A stretch of 64,000 nt of DNA from Qipengyuania gaetbuli (lineage in GTDB: Bacteria > Pseudomonadota > Alphaproteobacteria > Sphingomonadales > Sphingomonadaceae), in the NCBI RefSeq assembly GCF_020171365.1, contig NZ_JAIUZO010000002.1, forward strand, positions 930,001 to 994,000. Direction: 5' to 3'. The notes beneath the pieces are model-generated. The model ran no database searches. It worked only from the letters and a program-made list of their open reading frames with translations, and had not been told where the DNA came from. A program made the translations under genes and the position numbers. Below, piece after piece: positions 1 to 64,000 of this stretch (positions are counted from its first letter, which is position 1; every line of letters begins with the position of its first letter).

Positions 1-301
1 CCATGCAGTTGCGGCAGCGGCCGCAGACCACGTGACCTTCGCCCGACACGATCTGGCCGACCTGGAAGTCACCGGCATTGTCGCCGACATCGACGATCTC
101 GCCGACGAATTCATGGCCGACGATCATGGGCACCGGAATGGTCTTCTGCGCCCATTCGTCCCATTTCCAGATATGCATGTCGGTGCCGCAGATGGCAGTG
201 CGGCGCACTTTGATGAGGACGTCGTTGATGCCCATCTCGGGCTTCGGGCTGTCCTGCATCCACAGGCCGGGTTCGGCCTTGGCCTTGACCAGTGACTTCA
301 T
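1..301 (-). CDS. tdh: L-threonine 3-dehydrogenase, N-terminal part (runs off the window)
   Basis: Zinc- and NAD-dependent dehydrogenase that oxidises L-threonine to 2-amino-3-ketobutyrate, the first step of threonine breakdown to glycine. Only the first 100 codons are here. The start matches the Tdh family closely: the catalytic zinc ligand motif [13 protein letters not shown], then VGHEFVGE and [14 protein letters not shown], the beginning of the structural zinc site. The ATG at 299-301 has a strong purine-rich ribosome site (GGAGAGAG) just upstream. It transcribes out of the window to the left and is chromosomal DNA outside the genomic island. The identity is firm; the rest of the protein cannot be seen. 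Confidence 0.93.
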
Positions 302-453
302 CGAATTCTCTCTCCTGGCACAGCCGCGTCAGGAATCGCTCGCGACCGGCTGCGAGCCCTCTAGGCCCGCTGCGCGGTGCAACGCAAACCCAACCCGACC
401 CCGGATTGGAAACGAACATTCCGTCCGCATTTCTTGAATTTTTCGAAAAGTAG

Positions 454-468
454 TGGTGCCAGAAGAGG
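454..468 (+). repeat. Putative left attachment site (tRNA-Leu 3'-end copy)
   Basis: TGGTGCCAGAAGAGG here matches TGGTGCCCAGAAGAGG at 27939-27954, the 3' end of tRNA-Leu, with one missing C. Both copies have the same orientation, as expected for the two ends of a tRNA-integrated element. The missing base suggests decay after insertion or an inexact crossover. Confidence 0.55.
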
Positions 469-529
469 CATCACATTCAGCCTCTTTTTCCGTTCATTTT
501 CCGATGTTTATGCAGTTCAGAAAATCACG

Positions 530-553
530 AGGCCCGCACAAAGGCCCGATTTT
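530..553. repeat. Direct repeats inside the left island end
   Basis: AGGCCCGCAC followed by AAAGGCCCGAT: two spaced copies of AGGCCCG. A very similar tandem pair (AAAGGCCCGCA repeated) lies inside the right end at 27803-27830. Their symmetric position relative to the two attachment copies suggests arm-type integrase binding sites; this is inference. Confidence 0.35.
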
Positions 554-814
554 CCATTTAAGCTATTGGTTCGATGCCTTTTGAGGACTCGAAACTCAAA
601 TTCGCGCTTTCTGCTAGAGCCTTCGATTCGTCAGTGTAGCGAGCATATCGGGCGGTTCCAAGAATGCCCTTGGCCGCATCGAGATCTGAGCCGACCTGTC
701 CGGTCTTATCCCGCAAAACCGGAAAAACGGAAAATGCGGGATAAATCGCTGCGCTTCAGAGCGGTCAAGGACGCCAGAGGGGCGATAAGCGACGAAATCA
801 ATTGAGGGAAACTG

Positions 815-2032
815 ATGAGCCTGAGCTTCACCCGCCGCGAGATTTACGACCTCGTCTGGTCGACACCCATGATCCACCTCGCGAAGGAACTCGGTGTCTC
901 CGATGTCGCGCTCCACAAAATCTGCCGAAAGCACGACATCCCAAACCCTCCGCTCGGCTGGTGGGCCAGGAAGGCCGCGGGAAAGGCCGTTGAGCAGATC
1001 CCCTTACCTGAGATTGAGAGCGACCGGCCCGCCGCGATCTTCATTCGCAATGCGCCCGCAGCAGACTGGAAGACACAGGCGATCGAGGTGGCCGAGCGAA
1101 AGGCCAAGTCTGCGCCGCAATCGTCGGCAGCAATACCGAAACGGGGCAGCGTCATCGTGCGGAACACGCTAGCTGCCTTGCGACGCGGAGAGGCGAATGA
1201 GCAGGGACTGATCTGCATTCGCGAGGCCGGGCTGGTGCCCTGCAGCATAGCGAAGCAATCGATAGGCCGCGTCGCTGAATTCCTGCCCAGACTTGAGATG
1301 GCGGCAGAGGTCCAGGGGTTCACACTCACGGCGGACGAGAAACCCATTCGTTTTTCAGACGGAGCGCAGACGGTCCAATTTGAAATCACGGAAGGTTACA
1401 CACGCGAGAAACACGAGCTCACCCGCAAAGAGAAAGCTGAACGGGCCGCCTGGGAGAAGCGGAGTGAGAGGCGGGGTTGGCGCTATGTGCATGGCGATAG
1501 TCACCCCATCTTCGCTGACTGGGACTACCATCCGACCGGTCGACTTTCGATCTCCTTCGAGCCCGTCTGGTATTATCGTCAGCCCACACCGCGCCGCTCT
1601 TTCAACGACGGCAAGCGCCAGCGCCTTGAAGACCTCGCGGACAAGATTGCGATCGGAATCGCGGTCGTCGCCGCTGCCAAGGCCGAGCGGAAACGGAAGG
1701 ATGATGAGCAGGCGAGGCTGTACAAAGAGCAGCGCCAGCGCCGGGAAAGGGAAGCAAGACTCAAGTATATCGAGGAGCGCCGGTCCGATGAACTCGCCCT
1801 ACTTCTCGACACCCAGTCACGCCTCCAGAAACTGGAAACGCTGCTGGCGTTGGCGCACGCCCAACCGGGAGAAACGATCAATAGCCGTGTCCAAGAGTTC
1901 CGACGTTGGTTGCGGGGGCAGGTCGATGAAACCCGCGCGCTGCTGACACCAGCTGGCCTCGAAGGACGCTTCTCCGAACTGAACCTGTTTGGCCCCGATG
2001 ATGATCGGGATTTCCGGCCGACAAGCCTGTAG
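815..2032 (+). CDS. Hypothetical protein with HTH-like N-terminus
   Basis: A 405-residue protein of unknown function. The first 60 residues (FTRREIYDLVWSTPM, then LAKELGVSDVALHKICRKH and PPLGWWA) look like a helix-turn-helix found at the start of many uncharacterised proteins of alphaproteobacterial accessory regions. The middle has no domain I recognise. Residues from about 285 to 365 are rich in Lys, Arg and Glu and probably form a coiled coil. There is no signal peptide or membrane segment. The ATG at 815 follows GAGGG at a good distance. It is the first gene inside the left end of the island. A DNA-binding role is an inference from the N-terminus only. Confidence 0.8.
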   Translation: MSLSFTRREIYDLVWSTPMIHLAKELGVSDVALHKICRKHDIPNPPLGWWARKAAGKAVEQIPLPEIESDRPAAIFIRNAPAADWKTQAIEVAERKAKSAPQSSAAIPKRGSVIVRNTLAALRRGEANEQGLICIREAGLVPCSIAKQSIGRVAEFLPRLEMAAEVQGFTLTADEKPIRFSDGAQTVQFEITEGYTREKHELTRKEKAERAAWEKRSERRGWRYVHGDSHPIFADWDYHPTGRLSISFEPVWYYRQPTPRRSFNDGKRQRLEDLADKIAIGIAVVAAAKAERKRKDDEQARLYKEQRQRREREARLKYIEERRSDELALLLDTQSRLQKLETLLALAHAQPGETINSRVQEFRRWLRGQVDETRALLTPAGLEGRFSELNLFGPDDDRDFRPTSL

Positions 2033-2043
2033 GTTCCGCTCTC

Positions 2044-2292
2044 CTATCTGCAGCGTTCCGTTAGCCAGCGGTCGATCTCCTGCTCTACCCAGGCAACGGT
2101 ATGTCCACCGAGCTTGACCGCCTTTGGGAACTTCCCCTCACCCATCCAGCGGTAAATTGTGGACCTTCCCAAACCGGTACGATGGATGACTTCCTTCAAC
2201 CGAATGACGCGCGCGATCCTCTGTTTCGAGGTCAGATCGCCGTCGCCCTCGGCTAAGAATGGCATGGCCAATTGCCTCACGTCATTCGCCAT
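2044..2292 (-). CDS. AlpA-family transcriptional regulator
   Basis: Small MerR-like winged-helix DNA-binding protein (82 residues) of the AlpA type, common in P4-like islands, where such proteins control integrase or excision genes. The HTH signature is visible: RLKEVIHRTGLGRSTIYRWM followed by GKFPKAVKLGGHTVAW and WLTER at the C-terminus. The ATG at 2292 was chosen over one 12 codons upstream because AGGGAGG sits just before it. It overlaps the end of the upstream gene by about 11 bases, so the two are probably co-translated. The stop lies 11 bases from the convergent gene ending at 2032. Confidence 0.88.
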   Translation of the reverse strand: MANDVRQLAMPFLAEGDGDLTSKQRIARVIRLKEVIHRTGLGRSTIYRWMGEGKFPKAVKLGGHTVAWVEQEIDRWLTERCR

Positions 2293-2611
2293 GTTCGCCT
2301 CCCTCTGGACAGGGAGAGACAAGGCCAAGACGGACTAGTCGATCATGATATGCTGCGATCGTTCGCTCACGCAGATGAGCCTTGGGATAGTATGTGAGTA
2401 GCGCATCCAGAGCGACCGTCATCAAAAGGTTCTGGCACACCGGATCGGTGGCAGGTGTGCGGCTGCCAGCTCCGGTTTTGCGCGACCATTTATCATGGAT
2501 GCGGTCGCCAAACACACCGCTAATGCTGACCTCGCGCTCACGCGTGTTGGCCATTATCCGGTTATCGACCTGTGCGGTAACGCAGGTCTGTAGGCAGTGA
2601 CTTTTATTCAT
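2282..2611 (-). CDS. Hypothetical protein upstream of the AlpA-type regulator
   Basis: A 109-residue protein with no domain I recognise. It has no membrane segment and a mixed charged composition. The C-terminal half (ALDALLTYYPKAHLRERTI) looks helical. The ATG at 2611 is preceded by AAGGA about ten bases upstream. An in-frame Met 18 codons further in (MANTREREV) is an alternative start with a poorer ribosome site. It overlaps the start of the AlpA-type gene, so the two form an operon. It may be an accessory protein of the island; no function is assigned. Confidence 0.6.
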   Translation of the reverse strand: MNKSHCLQTCVTAQVDNRIMANTREREVSISGVFGDRIHDKWSRKTGAGSRTPATDPVCQNLLMTVALDALLTYYPKAHLRERTIAAYHDRLVRLGLVSPCPEGGEHGE

Positions 2612-3173
2612 AATTCCAAGTTCCTTGTTTGCAGGAACCTGGCCCACCCTTCGAAAGGCAAGTGCCACTCTAGGCCGGGGGTGGGGTTGTAGGAAAACGA
2701 AAAGATTCTGTTCTTTGTCAGTCGCTTGAGGCGAAGTGGACCAGTTCGGCACACTCACAAGAACGCTGTGCCGCAACCGGTCCAGAAGTTGCGAACACCG
2801 ATTTCTCGCGTAAATCCATCTGGTTATAGAGCGGCACCGCTGCGTACGGTGTGCACGAAGTCGTTCCCCATATGTGCATGGTATGATCCCCCACCACCCA
2901 GACTGTCCAATGGCGACAAAGGCACTGGTTTCACGCGGGTTTCCTAGCCCAAACCGGGCTTGAGGGGAAGAGGTCGGAGAGGGGATTTGTTCTCATTGAA
3001 CGTCAGTTTGGTAACAAATAGCCATTTCTGAAAGCCAAACTGCGCATGACTTCCCTCGACCAATACCGCCCCGAAAAGAGTACTGTCCTGCCCAACTCTG
3101 CGGGCATCGAACGTATGTTTGCGAACATGAAAAAAGAGCAGGACCGTTACCCGCCCCTGCCCTGCTCATGCGG
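2612..3173. other. Intergenic region, no gene seen
   Basis: About 560 bases without a convincing coding frame. It should hold the promoter of the 2611 gene (minus strand) and, at its right end, the terminator of the small gene at 3174-3395. A short inverted repeat AGCCC-AAACC-GGGCT lies near 2950 and ATGTT-TGCG-AACAT near 3117. Frames on the plus strand lack ribosome sites and have irregular codon use. Confidence 0.6.
3131..3167 (-). terminator. Rho-independent terminator of the 73-residue gene
   Basis: Read on the minus strand, GAGCAGG pairs with CCTGCTC across an 18-base loop and is followed by six T residues. It sits just past the stop of the minus-strand gene at 3174-3395. Confidence 0.75.
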
Positions 3174-3395
3174 TCAGAACTCGTCTGACATTGCCCCCTG
3201 CACCGTATGGACGACGCGCGCTGCAAGGTGTGCCGGAAGTGCGTGGTAGTCGCCCTCATCCAGCGCGAAGTATCCCAGTTCGCGATCCTCTATGATGTGC
3301 TGATCGAAGAAGCTGTGCAGCGCCCGACGCGCTGCCGCAGCCAGTGCAGCAAAGTAGGAATCCGAAGTCGAAGTAGATTGAAATTGCGTAGCCAT
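3174..3395 (-). CDS. Small hypothetical protein
   Basis: A 73-residue acidic protein of unknown function (begins MATQFQSTSTSD, contains FFDQHIIEDRELGYFALDEG). It has no signal peptide or membrane segment. It is a convincing gene despite its size: AGGAGGATATT precedes the ATG at ideal spacing, and a terminator with a T run follows the stop. It lies between the AlpA-type regulator and SSB, in a part of the island that looks like maintenance functions. No role is assigned. Confidence 0.78.
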   Translation of the reverse strand: MATQFQSTSTSDSYFAALAAAARRALHSFFDQHIIEDRELGYFALDEGDYHALPAHLAARVVHTVQGAMSDEF

Positions 3396-3705
3396 AATAT
3401 CCTCCTGATGACTGCCGTTGACGGCAGGAGCAAAACGGATGGGCGTGCGACCGGCGGGTCAGGGATCGCCCTGTAGGGCGACCGCGAAGCGGCGGTAGGG
3501 GAAACGATTTTGTCGGACTGCAGCGAAGCGAAGGGGAGGCAAAATGGTGGGACCCTGCCGTCCTTGACGCGGCGGTTGCGCGCCCATCAGAATGGGACAA
3601 CCGTGAGCCAGGACCCCTCCCCCGTCATAGGGTTTGGACCATGCAGAGAGGGGCGCTGTCCGGTCCGGACAGCGCCCCTCTGATGGGGATCGATGATGAT
3701 GGATA
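3396..3705. other. Non-coding stretch between small gene and ssb
   Basis: About 310 bases with several hairpins and no convincing gene. Seen: TCGCCC-TGTA-GGGCGA at 3467-3482, CCGC-GAA-GCGG directly after it, and the strong palindrome at 3647-3681. The structure could be transcript termination or folded RNA. The proximal part must contain the promoter of the 73-residue gene. Confidence 0.55.
3647..3681 (-). terminator. Strong hairpin downstream of ssb
   Basis: A perfect 17-base inverted repeat around one central base (AGAGGGGCGCTGTCCGG and its complement). It lies 25 bases past the ssb stop. There is no T run on either side, so it is either a U-poor terminator or an mRNA 3'-end stabiliser. 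Confidence 0.6.
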
Positions 3706-4104
3706 TCAGTCGATCTCGGGAGCGTCCTTGTTGTCGTTTTCGTCGCTCGAGCCGTTGCCGCGTGAGAGGAAGTCGACCTTGTCGGCGAGGATCTCGGTGC
3801 CGTAGCGGGTGACCCCGTCCTTGTCCTCCCACTGGGTGTAGTGGATGCGGCCCTGGAAGCTGACCAGCTGGCCCTTGGTGCAGTACTGGCCGACGGTCTT
3901 GGCGAGGCCGTTGAAGCAGGTCACCCGGTGGAACTCGCTTTCCTTGGCAGTGTAGCCGTTCTCGTCTTTGTAGGTCTTGCCATCCTTGTCGCGTGCGGGG
4001 CGATCGGTGACGACGGTGATCCCGGTGACATTGGTGCCGCCCTTCGTCTCGCGGGATTCCGGATCGCGGGCGATGCGGCCAGTGAGGATTGCGATATTGG
4101 TCAT
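3706..4104 (-). CDS. ssb: Single-stranded DNA-binding protein
   Basis: SSB of 132 residues with the OB-fold signature at its N-terminus (MTNIAILTGRIARDPE) and a typical FHRVTCFNGLAKTVGQYCTKG stretch split around residue 60. The acidic tail is short and ends in PEID rather than the DDDIPF-type tip that recruits replication partners, which marks it as a mobile-element version. The ATG follows AAGGAATACAACC. It is inside the island with no recombination or conjugation genes next to it, so its partner is unclear. It could protect single-stranded DNA during transfer or excision of a larger ancestral element. Confidence 0.93.
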   Translation of the reverse strand: MTNIAILTGRIARDPESRETKGGTNVTGITVVTDRPARDKDGKTYKDENGYTAKESEFHRVTCFNGLAKTVGQYCTKGQLVSFQGRIHYTQWEDKDGVTRYGTEILADKVDFLSRGNGSSDENDNKDAPEID

Positions 4105-4475
4105 GGTTGTATTCCTTCAGTTCCTCAAACCGGAGACCATCTCCGGCTTGCGAACATCTGAAAGAAGCAGGGCATGGGAGGACTGCACCTCAGGCCTGAA
4201 AGGCCGAAGGGAAACCTGTTCATGACGGGTGGTGCGGGCAGGCGCGCGAAGCGCGACAACACGGCCGTCAAAGGAACGGGTTGCGGCTCCTCAGCTGACC
4301 TGATTCAGGACTGTTCGCGAAGAAAGCCGGATGGGTATCGGGTGCGGGTCTGAAGGGTGGCGTGATCAAGTATCGGACTCAATCGGATGCCTCCGTGCCG
4401 CAATCCAAGACGTAGTCATTCAATATCTTAGGTCCTGAAAGCAGACATTTTCCGAGGCCATTCCGGCCAAGGAGA
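4105..4475. other. ssb upstream region, no gene
   Basis: About 370 bases. Contains the inverted repeat at 4130-4146 near the ssb start and otherwise no coding frame I can support. It separates ssb from the recombinase remnant at 4476. Confidence 0.55.
4130..4146. promoter_or_regulatory. Inverted repeat upstream of ssb
   Basis: CCGGAGA-CCA-TCTCCGG is a perfect 7-base inverted repeat about 26 bases before the ssb start codon. The position suits an operator or a 5'-UTR hairpin. No matching regulator is identified. Confidence 0.4.
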
Positions 4476-4727
4476 ATGACCATAACTTACTCAGAATCTA
4501 ATCCAGAGGTACGAAACTGCGTCCCTTGGAATTTTGGCGTGAAGATCGGACCCAAGCGCACCTTCAATCAAAAGCAGGTTTTGGCGATCCCCTTTCTCTT
4601 TGATCACGAAGCACGCATACGAGCGATCCAAATTCTGCTTCGCCGCCCCAAGATCAAAAACACGGTGCGATACCTTGGCGTCGATATAGAAGTCGCTCTC
4701 AAGCTGGCTGAAAAGACCGAAAGCTGA
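4476..4727 (+). pseudogene. Internally deleted tyrosine recombinase remnant
   Basis: An 83-codon open frame that joins the beginning and the end of a known tyrosine-recombinase type. Residues 1-45 (SESNPEVRNCVPWNFG, then KRTFNQKQVLAIPF and LFDHEARIR) match the family N-terminus. Residues from about 48 (RAIQILLRRPKIKNTVRYLG, then VDIEVALKLAE) match its C-terminal end with the nucleophile Tyr. The middle of roughly 120 residues, which would hold the catalytic Arg and the HxxR motif, is absent. The usual LGH before KI is also altered to LRR. It cannot be an active recombinase. Family likeness is from memory of such proteins. It marks an old mobile-element boundary in the island. Confidence 0.7.
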
Positions 4728-4801
4728 CAGGAGTTGGGCGTTGGCCTAGACTTTGCCAGCGTCCGCCTCTGGAGATGAAAGCAGACTTCGCTTTGATCTT
4801 A

Positions 4802-5275
4802 TCATTCGACTGCCAAATTGGCCTGCATAGCGTTAATCACCTCTTGCAGGGTGCGAATGTCACGGGCCGGAATGCCCTTGAGTAACTGGTCATAGACCGC
4901 ATCAGCCTCCTTCCGTAATTGAGGCAGAAGATCGATCGCAGCTGGGAGCAAATGAATTTTCCAAACGCGTCGATCATCTTTGGCGCTGCGCCTTTCGACG
5001 AGGCCAAGGTCTTCGAGCTTATCGATCGCTTGACCCACGCCCGCGCGTTCAAGTTCCAGCTTTCTGGCGAGTTCGGTCTGCGTCAGACCAGGGGTCCGAT
5101 AAAGATAGGCAAGCGCTCGCCACTGTGTGCGGGTGAGACCGAACTGCTCTACCGAAGCGTCAAACGTTTTTCGCAGGCGTCTCGTCACCTCTTCCATCAA
5201 AAACACGACACGATCCGTATCGTTCAGGAAGCTCGCTGCCGCTGCGTCGGCATCTTGTTCGATCTGCATTGACAT
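4802..5275 (-). CDS. MarR-family transcriptional regulator
   Basis: Winged-helix regulator of about 157 residues. The core is typical: FGLTRTQWRALAYL, then GLTQTELARKLELERAGVGQ as recognition helix region, then the wing with ERRSAKDDRRVWKIHL. MarR proteins usually repress a neighbouring gene and release DNA on binding a phenolic or other small ligand. It is divergent from the hydrolase-thioesterase-RND operon, with palindromic sequence in the 74-base gap, so it most likely controls that operon. The start at 5275 (MSMQ) follows AAGGG; the second Met at 5269 is equally possible. Ligand unknown. Confidence 0.92.
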   Translation of the reverse strand: MSMQIEQDADAAAASFLNDTDRVVFLMEEVTRRLRKTFDASVEQFGLTRTQWRALAYLYRTPGLTQTELARKLELERAGVGQAIDKLEDLGLVERRSAKDDRRVWKIHLLPAAIDLLPQLRKEADAVYDQLLKGIPARDIRTLQEVINAMQANLAVE

Positions 5276-5312
5276 GCCTTCCCTTATCAAAACCCGAGTC
5301 TAATTAAACCTA

Positions 5313-5340
5313 TTTACTGTAAAGTGGATTACAATATACT
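5313..5340 (+). promoter_or_regulatory. Putative MarR operator and efflux-operon promoter
   Basis: TTTAC-T-GTAAA at 5313-5323 overlaps GTAA-N6-TTAC ending at 5332, both perfect inverted repeats. TTTACT at 5313-5318 and TATACT at 5335-5340, 16 bases apart, make a plausible -35/-10 pair for the operon starting at 5350. The start codon is only ten bases past the -10 and has no ribosome site, so the transcript may be nearly leaderless. Bound repressor would cover the promoter. Confidence 0.5.
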
Positions 5341-5349
5341 GGCACACGT

Positions 5350-6237
5350 ATGAAATGCGATCAAATCACGATAGAAGGAGCTGGAGGGCTAAAGCTCGCT
5401 GCAGAGATGCTCGGTGATGGGAAAGCCATGCCAGTCCTACTCGCTCACGGCGGGGGCCAGACTCGGCGAGCATGGAAGCGTGTCACGCACGACCTGGCCG
5501 AAGTCGGCTTCTGCGTTATCGCGATTGACATGCGCGGCCATGGTGAAAGCGCATGGTCTGCCGACGGTGCCTACGAACTAGCAGATTTCGCCTCAGACCT
5601 CGTTGCGATTGCAGCATGTTTGGATAGCAAGCCAGCAGTGGTCGGTGCCTCGCTGGGCGGGCTCGCCGGGATGATCGCAGAAGGTGAGCTTGCTCCCGGA
5701 AGTTTCGCTTCCTTGACCTTGGTCGATATTGCCCCTCGCATGGAGCAGAGCGGCGTAATGCGCGTGGTCGGCTTCATGGACCAGCACGTCGAGACTGGCT
5801 TTGCGTCACCCCAGGAAGCGGCCGATGTGATTGCACACTATATGCCACACCGGCGCAAGCGGAGCGCAGGAGGAAATCTGCGTCATTATCTACGCAAATC
5901 AGACGATGGACGCTTCTACTGGCATTGGGACCCGCGCTTCATCCGCAATATTATGGGATCGAACCGGCTCGATCCTGAGCGGCACGAACAGCAGTTCGAG
6001 AAGCTGAGCCAGGCCGCTGCCAAGCTAAAGCTTCCGCTGCACCTCATTCGCGGGCGGTCGAGCGATCTCGTTTCTGAAGAGGCGGTTGCCCATCTGCGTG
6101 GACTGGTGCCGCATGCCGAATACACCGACATTGCGGACGCGACACATATGGTCGTCGGAGATTTGAACGATGTATTTTCCGCAACAATCCTAAAGTTCCT
6201 CAAGCGCCACCATCAGAGCACGGAGGCCGGATCGTGA
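5350..6237 (+). CDS. Alpha/beta-fold hydrolase
   Basis: A 295-residue cytoplasmic hydrolase. Oxyanion-hole region LLAHGGGQTRRAW near residue 35, IAIDMRGHGES near 60, nucleophile elbow VVGASLGG near 100 with the catalytic Ser, and an ADATHMVVGD segment near 270 with the catalytic His. The substrate is not predictable: esters, lactones or thioesters are all handled by this family. It is the first gene of a tight operon (overlapping the thioesterase by four bases, then membrane fusion protein and RND pump). It may therefore hydrolyse or detoxify a compound that the pump also handles. It shows no signal peptide and no obvious start other than ATG 5350. Confidence 0.9.
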   Translation: MKCDQITIEGAGGLKLAAEMLGDGKAMPVLLAHGGGQTRRAWKRVTHDLAEVGFCVIAIDMRGHGESAWSADGAYELADFASDLVAIAACLDSKPAVVGASLGGLAGMIAEGELAPGSFASLTLVDIAPRMEQSGVMRVVGFMDQHVETGFASPQEAADVIAHYMPHRRKRSAGGNLRHYLRKSDDGRFYWHWDPRFIRNIMGSNRLDPERHEQQFEKLSQAAAKLKLPLHLIRGRSSDLVSEEAVAHLRGLVPHAEYTDIADATHMVVGDLNDVFSATILKFLKRHHQSTEAGS

Positions 6238-6647
6238 ACGACGCGACATCAATGATCGATCGAGATCGACTGGAACACATGCTCGCTATTGCGCCGTTTC
6301 ATCAATGGCTCGGCTTAACTGTCAAACACTTTGAGCCGGGGAAACTCCAACTCGAAATGCCGTGGCGTGATGAGATCGTTTCCAATCCGGTGATCGGCTC
6401 CGCTCATGGCGGCGTGCTCGCTTCTTTGATCGATCTTAGTGGCCTTTATGTGCTGCTTGCTATGGGGCACAAGGCCAAGGCGACCGTAGATCTGAGGGTG
6501 GACTATCACCGCCCTGCGACGCAGGGTCCCCTTCTCGCCAGCGCAACGGTGGTCAAGATCGGGCGGCAGATCTCGGTTGCGGACACCCAAATTACGGGAC
6601 CCGACGACAAGTTGGTCGCCAGCGGCAGGGGTGCCTATGCATGCTGA
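6234..6647 (+). CDS. PaaI-like hotdog-fold thioesterase
   Basis: A 137-residue single hotdog domain. The active-site loop SAHGGVLASLIDLSG near residue 58 and VDLRVDYHRPA near 85 are typical of the PaaI/YbgC-like acyl-CoA thioesterases, which cleave aromatic or short acyl-CoA thioesters. The GTG start overlaps the hydrolase stop (GTGA), and its own stop overlaps the start of the membrane fusion gene, so all are translated together. Its place inside an efflux operon suggests a role in processing an acyl or aromatic compound; this is inference. Confidence 0.9.
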   Translation: MNDATSMIDRDRLEHMLAIAPFHQWLGLTVKHFEPGKLQLEMPWRDEIVSNPVIGSAHGGVLASLIDLSGLYVLLAMGHKAKATVDLRVDYHRPATQGPLLASATVVKIGRQISVADTQITGPDDKLVASGRGAYAC

Positions 6648-7753
6648 GAAGGTTCTCTCTTTTCTTTCTAGTCGTTCTACCGATCGCCCTGCAGGCGTGC
6701 TCAACCGAAAAACCTGACGCTGACGCAGCCCAGGCGAACCAAGAAGGTCCGCGAACGGTCCAAACGATCAGCGTCAGCTCTGAGCCGGTCGCCGAGCCGG
6801 TGAAAGCTTTCGGCACGATCGCTGCAAAACAAAGCAGTGCCATCGGAGCTCTGGTAGAAGGCCCGGTGGAACGGATATTCGTGAAAGTCGGAGACCGTGT
6901 CTCACGAGGAGACCCGCTTTTCCGCGTGCGGCAAGCCGACTATCGGCGTCGCGTAGTCGAGGCCCAGGCGGCTGTCGATCTAGCCAATGCGCAGGCCATC
7001 GAGGCCGAACGACGCTACGAACGGGTCATGGCTCTGGCGCCCAAAGGTTTCGTGTCGAAGGCGCATGTCGATGCCGTCGAGACCGAGCTGGCGGTTGCGC
7101 GGGCTCAACGGTCGCAGGCGCAAGCTGCGCTAGGCACCGCAAGGCAGGCATTGGAGGATACGATTACGCGCGCGCCTTACGATGGCGTCGTTACCGCCCG
7201 TTTGGTGGACGAAGGGGTCTATCTCAATAACCGATTCTCGATGGGTGGGCAGTCTGCTGCGCTTCAGCTTCAGGAACTCGGCATCGTAGCTGCCATCGTC
7301 AACGCGCCCCAGGAGCACGTCGACGCATTTCGTCGCAACATGCCTGCACGCGTCTTTATCGAGGGCTTTGATGAGCCCTTCGATAGCACCGTCTATATCA
7401 TCAACGATCGTGTCGATCCGCAAACACGAATGGTCGAGCTGCGTCTGCCTATTGCCAATCCGGACTACAGAATTAGCTCCGGTCTGGGCGTACGGGCCGA
7501 GATTTCGGTGCCACCCTCCCTTGCCATTGTTCTGCCAAGAACGGCTGTCGTGGGGGACAGCGCCACTGCCAATGTGTTCGTGGTTGAAGATGGCAAAGTC
7601 CGGCGTCGCGACGTCACATTCGAGAGCATCGATCTAGACCGCGTTCTTATCCGTTCTGGACTGAGTGATGGCGAGCAGGTTGTTCTCGATCCGCCCGCCA
7701 CTCTGCGTGACGGCGAAACAGTGACCGTGCAATCACAAACACGCCGAGACTAG
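6641..7753 (+). CDS. RND efflux periplasmic adaptor (membrane fusion protein)
   Basis: A 370-residue lipoprotein adaptor that links an RND pump to an outer-membrane channel. N-terminal lipoprotein signal with lipobox LQAC, Cys at residue 20. Then the biotinyl-lipoyl half motif (GALVEGPVERIFVKVGDRVS), a helical hairpin at about 90-150, the second lipoyl half (ITRAPYDGVVTARLVDEGVY), a beta-barrel domain and the membrane-proximal domain. It starts inside the thioesterase end and is followed two bases later by the pump gene. No outer-membrane TolC-type gene is present, so it must use one encoded elsewhere. Confidence 0.95.
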   Translation: MLRRFSLFFLVVLPIALQACSTEKPDADAAQANQEGPRTVQTISVSSEPVAEPVKAFGTIAAKQSSAIGALVEGPVERIFVKVGDRVSRGDPLFRVRQADYRRRVVEAQAAVDLANAQAIEAERRYERVMALAPKGFVSKAHVDAVETELAVARAQRSQAQAALGTARQALEDTITRAPYDGVVTARLVDEGVYLNNRFSMGGQSAALQLQELGIVAAIVNAPQEHVDAFRRNMPARVFIEGFDEPFDSTVYIINDRVDPQTRMVELRLPIANPDYRISSGLGVRAEISVPPSLAIVLPRTAVVGDSATANVFVVEDGKVRRRDVTFESIDLDRVLIRSGLSDGEQVVLDPPATLRDGETVTVQSQTRRD

Positions 7754-7754
7754 C

Positions 7755-10700
7755 ATGTGGCTTGCTGACGTATCGATCCGCAGGCCGGTCTTTGCTGCTA
7801 TGCTCATCGCATCGCTGGTTGTCCTGGGTATCGTCTCGTTCAACCGGCTTGGAGTGGACCTCTTTCCTGAAGTCGAATTTCCATATGTTTCGGTCACGAC
7901 CGCACTGCCCGGCGCTTCCCCTGGAACGGTCGAGACCGAGGTCACCGACATCATTGAGGAGCAGCTCAATACGATCGCCGGGCTTCGCCAAATGCGTTCG
8001 ATCAGTGCTGAAGGCGTCAGCATCGTCAATCTCGAGTTCGAGCTTGAAGAGGATGCCGATCTCAAGGCGCAAGAGGTGCGGGACAAAATGTCCCGATTGG
8101 GTGCCGACCTGCCTGTGGATGCCGAACCCCCGGTGATCGAAAAGGTGGATCCGGATGCAGCTCCGATCCTCTCGATCCTGCTCTCTGGCGACATGCCGAT
8201 TAGCGAACTTACGGCGTTTGCCGACGAGGTGGTGAAGGAGCGGCTACAGCGCGTACCGGGCGTCGGCTCGGTCGAGTTGGTGGGGGGGCGCGAGCGAGAA
8301 ATGCGCATCTGGCTCGACCCATCCGCAATGCGCGCCCGCGGTGTGACGGCCGATGACGTCCTGGCCGCCCTACAGCGCGAAAACGCCGAATTACCCGGCG
8401 GGCAGTTGGTGACAGACGGTCGGACCCGCCAGTTCGGTATCCGCACAATGGCTGAAGCAGCTACGGCGTCGGAGTTCACCGCCATTCCCATCGTCTATCG
8501 GCCAAATGGCCAGACGGTGCGCATCGGAGATGTTGGGCGGGTAGAAGATTCGATCGAGGACGAGACGACTTATGCCCAGCTGGACGGTGTTCCAGGCGTA
8601 GTGCTCGAAGTGCGCAAGCAAAGCGGTGAAAACACGGTCGCGGTCGCTGAGCAAATCCGGGCAGAGATAGAAGCTGTTCAGGCATCAGCGCCTGAGGGCC
8701 TAAACTTCGTTATCTCACGGGATACATCGCGTTTTATCGAACAGGCGATCGGTGACGTCCTATTTGATCTCTTCATCGCCGTGCTGCTCGTCGTCGCTGT
8801 GACCTTTCTATTCCTGCTGAGCTGGCGAGCGACAATTATCGTGCTGCTCGCCATACCGACCTCGATCGTCGCGACGTTTGCCGCCTTCGCTGCATTCGAC
8901 TTCACCATTAACATGGTTACCTTGCTTGCCCTGACGGTCGCTATTGGGTTGCTGGTCGATGATGCCATTGTCGTGGTTGAGGCTGTCCAGAACGACGTCG
9001 ACGAAGGGGCCGACAGGACCGAAGCTGCCCATGCTGCGACCAAGCGCGTTGCGCTCGCCGTATTGGCTGGAACCTTCGCTACATTGGCGGTCTTTGTTCC
9101 GATTGCCTTCATGGAGGGGATCGTTGGCCGGTTCTTCTTTCAGTATGGTCTCGCGATCGTCTTCTCGGTGAGCGTATCAATGCTGGTTGCATTCACCCTT
9201 ACACCTGCGCTGTCCGCCCGGCTGCTTCGACCGGAGCAACCCGAGGACGGGTGGCTTTCTCGCGTTGAACGATTTCATGTTGGCATGCGCGAACGTTATG
9301 TCGGGCTGGTGGCTTGGGCCATACGGCGTCGATATCTTGTTCTTGGAGGGGCGCTGGCCAGCGTCTTCGTGGGCGGGTTCTTTGCAGCGCTCGTTCCCAG
9401 CACCTTCATGTCGACGACGGACCGTTCAGAATTTCTGGCCACTGTGGAACTTGAGCTCGGAACGGGCATCGCCGGGGCCAAGGATGCCGCTCAGCGTGTC
9501 GATGCAGCCTTGCGGACAAATCCCGAAGTCGAACTTGTGTTCATAAGCGCAGGAGGCGGGACCAACCCGAAGATCAACGAATTGGACGTCTATGTTGGCC
9601 TGACACCGAAACGATCGCGAGAGGATTCTCAAGACGATGTAATGTCATTCGCGCGCGAAGTTCTCGCCGAAAGTGACGCTCAGGTCCAAGACTCCTCGGT
9701 CTCTGAGGTGCCCTGGGTATCGGGGGCCGGTGTCGGACAAACCGCCATCGAGCTGATCGTCACCGGGTCAGATACGAATGCGATCAACGAATACGCTCAA
9801 TGGCTTGAGGGCGAATTGGCAGCGCGTCCGGATTTTGTCGACGTTCGCACAACCTACCAAGGGGGACGCCCCGAGCTACAGGTTAAGCTCGACCGTGATC
9901 GCGCAGCCGACCTCGGCATTACGGCACAGAGCTTGGCAGCATCGAGCCGAACGCTAATTGGCGGAAGTGAGGCGGGCACTTTCGAGTCCGATGGCAGGCG
10001 ATATGATGTCCGCGTACGGCTCGACGAGGGTTCAAGACAAAGTCTCGCCGATATAGAGACGCTTCCGCTCAGGACAGGGCAAGGGACACTTGTGGACCTT
10101 GCGGCGATCGCTGAAGTTGACGTCGCATTCAGCGCCGCCGAGATCGAGCGTATCAATCGCTCAAGACAGGTTTCTGTCCTCGCGGATACTGCGCCCGGTG
10201 TCGCACTTAGTGTGGCGGTGGCCGAGGTTGAAGAGCTGATCGCGGCGAACCCACCCCCGACCGAGCTTTCAACCCAAATGGAGGGGACCGCACGCCGTCT
10301 GGCAGAGACCGGAGAGGCAATTGCGTTCGCCTTTCTACTCGCAATCGTCGCGCTCTATATTGTGCTCGCGAGCCAATTCAACAGCTTTGGCCAGCCGATC
10401 ATCATCATGTTGACCGCGCCCCTGTCTTTCTCCGGTGCCTACTTCCTGATGTGGGCGGCGGGGCAGGAAATGAGCCTGTTTGCCCAGATCGGACTTATCG
10501 CCCTGATGGGGATCGTCATGAAAAACGGCATCCTGCTTGTTGATTTGGCCAACCAGTATCGTGAGGCGGGGATGGACGCGGCTAGCGCCATGCGCAAAGC
10601 AGCGCCGGAGCGACTGCGACCGGTCTTGATGACAGCGCTCGCGGCTGTTTTTGGGATGATGCCGGTCGCGCTCGCGCAATCCGACGCAGCCGAATGGCGT

Positions 10701-10880
10701 AACGCAATGGGCTACATCATCATCGGTGGTCTGACGACATCCACGCTCCTCACCTTGTTGGTAATCCCGGCTGCGTATTCAGCAACGTCTGACATTCGCC
10801 GCGCGCGCCAGAGTTTTGCTAATATGATCGCAAACCTACGATCCAGAAAGGTGGCAACCAGTCCTGAAGTGCAGGAATAG
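7755..10880 (+). CDS. RND-family efflux pump permease (AcrB-like)
   Basis: A 1041-residue proton-driven inner-membrane pump of the HAE1/AcrB superfamily. TM1 near residues 10-28 (RPVFAAMLIASLVVLG), a large periplasmic porter loop, TM2-6 from about 335, the proton-relay pair in TM4 (IGLLVDDAIVVVEAV, near residue 400), second loop about 560-860, then TM8-12 with the counterpart GIVMKNGILLVDLA carrying the relay Lys. Length and motifs are complete. It is the last gene of the MarR-linked operon and probably exports the compound acted on by the hydrolase and thioesterase. Substrate unknown; drug, solvent or metabolite export are all possible. Confidence 0.96.
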   Translation: MWLADVSIRRPVFAAMLIASLVVLGIVSFNRLGVDLFPEVEFPYVSVTTALPGASPGTVETEVTDIIEEQLNTIAGLRQMRSISAEGVSIVNLEFELEEDADLKAQEVRDKMSRLGADLPVDAEPPVIEKVDPDAAPILSILLSGDMPISELTAFADEVVKERLQRVPGVGSVELVGGREREMRIWLDPSAMRARGVTADDVLAALQRENAELPGGQLVTDGRTRQFGIRTMAEAATASEFTAIPIVYRPNGQTVRIGDVGRVEDSIEDETTYAQLDGVPGVVLEVRKQSGENTVAVAEQIRAEIEAVQASAPEGLNFVISRDTSRFIEQAIGDVLFDLFIAVLLVVAVTFLFLLSWRATIIVLLAIPTSIVATFAAFAAFDFTINMVTLLALTVAIGLLVDDAIVVVEAVQNDVDEGADRTEAAHAATKRVALAVLAGTFATLAVFVPIAFMEGIVGRFFFQYGLAIVFSVSVSMLVAFTLTPALSARLLRPEQPEDGWLSRVERFHVGMRERYVGLVAWAIRRRYLVLGGALASVFVGGFFAALVPSTFMSTTDRSEFLATVELELGTGIAGAKDAAQRVDAALRTNPEVELVFISAGGGTNPKINELDVYVGLTPKRSREDSQDDVMSFAREVLAESDAQVQDSSVSEVPWVSGAGVGQTAIELIVTGSDTNAINEYAQWLEGELAARPDFVDVRTTYQGGRPELQVKLDRDRAADLGITAQSLAASSRTLIGGSEAGTFESDGRRYDVRVRLDEGSRQSLADIETLPLRTGQGTLVDLAAIAEVDVAFSAAEIERINRSRQVSVLADTAPGVALSVAVAEVEELIAANPPPTELSTQMEGTARRLAETGEAIAFAFLLAIVALYIVLASQFNSFGQPIIIMLTAPLSFSGAYFLMWAAGQEMSLFAQIGLIALMGIVMKNGILLVDLANQYREAGMDAASAMRKAAPERLRPVLMTALAAVFGMMPVALAQSDAAEWRNAMGYIIIGGLTTSTLLTLLVIPAAYSATSDIRRARQSFANMIANLRSRKVATSPEVQE

Positions 10881-11042
10881 GCGCGGGAGCGTCTGTTCGC
10901 AGCTTTCGGGGGCTTACGTCAAAGGCTGAGCCAAGACGAAGCGTTTCTCAATCGCGCATCAGAGCCCATACTGGGTCGCAAGGGGAATGACTTCTCTTGA
11001 TATCTTCGAGCCTTAAACCTGACCGTCCATTACCGGCGCAGA

Positions 11043-11372
11043 TCAAGCCACCGCGTCCAATCCTTTGCGTTCAATAATCGACAGCAACCGTAGCGCTGGA
11101 CCGCCCGGCTTCTTTGCGCCACGTTCCCAGTCGGACACAAGGTTCTTCGACACGTTGAGATAGCGCGCGAACACCGGCTGCGAGACATGCTCTGCCTCGC
11201 GGATCGCTTTGATCTCTTCCGGTGCAAGGACCGGAGCAGGCGCAAGGCACGCTTCATCGAACTCGCGCATGGTGCGCTTGTCTATGCTGCCTGCATCGTG
11301 AAGGCCTTCCATCATTTCGTGGACGGCGGCCATCGCCTCGCTCTTGTAGGTCTTTGCCTTAGCCTTGCTCAT
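11043..11372 (-). CDS. XRE/HigA-type antitoxin
   Basis: A 109-residue helix-turn-helix protein. The C-terminal half is an XRE-type HTH (EHVSQPVFARYLNVSKNLVS, then DWERGAKKPGGPALRLL), and the N-terminal half should bind the toxin. In this toxin-first arrangement the protein neutralises the toxin and represses the operon. Its start overlaps the upstream toxin gene by 14 bases. The pair follows two tandem recombinases, where it may stabilise the mobile element by addiction. Confidence 0.9.
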   Translation of the reverse strand: MSKAKAKTYKSEAMAAVHEMMEGLHDAGSIDKRTMREFDEACLAPAPVLAPEEIKAIREAEHVSQPVFARYLNVSKNLVSDWERGAKKPGGPALRLLSIIERKGLDAVA

Positions 11373-11757
11373 CGTCTTTCACCTCGACCAATCGGCCTGC
11401 TTCAATTTCCGTTTCGATCTCGCCATCACCAAGCTCCAGCATGATCCTGGCGGCCTTGCGATAGACCTTCAGTTCGGCCGCACTCAGGTTTGCCTTGGCG
11501 CTCTTGGCGAAGGCAAACACGAATATCGCCCGCTCGCCCGAGCGGAAGATCAGGATCGAGCGATATCCGCCCGATTTGCCTCCGCCCTGGCGCGCGATGC
11601 GCTGCTTGATGAGACCGCTGCCGAGGTCGGCATCAATCAGGCTGCTATCAGCCCGATGCACGGCATCAGCAAGCGTTGCATCGCTGATCTTTTCCTTCGC
11701 TGCGAACTTGGCGAACCAGCGATTGGCAAAAATGCGTGTGCGCCGGTTCCTAGTCAT
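11359..11757 (-). CDS. RelE/HigB-type toxin
   Basis: A 132-residue basic protein of the type II toxin family related to RelE/HigB (COG4737-like), which in characterised members cleaves mRNA at the ribosome. Signatures: IFANRWFAKFAAKEKIS, SGLIKQRIARQGGGKSGGYR and SGERAIFVFAFAKS, then NLSAAELKVYRKAA. The Met at 11757 was chosen because it overlaps the recombinase stop, as in a coupled operon; a frame Met seven codons upstream lies inside the recombinase. The XRE antitoxin overlaps its 3' end. Confidence 0.9.
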   Translation of the reverse strand: MTRNRRTRIFANRWFAKFAAKEKISDATLADAVHRADSSLIDADLGSGLIKQRIARQGGGKSGGYRSILIFRSGERAIFVFAFAKSAKANLSAAELKVYRKAARIMLELGDGEIETEIEAGRLVEVKDDEQG

Positions 11758-12988
11758 ACAGCAGCGCCGATCTATCACACATAGTATTATGGTTCAATGA
11801 ACGGTTCGAACCCATCATTTCTTCGATCAGGTCACCGATGCGCTGCCCGGCTTCGATCACCGGCCCATCATCCAGATGAGCGTATCGAGCCGTGGTAGTC
11901 ACATGCCTGTGTCCCAACAGTTTGCCGATCATCGGGAGTGTTTCCGAGCGCGCGGCCGCGTGGCTGGCGAAGCTATGTCGCAGATCGTGAAGGCGCACAC
12001 CATGCAGACCCGCCTCTTCGCGAACGTCTCTCCAAAGGCAAGTCAGATCAACGCTCTTTCGCGTTTTCGGATTGTAGAACACTTCCGGGCGGCGCTTGTG
12101 ACGTGGAAGGCATTTGATGATGGTCCAAGCGGCTTCACCCAGCCAGACGGTCCGCGGTCCGGTTTTGCTGTCGGTCAGGAGCAGCCGGCGGCCTTTGACC
12201 TCGCTCCATGTCAGTCCAGTGATTTCGGATCGTCGACATCCAGTCAGGATCAAGAGCTGCAATGCCGCGCAATGAACCGGTCTCGATCTACGGTGTTTGT
12301 CTATCGCCGCACCAAGGCGCCGAAACTCCTGATCGGAGAGGAATCGTTCGCACTTGCGCCGCTTGTTCATTCGGATCGAAGTGGAAGGGTTCGAGCCTTC
12401 TGGCTTGATGCCCCACTCCTCGGCCTTGTTCATCATAGCGCGCAGTATCTCGCATGACCGGTTTGCCGCGCCAGGACCTCCAACTTCGGTTACTCGGTTA
12501 AACCACTCTTGCACATCGGACTGCTCGATCTCATCAAGAAACATGCCCGCAAACGCCGATTGGAGATAGTTTTGCCGATACAGTCCATGCGTGTGCAGGG
12601 TCGATGTCTTCCAGGTTGGCGAAACTTTGCGCCAGTAGGTATCGAGATAGTCAGAATAGAGCGGCACCTTGCGGCGCTTTTTGCGCCTCTCTGCCGGATT
12701 CTGACCGACTTGGGCACGCAAGAGTACGCGCCGCGCAACATCCATCGCCTGTGCTTCGCTTAGTATCTTGGCGTTGCCAATCGTTACGGTTCGCGTGCGT
12801 CCCTGCATCGCCGCCTGGACAATGTAGATCGTGCGTCCACTCGCGTAGTAGCGCGTCCCGAATCCCGGCAATTGTCTCGACCACACTATTCGTCGTAATT
12901 TACTGTCGCCCTTGGTCTTGCCGACCGTGCCGATACGCGCCGTGCCAAGTTCTTCGGTGACGATGGTCTGGAGGGTAAGCGCGTTCAT
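11750..12988 (-). CDS. Tyrosine recombinase, second of a tandem pair
   Basis: A 412-residue site-specific recombinase. Catalytic residues are present: Arg252 (TGCRRSEI), HDLRHSF with His334 and Arg337, His360 (LLGHRHVTTTARYAHL) and nucleophile Tyr369. The N-terminal part is an arm-binding-like domain followed by a SAM-like core-binding domain at about 110-205. The start overlaps the stop of the upstream recombinase (ATGA), so the two enzymes are made together. It is unrelated in detail to the P4-type integrase at the tRNA end. The paired arrangement resembles elements that use two or three recombinases together. Confidence 0.95.
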   Translation of the reverse strand: MNALTLQTIVTEELGTARIGTVGKTKGDSKLRRIVWSRQLPGFGTRYYASGRTIYIVQAAMQGRTRTVTIGNAKILSEAQAMDVARRVLLRAQVGQNPAERRKKRRKVPLYSDYLDTYWRKVSPTWKTSTLHTHGLYRQNYLQSAFAGMFLDEIEQSDVQEWFNRVTEVGGPGAANRSCEILRAMMNKAEEWGIKPEGSNPSTSIRMNKRRKCERFLSDQEFRRLGAAIDKHRRSRPVHCAALQLLILTGCRRSEITGLTWSEVKGRRLLLTDSKTGPRTVWLGEAAWTIIKCLPRHKRRPEVFYNPKTRKSVDLTCLWRDVREEAGLHGVRLHDLRHSFASHAAARSETLPMIGKLLGHRHVTTTARYAHLDDGPVIEAGQRIGDLIEEMMGSNRSLNHNTMCDRSALLYD

Positions 12989-14235
12989 CGGCTCACTCCA
13001 ATCAGGCTTGCGATTGAACCCGACACGCGCTCGGCAGCATCGGCGATTACCTCATCGGACAAATGCGCATAGCGCGAAGTCGTCTCTGCCAGAGCATGAC
13101 CGAGCAGTTTGCCGATCACCATTAACGAGATGTTGTCGCGGATCGCGGTAGAAGCGAAGCTGTGCCGAAGGTCATGTAGGCGGACGTCAGGCAGCGCAGC
13201 ACGGTTGCGAATTTCTGGCCAGTACATGCCCAGCTTGATCGGCCTCTCTGGATCGCGAACCGATGGAAAAACCAACCCCGTCGGCGTGCGATCCGGGATC
13301 GACGCGATCACTTCGACAGCCTGGCGATTGAGATAGATGATTTTAGCGCCGGTCTTACTGTCAGGCAGCATGATACGCGGCTCCTGCACCCATTCCCAGC
13401 GCAGGTTTTCTATCTCTCCGCAGCGCGCGCCTGTGTAGATCAGCAAGCGTATCGCGGCGACGACAGCCGGACACTCGGTTTCAAAGTGGTTCAACGCAGT
13501 CGCGAGCTGGCCGTACTCACGGGCGGAAAGGAAGCGTTCCATCCGTTTGCGCTTGTAGCGTGGCGTCCCTCTGCAAGGGTTCGAACCACGGCGGCGATAT
13601 CCGAGCTTCTCTGCGTAGCCCATCATAACCGAAAGGATCGGGATGGTCCGGTTGAAGGCACCTGTGCGCTCGGCGAAGCCATCACGCCAGAACGAAATAT
13701 CGGCCTTGGTGATTTCGTCGACACGGCGATCACCGAAGGTTGGGAGGATGTCCCGATCGATCCCGGTGCGGTTCCGATTGCGCGTGCTCGGTTTCCAGTG
13801 GTGCGCATAGTCAGCCCAGAATAGCTCGGCATACTCACGCATCAGCGGCGCTTCCTTCGCGCGAGATTTCGTGGTCTTGCGCGAAGGCAGTCCATCGAGC
13901 GCCACTTCCGCCAGCTTCTCTCGCGCAAGTCGCCGCGCTTCAATTGCTGTCTTTTGCTTCGATGTTCCGAGAGAGACACGGCGTTGCTTGCCGCGCTGGC
14001 GGAACATCACGAACCAGGTTCTGCGCCCCGAAGGATGCACCCGCAGCCCGAACCCGGGCAGCTCGCTATCCCAATATTCAATCATCCGTTTGCCAAGCCT
14101 GCGCCGTACGATATTGCCGTTCAATCTTACATGCTGGATGCTCTGCTCACCCTTATCCTCGCGCACACGCCGCACTTCGGAAAGCGCATGATTCGGGCTT
14201 GATTTTTGCGGTAACACATGGCCATTCCGGTCCAT
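12985..14235 (-). CDS. Tyrosine recombinase, first of a tandem pair
   Basis: A 416-residue recombinase with the full catalytic set: Arg271 (TGARCGEI), HDLRHSF with His354 and Arg357, His380 in LLGHALAETTSRYAHL and Tyr389. Core-binding domain at about 130-225. The ATG follows GAGGAGAAGATCG, a strong ribosome site. It is the lead gene of the recombinase-recombinase-toxin-antitoxin operon and diverges from hsdM. A 23-base inverted repeat lies about 40 bases upstream and may be its operator or crossover site. It shares layout with the next recombinase, so the pair may act as a heteromer. Confidence 0.95.
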   Translation of the reverse strand: MDRNGHVLPQKSSPNHALSEVRRVREDKGEQSIQHVRLNGNIVRRRLGKRMIEYWDSELPGFGLRVHPSGRRTWFVMFRQRGKQRRVSLGTSKQKTAIEARRLAREKLAEVALDGLPSRKTTKSRAKEAPLMREYAELFWADYAHHWKPSTRNRNRTGIDRDILPTFGDRRVDEITKADISFWRDGFAERTGAFNRTIPILSVMMGYAEKLGYRRRGSNPCRGTPRYKRKRMERFLSAREYGQLATALNHFETECPAVVAAIRLLIYTGARCGEIENLRWEWVQEPRIMLPDSKTGAKIIYLNRQAVEVIASIPDRTPTGLVFPSVRDPERPIKLGMYWPEIRNRAALPDVRLHDLRHSFASTAIRDNISLMVIGKLLGHALAETTSRYAHLSDEVIADAAERVSGSIASLIGVSR

Positions 14236-14271
14236 CGATCTTCTCCTCGTTTTTGAGGATCAAGGTCGAGC

Positions 14272-14294
14272 AAGATATTGGTAAACAATATCTT
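14272..14294. promoter_or_regulatory. Perfect inverted repeat between recombinase and hsdM
   Basis: AAGATATTG-GTAAA-CAATATCTT: two 9-base arms around a 5-base centre, in an AT-rich stretch. It lies 37 bases from the start of the minus-strand recombinase and about 190 bases before hsdM. The arm and spacer size fit either a regulator operator or a tyrosine-recombinase core site. No exact second copy was found by eye. Confidence 0.45.
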
Positions 14295-14481
14295 TCTGCA
14301 TCAGCGATGCGTACGGTGTGCCTGTCAAGTTCCAATGTGCGCAAGGTGTTTCCTGTGTCTATGCGGTACAAATTCGCGCGATATTATCCTGCGACTGTCC
14401 GCTGGAATAAGAGCCGGAATGGCCATTGAATTCAGGTATGAGGGCGTAGCCAGTGAGTCTTCCTCATGCCATAGATCAGCC

Positions 14482-17142
14482 ATGACCAAGCTGACCCTAT
14501 CACAACTTACCGGCCTGCTGTTCAAAGCCTGCGATGAGCTTCGAGGCAACATGGATGCCTCCGAATACAAGGAGTACATTTTTGGCGTTTTGTTCCTGAA
14601 AAGGTGCAGCGACCTGTTCGATCAGCAGCGCGAAAGGCTTGCGAAGGAACTTCGCGACCGCGGGCTTAAAGGCGACCGGTTGGAGGCCGCGCTAAACAAC
14701 CCCGATCAGTATACCTTTTTCGTCCCGCCAGAAGCGCGATGGGAGACGGTTCGTCACCTTAAGGATGATGTCGGCAACGGCCTCAACACAGCGCTCGGCG
14801 AGCTTGAGCGCCACAACAAAGACCAGCTCGAAGACGTCCTCGAACATATCAATTTCAACCGCAAGATCGGCCAGCGGACGCTAAGCGACGACACGCTGGT
14901 CGACTTCATCCAGGTCTTCGAAAAGATCCCTTTGCGTGACGAAAACTTTGAGTTCCCCGACCTCCTCGGAGCGGCCTACGAATACCTCATCAAGTACTTC
15001 GCTGACTCCGCCGGGAAGAAAGCAGGCGAGTTCTACACGCCCGCCGATGTCGTGCGCACCATGGTCGAGATTGTCGCCCCTCAACCCGGCATGTCGGTCT
15101 ATGACCCAACGGTTGGTTCGGGCGGCATGCTGATCCAGTCGCGCGACTATATTCGTGACACTGGCGGAAATCCAACAGACCTTACGCTGGCCGGGCAGGA
15201 GAAGATCGGCACGACTTGGTCGATCTGCAAAATGAACATGATCCTGCACGATATCCAATCGGCGGATATCAGGCAGGAAGACACAATTCAGCACCCGCAG
15301 CACCGTGACGGGGAAGGCGAACTGATGCGCTTCGACCGCATCCTCGCCAACCCGCCGTTCAGCCAGAACTACAGCAAGAAGGACATGGAAGCGCCCGGTC
15401 GCTTCTCCGTCTGGATGCCTGAGAAGGGCAAGAAAGCGGACATGATGTTCGTCCAGCACATGCTTGCGGTGCTGAAGGCGAACGGTCGAATGGCTAGCGT
15501 CATGCCGCATGGCGTCCTGTTCCGTGGCGGAGAAGAGAAGGAGGCGCGCAAGCAGTTCATCGACAAAGGCTGGCTCGATGCAGTGATCGGCCTGCCGCCT
15601 TCGCTGTTTTACGGCACCGGCATCCCCGCCTGCATCCTGGTCATGAACAAAGAGCACGCTGCCGAGCGAGACGATGTCTTGTTTATCAATGCCGACCGCG
15701 AATACCGCGAAGGCAAGGCGCAAAACTTCCTCCGCCCGGAAGATATGGCGAAAATCGTTCACGTTTATCGCGAGCGCAAGGATGTACCCGGCTATGCCCG
15801 CGTGGTGCCGCGGAGCGAGATCAAGGGCGAAGACTACAACTGTAACATTCGCCGCTATGTCGACAACGCGCCGCCGCCCGAACCGCAGGACGTGCGGGCC
15901 CATATTCATGGCGGCGTACCGACGGCAGAGGTCGATGGACTGGAGCGTTATTGGCGCAACTATCCCGACCTACGGGAAAGCTGTTTCATTCCCCGCGCGG
16001 GTGATCCGAAGTATTGCGACTTCGCCGGTGCCATCGGGACGCGGCGGGACATTGCCATGCTGGTTCGCGAGCACCAAAGCATCACCTCGACGCACGCGGC
16101 ATTCATGAAACGGCTGGACGCGTGGTGGTCCGAGAACCTGCCGACAATTCAGCAGATCGAACCGGGCGATGGGAAACAGAGCGGTGGCAATGTCTATGCC
16201 GTGCGCCGCGCGTTGGTGGCGTCGATCGATCAGGCATTTGGCGACCAGACGCTGCTCAATGATTTCCAGTTGCGGGGCGCGATGGCCAAGGCAATCGACG
16301 GCCTGAAGGTCGATTTGAAGTCCATTGCCGCCAGCGGCTGGGGGCCTGAGTTGATCCCGGACAATGAAATCCTTGAGAGGATGTTCCCCGAATTGATCGA
16401 GGAAATGGCGGTAAAACGGGCGCGGATCGACGAGCTCAATGCGCTCTTCTCCGCCGCAGATGAGGAGGATTTCGAGGACGAAGACGATACCGGCGTTCTG
16501 GGTAGTGAAAACGTCTCTGCTCTTAGGGAGGACGAGAAGGTTGCCAAGGCGGCCTTGAAGGGCCTGGTGAAGAAGGCGAAGGACCAGGTAAAGCTCATTA
16601 AGATCGATCTCGATGTTCGCGACGCTTGGCCCAAGGGGGTCAAAAAAGGGGACGTGAAGATCGGTGGAACCCAGTCAGCGCCCGATTTCGATAGCGCTCG
16701 ACGAACCTTGCAGATTGTCGTCGCGGGCAATGTCGAAAGTCTATTTGCTAATCCCGTGGCAGCCTTGGTTGAGGATGGAGAAGCACTCGTCGCGCGATTG
16801 CAACACACACAGGCATCTCTGGCCGCGCACAAGGCGTTGGAGGATGAAGCGAAGGAGCTGAAGGCAGAACTTCGCACGGCGGAGAAGAAGAAGGACGAGC
16901 TGGTCGAAAAGGCCCGCGAAAAGATCAGCCGCGAGGAAGCGCGCGATGAAATCCTCAAGCGCTTCCACCGGATCGTTCAGGACACCTATCGCCGTTATCT
17001 GGAGGCAGACCGCCGCGCGGTGACAGCGGCCATCGAGAACTTGCACGACAAATATGCGGTGACGCTGCGCGATATCGAAGGCCAGCGCGCTAACGCGGCG
17101 AGTGAGCTGGACGGGTATTTGAAGGCCCTTGGATATGTCTGA
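14482..17142 (+). CDS. hsdM: Type I restriction-modification methyltransferase subunit
   Basis: Adenine-N6 DNA methyltransferase subunit of a type I system, 886 residues. N-terminal HsdM domain from the start ([20 protein letters not shown], then [14 protein letters not shown]). SAM-binding motif [11 protein letters not shown] near residue 207 and catalytic NPPF near 290. The catalytic core is over by about residue 520. The remaining 360 residues are an added acidic and coiled-coil-rich region ([10 protein letters not shown], then [20 protein letters not shown]). The ATG at 14482 fits the family start although its ribosome site is weak; the open frame extends 68 codons further upstream without family likeness. 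It overlaps hsdS by eight bases. Confidence 0.95.
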
Positions 17143-18400
17143 GTGGGTTGAGAAGCCTCTCGGCAAGTTGGCCTCTTTCAAGAAGGGCAAGAAGGTCGAC
17201 ACTTCGGAATTTCCGCTCGACGGCTATATTCCATACTTAGGTGCTTCATCACTCACCGGCGGCTCAGACGGCTGGGCAAAGCCGCAGGAGGGCATCGATT
17301 GTCTTTCCAGTGATGCGCTGATGCTATGGGACGGTGAACGGAGCGGCCTTGTCGGTCCTGGTCGAGATGGCGTCATCTCTTCGACAGTTATGCGCTTACG
17401 CCCAGAGAGCGACATGAGCGGCGCTTACTTGGTCCACTTGCTTCGGCAAAATTTCGACTGGATCCAGGCAAGGCGTACTGGGACAGGTGTCCCGCACGTC
17501 CCAAAAGATCTCGGACGGATTTTGGAACTCCGATATCCTAAGGACGAAATCGAACAGACGGCAATCTGCGACGTTCTTGATTGCATCGACACCCAGATTG
17601 AGGCGACGAACGCGTTGATTGCGAAGCAGGAGCGACTGCGAGCAGGGTTGATGCAAGACCTGTTCACGCGCGGCGTGGACGAAAACGGCGAACTGCGCCC
17701 GCCTCGCGACGTTGCCCCACATCTCTTCCACGAAACCGAACTTGGGTGGTTGCCCAAAGAATGGTCTGCACCCGAGGTGCAATCTCTTTTGGCCGACGGC
17801 CCTACACCTATGAGAAGCGGGCCATTCGGAAGTGCGCTCCTTAAGCACGAACTGGTCGAGATCGGCATCCCGCTACTCGGCATCGACAACATCCATGCAG
17901 AGCGTTTCGAGGCCAGCTTCTCGCGCTTTGTCACGCCAAGAAAGTTTCTGGAGCTTTCACGCTATCGCGCACTCCCTGGCGATGTTGTTATCACAATAAT
18001 GGGCACGGTGGGCAGATGCTGCATCATTCCTGATGGCCATGGCGATCTTTTATCGTCCAAACACTTATGGACCATGACCTTCGATAAGTCCAAAGTCATT
18101 CCTGAATTGGTTTGTTGGCAGCTTAACTTCGCTCCGTGGGTGCTTTCGTGGTTTCGCCAGCAATCACAGGGGGGGATTATGGATGCCATTCAGTCATCGA
18201 CCTTGAAACGCCTCCGACTGCCACGTCCCACCTTGCCTGAGCAGGAGCGGATACTTCAGTGCTATAATTCCTCAAGTGGCGCTTTGGCTTCAATGCGGGA
18301 TGAGTTGGCTAAGCTTCGGCTCAAAAAAGCTGGCCTAATGCAAAATCTCCTGACCGGCGCTGTCTCCGTCGAGCCTCTTCTGGAGAAGGAGCCAGCATGA
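17135..18400 (+). CDS. hsdS: Type I restriction specificity subunit
   Basis: A 421-residue specificity subunit that recognises the two halves of the target site. It has two target-recognition domains (about 1-140 and 205-360), each followed by a conserved helical spacer ([21 protein letters not shown] at about 150-185 and [15 protein letters not shown] near the end). Both half-repeats are present, so the subunit looks full length. The ATG at 17135 lies inside the hsdM end; a TTG two codons earlier is less likely. The target sequence cannot be read from the protein by eye. Confidence 0.94.
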
Positions 18401-21400
18401 GCGAATATGCCCATGTCGAAAAGCCGCTGTTGGACCAGCTCGAAGGGCTGGGCTGGACGGCGATCGACCAGGGTAGTGGTATCCCGACCAATCCGGCAAA
18501 ATCGCTCCGCACCAATTTCCTCCAGCTGCACTTGCCCGACGCCTTTCGCCAATCGATCCGCGCGCTCAACCGCACCAAGGACGGCGGGGAATGGCTGACC
18601 GACCGTCAGCTCGATATGCTGATCGACGACATCTACCGCCAGCCCAATCGCAGCCTGTTGGAAGCAAACGAGACGGTCCAGGCCCTGCTGTTCAAGGCGC
18701 AGGTCGATCGTAACGAAGTGACGGGCGAGGAAGACCCGACTGTCCGCCTGATCGATTTCGCCGATCCCGCCCGCAACACCTTCCACGCAATCAACCAGTT
18801 CCGCGTCGATACGCCGGGCTGCGTGAAGGGCTTCATCATTCCAGACGTGGTGCTGTTCGTGAACGGCCTGCCGCTCGTGGTGATCGAGGGAAAGATTGGC
18901 GATGCCAACACTGCCAACCCGATGCACGAGGCCTTCGTCCAACTGCAACGCTATCGCGGCGCACGGCCCGAAACCGAGGCGGCTGGCCTGCGCGAAGGCG
19001 AGCCAAAGCTGTTCTACACCAACCTGGCGGTCGTGCGCACCTGCGGGGAAGCGGCGGAATTCGGATCGATCACCAGCGCGCCTGAGCATTTCTACAGCTG
19101 GCGCAATATCTGGCCTGAACAATATTCCGAGATCGATCCACCGCTCGGTGTCGTGCGTTCGCAGGAAGAACTGGCTCAAGGCCTGTTCAACCCTCACGCC
19201 CTTCTTGACATGCTGCGCACCTGCTCGGTCTTCATGGACTTGCCAAACGGCAAGCGGATCAAGGTACTCGCCCGCTATCAACAGCACCGCGCTGCGCGGA
19301 AGATTGTCGAGCGGCTACGCAATGGACAATCGCGCGAAGAGCGCAGCGGCGTTGTCTGGCACACTCAGGGTTCGGGCAAATCGCTCACGATGGTCTTCGT
19401 CGGACGGATGCTCCGCGCATCCAGCGATCTAAGCGACTTCAAGATTCTAATGGTGGTCGACAGGGCTGATCTGGAAGACCAGCTCTCCGCCACCGCAAAG
19501 CTGATCGGCGGCAAGGTGAATGTGATCGAAAGCCGCGCCGATGTGCGCGGCCAACTCGCCTCGCCCGCTTCCGACATCAACATGGTGATGGTCCACAAAT
19601 TCCTAGAGGCGAAGGAAGAGCTTTCCGACGGTCTGCGCGAAAAGCTGGGTCGTTATGCCCCGCCACCGAGCGCCGAAAACTTCGGCACGGTGAACGAGTC
19701 AGACCGTATCCTCATCATGGTCGACGAAGCCCACCGCACGCAGGGCAGCGACATGGGTGACAATCTGTTCGAAGCCTTCCCCAATGCCGCGCGCGTGGCC
19801 TTCACCGGTACGCCTCTGATTACCGACCGCCATGCAGGCAGGAAGACCGTCAAGCGCTTCGGCGAGTACATCGACACCTATAAATTAATGGATGCGGTCG
19901 AGGACGGAGCGACACTCAAGATCCTCTACGAAGGCCGCACTGCCAACACTGCGCTGCGGGACAAGGCCGAGTTCGATGAGGCGTTCGAAGATCTCTTTGC
20001 GGATCGCACGCCCGAGGAATTGCTGGCGATCAAGAAGAAGTATGGCGCGACTGGAGATATCCTGGAAGCAGAAGGCCGGATCGCTGCAATCGCTCGCGAT
20101 ATCGTCAATCACTATATCGACAACATCCTGCCCAATGGCTTCAAGGCGCAAGTGGTCTGCAATTCAAAGCTTGCCGCCGTGCGATACCAGAAGGCTCTCC
20201 GCGAAGCATTGAATGAACGGCTAGAGGTTGAGCGGGCCAAAACGGAACCAGATGACGAAGCGATCAAGCGCATCGCATTTCTGAAGGTGGCGGTGGTCAT
20301 ATCCTCCGACGGAACGAATGAATCGGCTGAGATCACCAATGCGCGGAAGGAGGCAAAGGCGGCAAATGCTGTCGAGAATTTCTGCAAGCCTTTTGAGCCC
20401 GACGACTACGAAAAGACTAACACCGGCGTCGCATTTCTCGTCGTCTGCGACATGCTGCTGACCGGGTTCGACGCTCCAATCGAGCAAGTCATGTATATCG
20501 ACAAGAAGCTGAAAGAGCACAATCTGCTCCAGGCGATCGCCCGCGTGAACCGTGTAACACACGGGAAGCGGCGAGGATTCATCGTCGACTATATCGGTCT
20601 TGCAAATCATTTGACCGATGCGCTCAAGATCTATGCGGACGAAGAACTCGAAGATCTTCAGGCCGGGTTGCAGAATGTCAGCTCAGAGTTGCCGATCCTA
20701 GAAGAGCGCTATCGCCGATTGCTTCAGCATTTTCAGGGCCTCGGTGTGAATGAGATTGAAAGGTTTCTGACGGCGTCTCTAGCTGGCGCCGAGGAGGAGG
20801 CATCGGTCATTCACAAAGCGGTCGATGCGCTTGAGAACATCAAGGCACGGGCCGACTTTGAGGTATTCCTCAAGAAGTTCCTGATGAGTCTCGATCTGGT
20901 TTTGCCAGGCAAGGCGGCACATGAGTATCGCGGCCCGGCCAGGCGCCTTGGCTATCTGATGCGCATGGCGAAAGAACGGTACAAGGACGATTCCATCAAC
21001 TTCGCGGGCGTTGGTGAGAAGGTCGCAGCACTGATCAACCGCCACCTCGTCGAATTGGGCATCGATCCGCAAATACCGCCGATCGAACTTCTCGACCCGG
21101 AGTTTGTCGATCATGTCACTGGACATGCCGGAAAGAGTACGCGGGCGAAAGCGAGCGAGATGGAGCACGCCATCCGCAAGCACTGCACCATACACTTCGA
21201 TGAAGACCCTGCTTTCTTCAAGCGGATGAGCGAAAAGCTCGATACCCTCATCGCCAAGCATGGCGACGATTGGAAAGCTCTGGCGGAACACTATGAAGAG
21301 CTTCGGGCGGAAATCAGGGCTGGTCGAGGGGACGAAGGCGTTGAGCAGCCTGCCGAAGTGCAAGTATTCCGGGCGAACTTGTTGGACCTGATCGGCGACG

Positions 21401-21651
21401 GCATGACGCTTTCCAACGAGGACGCGGTTCTGCTTGATGCTCTGGCAACGCGCATCGTCGAAATTGTCCAAGAGGCTATCGCCATCGTCGATTTCTGGAG
21501 GAAGCCGGATCAGGTTCGTCGTTTGAGAGCCGACATCGATACGGAGGTCATGGTTTCAGGAATTGCTCCGGTGCAAGACAATCACCTGCGGATTGCAGTC
21601 GAGCTAACGAAGCTCGCGGAAAAACGTCACGCGGAGTTGTTGCGGTCATGA
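18397..21651 (+). CDS. hsdR: Type I restriction endonuclease subunit
   Basis: A 1084-residue motor and nuclease subunit. The N-terminal PD-(D/E)xK nuclease shows PDVVLFVNGLPLVVIEGK at about 149-166. Helicase motifs follow: Walker A HTQGSGKS near 324, VDEAHRTQGSD near 441 and FTGTPL near 471; motif VI lies around LLQAIARVNR near 710. The C-terminal third should contact HsdM/HsdS. It overlaps the hsdS stop by four bases and has AAGGAG before its ATG. No frameshift is visible, so the system should be able to cut DNA. Confidence 0.96.
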   Translation: MSEYAHVEKPLLDQLEGLGWTAIDQGSGIPTNPAKSLRTNFLQLHLPDAFRQSIRALNRTKDGGEWLTDRQLDMLIDDIYRQPNRSLLEANETVQALLFKAQVDRNEVTGEEDPTVRLIDFADPARNTFHAINQFRVDTPGCVKGFIIPDVVLFVNGLPLVVIEGKIGDANTANPMHEAFVQLQRYRGARPETEAAGLREGEPKLFYTNLAVVRTCGEAAEFGSITSAPEHFYSWRNIWPEQYSEIDPPLGVVRSQEELAQGLFNPHALLDMLRTCSVFMDLPNGKRIKVLARYQQHRAARKIVERLRNGQSREERSGVVWHTQGSGKSLTMVFVGRMLRASSDLSDFKILMVVDRADLEDQLSATAKLIGGKVNVIESRADVRGQLASPASDINMVMVHKFLEAKEELSDGLREKLGRYAPPPSAENFGTVNESDRILIMVDEAHRTQGSDMGDNLFEAFPNAARVAFTGTPLITDRHAGRKTVKRFGEYIDTYKLMDAVEDGATLKILYEGRTANTALRDKAEFDEAFEDLFADRTPEELLAIKKKYGATGDILEAEGRIAAIARDIVNHYIDNILPNGFKAQVVCNSKLAAVRYQKALREALNERLEVERAKTEPDDEAIKRIAFLKVAVVISSDGTNESAEITNARKEAKAANAVENFCKPFEPDDYEKTNTGVAFLVVCDMLLTGFDAPIEQVMYIDKKLKEHNLLQAIARVNRVTHGKRRGFIVDYIGLANHLTDALKIYADEELEDLQAGLQNVSSELPILEERYRRLLQHFQGLGVNEIERFLTASLAGAEEEASVIHKAVDALENIKARADFEVFLKKFLMSLDLVLPGKAAHEYRGPARRLGYLMRMAKERYKDDSINFAGVGEKVAALINRHLVELGIDPQIPPIELLDPEFVDHVTGHAGKSTRAKASEMEHAIRKHCTIHFDEDPAFFKRMSEKLDTLIAKHGDDWKALAEHYEELRAEIRAGRGDEGVEQPAEVQVFRANLLDLIGDGMTLSNEDAVLLDALATRIVEIVQEAIAIVDFWRKPDQVRRLRADIDTEVMVSGIAPVQDNHLRIAVELTKLAEKRHAELLRS

Positions 21652-22349
21652 AGATGTGTGCGCAAGACATCGAGTTCACACTCATTCGCAGCGACCGAAA
21701 AACCGCGGACATCGTAATCGAGCGGTCCGGCGATGTTATCGTAAGAGCGCCGAACGAAATCGACGATGGAAGGGTCCGCCAAGCGGTCGCTGATCGAGCG
21801 CTCTGGGTCCATCGATCGCTCGCCGAGTGGGAAAGCTTGAATTCCAGCAGACGGACGAGACCTATCGCCCAGGGGCAGGGCTTTGCTTATCTTGGCCGAT
21901 CTTATCGACTTAAATTTGTCGACAATGCCAAGGCACCGCTTACCTTGAAGAATGGGCGCTGGGAGCTTTGCGAAAAGTTCGCTGCGGATGCCGGGGAAGC
22001 GGGGGCGCGGAAGGCCTTTCGGGACTTCTACATAGTGAAAGGGCGAAAAGTCTTTGGCGAGAGGGTTGCTCTCTTCGCGCCGAAGGTTGGCGTCTCTCCT
22101 GGTGAAATCGCAGTGAAGGAATTAGGATATCACTGGGCATCATGCGGCAAAGGAGGAGCACTCAACTTCCACTGGAAAACGCTGATGGCTCCGCAAACCG
22201 TCATTGATTATATCGTGGTCCACGAGCTCTGCCACTTGCGGCATCGTGACCATTCCGATGCATTCTGGAATGAGGTTGACAAGGTACTGCCAAACTTCAG
22301 GCTGCGAAAGGAGTGGCTAAGGCTGAACGGAGCGTCGCTAACTCTCTAG
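21648..22349 (+). CDS. YgjP/SprT-like zinc metallopeptidase
   Basis: A 233-residue protein of the YgjP family (DUF45, M48-like). The zinc motif HELCHLRHRDH is at about residues 191-201, preceded by a conserved GYHWASCGKGGALNFHW stretch. Genes of this family often sit directly after hsdR in type I loci, as here, with a four-base ATGA overlap. Its job in restriction is not established; regulation of HsdR by proteolysis or a DNA-protein repair role are possibilities. The stop overlaps the end of the convergent nucleotide operon by four bases. Confidence 0.9.
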   Translation: MKMCAQDIEFTLIRSDRKTADIVIERSGDVIVRAPNEIDDGRVRQAVADRALWVHRSLAEWESLNSSRRTRPIAQGQGFAYLGRSYRLKFVDNAKAPLTLKNGRWELCEKFAADAGEAGARKAFRDFYIVKGRKVFGERVALFAPKVGVSPGEIAVKELGYHWASCGKGGALNFHWKTLMAPQTVIDYIVVHELCHLRHRDHSDAFWNEVDKVLPNFRLRKEWLRLNGASLTL

Positions 22350-23524
22350 TTCGGGTTCTCGCTGCCTTCAGGGTTTGAAGGAGCTAGGCGCCTAACTTGT
22401 GATTGAAGAAGGTCGATTTCGGCTCTCAGTGTTTCGATTTCATTTTCCTGAGATTCGATCTGGGCCCGAAGCGCTGACGTGGTTGCCCTCGCCTCCAATT
22501 CAGCTCCCCCGAATGCGTCGACAGCTTCCACGTGGTCATCAAATTGCTCACCGTTCTCAGCCACGATTCCCTGTAATTCTCTGATTTGAGAGCGGTTTCC
22601 TGTAAAGTAGTCGATAGATATTCCAAATACCGTTGCCGCCAAGGTCACGACCGCGATTGCGCCTGCGATCACACCGCCGACACTATAGTTACGCATTGTT
22701 TGAGCGCTCTGCTCCGACTTTTTGGCGGAGTCAGCTGCTGCCTGCGATTTTTGGTCTGCTTTCTCCACCATGTCGGGGATAGAACTACGGATTGAGATTG
22801 GCTGCGCATCCGATGGGATCTGTGGCTTTGCGGCCTTCAGGATAAAATCCTTGATTTCGGGAAATTCGGTATTGGAAGGCGGTCGCCCATGCTCCGGGTT
22901 GGAGGAGGTCTTTGTAAATTCAATCCATATCAGTCCGTCTTCTTTAGGTATGAGATAGTCTTCATTGGTAAGATTGTGGAGCGGAATGCAAAGCCTGCCC
23001 CAGAATCCAGGATCGACCAGCGGCCCAGTGCCTAGAAGCAGCCCACGATGAACGTGATTAATCTGAAGGTTAAAACGGACAGCAATGAATGGTGGAAGCC
23101 TAAAGAAAATCTCCGATTCCACAAAAACGATGGAATTGGCTGGAACCGTTAGAAATTGCTGAGTTCCATCAAATATCGTTGTAGGGTAATTTTTACCTTT
23201 TTCGAACTGATAGGCACACTTCCCTATCTTGCTCTCATATGAAGCTGCTTTAAGAGGAGATTTTCTAAAATTCTCTCCATCAAACGGAGCGATCATTCCG
23301 GTCTTCTCTACATACTCAATGATATGATCGGCCGAAAGGAGCGCCTCTGGAATATCGCCGCAAGGGTCCGGGGCTGCCTTCTGGCCCGCCCTCATCTTAA
23401 ATGGAGCGGCGAGCCGCTCCGCATCGTTCTCTGCTAGCTTGAAAGGCACTTTGCTACGCTCTGATAGCCGCGGCGCACTTTGCCGAACGAAGATCGATAA
23501 TAGCTTTCCCAGAAAAGCCCACAT
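22346..23524 (-). CDS. dCTP-deaminase/dUTPase-fold membrane protein (candidate nucleotide sensor)
   Basis: A 392-residue protein. Residues about 55-225 resemble the trimeric dCTP deaminase/dUTPase fold: FLTVPANSIVFVESEIFFRL, then RGLLLGTGPLVDPGFWGRL and IPLHNLTNEDYLIP. The Glu expected after the PGxxG turn in dCTP deaminases appears as Pro by my alignment (IPLHN), so it may bind but not deaminate nucleotides. A linker leads to one membrane segment at about 280-303 (VGGVIAGAIAVVTLAAT) and a coiled coil at about 310-380. It is the third gene of the nucleotide operon, and its start (ATG 23524, GAGG upstream) lies 71 bases inside the previous gene. A membrane-anchored sensor or effector is inferred. 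Confidence 0.7.
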   Translation of the reverse strand: MWAFLGKLLSIFVRQSAPRLSERSKVPFKLAENDAERLAAPFKMRAGQKAAPDPCGDIPEALLSADHIIEYVEKTGMIAPFDGENFRKSPLKAASYESKIGKCAYQFEKGKNYPTTIFDGTQQFLTVPANSIVFVESEIFFRLPPFIAVRFNLQINHVHRGLLLGTGPLVDPGFWGRLCIPLHNLTNEDYLIPKEDGLIWIEFTKTSSNPEHGRPPSNTEFPEIKDFILKAAKPQIPSDAQPISIRSSIPDMVEKADQKSQAAADSAKKSEQSAQTMRNYSVGGVIAGAIAVVTLAATVFGISIDYFTGNRSQIRELQGIVAENGEQFDDHVEAVDAFGGAELEARATTSALRAQIESQENEIETLRAEIDLLQSQVRRLAPSNPEGSENPN

Positions 23525-24518
23525 AAGCAATCCTCGCCGCTACCTCGTCCTCTACCCTTGAAATGAATTCTGTCACTTTTGATGATTGATCGACTATTTC
23601 TCTTTCATCACCAATGTAATCCATATGGTTTAACACGATCGCAGTCGGATTGTTCGCAGAAATCGCTGACTTGACCACATCAGGATCAAACTCTCCCACG
23701 CGACGCAGATTTTTGGTGACAGTTGTGAACTCTCGGATGCTCCGGTCAATTCCAGCTGATTTCGCAATTTCTTCCCAGCTAGTCTCATTAGGCAATGGGC
23801 CAGACATCCCTGCGACTCGAATAGGGAATGATCTTAAAACGAGAACGACCTCATCAACGTCGATCGGACTTAACCCAGTCTCTGTGAGAGCTGACGCTGC
23901 TGTCGTGCATCTGGAAGTTGCCTTCGGCCAAAACCCACCATCATAGAGCGACAGGCCAAATCCCTGAGTTCCTTCAATTACAATGCGAGCTTTGCCGTTC
24001 AACCATTGACGCATTTTCAAGGTTGTGTCGCAGAGATACTGCTCCAGTGGCTCACAATGCTGAGCTTCATGCCTCTGGAGTGGGAAGTTGGCAGCCTCGC
24101 GAGCCACCGAGGCCATAATCGCAGCTCCAACACCACTCCCGGTCGATCCAATTCCTGTAACCAAGCCAGCATCGACTTCCCAGGCCTTCTGCTCAGGAGT
24201 GATGATGTTCGCGTATGGGCTTATGAGAATTCGATCACGCGGGTAGTCTAGGAGTTCGATTTCGTCCTGAAGAACATCAAGGTCGATGAACGATCCGGCA
24301 GGGAACACCACGTCAACGTTGCGATCAACTGCTCCTGCAGGCAGCTGCCTTAATGCAAATTTCTGCCCTGACCGATCATATGCTGTATGGCCCGAATTCG
24401 GGCCGCCAACCCTTACGACCGCGACCCGTGGGGCAGTCGCCATTCGTACCAGTTCAAGAGATACCTTACCCTTGCCCTCCGAGCCAAATTGGCCGCCTAC
24501 GACAATGGATACTGGCAT
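23454..24518 (-). CDS. Short adenylosuccinate-synthetase homologue with altered active site (PurZ-like?)
   Basis: A 354-residue member of the PurA superfamily; bacterial PurA is usually near 430. GTP and IMP-site motifs are recognisable: GGQFGSEGKGK (9-18), GGPNSGHT with catalytic-type His44, GIGSTGSGVG near 122, IEGTQGFGLSLYDGG near 181, TTVTKNLRRVG near 265 and NHMDYIGD near 297. The catalytic Asp of PurA (GDEGKGK) is Ser13 here. As I recall, phage PurZ enzymes, which make the 2-aminoadenine precursor from dGMP, are also short and carry a change at this position. Its ATG directly abuts the stop of the upstream gene (TAAATG). A housekeeping PurA role is unlikely. Confidence 0.8.
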   Translation of the reverse strand: MPVSIVVGGQFGSEGKGKVSLELVRMATAPRVAVVRVGGPNSGHTAYDRSGQKFALRQLPAGAVDRNVDVVFPAGSFIDLDVLQDEIELLDYPRDRILISPYANIITPEQKAWEVDAGLVTGIGSTGSGVGAAIMASVAREAANFPLQRHEAQHCEPLEQYLCDTTLKMRQWLNGKARIVIEGTQGFGLSLYDGGFWPKATSRCTTAASALTETGLSPIDVDEVVLVLRSFPIRVAGMSGPLPNETSWEEIAKSAGIDRSIREFTTVTKNLRRVGEFDPDVVKSAISANNPTAIVLNHMDYIGDEREIVDQSSKVTEFISRVEDEVAARIAYVGFSGKAIIDLRSAKCAAAIRA

Positions 24519-26405
24519 TTAAATCTCCGCTTCCCGGGCCTCGAGCAATCGAGTCACTTTTGAAAGCATATCTCGCTCGCGTCCATTATTGTATATAGTG
24601 AGTTCGGCGAGAGGTCGCATCACCGAAACTTTCTGCTCAACATCTGACGCAGAAGCCTCGTCGAACACTGATCCAACGACCGTGGGGCTCCCACCGTCTC
24701 GCTTGGAGTAGCGGCTTCGCCGACTTTCCTCATCAGCATCGACGAAAATATGGAAGAAGCGATAACCAAATTGCTCCCTCAAGAAGGCATGATCCTCTGG
24801 AAACCTCAAACCGTCCACAACAATCCGTTCAGCCGTTGAAACCCTGGCAATCGTTTTCTCCGCCAATTCTCGTTGGCGTCCACTGCGATTGATCTCTGCT
24901 CCCATTTCCTGTCGATGCCTGCGATCTAGCGGTTGGCCACACTCCCGCAACAGATCGTCAATCACTAGGCTGAAGCGCGTGTAGGCAAACCCAAGTTCTT
25001 CTAGCCCCTTCGCGAGCGTCGTCTTTCCTGCTGCGATCGGCCCACTCACACCCACTACGAAAGGCAGTTCTTCTCGCTGAAGGCGTGGGATTATTAAGGG
25101 CGGCTCTGTTTCCGTACCGAGCGACTCTGACAAGCCAGCAAGGTGAAAGGTCCCAACGAGCGCAGACGTAATCGCATCAAGCTCGTCGTGGGTCACCCGT
25201 TGGCGCACGTATCTACCATCAATGCCGAACTCGCTCAGCCCCAACTTTAGCCATTCCTCACCTGCCCCCTTCCGGGGAATTCTCATGATGTCTTGCGCGG
25301 CACCTGGATAACTCTCGATCACTGGGAAGCCGAGCTTGCGAAACTCTTGGGCAAGTTTGATCCCCCTAGCCGTAAGCTTCTGCATACTCGGAAGTAGGCA
25401 GGGGTAGACGTTGACCCCCCTGCGTTTCAGCTCGCGTTCGCAAACCCTCATGATTCCATATCGATCACGACCAGGATCGTCGTCAAAAACGGACAAGCGT
25501 CCGGTTGGGAGGCAAAGGGGCGAGTCTATCGAGATTAGCTCAGGGTTAGCTGCAACCGTTGCAGCAATAATCTCTTCATCGCTTGATAAGGTTGCCGTCT
25601 CAGCCCGATGCCCGTTTAAAACACACCAGCCTGATGGGCGCTTCTCTGAGCCAGTCAGATCAATTCCGACGACTCGCGAAAACTCGGCTTTCATCCCACT
25701 GAACAGCTCGCGAAAGGTGGGCGCCCTCGCCAATTCACTACCAGATACCCCTGTAATTTCAGGCAAAACATGCCGATCTTGCGGAGCGGACAAGTCCACA
25801 AAATCGATAGGTTCGCTCAGGAGATCGGCTTCGAAACCGAGCCTTTTTAAGGCATGATCAAACAGGGCTCCCATCGCGGCGATGTCCGCCCGGTTATAGG
25901 TAATCAAGGTCCGAAGCGCGTCCAGTTCACCTCTGAGATACCGGTGCCAAAGAAGCACTGCTGCGAAACCATCAACGCCTTCAATGTCATCTCTGAAATT
26001 GACGCCAAGTTCTTGCTCAATTGCCTTCTGACCACCTTTCAGACCGACCCGGCGGCAAAGGTACATGAGGTCGATATGAGGCTCTGGTAACTGGATAGTC
26101 GGAAATTCCTGTTCAAGGAATTTCGCATCGAAACGTATTCCGTTAAACGTGACCAGCGAAACGGCCTGCTCGACGGCTTCGAGCATTGGCTTTGGATCAT
26201 CTCCCTTTATGAAGGTTCCTGAACGCCCATCCATCGCCCAGCCAACAACGGTGATTTCATCATAGTAGTGGCTTAGACCGGTGGTCTCGATATCGAGGAA
26301 CATCACTCGCTCTGGTTGTTCATGGCAAAGAGCAAGCTTCTCGCGCAGGGCCCTAGGCAGTCTTCTCTTTATCATGTCGGGCACATCGTTTTCCATTGCA
26401 GGCAT
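24519..26405 (-). CDS. Exonuclease-like / DUF429 / P-loop kinase fusion protein
   Basis: A 628-residue three-domain protein. Residues about 35-190: DEDD-type RNase H-fold nuclease (FLDIETTGLSHYYDEITVVG, TFNGIRFDAKFLE, YNRADI), like the YprB family. About 245-425: a DUF429 domain, also RNase H-like (VVGIDLTGSEKRPSGW, LISIDSPLCLP, VIESYPGAAQDI, HDELDAITSALVG). About 450-628: a P-loop domain (VVGVSGPIAAGKTTLAKGL) with a layout like deoxynucleotide monophosphate kinases (VIDDLLRECGQ, VDGLRFPEDH, DADEESRRSRY). The start is uncertain: ATG 26405 follows AGGTG, ATG 26396 is also possible, and the frame is open upstream. It leads the nucleotide operon. Confidence 0.78.
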   Translation of the reverse strand: MPAMENDVPDMIKRRLPRALREKLALCHEQPERVMFLDIETTGLSHYYDEITVVGWAMDGRSGTFIKGDDPKPMLEAVEQAVSLVTFNGIRFDAKFLEQEFPTIQLPEPHIDLMYLCRRVGLKGGQKAIEQELGVNFRDDIEGVDGFAAVLLWHRYLRGELDALRTLITYNRADIAAMGALFDHALKRLGFEADLLSEPIDFVDLSAPQDRHVLPEITGVSGSELARAPTFRELFSGMKAEFSRVVGIDLTGSEKRPSGWCVLNGHRAETATLSSDEEIIAATVAANPELISIDSPLCLPTGRLSVFDDDPGRDRYGIMRVCERELKRRGVNVYPCLLPSMQKLTARGIKLAQEFRKLGFPVIESYPGAAQDIMRIPRKGAGEEWLKLGLSEFGIDGRYVRQRVTHDELDAITSALVGTFHLAGLSESLGTETEPPLIIPRLQREELPFVVGVSGPIAAGKTTLAKGLEELGFAYTRFSLVIDDLLRECGQPLDRRHRQEMGAEINRSGRQRELAEKTIARVSTAERIVVDGLRFPEDHAFLREQFGYRFFHIFVDADEESRRSRYSKRDGGSPTVVGSVFDEASASDVEQKVSVMRPLAELTIYNNGRERDMLSKVTRLLEAREAEI

Positions 26406-26424
26406 CGTTAGACACACCTGGATT

Positions 26425-26439
26425 GGAATGAAACATTCC
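26425..26439. promoter_or_regulatory. Inverted repeat upstream of the nucleotide operon
   Basis: GGAATG-AAA-CATTCC, a perfect 6-base inverted repeat 20 bases before the chosen start of the fusion gene. It is a good candidate operator for the three-gene operon. No dedicated regulator gene is adjacent. Confidence 0.4.
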
Positions 26440-26554
26440 GAAGGCAAACCTGTGCAGATCGAAACCTGCCGAGCTTCGACGCGCCTCAGGGAAATTCGTC
26501 TTCTTCTGCTTGTCAGTGGACTGCGAGATTGAGGCATATTTCGTCGCCTGTCAC

Positions 26555-27772
26555 CTACCCAAACCTGGCTTTAATGACTTTGCCTCCCGCCCTGAGCTCA
26601 TCGAGGTGATCGCTCCACCACTGAGCCATGCGAACTCGTTCGTCCCAGTGCTTGCCGCGGTGGTAGATGCCGCGCACTGCATTGCTGTCGCCATGCGACA
26701 GGGCACGTTCAATCGCATCCGGATTCCAAAGGCCAGACTCATTCAGGAGCGTTGATGCTGTCGCCCGCAGGCCATGTGCGGTGACTTCTTCCTTCGAAAA
26801 GCCCATGCGACGAAAGGCGGCGTTGAGCGTATTCTCGCTCATAGGACGTTTGGAGCTTCGAGCAGACGGAAACACATATCCCTCGTAGCCAAGCAGTTCG
26901 GCCAGGTCGGTGAGATAGCCGACAACCTGCTTCGAAAGTGGGACCGCGTGCGGTCGGCGCGCTTTCATCTTGCCGGCTGGGATCTTCCAGACACCGTCGA
27001 TCAGGTCGAACTCATGCCATTCGGCGTGCCGGAGTTCGCCGGGGCGCACAAAGACATGCGGGGCGATCTGCAAGGCGAACTTCGTGACGATGTAACCGGT
27101 ATAATCGTCGATGGCGCGCAGCAGCCCGCCCAGCTCTCTGGGTTCAAGGATCGCCGCGTAGTGTGTCGCTCTCGGCGTGACGAGTGCGCCTTTCAACATG
27201 CTGGTCGGATCGGCCTTGCAGCGGGTGGTTGCGACACCGTAGCGAAATACTCGGCCAGCGAATGAGCGGCACTTCTTGGCAGTCTCGTGCTTACCGGTTG
27301 CCTCCAGCCGCTTGAGCGGGGCGAGCACTTCGAATGGCTCGATATCATTGATGGGTCGGTTGCCGATGGCAGGTGCAAGCTGATCGAGAAAGTAGTTGGC
27401 CTTGATGATCGTGGCTTCGGCCCGACCATTCTGGACCATGAACTGTTCGATGTACTCGCGCGCGACCGTCGCAAATGTCTGCGCGGTGAGAAACTCCTCC
27501 CGAATCTTCCGCTTGCGCTTTTCCAGCGCGGGATCGCCGCCTGAAGCGACAGCCTGGCGCGCCTCGTAGGTGGCATCGCGCGCTTGCTTGAGGCTGACTT
27601 CGGGGTAGCTGCCGATCGAGAGCTTCTTCTCGATCTTGCCGACCCGGTATCGGAATCGCCACAGCTTGCTGCCAGCGGGCGTGACCTCAACGTAGAGACC
27701 TCGCTGGTCAGCAACCTTGTAGGACTTGTCTTTTACCTTGAGGGCGCGAAGCCGGGTTTCGGTCAGAGGCAT
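26555..27772 (-). CDS. P4-type tyrosine integrase
   Basis: The integrase that most likely inserted the island, 405 residues. The N-terminal DUF4102 arm-binding domain (PLTETRLRALKVKDKSYKVA, YVEVTPAGSKLWRFRYR, LSIGSYPEVSLKQARDA) is typical of integrases acting on tRNA genes. Catalytic residues: Arg in VRPGELRHAEW, HGLRATAS, then ERALSHGDSNAVRGIYHRG with His and the nucleophile Tyr. The Met at 27772 matches the family start and has AAGGG upstream; the frame is open 34 codons further. It is transcribed away from tRNA-Leu, whose 3' end lies 167 bases upstream. Confidence 0.95.
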   Translation of the reverse strand: MPLTETRLRALKVKDKSYKVADQRGLYVEVTPAGSKLWRFRYRVGKIEKKLSIGSYPEVSLKQARDATYEARQAVASGGDPALEKRKRKIREEFLTAQTFATVAREYIEQFMVQNGRAEATIIKANYFLDQLAPAIGNRPINDIEPFEVLAPLKRLEATGKHETAKKCRSFAGRVFRYGVATTRCKADPTSMLKGALVTPRATHYAAILEPRELGGLLRAIDDYTGYIVTKFALQIAPHVFVRPGELRHAEWHEFDLIDGVWKIPAGKMKARRPHAVPLSKQVVGYLTDLAELLGYEGYVFPSARSSKRPMSENTLNAAFRRMGFSKEEVTAHGLRATASTLLNESGLWNPDAIERALSHGDSNAVRGIYHRGKHWDERVRMAQWWSDHLDELRAGGKVIKARFG

Positions 27773-27802
27773 GTGCGGGCCCTTTCCCAATGTGGTTTTC
27801 GC

Positions 27803-27830
27803 AAAGGCCCGCAAAAGGCCCGCAAAAATG
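27803..27830. repeat. Direct repeats inside the right island end
   Basis: AAAGGCCCGCA occurs twice in tandem. A similar pair lies inside the left end at 530-553. These are candidate arm-type sites of the integrase; they lie between integrase and tRNA, where such sites are expected. Confidence 0.4.
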
Positions 27831-27938
27831 TCGGGAACCCCCGAGATTTCGCGGGACGTTCCGGGACGATCCAAGGGCCAAATCCCTAGGATTTCTGCGG
27901 GTTTTATAGATTATTTGGGAGAACGTGAGAAGAACAAA

Positions 27939-28025
27939 TGGTGCCCAGAAGAGGACTCGAACCTCCACGCCCTTGCGAGCGCCGCCACCTGAAGACGGTG
28001 CGTCTACCAATTCCGCCATCTGGGC
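27939..28025 (-). tRNA. tRNA-Leu (anticodon CAG), island insertion site
   Basis: An 87-base type II tRNA with encoded CCA. Acceptor stem GCCCAGA pairs with TCTGGGC. The anticodon loop is TTCAGGT between CCGTC and GGCGG, giving anticodon CAG, which reads CUG. The long variable arm and the GGTTCGAGTCC T-arm are present. Its 3' end is duplicated at 454-468, which marks it as the integration target; the tRNA itself stays intact. Confidence 0.97.
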
Positions 28026-28206
28026 ACACTTTGCGGGGCCGGTCATCTGCGCCGGTCCGCGGGTAGGAGCGCGCCACTAGCGAAGGGGGACGATTCTTGT
28101 CAACTGCAATCGCGTCGCGGCGAAAGGCAGGAACGCTTGCAGGAGCGCAAGGGTTACGGCTAGGGGCGCAGCGACAGTTCCAGACCAGGAAAGACAGGCA
28201 ATTTCG

Positions 28207-29157
28207 ATGGCGAAAGACAGCGCTTTGAACGGCAAGCTCGTGGTGCTCATGGGCGGCAGCGGATTCATCGGCAATTACGTGGCGCAGGCCCTGCTCGAAC
28301 GCGGTGCGCGCCTGCGGATCGCCAGCCGCAATCCGGAAAAGGCGTTCAAGCTGAAGCCGCTCGCCAATCTCGGCCAGATGCAGTTCGCCCGCTGCGATGC
28401 GACCGACCGCGCCAGCGTGGAACGGTGCATCGCAGGCGCGGATGCCGTGGTGAACCTCGTCGGATCGTTCGAGGGCAATTTGCGCAGGCTCATGGGCGAA
28501 GCGCCGGGCTGGATGGCAGAGGCAGCGAAAAAGGCCGGTGCCATGTCCTTCGTGCATGTCAGCGCGATCGCTGCCGAGCCGGACGAAGACACGCGCAACG
28601 AATACGCCTCGGCCAAGTGCCTTGGCGAGAAGCGCGTGCGCGAGGCGTTCCCCGAAGCGACCATCCTGCGTCCGTCGATCCTGTTCGGGAAGGACGACAA
28701 TTTCCTCAACATGTTTGCCGGCCTGATCTCGACCTTGCCGGTCCTGCCGGTGTTCGGGCCCGACAAGAAGCTGCAGCTGGTCTATGTCGACGATGTCGCC
28801 GAGGCGGTCGCCCGCTCGCTCGAAGATCCCGCGCAATTCGGCGGCAAGACTTTCGAACTCGGCGGCCCCGAGGAAGTGACCATGCTCGAAATCAACGAGC
28901 GCATTGCCGAAGCGCAGCGCCGCAAGCGGACGTTCCTGCCCATGCCTGACGCGCTGTCGGCCACCTTCGCCGCCCTGCCCGGCACGCCGATGAGCCGCGA
29001 CCAGTGGGACCTGCTGGCGCAGGGCAACACCGTCTCGGGCGAGCATCCGGGCTTCGATAAGTTCGGTATCGAGCCCAAGCCGGTGGGCCTGTTCCTCGAC
29101 AAGTGGATGACCCGCTACCGCAAGCACGGCCGCTTCGCTGAACGGCTCAGCGCCTGA
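28207..29157 (+). CDS. Complex I NDUFA9-family NAD(P)-binding protein
   Basis: A 316-residue atypical short-chain dehydrogenase of the NDUFA9-like group found in alphaproteobacteria. The N-terminal Rossmann motif is VVLMGGSGFIGNYVAQALLE; ARCDATDRASVERCI and SAIAAEPDEDTRNEYASAK follow, the latter replacing the usual YxxxK active site. In mitochondria the homologue is an accessory subunit of respiratory complex I that binds NADPH without turnover. Whether the bacterial protein is attached to complex I or acts as a quinone- or sugar-related reductase is open. It is the first chromosomal gene beyond the island. Confidence 0.88.
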   Translation: MAKDSALNGKLVVLMGGSGFIGNYVAQALLERGARLRIASRNPEKAFKLKPLANLGQMQFARCDATDRASVERCIAGADAVVNLVGSFEGNLRRLMGEAPGWMAEAAKKAGAMSFVHVSAIAAEPDEDTRNEYASAKCLGEKRVREAFPEATILRPSILFGKDDNFLNMFAGLISTLPVLPVFGPDKKLQLVYVDDVAEAVARSLEDPAQFGGKTFELGGPEEVTMLEINERIAEAQRRKRTFLPMPDALSATFAALPGTPMSRDQWDLLAQGNTVSGEHPGFDKFGIEPKPVGLFLDKWMTRYRKHGRFAERLSA

Positions 29158-29172
29158 GGTAGCGGTTACCCG

Positions 29173-30042
29173 TCAGAGCGCCGCCCGGTAGAGGGCGAGC
29201 TTGTCGGTATAGGCGCGTTCGGCGGCCTCGGGCGCATAGGCCGGACTGTCGGGCACGCACCAGCCGTGGTCCCCGGCATAGACGTCGACCTTGGCGTTGG
29301 CCCCCGCCTCGCGCATCGCCATGCGCAGCGTGTCCTTGTGCGTGGGCGCTTCGGCATCGTCGTCCTGCGCGATCGCGATCAGGTAATGCGCATCGCCGCG
29401 CAGCATCTTGTGCGGGCTGGTATCGGCATCGCGAACGAGCCCGCCGCCGTGGAAGCTGGCGGCTGCGCGGATGCGCTGGTCGGCTGCAACGCTCCACACG
29501 GTGAAGGGGCCGCCCATGCAATAGCCTTCGGTGCCGATGCCGCGGCTGCTGTCGACCGCGGCCTGCCCGAAGAGCCACGACGCAGCAGCCTTCGCATCCG
29601 ATCCGACTGCCGCCGAATCGAGCCTCTGGCGCCACGGGCGCACTTTCTGGAAGCCGTTGTCCGCGGCAAAGCTGGCGAAGTCGGCATATTGCTGCCCTGC
29701 GACATCGCGGTAGTAGGGATTGATGACGAGGGCGGCATAACCCTCGCCAGCGAGCCGGCGGGCCATCTGCCGCTTCGATTCCCTCAGCCCCGCGACATCC
29801 GGCCAGAAGATCACGCCCGGATGGCTGCCTTCGCCGGGATGGACGAAGAAGCCGTCCATCACCCCGTCGGGCGTGCGGAAACTGACTGTGTTTTCGACCA
29901 GCGCCGGGGCATCGGCGGCGCTTTCCGTGGCCCCGTCCATCGACGTGCAGGCTGCTGCGGCGGTGGCAAGGGCGCCTGCCCCGAAGGTGCGGCGGTTCAA
30001 GGGTTGGCGGGCCCACCGGGCCAGCTGCTTCTCATCGCACAT
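29173..30042 (-). CDS. Dienelactone-hydrolase-family protein, likely exported lipoprotein
   Basis: A 289-residue alpha/beta hydrolase of the dienelactone hydrolase type. The Cys nucleophile is in EGYCMGGPFTVW near residue 160, with an acid residue in between and DHGWCVPDS near 255 carrying the catalytic His. The N-terminus has a twin-arginine motif (NRRTFGAGALATAAAAC), and the Cys at its end could be lipidated, so export by Tat is likely. The ATG at 30042 follows AGAGGAGA. Substrate unknown. It is convergent with the NDUFA9-like gene and divergent from the PQQ dehydrogenase. Confidence 0.87.
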   Translation of the reverse strand: MCDEKQLARWARQPLNRRTFGAGALATAAAACTSMDGATESAADAPALVENTVSFRTPDGVMDGFFVHPGEGSHPGVIFWPDVAGLRESKRQMARRLAGEGYAALVINPYYRDVAGQQYADFASFAADNGFQKVRPWRQRLDSAAVGSDAKAAASWLFGQAAVDSSRGIGTEGYCMGGPFTVWSVAADQRIRAAASFHGGGLVRDADTSPHKMLRGDAHYLIAIAQDDDAEAPTHKDTLRMAMREAGANAKVDVYAGDHGWCVPDSPAYAPEAAERAYTDKLALYRAAL

Positions 30043-30167
30043 GCTTTCAGTCTCCTCTGCCCCGCCCGCCGCGCATCCTAGAGGCGATTGGGCGATGGAC
30101 AAGCCCGCAAGGGCACGGCAGGATAGGTTTCATAGAGCGACCGAACGTCGCCAATGGGGAGAGGGTA

Positions 30168-32291
30168 ATGCGACATATCGCGATTGCGGCGCTGGCCGCG
30201 CTTTCGCTGTCCGCCTGCAACATGAGCAGCAGCGAGCCGACGCTGGCCACGGAAGGCGTGACCGACGCCATGCTTGCCGCCGGGAATGGCGAGGAATGGC
30301 TGACCTATGGCGGCGACTACGACGAGCGCCGCTTCTCCCCGCTGACCCAGATCAACGCGGACAATGTCGGCGAGCTCGGCCTCGCCTGGTCGGCCGATCT
30401 CGACACGGCGCGCGGGCAGGAAGCCACCCCGCTGATGCATGACGGGACGCTCTACATCACTACCGCGTGGAGCAAAGTGAAGGCTTACGACGCGAAGACC
30501 GGCGCTCTCAAATGGGAATACGACCCCGAAGTGCCGCGCTCCAAGCTGGTCGAAGTGTGCTGCGACGCGGTCAATCGCGGCATCGCGCTCTATGGCGACA
30601 AGGCCTATGTCGCGACGCTCGACGGCCGCTTGGTTGCGCTCGACCAGAAGACCGGCGCTGTGGTGTGGGACAAGCTTACCATCCCCAAAGGCTCGAAGAT
30701 GGCCATCACCGGCGCGCCGCGGATCGTGAAGGGGCGCGTGCTGATCGGTTCGGCCGGGGCGGAATATTTCACCCGCGGCTATCTCGCGGCCTTCGATGCC
30801 AATACCGGCGACGAGTTGTGGCGCTTCTACACCGTACCCGGAAACCCGGCCGACGGTTTCGAGAACGAGGCGATGGAGCGGGCCGCCAAGACCTGGAGCG
30901 GCGAGTGGTGGAAGCTGGGCGGCGGCGGCACCGTGTGGGATTCGATCACCTACGACCCGGCCACCGACCTCGTCTATTTCGGCACCGCCAATGCCGAGCC
31001 GTGGAACCCGGCCTATCGCAACACCGACGGTGCCGGGGACAGCCTCTACACCGCCTCGATCGTGGCCGTGAAGCCGGACACGGGCGAGTATGTCTGGCAC
31101 TTCCAGGAGACACCGGAGGATCGCTGGGACTTCGATTCCAACCAGCAGATCACCGTGACCGACCTGACCATCGACGGCAAGACGCGCCACGTGGTTATGC
31201 ATGCGCCGAAGAACGGCTTCTTCTACGTGCTCGACGCGGCAACGGGGGAGTTCATCTCGGGCAAGCCCTTCGTCGACGGGATCAACTGGGCGAGCGGGCT
31301 CGATCCTGTGACGGGCAAGCCGAACGTCAATCCGGAAGCGGAATACGAGCGGACCGGGAAACCGTTCGTCGGCGTGCCCGGGGCGGTCGGCGCGCATAGC
31401 TGGTCGCCGATGAGCTACAGCCCCGACACAGGCCTCGTCTACATCCCGACCAACAACACACCGCAGTATTACGCGCACGATCCGAACTGGGAGCCGGGCG
31501 AAACGGGCTTCCAGCTCGGCATCGATGTCAGCGGCGGGGCAATCCCGGCCGACCAGGCGATCCGCGATGCGACCAAGGCCGCACTCAATGGCGCGCTCGT
31601 CGCCTTCGATCCGGTCGCGGGCGAAGTGAAATGGAAGGTGCCGCAGTCGAGCCCGACCAATGGCGGTACGTTGGCAACAGCGGGCAACCTCGTCTTCCAG
31701 GGGACCTCCACCGGCGAATTCCGTGCCTATACGGCGGACACTGGCGACCAGCTGTGGTCGTTCGAAACGCAAACCGGCGTTCTGGCAGCGCCGATGACCT
31801 ATGCGATCGATGGCGAGCAATATGTCGCCGTGCTGGTCGGCTGGGGCGGCGTGTGGGACGTGTCTGCCGGCGCTCTCGGTGGCGGGATTACGCCCAATGT
31901 CAGCCGGCTTCTCGTGTTCAAGCTGGGGGCAACCGGCGAATTGCCGCCGCTCAAGCCGACGCCTGCGCTGGTGCTCGACCCGCCGGCTCCGGCAGGCACG
32001 CCCGAGCAGGTGGCGCTGGGCGCGAAGCTCTACGCCAACAGCTGCAGCGTCTGCCACGGCGTCTCGGCGGTCGCGGGCAGCCTCAATCCCGACCTCCGCC
32101 ACGCGTCATCGCTGGGCAAGAAGGACCTGTGGCAGCAGGTCGTCCACGATGGACTGTTGGCCGAGAACGGCATGGTTGCATGGAACAAGCAGTTCAGCCG
32201 CGAGGAGATCGAGGCGATCAGGCTTTACGTCCTCCAGCGCGCCAACGAGGATGTAGCGCTGGAGGCAAAGGGCCGCGTGGCCCGGCGCTGA
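30168..32291 (+). CDS. PQQ-dependent quinohemoprotein alcohol dehydrogenase
   Basis: A 707-residue periplasmic enzyme that oxidises alcohols with pyrroloquinoline quinone and passes electrons to its own heme c. Lipoprotein-type signal with Cys17. The eight-bladed propeller spans about 40-590. The vicinal disulfide is Cys131-Cys132, and the catalytic Asp321 lies in RWDFDS. Asp323, two residues on, is at the position associated with lanthanide binding in XoxF and PedH enzymes. The C-terminal cytochrome domain has CSVCHG at 626-631 and an axial Met near 668. The ATG follows GGGGAGAGGGTA. PQQ synthesis genes are not in the window. The small gene at 32293 follows directly. Confidence 0.94.
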   Translation: MRHIAIAALAALSLSACNMSSSEPTLATEGVTDAMLAAGNGEEWLTYGGDYDERRFSPLTQINADNVGELGLAWSADLDTARGQEATPLMHDGTLYITTAWSKVKAYDAKTGALKWEYDPEVPRSKLVEVCCDAVNRGIALYGDKAYVATLDGRLVALDQKTGAVVWDKLTIPKGSKMAITGAPRIVKGRVLIGSAGAEYFTRGYLAAFDANTGDELWRFYTVPGNPADGFENEAMERAAKTWSGEWWKLGGGGTVWDSITYDPATDLVYFGTANAEPWNPAYRNTDGAGDSLYTASIVAVKPDTGEYVWHFQETPEDRWDFDSNQQITVTDLTIDGKTRHVVMHAPKNGFFYVLDAATGEFISGKPFVDGINWASGLDPVTGKPNVNPEAEYERTGKPFVGVPGAVGAHSWSPMSYSPDTGLVYIPTNNTPQYYAHDPNWEPGETGFQLGIDVSGGAIPADQAIRDATKAALNGALVAFDPVAGEVKWKVPQSSPTNGGTLATAGNLVFQGTSTGEFRAYTADTGDQLWSFETQTGVLAAPMTYAIDGEQYVAVLVGWGGVWDVSAGALGGGITPNVSRLLVFKLGATGELPPLKPTPALVLDPPAPAGTPEQVALGAKLYANSCSVCHGVSAVAGSLNPDLRHASSLGKKDLWQQVVHDGLLAENGMVAWNKQFSREEIEAIRLYVLQRANEDVALEAKGRVARR

Positions 32292-32292
32292 G

Positions 32293-32742
32293 GTGACCGA
32301 CCCGGTCGATATCCGTGGCTGGCAGCGATTGTCGGCGCGGATATCGACCTCGGGCCGGCTCGGACCGGAAGACCCCGCGCGCCTTGCCGCCCTCGGCGTG
32401 AGCGACGTCATCAACCTGGCGCTGGACGATCATCCCGAAGCTCTTGCCGGCGAGGCTGCGCTGATGGCGGCCGAGGGCATCGCCTACACGCACATACCGA
32501 TACCGTTCGACCGTCCGGAGGCCGACCACTTCGAGGTCTTCAAGCAGGCGCTCGCGGCGGCGCAGGGGCCGGTCCACGTCCATTGCATCATGAACTGGCG
32601 CGTCTCGGCCTTCTTCTACCTGCTCCACCGCGAACAGGGCATGGAGGAAAGCGAGGCGCGCGCGCTGATGGCACGGCAATGGGATCCGCTGGCCAGCGAC
32701 GATCCGCGGGCACGGCCATGGCGGGAATTGCTCAGCCCCTGA
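32293..32742 (+). CDS. Protein-tyrosine-phosphatase-like protein (DUF442 type)
   Basis: A 149-residue small phosphatase-fold protein. The signature loop is [15 protein letters not shown], that is HCx5R, near residue 96, after [16 protein letters not shown] and [13 protein letters not shown], as in the DUF442/Blh group. Function in bacteria is poorly known; some relatives are linked to sulfide metabolism. GTG start one base after the stop of the PQQ dehydrogenase, so probably co-transcribed with it. Its end overlaps the end of convergent purU by 11 bases. Confidence 0.85.
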
Positions 32743-33586
32743 AGACCACCGTGCGCTTGCCGTTGAGGAGCACCCGTTCCTCGAGGTGAAGCCGCACTGC
32801 TTCGGCCAGCACCCTGCTTTCTATCTCGCGGCCCTTGCGGACCAGTTCGTCGGGGCTGTCGGCATGGCTGATCGGTTCGGCCGCCTGATGGATGATCGGT
32901 CCTTCGTCGAGATCGGCGGTCACGTAATGGGCGCTCGCCCCGATCATCTTCACCCCGCGCTCGTACGCCTGGTGATAGGGCTTGGCACCCTTGAAGCCAG
33001 GCAGGAAGGAATGGTGGATGTTGATGCAGCGGCCTGCGAAATGCGCCGCCTGCTCGTCCGACAGGATCTGCATGTAGCGCGCCAGCACCACCAGTTCCGC
33101 GCCGGTTTCCTCGGCAATCGCTCGCACCTGCGCTTCCTGCTGTGCCTTCGTGTCGCGCGTGATCGGCAAATGGTGGAACGGGATGTCGCCGAGGTGCGTG
33201 TGCTCGATCGCCTCGCGCGGATGGTTCGATACGATGGCCACCGGGTCCATCGGCAATTCTCCGATCCGCCAGCGATAGAGCAGGTCGGCAAGGCAGTGGT
33301 CGAACTTGCTGACCATGATGAGGACGCGGCGCGGGCGGTCGCGCAGGGCGAGCTTCCACTGCATGCCCAGTTCGTCGGCGAGCGGGGTGAAGTCTTCCCG
33401 GATGCTCTCCCGCGAGGTTTGTCCCGGATCGAACTCCACGCGCATGAAGAAGGCATCGGACTGTCGGTCGTTGAACTGCTGCGCTTCGAGGATGTTGCCG
33501 CCCCGCTCGAACAGGAAGGAGGCGACGCGCGCGGTGATGCCGGGACGGTCGGCGCAGGACAGGGTCAGGACAAGGGGCTGTGACAT
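32732..33586 (-). CDS. purU: Formyltetrahydrofolate deformylase
   Basis: Hydrolyses 10-formyl-tetrahydrofolate to formate and tetrahydrofolate, 284 residues. An N-terminal ACT domain ([20 protein letters not shown]) senses glycine or methionine in E. coli. The C-terminal formyl-transferase fold carries [19 protein letters not shown] with the catalytic His, and [13 protein letters not shown] with the catalytic Asp. ATG 33586 with AGG upstream was taken over an upstream in-frame Met. It can supply formate for PurT, which is encoded 5 kb away. Confidence 0.95.
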
Positions 33587-33680
33587 GGCGCCTTGGTCGG
33601 GCGCGGGCGGCGCCAAGGCAAGCGCTATTGGCTTTAGGGGCGCACAGGCGGGGTTCTTACCCCTGCAGCCTGCCGGGCAA

Positions 33681-33718
33681 ACGAAAAAGCGGCCCGGGGA
33701 TAGTACCCGGGCCGCTTT
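33681..33718 (-). terminator. Rho-independent terminator of the autotransporter gene
   Basis: AAAGCGGCCCGGG and its complement form a perfect 13-base stem around a 7-base loop. On the minus strand the stem ends in five T residues. It lies 30 bases past the stop of the minus-strand gene at 33749. Confidence 0.85.
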
Positions 33719-33748
33719 CCCTGGACGGATCGTCCGTCTGGTCGGAGA

Positions 33749-35578
33749 TTACCAGCCGAAGATCACACCGACGCGGCCGCCAACCTTGCCGTCCTTGTTC
33801 AGGCCACCGCCGATACCGGCAGTGATGGCAATGTTGTTGCTGACGCGGATACCCGCGTTGGCGGCGATGGCATTGGCGCCTTCATAGAAGCCGCCGGCCA
33901 CCGAGAGATTGAACTTGGTGTCGGGCAGGAAGCCCATGCCACCAAGGGCAATCGCCGTAGCGGTCGAGCTCGAAATGCGGTCATCGAGCTGGTCGATACG
34001 GGTTTCGATCGCGCCGACGCGGCCACCCAGGTCGGTGATCTGTGCCATTATCGCATTGTCTGCAGCGATGCGGGCGTTTTCTTCAGCCGTGATACGCTCG
34101 AGCAGCTGCGCGTCGGCAGCAGCGCGGGTTTCGGCTTCAGCGACGATCGCAGCCGAGTTGGCCGTGATACGCTCGTCATGCTCGACGAGGGTCGCTTCTG
34201 CCACCACGATACGGGCGGTGTTGCTGGCGATGTTGGTCGCGTTGGTCGTGATGCGAGCATCATGCTCAACGAGGGTCGCTTCCGCCACCGTGATACGCGC
34301 AGTGTTGCTGGCGATGTTGGCTTCGTTGGTGGTGATGCGGCCTTCGTGGTCGACGAGGGTCGCTTCGTTCGCCGTGATACGGGTCTCGTGGTCGACGAGA
34401 GTCGCTTCGTTGGCGGTGATACGGCCTTCGTGGTCGACGAGGGTCGCTTCGTTGGCGGTGATACGGCCTTCGTGGTCGACGAGGGCGGCGATCACTTCGA
34501 CTTCCGAATTGGTTTCGTCGGCACGCGGGTCGCCAAGGAGAGCCTGCGAAGCGGCTGCGATGGCAGCGTTTTCGTTTTCGGCAGCTGCAACCAGCACTTC
34601 CTGGGCACGGATGTAGGTGTTGGTCGCATCGTCGAGAGCGTCGAACTGCTGCTGCTCGACCGCAGCGGCAACCGTCGCTGCTTCGGCATCGCCGGTCAGC
34701 GTGGTCAGGCCCGCAGCGTCAGCCGTGTAACCGGCGTCGGTGATCGCATCGACGAAGTCGTCGTTCGAAGCGAGCGAGGTGTCGAGTGCGGTCAGCGCAT
34801 CCGACAGGTCGTCGGCAGCGGCAACGCGTGCGTCGACTGCGTCGTTGAACGCGGTCTGGGCAGCCGTAAGGTCTGCCGAAGCGGCGTTTGCAGCGGCAAG
34901 CGCGTCGGCGCGAGCTTCTTCCGCGTCCACGAGGGCCAGCTGGGCATCGGCACGATCGGCGAGCGCTGCGTTCAGGGCAGCCAGGTTTTCCGGCGTCTGG
35001 TCGGCGTCGTAAGCGGCCTGGGCAGCGTCGACGGCGTCCTGTGCGTCCGAAATCGCGACCTGGGCAGCGGTGACACCCTGGTTGGCATCGGTCAGGTCAT
35101 CCGCAGCAACGTCGAAAGCGACCTGCGCGTCGTTGAGGTCGTTACCCGCAGCGGCTTCGGCACCCTGCGCGCTTGCGAGGGCTGCTTCTGCCGTGTCAAC
35201 ATCGGCGAATGCTTCGAGATTTTCGTCGGTCAGCGACGCTTCGACAGCCGACTGCGCGTCGGTCAGGGTCGTTGCGTTCTCGTTGGCAGCGTCGAGTTCG
35301 GCTTGGGCAGCTTCGACTTCGGCTTCGCTCGGAGCGGTCTGTTCGATCTTGCTGTCGAGGTTGTCGTATGCGCCGTCGTTGATCCCCGCGTAGCCATAGG
35401 TGCTGGCGAGGTAGTCGAAATCGTTCGGCTCGTCGCAATACACGTTGCCGCCACTGTCACGGAAGCAGGTTTCAGCAGACTGCGCCGAAGCCGGGACTGC
35501 GACGATCAGCGCGCCCCCTGCGACGCTGGTCATCAGGCCTGCGCAGATAGCGCGACCCGCATTATTCATAGTACGCAT
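33749..35578 (-). CDS. YadA-like trimeric autotransporter adhesin
   Basis: A 609-residue surface protein. Signal peptide to about residue 33 (PASAQS), a short N-terminal region with two Cys (ETCFRDSGGNVYCDE), a long Ala/Asp-rich helical stalk (about 70-350), and repeats of 14 residues (LVDHEGRITANEAT and variants, about 363-470). Further coiled coil leads to the C-terminal YadA anchor (about 535-609, ending GGRVGVIFGW), which forms the trimeric barrel. There is no recognisable head domain. The first ATG, with GAGGGG upstream, is the start. A strong terminator follows. It probably extends from the outer membrane; an adhesive role is from the family. Confidence 0.88.
   Translation of the reverse strand: MRTMNNAGRAICAGLMTSVAGGALIVAVPASAQSAETCFRDSGGNVYCDEPNDFDYLASTYGYAGINDGAYDNLDSKIEQTAPSEAEVEAAQAELDAANENATTLTDAQSAVEASLTDENLEAFADVDTAEAALASAQGAEAAAGNDLNDAQVAFDVAADDLTDANQGVTAAQVAISDAQDAVDAAQAAYDADQTPENLAALNAALADRADAQLALVDAEEARADALAAANAASADLTAAQTAFNDAVDARVAAADDLSDALTALDTSLASNDDFVDAITDAGYTADAAGLTTLTGDAEAATVAAAVEQQQFDALDDATNTYIRAQEVLVAAAENENAAIAAASQALLGDPRADETNSEVEVIAALVDHEGRITANEATLVDHEGRITANEATLVDHETRITANEATLVDHEGRITTNEANIASNTARITVAEATLVEHDARITTNATNIASNTARIVVAEATLVEHDERITANSAAIVAEAETRAAADAQLLERITAEENARIAADNAIMAQITDLGGRVGAIETRIDQLDDRISSSTATAIALGGMGFLPDTKFNLSVAGGFYEGANAIAANAGIRVSNNIAITAGIGGGLNKDGKVGGRVGVIFGW
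34165..34490 (-). repeat. 42-base tandem repeats coding for the adhesin stalk
   Basis: Near-identical 42-base units encode the 14-residue stalk motif. Four clear consecutive copies (LVDHEGRITANEAT, one with T for G, one with T for A) are followed by two 28-residue derivatives (NIASNTARITVAEAT type). Unit length of two heptads fits a trimeric coiled coil. Such repeats can change copy number by slippage or recombination. Confidence 0.8.
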
Positions 35579-35720
35579 AAGTAAAACCCCTCAAAAGGTA
35601 ATATGTCATTTGTTTAAAACTAGGCGACCCTAGGGCCCAGTTGGAGAGGGGCTACGCGATTTGATTTACTATTGATATTTGTTTTGAGGTCCTATATTAG
35701 ATATACAAGATGCACTTGAT

Positions 35721-35746
35721 ACCGGATTATTCATAAAATAACCGGT
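35721..35746. promoter_or_regulatory. Inverted repeat in the AT-rich intergenic region
   Basis: ACCGG-A-TTATT CATAA AATAACCGGT: 10-base arms with one bulged A, in an AT-rich stretch between the adhesin gene and the winged-helix gene. It may be an operator for one or both divergent genes. Confidence 0.4.
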
Positions 35747-35754
35747 AAGCGCTA

Positions 35755-36135
35755 TTGGTCTCTACGCCTTCAAGTCGTCGACCGAGAGTAAACTGGGGAT
35801 ATGATTTATACTGCGCGTTTAATCGCGCAGCTATTGTTTGGTCGGGGCAAGTGAAGAAGATTTTGTCACAATTCGCCGCCGCCTTCGGGCAGGCGGGCAT
35901 ACAGGTATTCACCGTGGAAGGGCGGATCATCATCCACCTTATTTCTCACGGTGAATCGAGGATTAAGGAATTACTTCTGGCGTCCGGCTCTTCCTACCGC
36001 GGGTTCTACCTCGCGCTGGAACGGCTGAAGGCCAAGGGTATCGTCACCTCGGAACTCGACCCGCACGACCGGCGCGCGCGCCGGATCAAGCTCACCCAGC
36101 ACGACGCGACGCGCAAGCTGGACGAGCTCGCCTGA
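35755..36135 (+). CDS. Winged-helix (MarR-like) DNA-binding protein
   Basis: Up to 126 residues. The C-terminal part is winged-helix-like: TVEGRIIIHLISHGESRIKE, LLASGSSYRGFYLALERLKA, then a wing with LDPHDRRARRIKLTQ, as in short MarR-type proteins. The frame opens with TTG at 35755; a GTG at 35851, preceded by GGGGCAA, gives 94 residues and may be the real start. It diverges from the adhesin gene across an AT-rich gap with an inverted repeat and could regulate adhesin expression. Ligand unknown. Confidence 0.7.
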   Translation: MVSTPSSRRPRVNWGYDLYCAFNRAAIVWSGQVKKILSQFAAAFGQAGIQVFTVEGRIIIHLISHGESRIKELLLASGSSYRGFYLALERLKAKGIVTSELDPHDRRARRIKLTQHDATRKLDELA

Positions 36136-36153
36136 CGGCTTTTCCCTTACTGG

Positions 36154-37170
36154 TCAGCGGCGGCTGAGCGCTTCCTCGCTCTGCGCCATGAGCTTGGCGA
36201 TGATGTCCGCCACCGGCTCTTCTTCCTTGAGCATGCCGACCGACTGACCGGCCATCAGGCTGCCGTTCTCTACATCACCGTCGATGACCGCGCGCCGCAG
36301 GGCGCCGGCCCAGTAATGCTCGATCTGCAGCTGGGCCTCGTCCATCGCCACCTCTTCGCGGTCGAGCCGTCCGGCCACCTCGATTTGCTTGGCGGTGAAT
36401 TCTTCCGTGCCCTTGTTCTTCAGCGCGCGCACCGGAATTACCGGCAGGCGCGGATCGACCTGGACGCTGGCCACGGCATCGCGGGCGCTCGCGCGGAAGA
36501 AGGCCTTTTTGAAGTTTTCGTGCGCGATGCTTTCCTTGGCCGCTGCGAAGCGCGTGCCCAGCTGCACACCGGCTGCGCCCATTTCGAGGTATCCGGCAAT
36601 CGCCTGGCCGCGGCCGATCCCGCCGGCGACGAAGATAAGGTGTTCTTCCGCCAGTTCCGGCAGCATTTCCTGCGCCAGCACGCTGGTCGAGACGGGGCCG
36701 ATATGGCCGCCCGCCTCCATCCCTTCGATGACGAGCGCGTCCGCACCTGAACGCAGCAGCTTCTTGGCCAGCGCCAGCGTCGGCGCAAAGCAGATGACCT
36801 TAGCCGGATTGGCCCCGCCCTTGATGGCCTCGACGCTGCCCTTGGGCGGGATGCCGCCTGCCAGCACCACATGGCTGACCCCGGCGCGGTCGCACACGTC
36901 GATCAGTTCGAACAGCTGCGGATGCATGGTGATGAGGTTCACGCCGAAAGGCTTGTCGGTCAGCTTCTGCGTCTCGGCGATCTCGGTCTCGAGCAGTTCG
37001 GGCGTCATCGCGCCGCAGGCGATCACGCCGAAGCCGCCGGCATTGGAAATGGCCGACACGAGGTTGCGTTCGGATACCCAGCTCATCGCACCGCACAGGA
37101 TGGCGGTTTCGCTGCCGAGGAACTCAGCGCCGCGCTGCATCAGGCGCGCTGTCTTGGGATAAGTCGTCAT
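36154..37170 (-). CDS. Nitronate monooxygenase / FabK-like flavoprotein
   Basis: A 338-residue FMN-dependent TIM-barrel protein of the 2-nitropropane dioxygenase family. Typical elements: GAMSWVSERNLVSAISNAGG, FGVNLITMHPQ, VIEGMEAGGHIG near residue 150 and FVAGGIGRGQAIAGYLEMGA near 180 for FMN phosphate binding. It could oxidise nitronates or act as an enoyl-ACP reductase of the FabK type; the sequence alone does not decide. There is no operon partner: it lies between convergent small genes and the LytTR regulator. Confidence 0.9.
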   Translation of the reverse strand: MTTYPKTARLMQRGAEFLGSETAILCGAMSWVSERNLVSAISNAGGFGVIACGAMTPELLETEIAETQKLTDKPFGVNLITMHPQLFELIDVCDRAGVSHVVLAGGIPPKGSVEAIKGGANPAKVICFAPTLALAKKLLRSGADALVIEGMEAGGHIGPVSTSVLAQEMLPELAEEHLIFVAGGIGRGQAIAGYLEMGAAGVQLGTRFAAAKESIAHENFKKAFFRASARDAVASVQVDPRLPVIPVRALKNKGTEEFTAKQIEVAGRLDREEVAMDEAQLQIEHYWAGALRRAVIDGDVENGSLMAGQSVGMLKEEEPVADIIAKLMAQSEEALSRR

Positions 37171-37210
37171 ATGGGGCCGCTTACGGCGGGCCGGACCTTA
37201 CGGCAAGCGG

Positions 37211-37996
37211 CTACAGCCAGCCTGCATCCCTGAGATCGTTTGCACGGTTGCGCGAAACCGGCGCCTCGATCCCGTTGGACAGCAACAGGCGGAGATTGCG
37301 ATCCTCGCGCCTGACATCCTCCACCGCGTCGCGCGCGACCCACCAGCTGCGATGAACCTGCATGCCCTCGATTGTCGTCAATTCGGCAATGGCATCGCCA
37401 AGGCGCATCAGCACAAGCTCGCTACCCAGCGCGGTGTGGGCGCGGACATAGTGGTCCTCCATCTCCAGCGCGAGGAGCTGCGTGCCGAGATGCGGCGGCA
37501 GGCGGTCGAGAAAGCGCGGCCCGTCCTGCGCATCCGGCGATGGCGCCGTATCCGGAAGGGGAGCGGGATTGCCACCATCCCGGTCGGTCAGGACGAAAAA
37601 GCCGGTAATCCCTCCGCCGATCACGAACACATAGAGGTAGAGTTCGAAAAACCGCTCAAGCGATGGCCACGGGATCGGGCCGCCGATATGGTTCATGACC
37701 CATACCACCGCCGTCATGGGGACGGTCGCCAGCATGGCGCCGGTGAACCACAAGCCCGCTGTCGGCAGGTCGAGCCAGTCATGCAGCCGTGTGACAAGCA
37801 GGCTGACAGGCGAGTAGATCGCATATCCGATCCAGGCAAAGGCCACCCAGCTGACCAGCCGCACTGCAATCGGTAGTTCGAAACTGCCGAACGGTCCGAT
37901 GAGGGCCAGGATCACGCCGATCACGGTCATGATCGCCAAATCGATCACGATCTTGCGAACGATGTGCTTTCTGCCTGCTTGGGTCGATCCCGTCAT
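37211..37996 (-). CDS. Membrane-bound LytTR-type transcriptional regulator
   Basis: About 261 residues. Four membrane segments in the first 150 residues (IVIDLAIMTVIGVILALIG, RLVSWVAFAWIGYAIY, LWFTGAMLATVPMTAVVWVM, LYLYVFVIGGGITGFFVL). A C-terminal LytTR DNA-binding domain follows (LLALEMEDHYVRAHTALG, VHRSWWVARDAVEDV, RNLRLLLSNGIEAPVSR). This is the known layout of LytTR regulators without a kinase in sphingomonads. Start uncertain: ATG 37996 follows TTGGACCGG; ATG 38017 is possible. It is divergent from a membrane protein of the kind often paired with it, which is its likely target. Confidence 0.88.
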   Translation of the reverse strand: MTGSTQAGRKHIVRKIVIDLAIMTVIGVILALIGPFGSFELPIAVRLVSWVAFAWIGYAIYSPVSLLVTRLHDWLDLPTAGLWFTGAMLATVPMTAVVWVMNHIGGPIPWPSLERFFELYLYVFVIGGGITGFFVLTDRDGGNPAPLPDTAPSPDAQDGPRFLDRLPPHLGTQLLALEMEDHYVRAHTALGSELVLMRLGDAIAELTTIEGMQVHRSWWVARDAVEDVRREDRNLRLLLSNGIEAPVSRNRANDLRDAGWL

Positions 37997-38152
37997 CCGG
38001 TCCAAAGTAGCGCCCATTCGCGCATCGTAAAGTGGCAAGCACGCGGAATTACGCGCATTTCGCGAAGTCGGTGTGCAGTCGGCGAAGGGCGCGTTGAACG
38101 CGAACGGCAAGCTGCCAGCAAAGGGGGCAGACGACTTCGAAAGGACCCCTGA

Positions 38153-38692
38153 ATGACCTCGCTTGCAATCCCGGCCGACAGGAACAAGGCAATGCCCGCT
38201 GCAGGCTTCGACATCGGAACGCGCACGAGGTTCGCCGTAATGCTGGTCGCCGCTGCCCTGACTTCCTTCGCGTTCATTGCCCTGTTCCGCGGACTGACCG
38301 GACTGGCGCCCGCGCATCCCAACATCCGCGAACTGGCCATCGTCATTCATGTCAGCACGGTGCTGCCGGCCATTCCCCTGGGAAGCTATCTCCTGCTTTC
38401 CCGCAAGGGCGGCGCGCGGCACAAGCAGCTAGGCAAGATCTGGATCGCGTTCATGGTAACTACGGCCCTGTCCGCGATCTTCATCAGGACCGGCGGCAGT
38501 TTCAGCTTCATCCATCTCTTCGTGCCGCTGACGCTATGGTCGAGCTACAAGGTGATCGCCAGCGCGCGCCGCCGCGATTTCAAGAACCACCGCAACGAAA
38601 TTCTCGGCCTCTATCTGGGGGCCCTGACGATCCCGGGCGTGTTCGCCTTCGCGCTCCCGGGCCGGCTCATGAATGTCTGGCTTTTCTGGTAA
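38153..38692 (+). CDS. DUF2306-type membrane protein
   Basis: A 179-residue integral membrane protein with four likely segments (FAVMLVAAALTSFAFIAL, LAIVIHVSTVLPAIPLGS, IWIAFMVTTALSAIFI, LYLGALTIPGVFAFALPG). Two conserved His-containing regions (VIHVST and SFIHLF) are typical of DUF2306. Function unknown. AAGGACC lies at good spacing before the ATG. It diverges from the LytTR regulator. It runs up to two bases from the end of convergent purT. Confidence 0.82.
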   Translation: MTSLAIPADRNKAMPAAGFDIGTRTRFAVMLVAAALTSFAFIALFRGLTGLAPAHPNIRELAIVIHVSTVLPAIPLGSYLLLSRKGGARHKQLGKIWIAFMVTTALSAIFIRTGGSFSFIHLFVPLTLWSSYKVIASARRRDFKNHRNEILGLYLGALTIPGVFAFALPGRLMNVWLFW

Positions 38693-38693
38693 G

Positions 38694-39854
38694 TCAGTCG
38701 CCGTAGACGATCCGGACCCTGTGGGCAGCGTCGCGCGCCTTGCTGCGCGCCTCGTCCGTGTCGCTGCCCGTCGCCAGTGCGACACCCATGCGGCGGTATG
38801 GCCGGCTGGTCGGCTTGGCGAAAATGCGGATGTCGGCGCCCTGCGCCATGGCATCGGCGAGGCCTTCGTAGCCGAGCTGCTCGCTGTCGCGATCGGCGAG
38901 GATGACGGCAGAGGCCGAAGGGCGCGCCAGCATCCGGTCGGGAATCGGCAGGCCTAGTACTGCGCGGGCGTGAAGGTCGAATTCAGTGAGGTTCTGGCTG
39001 ACCAGCGTGACCATCCCCGTGTCATGCGGTCGCGGCGAGAGTTCGGAGAAGATGACCTCCTCGCCCCTGACGAAGAATTCCACCCCGAACAGGCCGAAAC
39101 CGCCCAGATCGTCGACGACCTTGCGCGCCATGTCCTGCGCCTTGGCGATGGCGCCGTCCGACATCGGGGTCGGCTGCCAGCTTTCCTGGTAATCGCCGCG
39201 CTCCTGACGGTGGCCGATGGGCGGACAGAAGGTGACGCCGCCTGCGTGCCGGACGGTCAAGAGGGTGATCTCGTAATCGAAATCGATGAATTGCTCGACG
39301 ATGACGCGCTGGCGGTCGCCGCGCATGTTGGCGCAGGCATAGTCCCATGCCCCTTCCAGTGCCTCCTCGCTGCGGACCGTGCTCTGGCCTTTGCCCGAAG
39401 AGGACATGACGGGCTTGATCACGCAGGGGAAGCCCGTGTGCGCGGCGGCTGCGTGCACCTCGTCGAGGTTCTTGGCGTAGCGGTATTTCGACGTCACGAG
39501 GCCGAGTTCGTTTGCCGCAAGGTCGCGGATGGCATCGCGGTTCATGGTCAGCTGGGCTGCACGGGCCGAAGGAACGACGGTAAAGCCTTCGCTTTCCAGT
39601 TCGGCCAGCACCTCGGTGCGGATCGCCTCGATCTCGGGCACGATGTAGTCGGGCCGGTGCAGTTCGGCCACTTCACGCAGCCGCTCGCCATCGAGCATGG
39701 AGAAGACCTCGCGCGCATCGGCAAGCTGCATGGCCGGCGCATCGTCGTAGGCATCGCAGGCGATGACATAGGCCCCGAGCCGCTTGGCCGAGATGACGAA
39801 TTCGCGCCCCAGCTCGCCCGAACCGAGAAGCAGGATCTTTGCGGTGTGTGCCAT
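38694..39854 (-). CDS. purT: Formate-dependent phosphoribosylglycinamide formyltransferase
   Basis: ATP-grasp enzyme of purine synthesis that adds formate to GAR, replacing the folate-dependent PurN. 386 residues. The N-terminal pre-ATP-grasp domain ([21 protein letters not shown]) is followed by the ATP-binding lid ([17 protein letters not shown]) and the metal-binding [16 protein letters not shown]. The ATG at 39854 was chosen from the family start [14 protein letters not shown], and it nearly overlaps the stop of the DUF4279 gene. It is third in the lysC-DUF4279-purT operon. PurU, encoded nearby, can supply the formate. Confidence 0.95.
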
Positions 39855-39855
39855 C

Positions 39856-40278
39856 TCAGTCAATTTCCTGTTCGGGATCACCATAGATGTCCAGATCAAC
39901 CTTCAGCGATCGATCTGAGATCATTGAGATCGTCCTTGCATGCAAAGGCTGTCCGCTATTGAAACCGTCAAGCCAAAGCCCACAGAAAAGGTCGCTCTCG
40001 AAGCGAGAAGTGAGAAACTGCCAAACGTTTAAATCGTCGGTCAATTTGGCGAACAGACCGACGATCTGCGCCTCAATATCACCTGGGACGTTTCGTTCTT
40101 GCTGCAACCTCCACATACCTGTTTGGGCAGTCATCGATTTGCCTGCGGAAGTCGTAAACGTCGACCCTTTCGTCGCGCTGACAGTCGGATCACAGCCCAG
40201 TAGAGCTGTCACTTCTTCAGGGACTAAATCGTCACCAAAAAATCGAAGCGAAACAGACGATTCTTTAAGCCAACCCAC
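39856..40278 (-). CDS. DUF4279 protein between lysC and purT
   Basis: A 140-residue cytoplasmic protein. [20 protein letters not shown] at the start and the GMWRLQQE segment are as in DUF4279 proteins. This family has no established function and is scattered in many genomes, often in toxin-immunity-like settings. GTG start directly after the lysC stop (TGAGTG), and its stop sits next to the purT start, so it is translated within the operon. Base composition is lower in GC than its neighbours, which suggests a later insertion into a lysC-purT unit. Confidence 0.75.
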
Positions 40279-41559
40279 TCACGCAGCCTCATCCGCGGCA
40301 TCCAGCCCGTAGGCGGTGTGGAGCACGCGCACGGCGAGTTCGGTCTCGTCCTCGTCGATCATCACGCTGACCTTGATTTCCGAGGTGGTGATGGCCTGGA
40401 TGTTGATGCCGCGGTCGGCCAGCGCCTGGAACATGGTCGCGGCGACACCGGCGTGGCTCTTCATGCCCACGCCGACAACGCTGATCTTGGCGATCTTGCT
40501 GTCGGTGATGAGGCGGTTGTAGCCGATCTCGTCGCGCTTGTCCTCGAGCAGCGCCTGTGCGCGGGCAAGGTCCGCCTGGGGCACGGTGAAGGTCACGTCG
40601 GTCTCGCCCTTGTCGCGGCCTACGTTCTGGATGATCATGTCGACATTGATGCCGGCCTTGGCCAACGGGTCGAAGATATGGGCGACCGCGCCGGGCTTGT
40701 CGGGCACGCGGGTGAGGATCACCTTGGCCTCGTTCTTGTCATGCGCGATGCCGGTCACGTGCTGGCGTTCCATTTCGCCCTTCTCCACCAGTTCGTTCAT
40801 TTCCTCTTCCGACACGATCATCGTGCCCGGAAGCTCGTCTGCAGGGATGGCGTCGTCGCCCACGAAGCTGGAGAGGACCTGCACGCGCACGCCTTCCTTC
40901 ATCGCGAGGCCGACGGAGCGCGTCTGGAGCACCTTGGCCCCCACGCTCGCCAGTTCGAGCATTTCTTCGTAGGTCACCGCCTTCAGCTTCCTCGCCTTGG
41001 CGACGATGCGGGGGTCGGTGGTGTAGACGCCGTCAACGTCCGTATAGATGTCGCAGCGATCCGCCTTGACCGCCGCTGCCACGGCAACCGCCGAGGTGTC
41101 CGAACCGCCGCGACCCAGGGTGGTCACGCGGCCGGTTTCGGCCAGGCCCTGGAAGCCGGGAATGACGGCAATCTCGCCGCGCTCCATCGAGGCGACGACT
41201 TCGTCCGCGTCGATGCCGTCGATGCGCGCCTTGGCATGCGCCTCGATCGTGCGGATCGGCAGCTGCCAGCCGAGCCAGCTGCGCGCCTTGCAGCCCAGCG
41301 ATTGCAGCGTGAGCGCGAGCAACCCGCTCGTCACCTGTTCGCCGCTGGCGACGACCACGTCGTATTCGGCCGGGTCGTACAGCGCGTTCGCCTCGCGGCA
41401 GAAGTTGACCAGCCGGTCGGTCTCGCCCGCCATCGCGCTGACGACCACCGCGACCTGATTGCCGCCCGCCGCCTGCTTGCGCACGAGGTTGGCCACGCGC
41501 CGGATGCGTTCGGTCCCCGCCATGGAGGTGCCGCCGAATTTCATCACGATACGGGCCAA
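40279..41559 (-). CDS. lysC: Aspartate kinase
   Basis: Phosphorylates aspartate, the entry to lysine, methionine and threonine synthesis. 426 residues. N-terminal kinase domain: VMKFGGTSMAGTERIRRVA, TLGRGGSDTSAVAVAAAVKA, YTDVDGVYTTDPRIV. Two C-terminal ACT domains from about 265 (VILTRVPDKPGAVAHIFDP and ISVVGVGMKSHAGVAATMF) should bind lysine or threonine for feedback control. Its length and ACT pair fit the usual alpha-type enzyme with an internal beta start. It leads the operon with the DUF4279 gene and purT, and is divergent from ubiG. Confidence 0.96.
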   Translation of the reverse strand: MARIVMKFGGTSMAGTERIRRVANLVRKQAAGGNQVAVVVSAMAGETDRLVNFCREANALYDPAEYDVVVASGEQVTSGLLALTLQSLGCKARSWLGWQLPIRTIEAHAKARIDGIDADEVVASMERGEIAVIPGFQGLAETGRVTTLGRGGSDTSAVAVAAAVKADRCDIYTDVDGVYTTDPRIVAKARKLKAVTYEEMLELASVGAKVLQTRSVGLAMKEGVRVQVLSSFVGDDAIPADELPGTMIVSEEEMNELVEKGEMERQHVTGIAHDKNEAKVILTRVPDKPGAVAHIFDPLAKAGINVDMIIQNVGRDKGETDVTFTVPQADLARAQALLEDKRDEIGYNRLITDSKIAKISVVGVGMKSHAGVAATMFQALADRGINIQAITTSEIKVSVMIDEDETELAVRVLHTAYGLDAADEAA

Positions 41560-41611
41560 GCCGATAGTCTCCGTGCTGGAATGCTCGAGAACAGGCTGCT
41601 AGCCACCCCTC

Positions 41612-42370
41612 ATGAGCGATGCAACAACCGTCACGCCAAGCAATACTTCAGGCGGCCAAACGATCCGGCCCGAAGAGGCCGCCCACTTCGGCAAGCTGGC
41701 GAAGGACTGGTGGGACCCGAAGGGGTCTTCCGCCATGCTCCACAAGCTCAATCCCGTCCGCCTCGGCTTCCTGCGCGAAGCGATCGACATCCACTGGGCA
41801 GGCGACGTGCGCAATACCCGCCCGCTCGACGGCAAGAGCGCGCTCGACGTCGGCTGCGGCGCGGGCCTCCTGTGCGAACCGCTGGCGCGCATGGGAGCGG
41901 CAGTGACCGGCGTGGATGCCGCGCCCGAGAACGTGGCCGCCGCTGCGATCCATGCCGAAGGCGTGGGCCTCGACATCCGCTACATCGCCGGGGAGATCGG
42001 CGCGCAGGACCTGGGGACCTTCGATCTCGTCACCTCGATGGAGGTGGTCGAACACGTTGCCGACAAGCGCGCCTTTCTCGCCCAGCTTGCCACGCGGCTT
42101 GCGCCCGGCGGGCTTATGGTCCTGTCCACGCCCAACCGCACCCCGCAATCGCGCCTCCTAATGATCGGGGCGGCGGAAGGTGTGCGGCTCATCCCCAAGG
42201 GCACCCACCACTGGGACGATTTCGTCACGCCCGAGGAGTTGGCCGAGCTTCTCGAGAGCGTCGGCCTCGTGATGGGCGAACCGCGCGGCATCGCTTTTTC
42301 GCCGCTGAAGGGCCTGCACCTGTCAGGCGACCTCTCGCTCAATTACATCGTGACCGCGCGCGCGGCCTAG
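41612..42370 (+). CDS. ubiG: Ubiquinone biosynthesis O-methyltransferase
   Basis: SAM-dependent methyltransferase for two O-methylations in ubiquinone synthesis, 252 residues. The family N-terminus is FGKLAKDWWDPKGSSAMLHK. Motif I is ALDVGCGAGLLCEPLARMGA near residue 88, followed by FDLVTSMEVVEHV near 138 and a C-terminal HHWDDFVTPEEL. It fits with ubiE and ubiB elsewhere in the window. The ATG has no strong ribosome site. Its end overlaps the convergent deaminase gene by four bases. Confidence 0.96.
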   Translation: MSDATTVTPSNTSGGQTIRPEEAAHFGKLAKDWWDPKGSSAMLHKLNPVRLGFLREAIDIHWAGDVRNTRPLDGKSALDVGCGAGLLCEPLARMGAAVTGVDAAPENVAAAAIHAEGVGLDIRYIAGEIGAQDLGTFDLVTSMEVVEHVADKRAFLAQLATRLAPGGLMVLSTPNRTPQSRLLMIGAAEGVRLIPKGTHHWDDFVTPEELAELLESVGLVMGEPRGIAFSPLKGLHLSGDLSLNYIVTARAA

Positions 42371-42858
42371 TCGTTGGCCTGGTCTTCCTCGGGCACGTCG
42401 TCCCAGGGGCGGTAGTAGAGCTGCGCGCATTCCCCGGCCAGCACGCCGCCGACCAGTTCGAGATCGTCCTTGTAGGCATCGGCCACGAAGTCGAGCGTCG
42501 AGAGATGACGGTCCTCGAAATACATCTCGTGGACCTCCTCGCGGCCTGCGCCGTAGACGATGCGGCTCACCCCTGCCCAGATGCTGGCAAAGGTGCACAT
42601 GCCGCAGGGCTGGAGCGTCGAATAGAGCGTCGCGCCCTCGATCCGCATGTCGCCGTGCGCTTTCCCGGCCGCGCGTAGCGTGACCACTTCGGCATGGGCC
42701 GTGGCATCGCAGCATTCGGCAGTCCGGTTGACCCCGCGGGCAATTTCCTTGCCGTCCAGCACCAGGATGGCGGCAATCGGCGTATCGGCAGGATCGGTGC
42801 CCTTTTCCGCCACCGCATGATCGCGCGCGGCGCGCATCCAGTCCGCGTCGCTCTTCAT
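42367..42858 (-). CDS. Nucleoside deaminase (cytidine/guanine deaminase family)
   Basis: A 163-residue zinc deaminase. The zinc site is TAHAEVVTLR (His and proton-shuttle Glu near residue 55) with TLQPCGMCTFASIW near 83. It resembles the ComEB/TadA-like deaminases; the EMYFEDRHLSTLDFV stretch suggests a guanine- or nucleoside-type deaminase rather than TadA, but the substrate is uncertain. No clear operon partner. Confidence 0.88.
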   Translation of the reverse strand: MKSDADWMRAARDHAVAEKGTDPADTPIAAILVLDGKEIARGVNRTAECCDATAHAEVVTLRAAGKAHGDMRIEGATLYSTLQPCGMCTFASIWAGVSRIVYGAGREEVHEMYFEDRHLSTLDFVADAYKDDLELVGGVLAGECAQLYYRPWDDVPEEDQAND

Positions 42859-42924
42859 GATGAAGGCCCGCCAACCAAGGGTGTTAACCGGCTATTGAGG
42901 ATATCTGCGTAGGCTAACCCGGTC

Positions 42925-43092
42925 ATGCTCAAGAAGCTTCTCCTGTGCGCCGCGATCGCCCTGGGCCTGCTTTACGGGTCCGGCAGCAATCTGGGCGCCG
43001 TCAAACGGCAGATCACCAGCGCCGCCAACGACAATGCGCGCGCGGTGACGCAGGGCAGCAATGGCAATTGGGGCAACGAGAGCGGCTACTGA
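42925..43092 (+). CDS. Small exported protein of unknown function
   Basis: A 55-residue open frame, too small for routine tracks. The N-terminus is a clean signal-type segment (MLKKLLLCAAIALGLLYGSG) followed by a short polar tail with SAANDNARAVTQGSNGNWG. The ribosome site is weak. It overlaps the end of the convergent ArsC-like gene by seven bases. It could be a small periplasmic or membrane-attached peptide. Confidence 0.55.
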   Translation: MLKKLLLCAAIALGLLYGSGSNLGAVKRQITSAANDNARAVTQGSNGNWGNESGY

Positions 43093-43433
43093 AGCGCCGC
43101 CGCCCAATCGCCTTGCGAAAAGCCAACCAGCAGCCCGCCATCGTGTTCCACGACGGGTCGCTTGATCATGCTGGGATGCTCCACCATCAGTGCGATCGCG
43201 CGGTCCCGGTCGATGCCGTCCTTCCGGTCGTCGGGCAGCTTGCGGAAAGTGGTGCCGCGCCGGTTGAGCAGCACTTCCCACCCCGCCGTATCGACCCATC
43301 GCGCCAGCCGGGCAGGATCCGCGCCTTCCTTCTTGTAGTCGTGGAAGGCGTAGTCGATGCCCGCCTCCTCCAGCCACTTGCGGGCCTTCTTGACGGTGTC
43401 GCAATTGGGAATGCCGTAGAGCTGGATGGTCAT
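43086..43433 (-). CDS. ArsC/Spx-family reductase-like protein
   Basis: A 115-residue thioredoxin-fold protein. MTIQLYGIPNCDTVKKARKW carries the single active Cys of the ArsC/YffB group, and RRGTTFRKLP and MIKRPVVEHDGGLLVGFS complete the fold. These proteins use glutathione or thioredoxin; true arsenate reductase needs three Arg residues that I cannot place with certainty, so YffB-like is the safer reading. There are no arsenic genes next to it. Confidence 0.88.
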   Translation of the reverse strand: MTIQLYGIPNCDTVKKARKWLEEAGIDYAFHDYKKEGADPARLARWVDTAGWEVLLNRRGTTFRKLPDDRKDGIDRDRAIALMVEHPSMIKRPVVEHDGGLLVGFSQGDWAAALQ

Positions 43434-43552
43434 AAGCCCCTTCCTACAGGGTGGAACACTTGGAACACGGTCCAGGGCGAAAATCTCGCGGACCCGGAAA
43501 ACCGCCCGTTTCCGGCCGTTGCGGGCCGTTCAAGGGCGATTGCGCGGCCTGC

Positions 43553-44035
43553 CTAGCGGGGCTGCGGCGTGTAGGAAAGGTGCGCGTCCGCTATCGCCAC
43601 GGCGAGCGCATCGGCAGCATCGGCCCCGGCGATCTGCGCGCCGGGCAGCAGCACCTTGAGCATGGCCTGGACCTGGGCCTTGTCGGCCCCGCCCGTTCCC
43701 ACCACCGCTTTCTTGACCAGCCGCGCGGCGTGTTCGTTGACGGCGAGCCCTGCTACCCCGCAGGCCGCCAGCACAGCCCCGCGGGCCTGCGCCAGCTTGA
43801 GCGTCGATTGCGGGTTCTTGTTGACGAAGACCTCTTCCGCTGCCGCACGGTCGGGCCGGTATTCGGCGATCACGCCTGCCAGCGCCCCCTGCAGCGCGGC
43901 GAGCCGCTGGGCCATCGGCGCCTTCGCATCGGTCGACACCTGCCCGTTGGCGATGTGCGAAATGCGGCTGCCCTCGGCCCGGATCACGCCCCAGCCGGTG
44001 CAGGAGAGCGAAGGGTCGAGGCCGAGGATCAGCAC
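43553..44035 (-). CDS. ruvC: Holliday junction resolvase RuvC
   Basis: Endonuclease that resolves Holliday junctions, 160 residues. The catalytic acids are visible: Asp in [17 protein letters not shown] at the start, Glu in [20 protein letters not shown] near residue 65 and the C-terminal [15 protein letters not shown] pair. The GTG at 44035 was chosen because it lies just after the yebC stop and gives the usual length; the open frame upstream has no family likeness. Probably co-transcribed with yebC. RuvA and RuvB are not in the window. Confidence 0.95.
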
Positions 44036-44045
44036 CGTGCCGGGC

Positions 44046-44792
44046 TCAACCGCCGAGCTTCTCCATGATCTCGTCGGAGATCTCGTAATTGCCCCAGACG
44101 GTCTGGACGTCGTCATCGTCGTCGAGCGCGTCGACCAGCTTCAGCAGCGTGCCGGCGCTGCCTTCGTCCATGTCGACGGTGATGTTCGGCTTCCATGCGA
44201 GCTTGACGTTCTCCGCCTCGCCCAGCGCCTTCTCGAGGTCCGAGGCGACCTGGTGGAGGTCGTCGGCGGCGGTCCAGATCGTGTGGCCGTCCTCGCTGCT
44301 TTCCACGTCCTGCGCCCCGGCTTCGATGGCGGCTTCGAGGACCTTTTCCTCGTCGCCCGCGCTCGCCGGGTATTCGATCAGGCCGAGCCGTTCGAAGCCG
44401 TGCTGCACGCTGCCTTCGGTGCCGAGGTTACCGCCGTTCTTGCTGAAGGCGGTGCGCACGGCAGTGGCGGTGCGATTGCGGTTGTCGGTCAGCGCCTCGA
44501 CGATCAGGGCAACGCCTGCCGGGCCGTAGCCTTCGTAGCGCACTTCCTCGTAGTTCTCGCCGTCGGTGGCCGATGCCTTGTCGATCGCGCGCTGGATATT
44601 GTCCTTCGGCATCGACTGGGCCTTGGCCGCGTTCACCGCGAGACGCAGGCGCGGGTTCATGTCAGGGTCGGGCATTCCCATCTTCGCGGCCACGGTGATT
44701 TCGCGACTGAGCTTGGAAAACAGGTTGGAGCGCTTCTTGTCCTGCGCACCCTTGCGATGCATGATGTTCTTGAATTTGGAATGGCCGGCCAT
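44046..44792 (-). CDS. yebC: YebC/PmpR-family protein
   Basis: A 248-residue protein of the TACO1/YebC family. The N-terminus [20 protein letters not shown] is diagnostic. It is followed by [39 protein letters not shown], and [20 protein letters not shown]. Recent work ties the family to translation of proline-rich stretches and to transcription control. The Met at 44792 is the family start. Adjacent ruvC is the classical pairing. Confidence 0.95.
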
Positions 44793-45035
44793 GGCTGACG
44801 ATCTGCCTTGCTTGGGAATGGGTTGAATCGCCGCGTCCCTTAGCCCTTGTCGCACCGCGCCGACAAGCCTTGCGGACAGGCACATCATTTGTGAATCCGC
44901 CTATTCAATGCCGGTTCATGGCCAAAGCTGTACAAGTCATGACATTCGCTGGCAGATTGTCTTGGGGAAAGGGCAGGCTGCACCATGAAAACCAAATCGT
45001 GTAAGCTCATCGCCAAGACGCGAAAGGACCGAGCC

Positions 45036-45728
45036 ATGACTACCCGCAAGCAGGGTTTGGGGCGCACGCTCAAGCTGGCCTCCGTACCCGTAATCCTCGC
45101 AAGCCTCGCCGCTTGCGCTACGCCGTTCAAGGCCGACGTGACCCGTTTCGAAACGCAGCTTCCCGCCCCCACGGGCGAAAGCTTCTTCGTGGTGGCCGAC
45201 GATCCGGCACTGGCCGGCGGTCTCGAATTTTCCATGTACGCCGACCAGGTCGAAGCGCAGATGGAGCGTCTCGGCTATGCGCAGGCCGCATCGGCCGATG
45301 CCGCCACCCTGCTGGTCCGGTTCGATTACGGCGTCGACAAGGGCCGTGAGCGCGTGCGCACGACCGGCTTTGCCGACCCGTTCTACGACCCGTGGTACGG
45401 CTATCGCGGCTATTACGGCTCGCGCTACTATCGCACCCGCTCGGGCTTCTACCGGCCGCGCTATCTCGGTAGCCGCTGGGGCTTCGGCTTCTACGACCCG
45501 TGGTTCGGCAGCCCGGAGGTGACCAGCTACACCGTCTATACCAGCGGTATCGACATGAAGATCGACCGCGCCGCCACAGGCGAGCGGCTGTTCGAAGGCA
45601 AGGCGCAGGCCCTGTCGACCTCGAACCGCCTGCAGTACCTTGTCCCGAACCTGGTCGAGGCCATGTTCACCGACTTCCCGGGCAATTCGGGCGAGACGGT
45701 GCGCATCTCGATCAAGCCGGAAAAGTAA
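45036..45728 (+). CDS. DUF4136 lipoprotein
   Basis: A 230-residue envelope lipoprotein. The signal ends with SLAACATPF and Cys near residue 28. The domain of DUF4136 type is recognisable by the long Tyr/Gly/Arg-rich middle (YDPWYGYRGYYGSRYYRTRS) and the C-terminal VPNLVEAMFTDFPG. The ATG at 45036 follows AAGGACC. Function unknown; such proteins are common in sphingomonads. It is followed by a palindrome and a terminator. Confidence 0.85.
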   Translation: MTTRKQGLGRTLKLASVPVILASLAACATPFKADVTRFETQLPAPTGESFFVVADDPALAGGLEFSMYADQVEAQMERLGYAQAASADAATLLVRFDYGVDKGRERVRTTGFADPFYDPWYGYRGYYGSRYYRTRSGFYRPRYLGSRWGFGFYDPWFGSPEVTSYTVYTSGIDMKIDRAATGERLFEGKAQALSTSNRLQYLVPNLVEAMFTDFPGNSGETVRISIKPEK

Positions 45729-45761
45729 CAGTCCGCCGCTCCATGTGAGCGGACCGATATC

Positions 45762-45814
45762 GCCTCCCCGCGGGGAGGCACACGAAGGGCGGCCATGGAT
45801 CGGGCCGCCCTTTT
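45762..45814 (+). terminator. Palindrome and Rho-independent terminator
   Basis: GCCTCCCCG-CGGGGAGGC is a perfect palindrome at 45762-45779. AAGGGCGGCC pairs with GGCCGCCCTT across an 8-base loop at 45785-45812 and is followed by TT, giving four T residues in total. This ends the DUF4136 transcript and lies before the convergent winged-helix gene. Confidence 0.75.
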
Positions 45815-45824
45815 CGTATCCCCT

Positions 45825-46820
45825 TCAGCCGCGCGCCGCGATCCGGTGGGCAGCGGCGATAGAGGTGGTGAACAAGACGGCTTCGAACAGGATGGTCCCC
45901 GTGCCGAGCGCGAATGAACCCAGACCGTCGAGCAGCAGGCGCGAATCGGGGAAGCGGCCCTGCAGTTCGTGGAGGCTTCCGGCAAACAGGCGTCCCCCGG
46001 CAATCGCGATGAGTGTGCCTGCCGCAAGTCCCGCGGCGAGCGTGCCTGCCGATCTGCCTATTGCGCTCGCCCGTGACCTTGCCAGCGCCGCGCCCGTCCC
46101 GGCGGCCAGCCCCAGCACCAGACCTTCGAACAGACCCGTGACCTGCCCCAGTGACTGGCCGGTCAACAAGGCCACTCCGTCGAGGCTGAGCACCTTGCCG
46201 AAACCGCCGACGACGAGACCGCCGAGTCCTGCCCCAGCGACCAGCCAGAGCGGCGTTTGGGGCGCAAGCGTGCGCGCGGCTGCCATGCCCAGCCCGATGC
46301 CCGCCCCGCCCAGCACGCCGAGGCAGGCGGCCAGAAGTGCGAGGAGCAGCGCCGCCTGCCCGCTCCCGCTTGCCGCGATGCCGTAGACGAGGCCGCCGAC
46401 CATCCCCGCTGCCCCGCCGCCCAGCGTCGTCGCCCCGGCAAGGCGGCCGGCAGCGCTGCGTGCTGGCGTGAGCGTAGGCTGCTCATGCGACGGTGCGCCG
46501 TCATCGACCTCGCACAGGAAGCGGTAGCCGTGCTTGGGCACCGTCTGGATGAAACGCGGGGCCGATGCCTCGTCCTCCAGCGCGCGGCGCAGCGTGCGCA
46601 CGCACTGGGTCAGCGCCTCGTCGGTGACGGGAATGCCCTGCCACACCTCGTCCATGAAGCGGTCCTTGGTGACGAGCGCGCCGCGCGCCTCGACCAGCAG
46701 CACCAGCGCATCGAAATAGCGGCTGCCCAGCTCCACCGGCTCGCCCGCGCGCGCCAGCCGGCGGTTCGCCAGGTCGAGCGTGAAGGCGTCGAACCGCAGG
46801 ATGTCGGGTGTGTCTCCCAT
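45825..46820 (-). CDS. CadC-like regulator with membrane C-terminus
   Basis: A 331-residue protein. OmpR-type winged-helix at the N-terminus, about 5-108 (FDAFTLDLANRRLARAGEPV, DEALTQCVRTLRRALEDEA, IQTVPKHGYRFLCEV). The rest is Gly/Ala-rich and hydrophobic, with about six membrane segments (ATTLGGGAAGMVGGLVYG, LLLALLAACLGVLGGAG, and others). This is one-component signalling from the membrane, as in CadC, but with multiple membrane segments in place of a periplasmic sensor domain. It is divergent from the small membrane protein at 46945, which may be its target. Signal unknown. Confidence 0.85.
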   Translation of the reverse strand: MGDTPDILRFDAFTLDLANRRLARAGEPVELGSRYFDALVLLVEARGALVTKDRFMDEVWQGIPVTDEALTQCVRTLRRALEDEASAPRFIQTVPKHGYRFLCEVDDGAPSHEQPTLTPARSAAGRLAGATTLGGGAAGMVGGLVYGIAASGSGQAALLLALLAACLGVLGGAGIGLGMAAARTLAPQTPLWLVAGAGLGGLVVGGFGKVLSLDGVALLTGQSLGQVTGLFEGLVLGLAAGTGAALARSRASAIGRSAGTLAAGLAAGTLIAIAGGRLFAGSLHELQGRFPDSRLLLDGLGSFALGTGTILFEAVLFTTSIAAAHRIAARG

Positions 46821-46944
46821 CGCCAGACGCTTAGGCGATGAGGCGGGCGTGATGAAGGGTTTCAGTGATTGCTCACGAATTGCTCATGCCGCTTATCACC
46901 GTTTCGGGCAGGCCGCGTCCATTGCTACACGAGGACGCAGGACC

Positions 46945-47475
46945 ATGACCCAAGACAGGATTTCGAACCGCGGCTGGCTGAACGGCTGGCGCATTGCCGG
47001 ATGGGGCGCGCTGCTGGCGCTGCTCGCCCTACCCGCCATCGCGATGCAATTCACCGCCGAAGTCCGGTGGACGGGGACCGACTTCGTATTTGCGACCATC
47101 CTGCTATGTGCCCTTGGAGGGGGCGTCGAACTTGCGGTGCGCATGGGCAAGGGCGCATGGCACCGGGCCGGCCTGATCGCGGCCGCGCTGGCCGGTTTTG
47201 CAACCGTCTGGATCAATGCCGCAGTCGGCATCATCGGAGAGGGAGCGATCAATGCCGCCTTCCCCGTCATGACCCTCATCGCGCTAGTCGCCAGCCTCGC
47301 CATGCGGCTGCGGGCGCGCCCGATGATGCGGGTGTGCATGGCCATGGCGACAGGCGTGCTGGCAGTAGGCCTTGCGGCCGAATACACATCGCAGCCGGAC
47401 TGGGGCCCGGTGCTATTCTTCGTGGCAGTGTGGTCGGTGCCTGCCTTACTGCTCCATCTCGCTTCGCGCGAGTAA
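46945..47475 (+). CDS. Small multi-pass membrane protein
   Basis: A 176-residue membrane protein with about five segments (WGALLALLALPAIAMQF, VFATILLCALGGGVELAV, AGLIAAALAGFATVWI, VMTLIALVASLAMRL, GPVLFFVAVWSVPALLL). No domain I recognise. ATG 46945 follows GCAGGACC. It is divergent from the CadC-like regulator gene across about 125 bases, which suggests a regulatory pair. Confidence 0.75.
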   Translation: MTQDRISNRGWLNGWRIAGWGALLALLALPAIAMQFTAEVRWTGTDFVFATILLCALGGGVELAVRMGKGAWHRAGLIAAALAGFATVWINAAVGIIGEGAINAAFPVMTLIALVASLAMRLRARPMMRVCMAMATGVLAVGLAAEYTSQPDWGPVLFFVAVWSVPALLLHLASRE

Positions 47476-47481
47476 GGCCCG

Positions 47482-47943
47482 TCAGACGAGCTTCGCGTGT
47501 CCGCCGGTAGAGCCGAAACCGCCGGCACCGCGGCTGGTATCGTCGAGTTCCTCGACCTCGTCCCAGGCGGCCTGCACTACTGGGGCGAGCACCAGCTGCG
47601 CGATGCGATCACCGCGCGCGATGGCGAAATTGTCCGGCCCGTGGTTGATCAGGATGACCTTCAGCTCGCCGCGATAGTCGCTGTCGATCGTGCCCGGCGT
47701 ATTGGGCACGGTGATGCCATGCTTGAGCGCAAGGCCCGAGCGCGGGCGGACCTGGATTTCGAAGCCTTCGGGAATCGCCATAGCAAGACCGGTCGCGACC
47801 GCATGGCGCTGGCCCGGCTTGAGCGTCACCGCTTCGGCAGAGAGCACGTCCATGCCCGCTGCCCCGCCGGTTGCGTAATGCGGAAGGTCGAGGCCGTGCC
47901 CGTGGGGCAGGCGCTTCACCTTCACGCCGACCGGATCAGTCAT
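47482..47943 (-). CDS. dut: dUTP diphosphatase
   Basis: Trimeric dUTPase of 153 residues that removes dUTP. The five motifs are present: [56 protein letters not shown] and the C-terminal lid [11 protein letters not shown]. It overlaps the coaBC stop. This is the canonical housekeeping enzyme, useful as a contrast to the altered dCTP-deaminase/dUTPase-fold protein in the island. Confidence 0.97.
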
Positions 47944-49651
47944 GCTCGTCCTCTTCCGGCGTTTCGACCAGTGCTTCGGCGGCGCGGCGCACCAGTTCGC
48001 GGGCGACGTCGTCCTTGGCCATCTCGGGCAGGCTTTCGACGCCCTTGCTGGTGACGATGTGGACCTGGTTGAGATCGCCGCCCATCACGCTTTCGCCCAC
48101 GGCGCCCGACACGTTGTTGGCGATGATCCAGTCCGCGCCCTTGCGCTTGCGCTTGGTCTTGGCGTTCTCGACCACGTTTTCCGTCTCGGCCGCAAAACCG
48201 ATGAGCAGGTGCGGACGCTTGCGACCCGCAGCCACGGCGGCGAGGATATCGGGGTTTTCGGCAAGGATGAGCGCCGGCGGGGCGGAGCCGCGCTTCTTCA
48301 TCTTCTCGTTGGCGACGTGCTTGCTCTTCCAGTCGGCCACGGCGGCGACCATGAAGGCGGCATCCGCGGGCAGCGCATTGCGCACTTCCTCGGCCATGTC
48401 CTCTGCCGTTTCGACATCGATGCGGTCGACGCCCGGAGGGGTCGGCAGGTGCACCGGCCCGGCGACCAGCGTGACGCGCGCGCCAGCGGCGGCAGCCATG
48501 GCGGCAATCGCAAAGCCCTGCTTCCCGCTGGACCGGTTGGCGATGTAGCGGACCGGGTCGATCGGCTCACGCGTCGGGCCCGCTGTGACCAGCACGTGCT
48601 TGCCGTAAAGCGGGCGGTGTTCGGGATCGGGATCGAATTCGGGCTGGCCGGCAAGCGGGGAGTCGTCGAAATCGACCTCCTGCGTCTGCACGTCGTCCGC
48701 GACCGGCTGCGGCATGGCGCGGGCATCCTTGCGCGCAACCGTGTGATTGAGCGCCTCGGGATCGATCGGTGGTGCGGCTGCGGCCCCGCCCTTCTTTGCG
48801 AGCAGCGGTCCGGCGAGGTCGGGATCGATCTCGGTATTCTCGACCAGCGCCTCGGCATCGAGCATTTCGGGTTCGGGCAGGTCCTCGAGCTCTTCGTATT
48901 CCTGCTCGATTTCCTCGTGCGTGCGCTTGGCGGTGGAACGCGGGATGATCATCGACAACAGGCCGCCAAGGCCGCCGCCGGTCTTCTCCAGCTCTTCCTC
49001 TTCTTCCGGCTCCAGCGCCTCCACCTCGGGCTCGGCTTCCGCTTTCTTCTTCTTGGAAGCGGGCGGGGCGAGCTGCGGCGCGGGCGCGGCGAGTTCGGGC
49101 AGGTCGATGTCTATTTCGAGTTCGGCCGCGATCTTCTGCAGGATGGCGACCGGTTCGGGCAGGCGGCCGGGGCCGAATTCACCGCAGGCCATCGGGCCTT
49201 CGTCCGGGTCCATCACGCGCACGCCTGCCTGGCGCAGCCAGTCGGCATTGCGCTGGGTGGCGGAATGCTCCCACATCTTCACGTTCATCGCGGGCACGGT
49301 CAGCACCGGCTTGTCGGTCGCGAGGATCAGCGTGGTGGCCAGATCGTCGGCAATGCCTGCCGCCATCTTGGCGAGCAGGTCCGCCGTGGCGGGACACACG
49401 ACCACGAGGTCGGCATCGCGCGAAAGCTGGATATGGCCCATCTCGACCTCGTCCTTGAGATCGAAGAGCGAGGTGTAGACCTTCTTGCCCGACAGCGCGG
49501 CGAGCGCCATCGGCGTGACGAACTGCTGGCCGCCTTCGGTCAGCACGCAGGTCACTTCGCCGCCCGCCTTGCGGATCAGGCGCACGAGTTCGCACGACTT
49601 GTAGGCCGCGATACCGCCGCCGATGACGAGCAGGATCCGGGGCCCGCTCAC
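47936..49651 (-). CDS. coaBC: Bifunctional CoaBC with unusually long linker
   Basis: Phosphopantothenoylcysteine decarboxylase and phosphopantothenate-cysteine ligase of coenzyme A synthesis, 571 residues. CoaC part at about 1-180: [20 protein letters not shown], catalytic-type His in [36 protein letters not shown]. CoaB part at about 350-570: [18 protein letters not shown] and [10 protein letters not shown], then DFIVAAVADW-like [12 protein letters not shown]. Between them is an acidic, Pro/Ala-rich stretch of about 170 residues that usual enzymes of about 400 residues do not have. GTG 49651 with GGAAGG upstream is the start. It overlaps dut. Confidence 0.93.
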
Positions 49652-49837
49652 GCGCCCTTCCCCGTCACGATGGTCCTGCGCGGCGTCCGCGCTGATCGGC
49701 TGGTGCATTCCCATTGCGTCATCGTTGCGCTTGCTAGCGCCCCCTGTCCGTCATTGCCAGCACGCAAAACGCGCGCGATTGCCCGAATACCCATGGCACC
49801 CTATGGTTTAAAAAAAGGAAACGGAGGGGTTTCGCAG

Positions 49838-50221
49838 ATGAATTTCATTCTCGCATCGCTGATTGCGCTGGGCGCATTGCTCGACCTGGTGCTGGGCGTC
49901 AGCTTTCTCGTCGACCCGGCGCTGGCCGGCGTCGACTTCGGCCTGACGGCAACAGGCGCGATGGGATTGTCCGCCATGCGCGGCGATTTCACCGCTTTCT
50001 TCCTCGTCTCGGCCATCTTCATGGGCTGGGGGGCATGGAAGCGGCGCGGCGACGTGCTGCTGCCGGCACTGATGTTGTTTGCCATCGCCTTCACCGGCCG
50101 GCTGGTGAATCTTTTTGTGGTCGGGACGTATGACGGCTGGTGGCAGCCGATAACGGTCGAGGCGCTCCACGTTGCAGTGCTGGCTTTCGCCATGCTGCAG
50201 TGGCGGGGCAATCCGGCCTAG
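49838..50221 (+). CDS. Small four-helix membrane protein
   Basis: A 127-residue integral membrane protein hidden at the 3' end of a long non-coding open frame. Segments: LASLIALGALLDLVLGVSFL, DFTAFFLVSAIFMGWGAW, LLPALMLFAIAFTGRLVN and VEALHVAVLAFAMLQW. It resembles the DUF4345 type. The ATG at 49838 is set by a perfect GGAGGGG seven bases upstream. Convergent with ubiB (four-base overlap). Function unknown. Confidence 0.8.
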   Translation: MNFILASLIALGALLDLVLGVSFLVDPALAGVDFGLTATGAMGLSAMRGDFTAFFLVSAIFMGWGAWKRRGDVLLPALMLFAIAFTGRLVNLFVVGTYDGWWQPITVEALHVAVLAFAMLQWRGNPA

Positions 50222-51780
50222 CCGATCCAGCCCTGCGCGGCGGCCAGCCAGCCGGCCAGCCCGGCGCCTGCCGCCACCACCAGGTAGCCCAGCAGTCCGC
50301 GGCTGCGTTCGCGGCGCGCGCGCCGTTCCCACATCAGCTCGACCTCGGGCAGCGGGGGCGGTTCGGGCGCGCCGCCCTTGGGCGGGTAGCGTTCCTCTAT
50401 CCGGCGCACGAGTTCCGGAATGCGCAGCAGCGTTTCCGTATCGGTCCTGATACGGTCGGCAATCGCCGCTTCCGGCCCAAGCTCGTCGCGGATCCAGCTG
50501 CGCACGTAAGGCGCGCTGGTGTCCCACATGTTGATCTGCGGGTTGAGCTGGGTGGCGATCCCTTCGACCATCACCATGGTTTTCTGCAGCAGCAGCAAGT
50601 GCGGCTGCGTCTGCATGTCGAAATCGCGGGTGATGGCGAACAGGCCGTCGAGCATCTGGCCGACCGACAATTCGCTCACCGGCTTGCCGCGCATGGGTTC
50701 GCCCACCGCCCTCAGCGCCGTCGCGAACTCGTCGACATTGTGATAGCTCGGCACGTATTGCGCCTCAAAATGGATTTCGGCGACGCGTTTGTAATTGCCC
50801 GTCGTCAGGCCGTAGAGGATTTCCGCCAGCCACATCCGCGCCTGCCGGTCGATGCGGCCCATGATCCCGAAATCGATCGCCGCGATGGTCCCGTCCGGTT
50901 TCACGAACAGGTTCCCCTGGTGCATGTCGGCATGGAAGAAACCGGCCGCGATCGCCTGCTTCAGGAAGGCGAGGACGAGGCGGCTGGCGAGTTCTTCGGT
51001 ATTATGACCTGCGGCCTTCAACGCCTCGACATTGCTGATCTTGATGCCGTCGATCCAGTCGACCGTCATCACGCGGCCGTTGGTGCGATCCCAGTCGATG
51101 CCCGGGATCTCGTAGCCTTCGGTACCGACCATGTGTTCGGCCAGTTCCGACGCGCTTGCCGCCTCGCGCCGCAGGTCTAGTTCGCGATTGGTCCAACGCT
51201 TGAAGTTGGCGATGACGAGGCGCGGCCGCAGGCGCGCGGCCTCGCCGCCCATCGCCTCGACATGGGCGGCAGCCCATTCGTAGGTGTCGATGTCCTTGGC
51301 GAACTGTTCGCGCACGCCCGGGCGCAGCACCTTGACCGCGACCTGCCGGCCTTCGGTTGTGACCGCGCGGTGGACCTGCGCGATCGAAGCCGCACCCACG
51401 GGCACGGGGTCGAATTCGGAATAGAGGCTTTCAAGCGGCTGCTCGAAGCTTGCCTCGATGCTCGCCTTGATCTTGTCGAAGCCGACCGGCGGCAGGTCGT
51501 CCTGCAGTTTCAGCAAATTGCGCGCGGCATCCTCGCCCACGAGATCGGGACGTGTCGCGAGCGTCTGGCCGAGCTTGATCGCAGCCGGGCCGATGTCGCG
51601 GAAGGCGCCTGCGTAGTCCGGCTGGCGCGATTTGATCGTGCCGATGCTGAACAGGGCAATCAGGCGCTTCACCGGAGGCGGGGTGTTCGGATCGTTCTGG
51701 ATTCCGCGCAGGGCACCATGGCGCGCGAGGATGCGCGCCCAACGACCTAGTCGCCAGATATGCGTTGCGGGGCGTGCCAC
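50218..51780 (-). CDS. ubiB: UbiB-family ATPase/kinase-like protein
   Basis: Aarf/UbiB protein needed for ubiquinone synthesis, 520 residues. Signature KxGQ motif KLGQTLATRPDLVG, the Ala-rich nucleotide loop VPVGAASIAQVHRAV, RQVAVKVLRPG with the ATP-binding Lys, FFHADMHQGNLFV and AIDFGIMGR. It ends in a C-terminal membrane segment (GLLGYLVVAAGAGLAGWLAA). The GTG at 51780, two bases after the ubiE stop, matches the family start; a GTG five codons upstream is possible. Operon with ubiE. Confidence 0.95.
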   Translation of the reverse strand: MARPATHIWRLGRWARILARHGALRGIQNDPNTPPPVKRLIALFSIGTIKSRQPDYAGAFRDIGPAAIKLGQTLATRPDLVGEDAARNLLKLQDDLPPVGFDKIKASIEASFEQPLESLYSEFDPVPVGAASIAQVHRAVTTEGRQVAVKVLRPGVREQFAKDIDTYEWAAAHVEAMGGEAARLRPRLVIANFKRWTNRELDLRREAASASELAEHMVGTEGYEIPGIDWDRTNGRVMTVDWIDGIKISNVEALKAAGHNTEELASRLVLAFLKQAIAAGFFHADMHQGNLFVKPDGTIAAIDFGIMGRIDRQARMWLAEILYGLTTGNYKRVAEIHFEAQYVPSYHNVDEFATALRAVGEPMRGKPVSELSVGQMLDGLFAITRDFDMQTQPHLLLLQKTMVMVEGIATQLNPQINMWDTSAPYVRSWIRDELGPEAAIADRIRTDTETLLRIPELVRRIEERYPPKGGAPEPPPLPEVELMWERRARRERSRGLLGYLVVAAGAGLAGWLAAAQGWIG

Positions 51781-51782
51781 CC

Positions 51783-52514
51783 TTAGACTTTCCACCCCGA
51801 ATGGATCGCGACGAGGCCGCCCATGATCGGCTCGACCCGCGTGTTCACGAAACCGGCGTCACGGATCATGCCTTCGAAAGCGGGCATGTCAGGGAAGCGG
51901 CGGATCGATTCGATGAGGTAGCGGTAGCTGTCCTCGTCGCCCGCGATGGCCTTGCCGATCTGCGGCACCAGCTTGTGCGAATAGAGGTCGTAGGCTTCCT
52001 TGAAGCCCGGCCATTCGACGGTCGAGAATTCGAGGCAGTAAAAGCGACCGCCGTATTTCAGCACGCGGTGCGCCTCTTTCAGCGCCTTGTCGATGTGCGT
52101 CACGTTCCGGATACCGAAGGCGATGGTATAGGCATCGAAGATCCGGCTGGAGAAGGTCAGTTCCTCGGCGTTCTGCCGGCTCCAGACGAGGCCGTCGATC
52201 CCGCGCTCCATCGCGCGTTCGATGCCGACGTCCAGCATGTCCTGGTTGATGTCGGACACGGTCACGCTGGCACCCTTGGCAGCCATGCGGAAGGCGATGT
52301 CGCCCGTGCCGCCCGCCATGTCGAGGATCGCTTCGCCCGGCTGCGGCTTGACGCGCTTGACGAAGCGGTCCTTCCACAACCGGTGCATGCCCGCGCTCAT
52401 CGCGTCGTTCATGATGTCGTATTTGGCGGCGACATTGGAAAAGACCTCGCCCACGCGGCCGGTCTTCTCGCTGGCGTCGATGTCTTCGTAGCCGAAGGAA
52501 ACGGTGTCGTTCAT
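51783..52514 (-). CDS. ubiE: Ubiquinone/menaquinone C-methyltransferase
   Basis: SAM-dependent C-methyltransferase, 243 residues. Diagnostic VFSNVAAKYDIMNDAMSAGM near residue 25, then WKDRFVKRVKPQPGEAILDM and AGGTGDIAFRMA, TIAFGIRNVTHIDKAL and EFSTVEWP. The ATG at 52514 (MNDTVSFGY) is the family start. It is first in the ubiE-ubiB operon and divergent from mutM. Confidence 0.96.
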   Translation of the reverse strand: MNDTVSFGYEDIDASEKTGRVGEVFSNVAAKYDIMNDAMSAGMHRLWKDRFVKRVKPQPGEAILDMAGGTGDIAFRMAAKGASVTVSDINQDMLDVGIERAMERGIDGLVWSRQNAEELTFSSRIFDAYTIAFGIRNVTHIDKALKEAHRVLKYGGRFYCLEFSTVEWPGFKEAYDLYSHKLVPQIGKAIAGDEDSYRYLIESIRRFPDMPAFEGMIRDAGFVNTRVEPIMGGLVAIHSGWKV

Positions 52515-52570
52515 GGGGGCGTGCCTTAGGGGGAATTGAGCGGAGCGCAAAGGGTGTTAGAGGGGTTTTC

Positions 52571-53386
52571 ATGCCCGAGTTACCTGAAGTCGAAACAACG
52601 GTGCGCGGCCTTGCGCGGTTCCTCGAGGGCGAGACGATCACCCGCGTGGTGGTCAACCGCCCCGACATGCGCCGCCCCTTCCCCGCCGATCTGGTGCAGG
52701 CGCTGACCGGCGCGAGCGTGACGCACCTGTCGCGCCGGGCGAAATACGGCCTCGTCCATACCAGCCGCGACCATGCGATGGTGTTTCACCTCGGCATGAG
52801 CGGGCGCTGGCGGATCGATCCGGGCGAGGACGACAAGCACGACCATCTCGTTCTCGAGACGGCTGGTCACCGCTTTGCGCTAAACGACCCGCGCCGTTTC
52901 GGCTCGGTGGACCTGATGACCAATAGCGAGCTGGTAACGTGGAAACCCTTCGCTGCGCTGGGGCCGGAACCGCTGGGCGATGCGCTGACCGCCGAACATT
53001 TGCGCGAAGAAACGCGCGGACGAAAACAGGCGATCAAGCTGCTGTTACTGGACCAGCGGATCGTGGCGGGCCTCGGCAATATCTACGTCTGCGAGGCGCT
53101 GTGGCGCAGCGGCATCCATCCGGGGAAGGCAGGCGGCAAGGTGACCATGCCGCAGCTGAGGCGCCTCGTCCCCGCCATTCGCGAGGTGCTCGAACAGTCG
53201 ATCCGCGACGGCGGCAGCACCTTGCGCGATTTCGCCCAGCCCGACGGAAACCTCGGCTATTTCGCCACCCGCTTCAGCGTCTACGGCCGCGAGGGCGAGC
53301 CCTGCCACCGCGAGGACGGCGGCACCATCCGCCGCATCGTGCAGGGCGGGCGGAGCACGTGGTTCTGCCCGGTCTGTCAGAGGTGA
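52571..53386 (+). CDS. mutM: Formamidopyrimidine-DNA glycosylase
   Basis: Removes 8-oxoguanine and ring-opened purines from DNA, 271 residues. Starts MPELPEVETTVRGLA with catalytic Pro2/Glu3. The Lys loop and LGMSGRWRI follow, then helix-two-turn-helix VAGLGNIYVCEALWRSGI and the C-terminal zinc finger (CHREDGG ... WFCPVCQR). GAGGGG precedes the ATG. Divergent from ubiE, as is common. Confidence 0.97.
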   Translation: MPELPEVETTVRGLARFLEGETITRVVVNRPDMRRPFPADLVQALTGASVTHLSRRAKYGLVHTSRDHAMVFHLGMSGRWRIDPGEDDKHDHLVLETAGHRFALNDPRRFGSVDLMTNSELVTWKPFAALGPEPLGDALTAEHLREETRGRKQAIKLLLLDQRIVAGLGNIYVCEALWRSGIHPGKAGGKVTMPQLRRLVPAIREVLEQSIRDGGSTLRDFAQPDGNLGYFATRFSVYGREGEPCHREDGGTIRRIVQGGRSTWFCPVCQR

Positions 53387-53402
53387 AAGCCTTCGTGGGG
53401 CG

Positions 53403-53705
53403 CTAAATTTTGGGGGGAGCCTCGTCGGGGATCTCTTCGTCACCACGAGGACTGCCGAAGAAAATATCGGTTAGTTCGCCGAGAAAACCGTGGAACACCT
53501 TCCAAACGAACCAAAATAGAAAACCAAACGCGACCATTCCCAGGCCACCGAGCGCGTCTTTTTTGGTATAACCCCACCCGAAACCGAACAGGAAATCACT
53601 TGCCGCCGCCATGGCAAATATGGCGGCCAGAGCGATCCACGCCGGAATGAAGAACTTGCCGAAAGTGCCGATCGATCGATGGCGCCGTTGAGCGTCGGTC
53701 TCCAT
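53403..53705 (-). CDS. Small membrane protein, unknown function
   Basis: A 100-residue protein with two hydrophobic segments (FFIPAWIALAAIFAMAAAS and GMVAFGFLFWFVWKVF) and an acidic, Pro-rich tail. No domain I recognise. ATG 53705 with AGGCGG upstream. Lower GC than its neighbours. It lies between mutM and the glutathione-transferase gene. Confidence 0.6.
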   Translation of the reverse strand: METDAQRRHRSIGTFGKFFIPAWIALAAIFAMAAASDFLFGFGWGYTKKDALGGLGMVAFGFLFWFVWKVFHGFLGELTDIFFGSPRGDEEIPDEAPPKI

Positions 53706-53716
53706 GCTTGTCCGCC

Positions 53717-54388
53717 TCACAAATCCAGCGCCGCGTATTCGCGGGGCGGGGGCAGGCCTTCCATCTTCTCGCTCAGCAGCGGGCGGAAGCTCGGGCGGCT
53801 CTTCATGACCATGTACCAGTCATGCGCCTGGTCGTGGCCTTTCCAGTCGATCGCGCCGAGGTAGTCGACCACCGATAGCTGCGCTGCGCAGGCGAGGTCG
53901 GCGAGGCTCAGCGTAGGTCCGGCCAGCCATTGCCGCGTGTCGACCAGCCAGTCGATATAGTCGAGGTGGCCGTGCAGCAGCTTGCCCATTTCGCGCAACA
54001 CGCGCCCGTCGGGCGACTGGCGCAGGACGAGGCGCTTCTTCATCTTCTCGTGCAGCGCGGGCGCGGTAACGTCGCCATAAAGGTTCTCGTCGAACAGGCT
54101 CACCAGCCGGCGGATTTCCGCGCGCTGGAGGGCATTGCCCGAGATCATCGGATTGCGATCGACCGTTTCCTCGAAGAATTCGCAGATCGCCTGGCTGTCG
54201 CTCAGCGCAACACGGCGGCCCGGGTCATGGAGCACCGGCGTGCGTCCGGCGGGATTGAGATGCCACAAGGCATCGCGCGCCTCCCACGGGTTTTCCCGCA
54301 CGAGTTCGTAAGCGATCGACTTTTCGCCCATCAGCAAACGCAGCTTGCGGCTGAAGGGACACAGGGGAAATTGGTGGAGCTGCCACAT
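53717..54388 (-). CDS. Glutathione S-transferase-like protein
   Basis: A 223-residue GST. The N-terminal thioredoxin fold (LHQFPLCPFSRKLRLLMGEK) has a CPFS motif resembling the active Cys group of omega/beta classes, and NPAGRTPVLHDP and LSDSQAICEFFEE complete the glutathione site. The C-terminal helical domain is present (AGPTLSLADLACAAQLSVVD). Substrate unknown. Confidence 0.92.
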   Translation of the reverse strand: MWQLHQFPLCPFSRKLRLLMGEKSIAYELVRENPWEARDALWHLNPAGRTPVLHDPGRRVALSDSQAICEFFEETVDRNPMISGNALQRAEIRRLVSLFDENLYGDVTAPALHEKMKKRLVLRQSPDGRVLREMGKLLHGHLDYIDWLVDTRQWLAGPTLSLADLACAAQLSVVDYLGAIDWKGHDQAHDWYMVMKSRPSFRPLLSEKMEGLPPPREYAALDL

Positions 54389-54463
54389 GCTTCACCGCCT
54401 ATGCGACAGCAGCGCGCGCCCGTCCACCGGGCAGGCGCATTTTGGCGGAAATTTACCCGTGGA

Positions 54464-54901
54464 TCAGCGCTGGGGCGGGAGAGCCTGTTCGAAGCGCTTG
54501 GCCATGGCGCGCAATTCGGGGGCCATCGCCTCCATTGCGCCGGCCAGCGCGCCCATGGCTTCCATGGCGCGGGGCAGGTTTTTCTCGATCTCTGCCGGAA
54601 CGCGCGAAGAGCCGGGCGCGAGCGAGCGGATCGTCATGCCCTTGTCCATCGCCGGGGCTTCCTCGCCCGCGATATCGGCCAGTGCCTCGGTTAGCGGGGC
54701 GATCGGCAGGTCGAGCAGCACTTCACCCATGGCGCGCGCCATCATCGCCAGTTCCTGCTGGCGCACGGGGTCCGACAGCTTGTCCGACATCTGTGCAAGC
54801 GAGGTCTCTTCCGCCTCTTCGGGCGTCAGCAGCTGCGCATCCTGCGCAAGGGCGGGCAGCGGCATGGCAGCGGCAAGGATGGCAATCGGAATAAGGCGCA
54901 T
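54464..54901 (-). CDS. Secreted hypothetical protein
   Basis: A 145-residue protein with a clear signal peptide (LIPIAILAAAMPLPALAQDA). The remainder is Ala/Met/Glu-rich and helical (ELAMMARAMGEVLLDLPIAP; MEAMGALAGAMEAMAPELR). Probably periplasmic. No family known to me. It precedes a second small secreted protein on the same strand and is not clearly in one operon with it. Confidence 0.75.
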   Translation of the reverse strand: MRLIPIAILAAAMPLPALAQDAQLLTPEEAEETSLAQMSDKLSDPVRQQELAMMARAMGEVLLDLPIAPLTEALADIAGEEAPAMDKGMTIRSLAPGSSRVPAEIEKNLPRAMEAMGALAGAMEAMAPELRAMAKRFEQALPPQR

Positions 54902-54973
54902 GGAGTGTCCCCGTGGTTCTGCGACGCGGGCGTGGTAGGCGCGCCGCGCTGAGCGAAAGCTGAACGCGTGCCC

Positions 54974-55339
54974 TTAAAGGCCCGAGGCGTCGAGCATCAG
55001 CAGGCAGGCGGGCATGACCGCGTGGAGCGAGGCAGGATCGCTGCCCAGCGCCGCGCCTTCCGCCATCACCAGCGAGCGCATCGCCTCGCGGTCGGCGCCG
55101 GTCTCGTCCATCAGCCGCGCGGTCGAGCGCACGAAGAATTCCAGCCCGCGCTCTTTCAGGTCCGGATAGCGGGCCATGGCCTCGTCCCCGTCGGCCTGTC
55201 CGCGCGCGACGATGGCGAAGGCGGCTCCGCAGCGTACCGAGGCCTGCTGCGCGGCGTCGAGCTGCGGCGGTGCGGGCGCATCCTGCGCGGCAAGCGGGGT
55301 GGCAAGGCCGAGGGCGGCGATAAGGGCGAGCTTGTTCAT
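54974..55339 (-). CDS. Small exported hypothetical protein
   Basis: A 121-residue protein with signal peptide ([20 protein letters not shown]) and two Cys ([15 protein letters not shown] and MPACLLML) that may form a disulfide in the periplasm. It lies at the end of a long unused open frame that runs antisense to adhC; only this end has a ribosome-like site and secretory start. Divergent from adhC. Function unknown. Confidence 0.75.
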
Positions 55340-55438
55340 GCCCGCCGCCCTACCTGCTTGCCAATGAACCGCAAGCAACTTGGCTTGCAGCGGGTGCGCC
55401 CCGCTCCTACCCACGCGGGCAAAGAGGAGATTCGATCC

Positions 55439-56544
<1,106 letters not shown>

Positions 56545-56545
<1 letters not shown>

Positions 56546-56901
56546 TGCCCGCCAAGGTCAATCTCGACGACAAGTTCGGGCAGTTCACCGAGCAGTGGGC
56601 GCCCCGCATCGCGGCGCGTTTCAACGGCAACGAGGTGCGCCTGTGCAAGGTCGAGGGCGAGTATCACTGGCATAGCCACCCCGACACGGACGAGCTGTTC
56701 CTGGTGATCGAGGGCGCGCTGGAAATCGACTTTCGCGACCGGACCGAAACGCTCGGCCCCGGCGAGATGATCGTCGTTCCGCGCGGCACCGAACACCGCC
56801 CGCGCGCACCGCATGGCGAGGCGAAGCTCTTCGTCATGGACACCGAGGGCACGCCCAATTCGGGAGATCATGCCACGGCAAAGGTCGCGGTCGACATCTG
56901 A
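56545..56901 (+). CDS. Cupin-domain protein
   Basis: A 118-residue single-domain cupin. Metal-site motif HWHSHPDTDELFLVIEG near residue 40 and the second motif PRGTEHRPRAP near 80. Its TGATG start overlaps the adhC stop. Cupins of this small type bind Fe, Mn or Zn; function here is unknown, but the coupling points to a role in aldehyde or thiol chemistry. Confidence 0.9.
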
Positions 56902-56962
56902 GCGCTTGCGCGCCCTGCCACCGCGCTTAAGGTGGCGAATCGAAACCTAAGGGAGAGAGCCC

Positions 56963-57343
56963 ATGTACAGTCACATGATGGTCGGTTCGAACGACATCGA
57001 CCGGTCGAAGAAGTTCTACGATGCGACCTTCAAGGCCATCGGCGGCCGCGAAGGCATCGTCGATGAAAAGGGTCGCCTGATCTACCTCCACAATGGCGGC
57101 GCGTTCCTCGTCACCAAGCCGATCGACGGCGAACCGGCCACGGCCGGTAACGGCTGCACCGTCGGCATCGGTATGACCCCCGAACAGGCCGATGCCTGGC
57201 ACGCGGCCGGCGTCGCAGCAGGCGGCACCGCGATCGAAGACCCGCCGGGCGTTCGCGGCGAAGGCACGCCCAATGCCATGTATCTCGCCTACCTGCGCGA
57301 TCCGGACGGCAACAAGCTGTGCGCGCTGCACCGGATGGGTTGA
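56963..57343 (+). CDS. VOC-family (glyoxalase-like) protein, first copy
   Basis: A 126-residue glyoxalase-fold protein (MMVGSNDIDRSKKFYDATFK; DPPGVRGEGTPNAMYLAYLR; DPDGNKLC). GGGAGAG before the ATG. Followed directly by a second related gene, most likely a tandem duplication. A role in binding glutathione adducts or metal is possible from the operon. Confidence 0.92.
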   Translation: MYSHMMVGSNDIDRSKKFYDATFKAIGGREGIVDEKGRLIYLHNGGAFLVTKPIDGEPATAGNGCTVGIGMTPEQADAWHAAGVAAGGTAIEDPPGVRGEGTPNAMYLAYLRDPDGNKLCALHRMG

Positions 57344-57353
57344 GCGGGCTTCG

Positions 57354-57731
57354 GTGTTCAATCACCTGACCATCGGCGCGAGCGACATCGAGCGCTCGCG
57401 CCGTTTCTATGATGCGACCTTCGCCGCAATCGGCGGCCCTGCAGCGCAGGACGATCCCAAGGGCCGGCTGGTCTATCGCCATGACGGCGGCGTGCTGGTC
57501 ATAGGCAAGCCGATCAACGGCGAGCCGCCTACGGTGGCGAATGGCAATACCATCGGCTTCAGGGTCGCCAGCGCGCAAATGGTGGACGCCTGGCACGAAG
57601 CGGGATGCGCCAATGGCGGCATGACGGTCGAGGACCCGCCGGGGCCCCGTTCCAGCCCCTTTGGCGAGATGTACCTTGCCTACCTGCGCGATCCCGACGG
57701 GCACAAGCTGTGCGGAGTATGCTGGCTGTGA
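57354..57731 (+). CDS. VOC-family protein, second copy
   Basis: A 125-residue paralogue of the preceding protein (TIGASDIERSRRFYDATFA; DPPGPRSSPFGEMYLAYLRD). GTG start at 57354, ten bases after the first copy ends. It overlaps the next gene (TGATG). Probably arose by duplication and then diverged. Confidence 0.88.
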   Translation: MFNHLTIGASDIERSRRFYDATFAAIGGPAAQDDPKGRLVYRHDGGVLVIGKPINGEPPTVANGNTIGFRVASAQMVDAWHEAGCANGGMTVEDPPGPRSSPFGEMYLAYLRDPDGHKLCGVCWL

Positions 57732-58234
57732 TGCGCGGGGAAGAAGGCCTGCGTACCGACCTCGCGGCGCTCGCAATCCCCTTCGCCGAGCACGAGCACG
57801 AAGCGGTCTTTACCGTCGAGCAGAGCCGCCATGTCGATGCCGAGATACCCGGCGCGCATACCAAGAACCTGTTCCTGAAAGACGCCAAGGGTGCCTTCTG
57901 GCTGGTCACCGTGCCGGCCGAGGCGCGCGTCGACCTCAAGGCCCTGCCCGGTGCGATCGGCTGCAAGCGGGTGAGCTTCGGCAAGGCGGACGACATGGAG
58001 CGGCTGATCGGCATTGCCCCCGGCTCGGTCACCCCGCTCGCCATGATCAATGCAGCGCCCGGCAGCGTGACCTGCGTGATCGAGGCAGGACTTGCCGCAG
58101 CGCCCCGCATCAATGTCCATCCGCTTCGCAACACCGCGACGCTGGGGCTGTCCGGCGCTGACGTCTTGCGGCTGATCGGACATTGGGGCCATGCGCCGCG
58201 CGTCGCCGAAATCCCGGTGCAGGAGTCCGCATGA
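57731..58234 (+). CDS. YbaK/ProX-type editing-domain protein
   Basis: A 167-residue prolyl-tRNA editing domain protein. HEAVFTVEQSRHVDAEIPG, HTKNLFLKDAKGAFWLVTVP and SVTPLAMINAAPGSVTCVIE are typical of PrdX/ProXp-ala, which hydrolyse misacylated tRNA (Ala-tRNA-Pro). ATG 57731 overlaps the second VOC gene stop. Its place in a formaldehyde operon is unexplained. It overlaps fghA by four bases. Confidence 0.92.
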   Translation: MRGEEGLRTDLAALAIPFAEHEHEAVFTVEQSRHVDAEIPGAHTKNLFLKDAKGAFWLVTVPAEARVDLKALPGAIGCKRVSFGKADDMERLIGIAPGSVTPLAMINAAPGSVTCVIEAGLAAAPRINVHPLRNTATLGLSGADVLRLIGHWGHAPRVAEIPVQESA

Positions 58235-59070
58235 CGCTCGAATACCTATCGCAGAACCGGGCCTTCGACGGCGACCAGTTCGTCCTCTCGCACCATTCCG
58301 AGGCTACGGGGACGGAAATGACCTTCTCGGTCTATGTCCCGCCGCACCTGCCCGGCGTGAAGCTGCCGGTGCTGTGGTATCTTTCCGGCCTCACCTGCAC
58401 CCATGCCAACGTGACCGAAAAGGGCGAGTATCGCCGTGCGTGTGCCGAACACGGCATCGTCTTCGTGGCCCCGGACACCTCTCCGCGCGGGGAGGACGTG
58501 CCCGATGCGCCGGACGAATACGACTTCGGCAAGGGCGCGGGCTTCTATGTCGATGCGACGCAAGACCCCTGGAGCCGCCATTACCGCATGCGCAGCTATA
58601 TCGAGATCGAACTGCCGCAGGTGGTCGCGAGCGAGTTCCCGGTCGACTTGTCGCGCCAGGCGATCACCGGCCACTCGATGGGCGGGCATGGCGCGCTCAC
58701 CATCGGCCTGCGTGATCCGGGGCGCTTTCGCTCCATCAGTGCCTTCAGCCCGATCGTCTCGCCCAGCCGGGTGCCGTGGGGCGAGAAGGCGCTGTCACGC
58801 TATCTGGGCGACGACCGCGATGCCTGGCGCGCCTATGACGCGGTCGCTCTGATCGAGGACGGCGCGCGGCACGACCATATCCTGGTGGACCAGGGCACTG
58901 CGGACCAGTTCCTCGAGGAACAGCTGAAAACCGGCGCGCTCTCGCTCGCCTGCGCCAAGGCCGGCATGGCGCCGGAGATCAGGATGCAGGAGGGGTACGA
59001 CCACTCCTACTACTTCATCTCCAGCTTCATGGCCGACCACATCGCCTGGCACGCGGCACGGCTGGGCTGA
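58231..59070 (+). CDS. fghA: S-formylglutathione hydrolase
   Basis: Esterase D-type hydrolase that releases formate and glutathione, 279 residues. LWYLSGLTCTHANVTEKGEY near the start, nucleophile Ser in ITGHSMGGHGALTIGL near residue 150, catalytic Asp in DQGTADQFL and His in EGYDHSYYFISSF. The ATG at 58231 follows AGGAG. Completes the pathway begun by AdhC. Confidence 0.96.
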   Translation: MTLEYLSQNRAFDGDQFVLSHHSEATGTEMTFSVYVPPHLPGVKLPVLWYLSGLTCTHANVTEKGEYRRACAEHGIVFVAPDTSPRGEDVPDAPDEYDFGKGAGFYVDATQDPWSRHYRMRSYIEIELPQVVASEFPVDLSRQAITGHSMGGHGALTIGLRDPGRFRSISAFSPIVSPSRVPWGEKALSRYLGDDRDAWRAYDAVALIEDGARHDHILVDQGTADQFLEEQLKTGALSLACAKAGMAPEIRMQEGYDHSYYFISSFMADHIAWHAARLG

Positions 59071-59076
59071 GGCTTC

Positions 59077-60465
59077 CTAGAAGGAATATTTCGCCGACAG
59101 CTGCAGCTTCTGCAGATTGCCCGAGGTGCCGTTTTCGAGCGTGCGTTCGGCGTACATGTACTCCAGCCCGATATCGACCGGTCGCACGGGCGAGTAGATG
59201 ATGTTGGCGAACACGTTCCAGCTCTCGTCGGTCACTGCGCCGGTGGTCAGCAGGACCGGGTTGTCGGCCTTGAAATAGGACCCCGCCACGCTGGAGCGCA
59301 GCTTGTCCGACCACAGGTGCCGGTAGGCGGCAAAGCCCGAATAGGTGAAGATCGGGTCGAGGTCCCCGTCGAGGTCGAGCGCGGCATCGTTGACGATGTT
59401 GAGCCCGATGTAGCGGCCAAGGCCGTCGCCGACCGTGCCCATGAAGCGCAGATCGTCCCGCTCGCCCAGCGCCAGCTTGCCCGACACGCTGAGGCCGTAG
59501 CCGATCGCGCTGTCGCCATCGGAGCCGAGGTCGTCGTCGGAAATGCGCAGATTGCGCAGGATGCCGGCGGCGGTCACGCTGCCCCAGTCGCCCGACAGGT
59601 TATAGCGCGCCACGAAATCTGGCAGCGTGTCGTCCCCGCCCAGCACGCGCCCGCCCGCCGGCGTGGTCACGGTCGTCTCGGGCTGCTCTGCGGCAAGCAT
59701 CAGGCCGCCGCTGGTGTAGCGGATCATCGGCTGGCGCACGAAGACCGTGCCCGGCGTCGTGCCGATGAAGTCGAGGCTGTCCGGCAGCGCGCCCACGTTC
59801 TGGAAGGTCGACCAGGCCTGGCCGAACAGCCAGTTGTCGTAAGTGATGAATGCCTGCCGCAGGCGCGGCTCGTAGCTGTTGGAAATCCGCTCGTCCCCGC
59901 CCGGCGTGACCATGAAGTCGAGCTCGATCTGCGAATTGAGCGTGTGCTCCGCGCCGACGTCGGTCGCGGTCTTGAAGATCAGGCGCGACTGGCGGGCGTT
60001 GTAGTCGGTGTCCCAGCCGGACCCGTCCCCGCCCACGGGGATCGCCCCGGGAATGAGGAAATCGCGCACGATATTGCCGCTGTCGACCTGCCCGCCGCTG
60101 GTGCGCTGCGAGATGGCGTCGAACTTGACGTAGCCGGCATAGGAAATGGTAGTGTTGCCCACGCGGAAGCCCTTGTCTTCCTGCTTCTTGGGCTCGTCGA
60201 TCTCGGCGGCGAGTTCGGCCTGACGCGCCTGCAGCGCCTTCGTTTCGGCAAGCGCCTGCTGCGTGGCGGCGACGGCTTCTGCCTGCTGGCTGTCCATCTG
60301 CCCCTTTTGCGCATCGAGCCGTTCGACCAGTTGCATCACCAGCGCTTCCAGCCGGTCGAGCCGCTGCTCGACATCCGCATCCTGCGCCGCTGCCGGTGCA
60401 GCTGCCATGCACGTGCCTGCCAGCAGGCCTGCACGCAGTACGGTCCTCATTCCCCTCATCGCCAT
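59077..60465 (-). CDS. DcaP-like outer-membrane porin
   Basis: A 462-residue outer-membrane protein. Signal peptide (VLRAGLLAGTCMAAAPAAAQ), then an N-terminal coiled coil (VEQRLDRLEALVMQLVERLD) that supports trimers in the DcaP group, a linker, and a beta-barrel ending in LQLSAKYSF with C-terminal Phe. Uptake of a dicarboxylate or related substrate is the family role; the substrate here is unknown. ATG 60465 with GAGGGAGG upstream. Convergent with fghA and divergent from acs. Confidence 0.88.
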   Translation of the reverse strand: MAMRGMRTVLRAGLLAGTCMAAAPAAAQDADVEQRLDRLEALVMQLVERLDAQKGQMDSQQAEAVAATQQALAETKALQARQAELAAEIDEPKKQEDKGFRVGNTTISYAGYVKFDAISQRTSGGQVDSGNIVRDFLIPGAIPVGGDGSGWDTDYNARQSRLIFKTATDVGAEHTLNSQIELDFMVTPGGDERISNSYEPRLRQAFITYDNWLFGQAWSTFQNVGALPDSLDFIGTTPGTVFVRQPMIRYTSGGLMLAAEQPETTVTTPAGGRVLGGDDTLPDFVARYNLSGDWGSVTAAGILRNLRISDDDLGSDGDSAIGYGLSVSGKLALGERDDLRFMGTVGDGLGRYIGLNIVNDAALDLDGDLDPIFTYSGFAAYRHLWSDKLRSSVAGSYFKADNPVLLTTGAVTDESWNVFANIIYSPVRPVDIGLEYMYAERTLENGTSGNLQKLQLSAKYSF

Positions 60466-60605
60466 CGCAGCCTCCCTCGCTGTCATTTCAGGCAAGTATG
60501 GGCTGCAAGACACCGCAAAGGGTATGAGCGGATGGTCGTAAGACCTTCGTCTGAAAGCGCGAAGGGGCCTTGTGCTGCTATCACGAAGGCGAAGGGAGAC
60601 GACCC

Positions 60606-62540
<1,935 letters not shown>

Positions 62541-62545
62541 CAGGC

Positions 62546-63181
62546 ATGGCACAGCGCATCATCATCGCCGACGACCACCCGCTCTTCCGCACGGCGCTGG
62601 GCCATGCGGTGGGCCGGGTGTGGCCCGAGGCCGAAATCGTCGAGACATCGTCGGCCAAGGGCGCGCGCGAGGCGGTGGAGGCGGGGGCCGAAGCCCTGTT
62701 GCTCGACCTCCATATGGAGGATTCGAACGGGCTGTCGGCGCTGATGGACTTCCGCCAGGATTTCCCTGCACTGCCGGTCGTGATCGTCTCGGCGAGCGAG
62801 GAAGCGCGGGTCTACGCCGCCGCCAGCCAGCTGGGCGCAGCCGCCTTCATTCCCAAGTCCGCCAGCCTCGAGACCATGCGCGAGGCGCTGGCCTGCGTGC
62901 GCGAGGGCGAGAACTGGTTTCCCGAGACCGGCAGCGGACCGGACGAGGATTTGGCGAAGATCGCCAGCCTCACCCCCGCCCAGCGCCGTATCCTCGGCCA
63001 GCTCAGCGAAGGCCTGCTGAACAAGCAGATCGCCTATGAACTCGATATCAGCGAAGCGACCGTGAAGGCGCATATCACCGCGATCTTCCGCAAGCTGGGC
63101 GTGGTCAACCGGACGCAGGCCGTGCTGCTGGCCGGCAAGCTGGATGTCGATCAGGCGGTGGCGGACCCCGCGGCCGGCTGA
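62546..63181 (+). CDS. LuxR/NarL-type response regulator (CrbR-like)
   Basis: A 211-residue two-component regulator. Receiver: IIIADDHPLFRTAL acidic pair, LLLDLHMEDSNGLSALMDF with the phospho-Asp, and IPKSASLETM Lys. LuxR HTH at the C-terminus: LTPAQRRILGQLSEGLLNKQ and ISEATVKAHITAIFRKLGV. Directly after acs and convergent with a hybrid kinase, as in CrbSR systems that control acs in Pseudomonas and Vibrio; this assignment is by analogy. Confidence 0.92.
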   Translation: MAQRIIIADDHPLFRTALGHAVGRVWPEAEIVETSSAKGAREAVEAGAEALLLDLHMEDSNGLSALMDFRQDFPALPVVIVSASEEARVYAAASQLGAAAFIPKSASLETMREALACVREGENWFPETGSGPDEDLAKIASLTPAQRRILGQLSEGLLNKQIAYELDISEATVKAHITAIFRKLGVVNRTQAVLLAGKLDVDQAVADPAAG

Positions 63182-64000
63182 TCGCCGCCGGTTCCCCGCG
63201 CCACGCAATCCGAAATCAGTGCGCGCAGGGCTGCGGGCGATGACGGCTTGAGCAGTCGCTGGGCGCCCATGCGCGCTGCCGCCCGCTCGGTTTCCTCGCC
63301 CGCCTCTGCGGTCAGGAGGATGGCCGGAGGACGCTTGCCCCAGGCCGCGCATAGCGCCTCGTAGACCCCGTCGCCGCGCTCGTCCTCGTCGAGGCGGAAG
63401 TCCATGATGGCGACGTCGGGCGGTGTTCCGGCCACCTCCAGCGCCTGCGACAGGCCATGCGCGCAGGTCACGGCCAATCCCCATTTGCCCAGCAGCGCCG
63501 CCGTCGCGCTGAGCGCGGCGGGATCATTGTCGACCACGAGGATACGCGCGCCCGCCAGCGAGGATGCCGCTCGCCGCCGCTCGGGCTGCACCCGCGCGCC
63601 CCAGCGCAGCACCGGCAGGCGCACCGCGAACCGGCTGCCGCGCCCGACGACGGAGCGCGTCTCCACCTCCACTCCGAGCAGGGCGGTGATGCGCCGGACG
63701 ATGGCGAGGCCGAGGCCGAGGCCTTCGCGGTCCTGCGTCCTGCCGCGCTGGAATTCGCCGAACATCCGCTCGATATCCTCGTCCGCGATGCCTGCGCCGG
63801 TATCGTAGACGCACAGGTCCACGTCGGCTCCCGCACGCCGCACGCCGAGCAGCACGCCGCCCCTGTCGGTATAGCGGATGGCATTGCTGAGGAGATTGCG
63901 CACCACGCTGCCAAGCAGGGCGCGGTCGGTATCGATCCACACGCTGGTGGGCACGCGTTTCAGCGCCAGCCCCTTGCTTTCTGCCTGCACCGAAAACTCG
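63151..64000 (-). CDS. Hybrid sensor histidine kinase, C-terminal part (runs off the window)
   Basis: Only the ATP-binding and receiver domains are visible. The ATPase has the N box NLLSNAIRYTDRG, G1 DTGAGIADEDIERMF and G2 EGLGLGLAIVRR. The receiver follows: ILVVDNDPAALSATAALLG, VAIMDFRLDEDERGDG and LLKPSSPAALR. The sensor and phospho-acceptor His region lie beyond 64000. It overlaps the end of the response-regulator gene by 31 bases on the opposite strand and is its likely partner. If the missing part has a transporter-like (SSS) domain it would be a CrbS. Confidence 0.9.
   Translation of the reverse strand, partial: EFSVQAESKGLALKRVPTSVWIDTDRALLGSVVRNLLSNAIRYTDRGGVLLGVRRAGADVDLCVYDTGAGIADEDIERMFGEFQRGRTQDREGLGLGLAIVRRITALLGVEVETRSVVGRGSRFAVRLPVLRWGARVQPERRRAASSLAGARILVVDNDPAALSATAALLGKWGLAVTCAHGLSQALEVAGTPPDVAIMDFRLDEDERGDGVYEALCAAWGKRPPAILLTAEAGEETERAAARMGAQRLLKPSSPAALRALISDCVARGTGGDQPAAGSATA

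Follow-up and report, generated by a model that had tools for sequence, protein, structure and literature searches.

The locus analysed here raises the question of what three genes resembling enzymes of nucleotide metabolism do beside a type I restriction-modification system. Within the stretch of DNA under study (64 kb, in the following called the window), three open reading frames were confirmed where an earlier note on this DNA had placed them, all on the minus strand. The note had taken them for an operon encoding an exonuclease-like/DUF429/kinase-like fusion, a short PurA homologue, and a membrane-anchored protein of the dCTP-deaminase/dUTPase fold, with a candidate role in defence. This domain content was confirmed by profile searches (RNase_H_2, AAA_18, Adenylsucc_synt, and phrog_1663) and by the fold of gene 3.

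24519..26405, minus strand: gene 1, 628 aa; RNase_H_2 exonuclease-like, DUF429, and P-loop kinase-like domains
25851..26303, minus strand: RNase_H_2 domain of gene 1, aa 35-185; D38/E40, D93, Y170-x3-D174
25083..25667, minus strand: DUF429 region of gene 1, about aa 247-441; 3.2e-4, 20.9 bits, under the family cut-off of 23
24540..25064, minus strand: kinase-like domain of gene 1, aa 448-622; P-loop GPIAAGKTT
23454..24518, minus strand: gene 2, 354 aa; PurZ-group adenylosuccinate synthetase-like; Ser13 codon at 24480-24482
22346..23524, minus strand: gene 3, DCD/dUTPase fold, one hydrophobic (TM) segment and a helical tail; start at ATG 23524, alternatively GTG 23449
22892..23344, minus strand: DCD-fold domain of gene 3, aa 63-213 (numbering begins at TTG 23530)
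22619..22675, minus strand: predicted TM segment of gene 3, GVIAGAIAVVTLAATVFGI; Kyte-Doolittle 2.28 over 19 residues

For gene 1, the ATG matching homologue starts was used as start codon; its open frame extends to 26537. As for the tight gene joins described before, the TAA of gene 1 directly abuts the ATG of gene 2, but the 71-base overlap of genes 2 and 3 exists only if gene 3 starts at ATG 23524. The alternative GTG lies four bases after the gene 2 stop, and since four gene 3 homologues (P0004, P0007, P0010, and P0018) start at most one residue from it, the overlap may be an artefact of start-codon choice. The operon itself is real: when co-occurrence of the three families was checked across genomes, the same genes stood together in the same order in 25 of 26 homologous loci, with an accessory distribution. 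Outside these 25 loci, L027 carries a broken gene 1 without genes 2 and 3, L030-L036 have nothing but the RNase_H_2 part, and L037 is at the end of its contig. A strong gene 3 match was detected in 4 of 296 genomes of the order, including the own genome; class-wide matches that were weak or partial (15 of 17 in one search, 12 of 13 in another) were not counted as operon. Ordinary purine genes were rejected as an explanation, because the own genome already has PurA and Dcd and the operon is rare.

PurZ is known as the phage enzyme for Z-DNA. Gene 2 is indeed a homologue of PurA (Adenylsucc_synt, 3.3e-44), but motifs and trees assign it to the PurZ group rather than to ordinary PurA, as the earlier remark on Ser13 had hinted. 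At PurA position 13, all 22 operon rows carry Ser in place of the catalytic Asp (GSEGKG, versus GDEGKG in PurA rows); according to the available part of PMC12884076, Ser instead of Asp at this position marks the PurZ group. Gene 2 further carries the PurZ-type loop PIRV[AG]GxSG, and its nucleotide-donor motif is NHxD, versus NFxN in ATP-using PurZ (residue roles taken from the accessible part of PMC8342488). Gene 2 and phage PurZ/PurZ0 were separated from PurA with support of 100/100 in a tree of 32 rows and 100/99 in a tree of 28 rows, where the PurA side of both comprises only three rows on long branches and the 32-row tree carries a long-branch warning. The operon rows formed one clade in the 28-row tree (87/93), for which L119 and 13 of the 22 rows in the Ser13 alignment were used, and did not do so in the 32-row tree; neither tree includes L120 (partly masked), L121 (cut), or a truncated PurA from a haloarchaeon. 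The best-scoring NCBI family was NF038379, with 250.8 bits below its curated cut-off of 300. No PADLOC match was found for gene 2. Among the phage records listed, it matches PurZ genes with about 26-42% identity, and identity was below 60% in 207 of 207 records. Probably, the NTP used is GTP, a reading that leans on PurZ0, which uses GTP. For PurZ0/PurZ, the available text of PMC12884076 prints 'ATP and GTP, respectively', which is the reverse and contradicts its own introduction.

Phage-borne cargo was considered and rejected: gene 1 had no counterpart among 50,697 phage records (E-value limit 1e-5), and scanning viral contigs with patterns for genes 1 and 3 revealed no relative. Gene 2 does have matches among phage genes (PurZ).

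Our preferred reading, held with about even confidence, is that the operon is a mobile abortive-infection system against phages, built around a PurZ-type synthetase whose product, a non-canonical deoxynucleotide, would be sensed by gene 3. Membership of gene 2 in the same group as the phage enzymes could also suit a defence against Z-genome phages, with gene 3 sensing the invader's dZTP or N6-succino-2-amino-dAMP (dSMP) and genes 1 and 2 tuning or priming the pool; as the operon itself would make the nucleotide, we consider this very unlikely.

Gene 3, the putative sensor of the preferred abortive-infection reading, matched the dCTP deaminase family phrog_1663 weakly by sequence (1.7e-7), while a fold search confirmed the Dcd/dUTPase fold (4xjc, 3.0e-10; 8y1w, TMt 0.82). 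It reached 22.7 bits for TIGR02274, below the curated cut-off of 92.8, and only a chance-level match in PADLOC. Two alignments place I157, H161, and P183 at the deaminase positions, which we take to correspond to the catalytic S111, R115, and E138 of Dcd (E. coli numbers and roles). P183 is invariant in 33 of 33 gene 3 rows, H161 is not kept in divergent rows, and the dUTPase-type Asp D173 is retained. An active dCTP deaminase was rejected on account of the replaced residues: gene 3 is unlikely to work as one, but may be a nucleotide hydrolase, D173 being kept. The hydrophobic segment and tail are present in all 29 gene 3 proteins. The fold and the hydrophobic segment described earlier hold; where the operon was said to make, sense or destroy nucleotides, 'sensor' fits gene 3 better than 'destroyer' because a functional deaminase is improbable.

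In gene 1, the RNase_H_2 match is strong (E = 6.5e-31), and the residues listed above follow the DEDDy pattern. A free-standing relative of aa 246-441 (57.7%) occurs on a Dyadobacter plasmid. The kinase-like domain matches AAA_18 (1.9e-8). Sequence similarity links it to dNMP kinase of phages (phrog_139) and to the kinase portion of anti-phage dCTP deaminase (PADLOC dCTPase, 1.1e-12; NF041025, 2.3e-7); a fold search puts dephospho-CoA kinases at the top. Known defence proteins of the dCTP deaminase and dGTPase kinds starve phage of nucleotides. The operon could likewise act on the nucleotide pool without a messenger, draining dGTP/dGMP and other dNTPs, with gene 3 as a membrane-bound dNTP hydrolase. 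The likeness of the gene 1 kinase-like domain to that of PADLOC dCTPase and NF041025, the retained D173 and DCD fold, and the dNTP hydrolysis by Dut-fold proteins of PurZ0 phages (available part of PMC12884076) are consistent with such a drain. Nonetheless we regard it as unlikely, given that the deaminase residues are replaced, that the constant hydrophobic segment and tail would not be needed for hydrolysis, and that an NTP-consuming synthetase would be an odd drain.

If the operon is an abortive-infection system, as we prefer, its surroundings bear on the question. In the window, these are:

14278-17142, plus strand: hsdM, type I restriction-modification
17129-18400, plus strand: hsdS, type I restriction-modification
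18397-21651, plus strand: hsdR, type I restriction-modification
21648..22349, plus strand: YgjP-like metallopeptidase gene, following hsdR and convergent with gene 3
26555..27874, minus strand: tyrosine integrase, adjoining the operon
27939..28025, minus strand: tRNA-Leu (CAG), beside the tyrosine integrase

The YgjP-like gene sits between the convergent hsdMSR genes and operon, and is also a neighbour in L004, L005, L006, L024, and L088 (L089 is the L024 genome again and not a separate case). The junction of tRNA-Leu with the gene at 28207-29157 occurs in other genomes of the genus. A left attachment site of the island was not found: the 64-kb window holds no second copy of the tRNA-Leu region of at least 15 bases. 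The link to defence clusters extends beyond this island: of the 25 non-window loci, 14 carry established or candidate defence genes. HsdM, the type I methylase, was found in 8 of these 25 versus 0.07 expected (density derived from other genomes and another yardstick); four of the eight linkages share the island layout of the window and may be one event, and five events still give P of about 1e-8. Other neighbours include BilD, SoFic, RM, and HipA genes. For PADLOC, 17 neighbour proteins of the 25 loci were picked by hand, and 10 of them matched below 1e-40, counts that give no rate. One of the ten, a UvrD helicase of L026, may be housekeeping; this locus was counted via an RmrA relative. Overall, the defence idea of the earlier note is partly supported by this sequence evidence, and its mechanism is sharpened.

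The operon is rare and patchy, lies near integrases and plasmid genes, and is classed from its sequence context as mobile and accessory. Variants were also detected: (i) PurZ and gene 3 without gene 1 nearby (L039, L040, and L090); (ii) direct fusion of a kinase-like stretch and a PurZ-type domain, seen in five other genomes (L117, L118, L120, L122, and L123), with both domains confirmed by Pfam in L122; (iii) an operon followed by a deoxynucleoside kinase gene (L119; dNK 2.3e-24); and (iv) a PurZ start at the edge of a contig, next to two core-metabolism genes, for AdoHcyase and a PEP-utilising enzyme (L121). The fusion loci lack gene 3 and the two-gene variants lack the kinase; among fusion loci, strong PADLOC matches were confined to the type I RM proteins in L122. 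HD genes, weakly YfbR-like, adjoin some variants, and DUF7002, HD, and macro-domain genes are further partners of PurZ-type genes.

Some of these observations would suit an island-borne accessory nucleotide metabolism without a defence role, e.g. one that salvages or removes odd deoxynucleotides: those enzyme domains that can be recognised belong to metabolism, weakly YfbR-like HD and dNK genes lie beside variants, and L121 adjoins core genes. With an operon so rare and patchy, found near integrases, plasmid genes, BilD, SoFic, RM, and HipA, and with an effector-like gene 3, we find this quite unlikely. The adjoining HD genes, together with the insertion of Z into E. coli DNA by purZ, datZ, and mazZ (accessible part of PMC8342488), might also suggest that the operon puts 2-aminoadenine into the island's or the cell's own DNA. 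This is highly improbable, as no polymerase gene is among the three, the membrane segment of gene 3 would be left unexplained, and the same part of PMC8342488 speaks of Z-cluster toxicity.

Under the preferred abortive-infection reading, infection would raise dGMP via phage breakdown of host DNA, perhaps with help from the gene 1 exonuclease-like domain. Gene 2 would join dGMP and aspartate, probably with GTP, to yield dSMP. The kinase-like domain would then phosphorylate dSMP, or a 2-aminoadenine nucleotide made from it by host enzymes, and gene 3, through its deaminase-dead DCD-fold domain, would bind the non-canonical deoxynucleotide, oligomerise in the inner membrane and stop the cell. Substrate, product, gene 3 ligand, membrane toxicity, and trigger of the system are all what we infer. 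A precedent is Kongming, which uses dITP as messenger (available part of PMC12948488). The kinase-like stretch fused to PurZ-type domains in five genomes and the dNK gene of L119 were counted in favour of the mechanism; counted against it were the exonuclease-like and DUF429 domains of gene 1, to which the scheme gives no definite task, the fold of the gene 1 kinase-like domain, nearest to dephospho-CoA kinases, the retained D173, the two-gene variants without kinase, the fusion loci without gene 3, and L121 beside core metabolism.

Possibly, though this wider proposal is tentative and rather doubtful, N6-succino-2-aminoadenine or 2-aminoadenine deoxynucleotides serve as second messengers in a bacterial immunity of a new class, with bacterial PurZ, dedicated kinases, and DCD-fold membrane receptors or swapped partners (DUF7002, HD, macro-domain). 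If so, the phage Z-genome toolkit (PurZ, HD DatZ, Dut-fold DutZ) and the bacterial one (PurZ, HD, DCD-fold) would face each other in a single arms race in which PurZ passes from one side to the other. A defence-linked PurZ of bacteria, paired with a kinase-like partner of its own and with a membrane protein resembling a receptor, would bring a new messenger chemistry to bacterial immunity, would place the origin of Z-genomes in a cellular context, and would lend itself, with its three genes, to direct tests in laboratory E. coli.

No such PurZ-operon system was found in the literature searched (bioRxiv preprints outside scope); a dUTPase-containing system predicted in the available part of PMC13092281 may or may not relate to the operon. 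Neither enzyme families of CBASS, Pycsar, or Thoeris nor Kom, CD-NTase, or TIR names appeared among the domain-profile and PADLOC matches, although PADLOC 2023 may lack Kongming. Phage PurZ/PurZ0 (7VF6, 6FM1, and 7ODX) share with gene 2 the replacement of Asp13 by Ser, the PurZ-type loop, and the side of the tree, as well as D at the nucleotide-donor motif in those three PurZ0 rows (of four) for which this motif is tabulated; unlike them, gene 2 is bacterial, lies on a chromosome or plasmid, and belongs to an operon linked to defence. The anti-phage dCTP deaminase (PADLOC dCTPase, NF041025) has a P-loop kinase-like domain related to that of gene 1, but only this part matches, and gene 3 has the Dcd/dUTPase fold without the catalytic residues. 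Bacterial Dcd and dUTPase share that fold, whereas gene 3 is replaced at S111, R115, and E138 and has gained a hydrophobic segment and a helical tail. CBASS, Pycsar, and Thoeris with membrane effectors follow a plan of synthetase plus sensor-TM effector; PurZ and gene 3 are co-encoded here and, in their putative roles, would resemble this plan, but with different predicted chemistry. KomA of Kongming is an adenosine-deaminase homologue. The proposed logic of the operon resembles that of Kongming, where a dNMP kinase raises the level of a non-canonical deoxynucleotide that a receptor protein then senses (available part of PMC12948488). The likeness is one of logic: PurZ stands here in place of KomA, the operon's own kinase-like domain in place of a kinase borrowed from the phage, and a membrane protein in place of NAD+ depletion.

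Three genes on the minus strand form the operon:

24519-26405, minus strand: gene 1 (628 aa), exonuclease-like, DUF429 and kinase-like fusion
23454-24518, minus strand: gene 2 (354 aa), PurZ-group enzyme by sequence
end at 22346, minus strand: gene 3, predicted DCD-fold membrane protein

The earlier note had read this as a tightly joined operon; all three ORFs were recovered in the order it gave, with genes 1 and 2 closely joined. The 71-base overlap that it gave for genes 2 and 3 holds only if gene 3 starts at the ATG at 23524, and that start is uncertain: four homologues begin within one residue of the GTG at 23449, just past the gene 2 stop.

A single genome-contig scan yielded 34 loci. A long gene 1 match was present in 26, and in 25 of these genes 2 and 3 followed in the same order, so that the co-occurrence of the three families, for which the earlier note had proposed a search, was borne out. 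Gene 2 was partial in L009, gene 3 was weak in L018 (26.6%, 1.4e-18), and L027 carried a broken gene 1 without genes 2 and 3. Going by record titles, the hosts are mostly Alphaproteobacteria (Sphingomonads, Rhizobia and Roseobacter relatives), with two gammaproteobacterial records, L013 and L018. At one locus (L025:12870-15308), two different gene 3 copies stood in tandem after a single gene 2. Of the 25 loci, 10 have at the operon a member of a protein family of roughly 240 aa (QNRYxGDxGD ... DPDNG), mostly encoded directly downstream of gene 3, and L090 has one as well (members L012:14046-14780, L014, L015, L016, L017, L020, L025, L026, L028, L029 and L090:9808-10578); the one member scanned (L012) had no Pfam or PADLOC match.

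Enrichment near defence genes, another check that had been proposed, was also found. BLAST clusters placed HsdM in 8 of the 25 non-window loci (L004, L005, L006, L008, L010, L012, L024 and L029), and PADLOC confirmed it in all four loci tested (L008, L010, L012 and L029) and in the window. From the density of PF02384 matches at E <=1e-25 in 96 class genomes (49 per 268.9 Mb, the window's own counted and some genes split), 0.07 HsdM would be expected in the 387 kb of flank (P ~1e-14; treating the four loci that share the window's layout as one event gives ~1e-8), a control good to an order of magnitude because the observed number comes from BLAST and the expected one from a profile in other genomes. 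Other matches at these loci and at the variant loci L039 and L122 were:

L007: candidate PDC-S41, 8e-267 (PADLOC)
L013: SoFic, 1.1e-52 (PADLOC)
L021: RmrA, 2.5e-55; BLAST relatives in L022 and L026
L025: HsdR, 2e-45
L004: HipA (Pfam); BLAST relative in L005
L039: BilD, 1.6e-170
L122: type I RM (PADLOC)

Within the hand-picked part of the neighbours that was scanned, 14 of 25 loci carried HsdM, HsdR, PDC-S41, SoFic or RmrA. The rival reading at this point is that the operon serves metabolism other than defence.

The operon was rare and mobile. Gene 3 matched strongly in 2 of 385 class genomes (the window's genome and, as a fragment at a contig edge, G315), at E <=1e-10 in 4 of 296 genomes of the order, its own included, and at that threshold in none of the 20 other same-genus genomes listed. 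In the window it is flanked by hsd genes and by an integrase at tRNA-Leu. The junction of tRNA-Leu with the next gene was matched in 26 of 26 genus genomes (some partially, one very weakly); left of it, the island was absent from six fetched relatives, two of which had a related integrase. Two tandem XerC/D-like tyrosine recombinases (11750-14235) adjoin hsdM. The stretch 5431-6637, which runs from hydrolase to RND adaptor genes, has a 70% relative beyond the same tRNA-Leu in another genus genome (L087:12719-13925) and so may be part of the variable region. An rlmJ-family gene, possibly a shared insertion hot spot, was near the operon in six Rhizobiales loci (L019 by Pfam; L016, L020, L022, L025 and L029 by BLAST cluster) and, by eye, in L119.

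Judged by its sequence, gene 2 belongs to the PurZ group. Among NCBI families it scored highest with PurZ (NF038379, E 1.6e-74; 250.8 bits, short of the curated cut-off of 300), followed by PRK04293 adenylosuccinate synthetase (239.3) and TIGR00184 purA (177.4). The sole PHROG family matched was '2-aminooxy adenylosuccinate synthetase' (5.8e-76), and the PADLOC profile search gave no match. The nearest solved sequence was 7VF6, identified in PMC12884076 as PurZ0 of Gordonia phage Archimedes. GSEGKG occurred in 22 of 22 operon rows examined and GDEGKG in PurA; the same paper gives Ser in 100% of its phage PurZ sequences and an Asp13 conserved at 99% in the PurA group. The operon rows and PurZ0 have the loop PIRV[AG]GxSG, as does one phage PurZ row out of three; PMC8342488 places a PurZ-specific insertion at this site. 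Maximum-likelihood trees joined operon, PurZ0 and PurZ rows versus PurA (support 100/100 and 100/99), with only three PurA rows and a long-branch warning on the 100/100 tree; the branching order among PurZ subgroups is tentative, as is the grouping of operon rows into one clade. At the donor-motif position, operon rows had NHxD, the genome's own PurA TKxD, PurZ0 a Met-x-Asp form and ATP-using PurZ NFxN. PurZ0 uses GTP, and from this and the NHxD motif we infer that gene 2 does too. One passage of PMC12884076 prints the reverse for PurZ0, contradicting that paper's introduction; its PurZ group contains phage sequences and just four from archaea, with a prokaryote sample of <=2 sequences per phylum. 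Two rival readings concern 2-aminoadenine DNA itself: the operon might sense Z-phage, or serve Z-DNA of its own cell.

Gene 1 matched RNase_H_2 (6.5e-31), DUF429 (3.2e-4, under cut-off) and the P-loop kinase-like AAA_18 (1.9e-8). By sequence, the kinase part resembled a phage deoxynucleoside monophosphate kinase (phrog_139, 5.7e-8), the kinase part of PADLOC dCTPase (1.1e-12) and NF041025 anti-phage dCTP deaminase (2.3e-7); the DUF429 part touched the candidate defence family PDC-S44 (4.1e-6, PADLOC). In a structure model (mean pLDDT 82.7), fold searches with the kinase-like part ranked dephospho-CoA kinases first by E-value (1t3h, 1.6e-6), and 3lw7, a protein related to adenylate kinase with AMP bound, had the highest TMt (0.78) of the 50 rows listed. 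All 22 rows keep the P-loop and the DIET, NGIRFD and HDELDAITSA motifs unchanged, and 21 of them keep YNRxD. A free-standing DUF429 protein on a Dyadobacter plasmid (L038:10432-12594; 57.7% identity to the gene 1 region) directly follows a DACNG-DACNH diadenylate cyclase gene.

PurZ and gene 3 occurred with no gene 1 within the fetched 20 kb in L039 and L040 (conjugative Sinorhizobium plasmids) and L090. A Ser-type PurZ DNA pattern, present in 4 of 398 phylum and 6 of 367 class genomes (both counts include the window's genome and G325) and with no matches among the rows listed for its reversed control, led to seven new loci, L117-L123. L119 held the complete operon and, directly after gene 3 with a one-base overlap, a gene for a deoxynucleoside kinase (PF01712, 2.3e-24; L119:10248-10853). 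In five (L117, L118, L120, L122 and L123), one protein of 532-549 aa combines a P-loop kinase-like part at its N terminus with a PurZ part at its C terminus. L122, the only fusion run against Pfam, matched AAA_18 (7.3e-8) and Adenylsucc_synt (3.4e-52); tblastn found the gene 1 kinase in L117, L118 and L123, with L120 partly masked. More than any other finding, this fusion hints at a single pathway shared by kinase and PurZ, and these loci look like a second version of the system. Beside the fusions lay (i) HD genes resembling the one in L039 (L117, L118 and L123), those of L039 and L118 matching YfbR-like only below its cut-off; (ii) a DUF7002 gene (L118, 1.5e-66; L122 and L123 by eye); and (iii) an IrrE plus macro-domain gene (L122 by Pfam, L120 by eye). 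The PurZ of L121, cut by the contig end, adjoins AdoHcyase and PEP-utilising enzyme genes.

The gene 3 model (mean pLDDT 82.7) contains a Dcd/dUTPase-fold domain (4xjc, 3.0e-10; 8y1w, TMt 0.82). In alignments to 8y1w and the own-genome Dcd, deaminase positions S111, R115 and E138 (E. coli numbering) correspond to I157, H161 and P183. P183 and the dUTPase-type Asp D173 were invariant in 33 of 33 rows; H161 was altered in divergent rows, L039 and L018 among them. All 29 proteins had a hydrophobic segment beyond the domain (Kyte-Doolittle over 19 residues 1.56-2.73, lowest in two near-identical plasmid copies; beyond residue 245 even in three rows where the script misplaced the domain end), followed by a tail of 29-125 residues. 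PADLOC gave a chance-level match only (PbeC, 0.019). We read gene 3, from sequence and model, as a putative nucleotide receptor on a membrane anchor; it may also be a hydrolase. A dUTPase-like gene outside the island (47482-47943, by eye from translation) had a weak TIGR02274 match.

In the mechanism that we propose, PurZ would convert dGMP to dSMP (N6-succino-2-amino-dAMP), the kinase would raise dSMP, or a dZ nucleotide, and gene 3 would sense the raised nucleotide at the membrane, leading to cell arrest; the substrate and product, the ligand, the trigger and the toxicity are all inferred. A drain of dNTPs by the operon is the rival here. Our literature search found no paper linking these families to defence. 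The operon is provisionally classed as a variant form of nucleotide-based abortive infection, its proposed logic being that of Kongming, a known defence system with dITP as messenger (PMC12948488).
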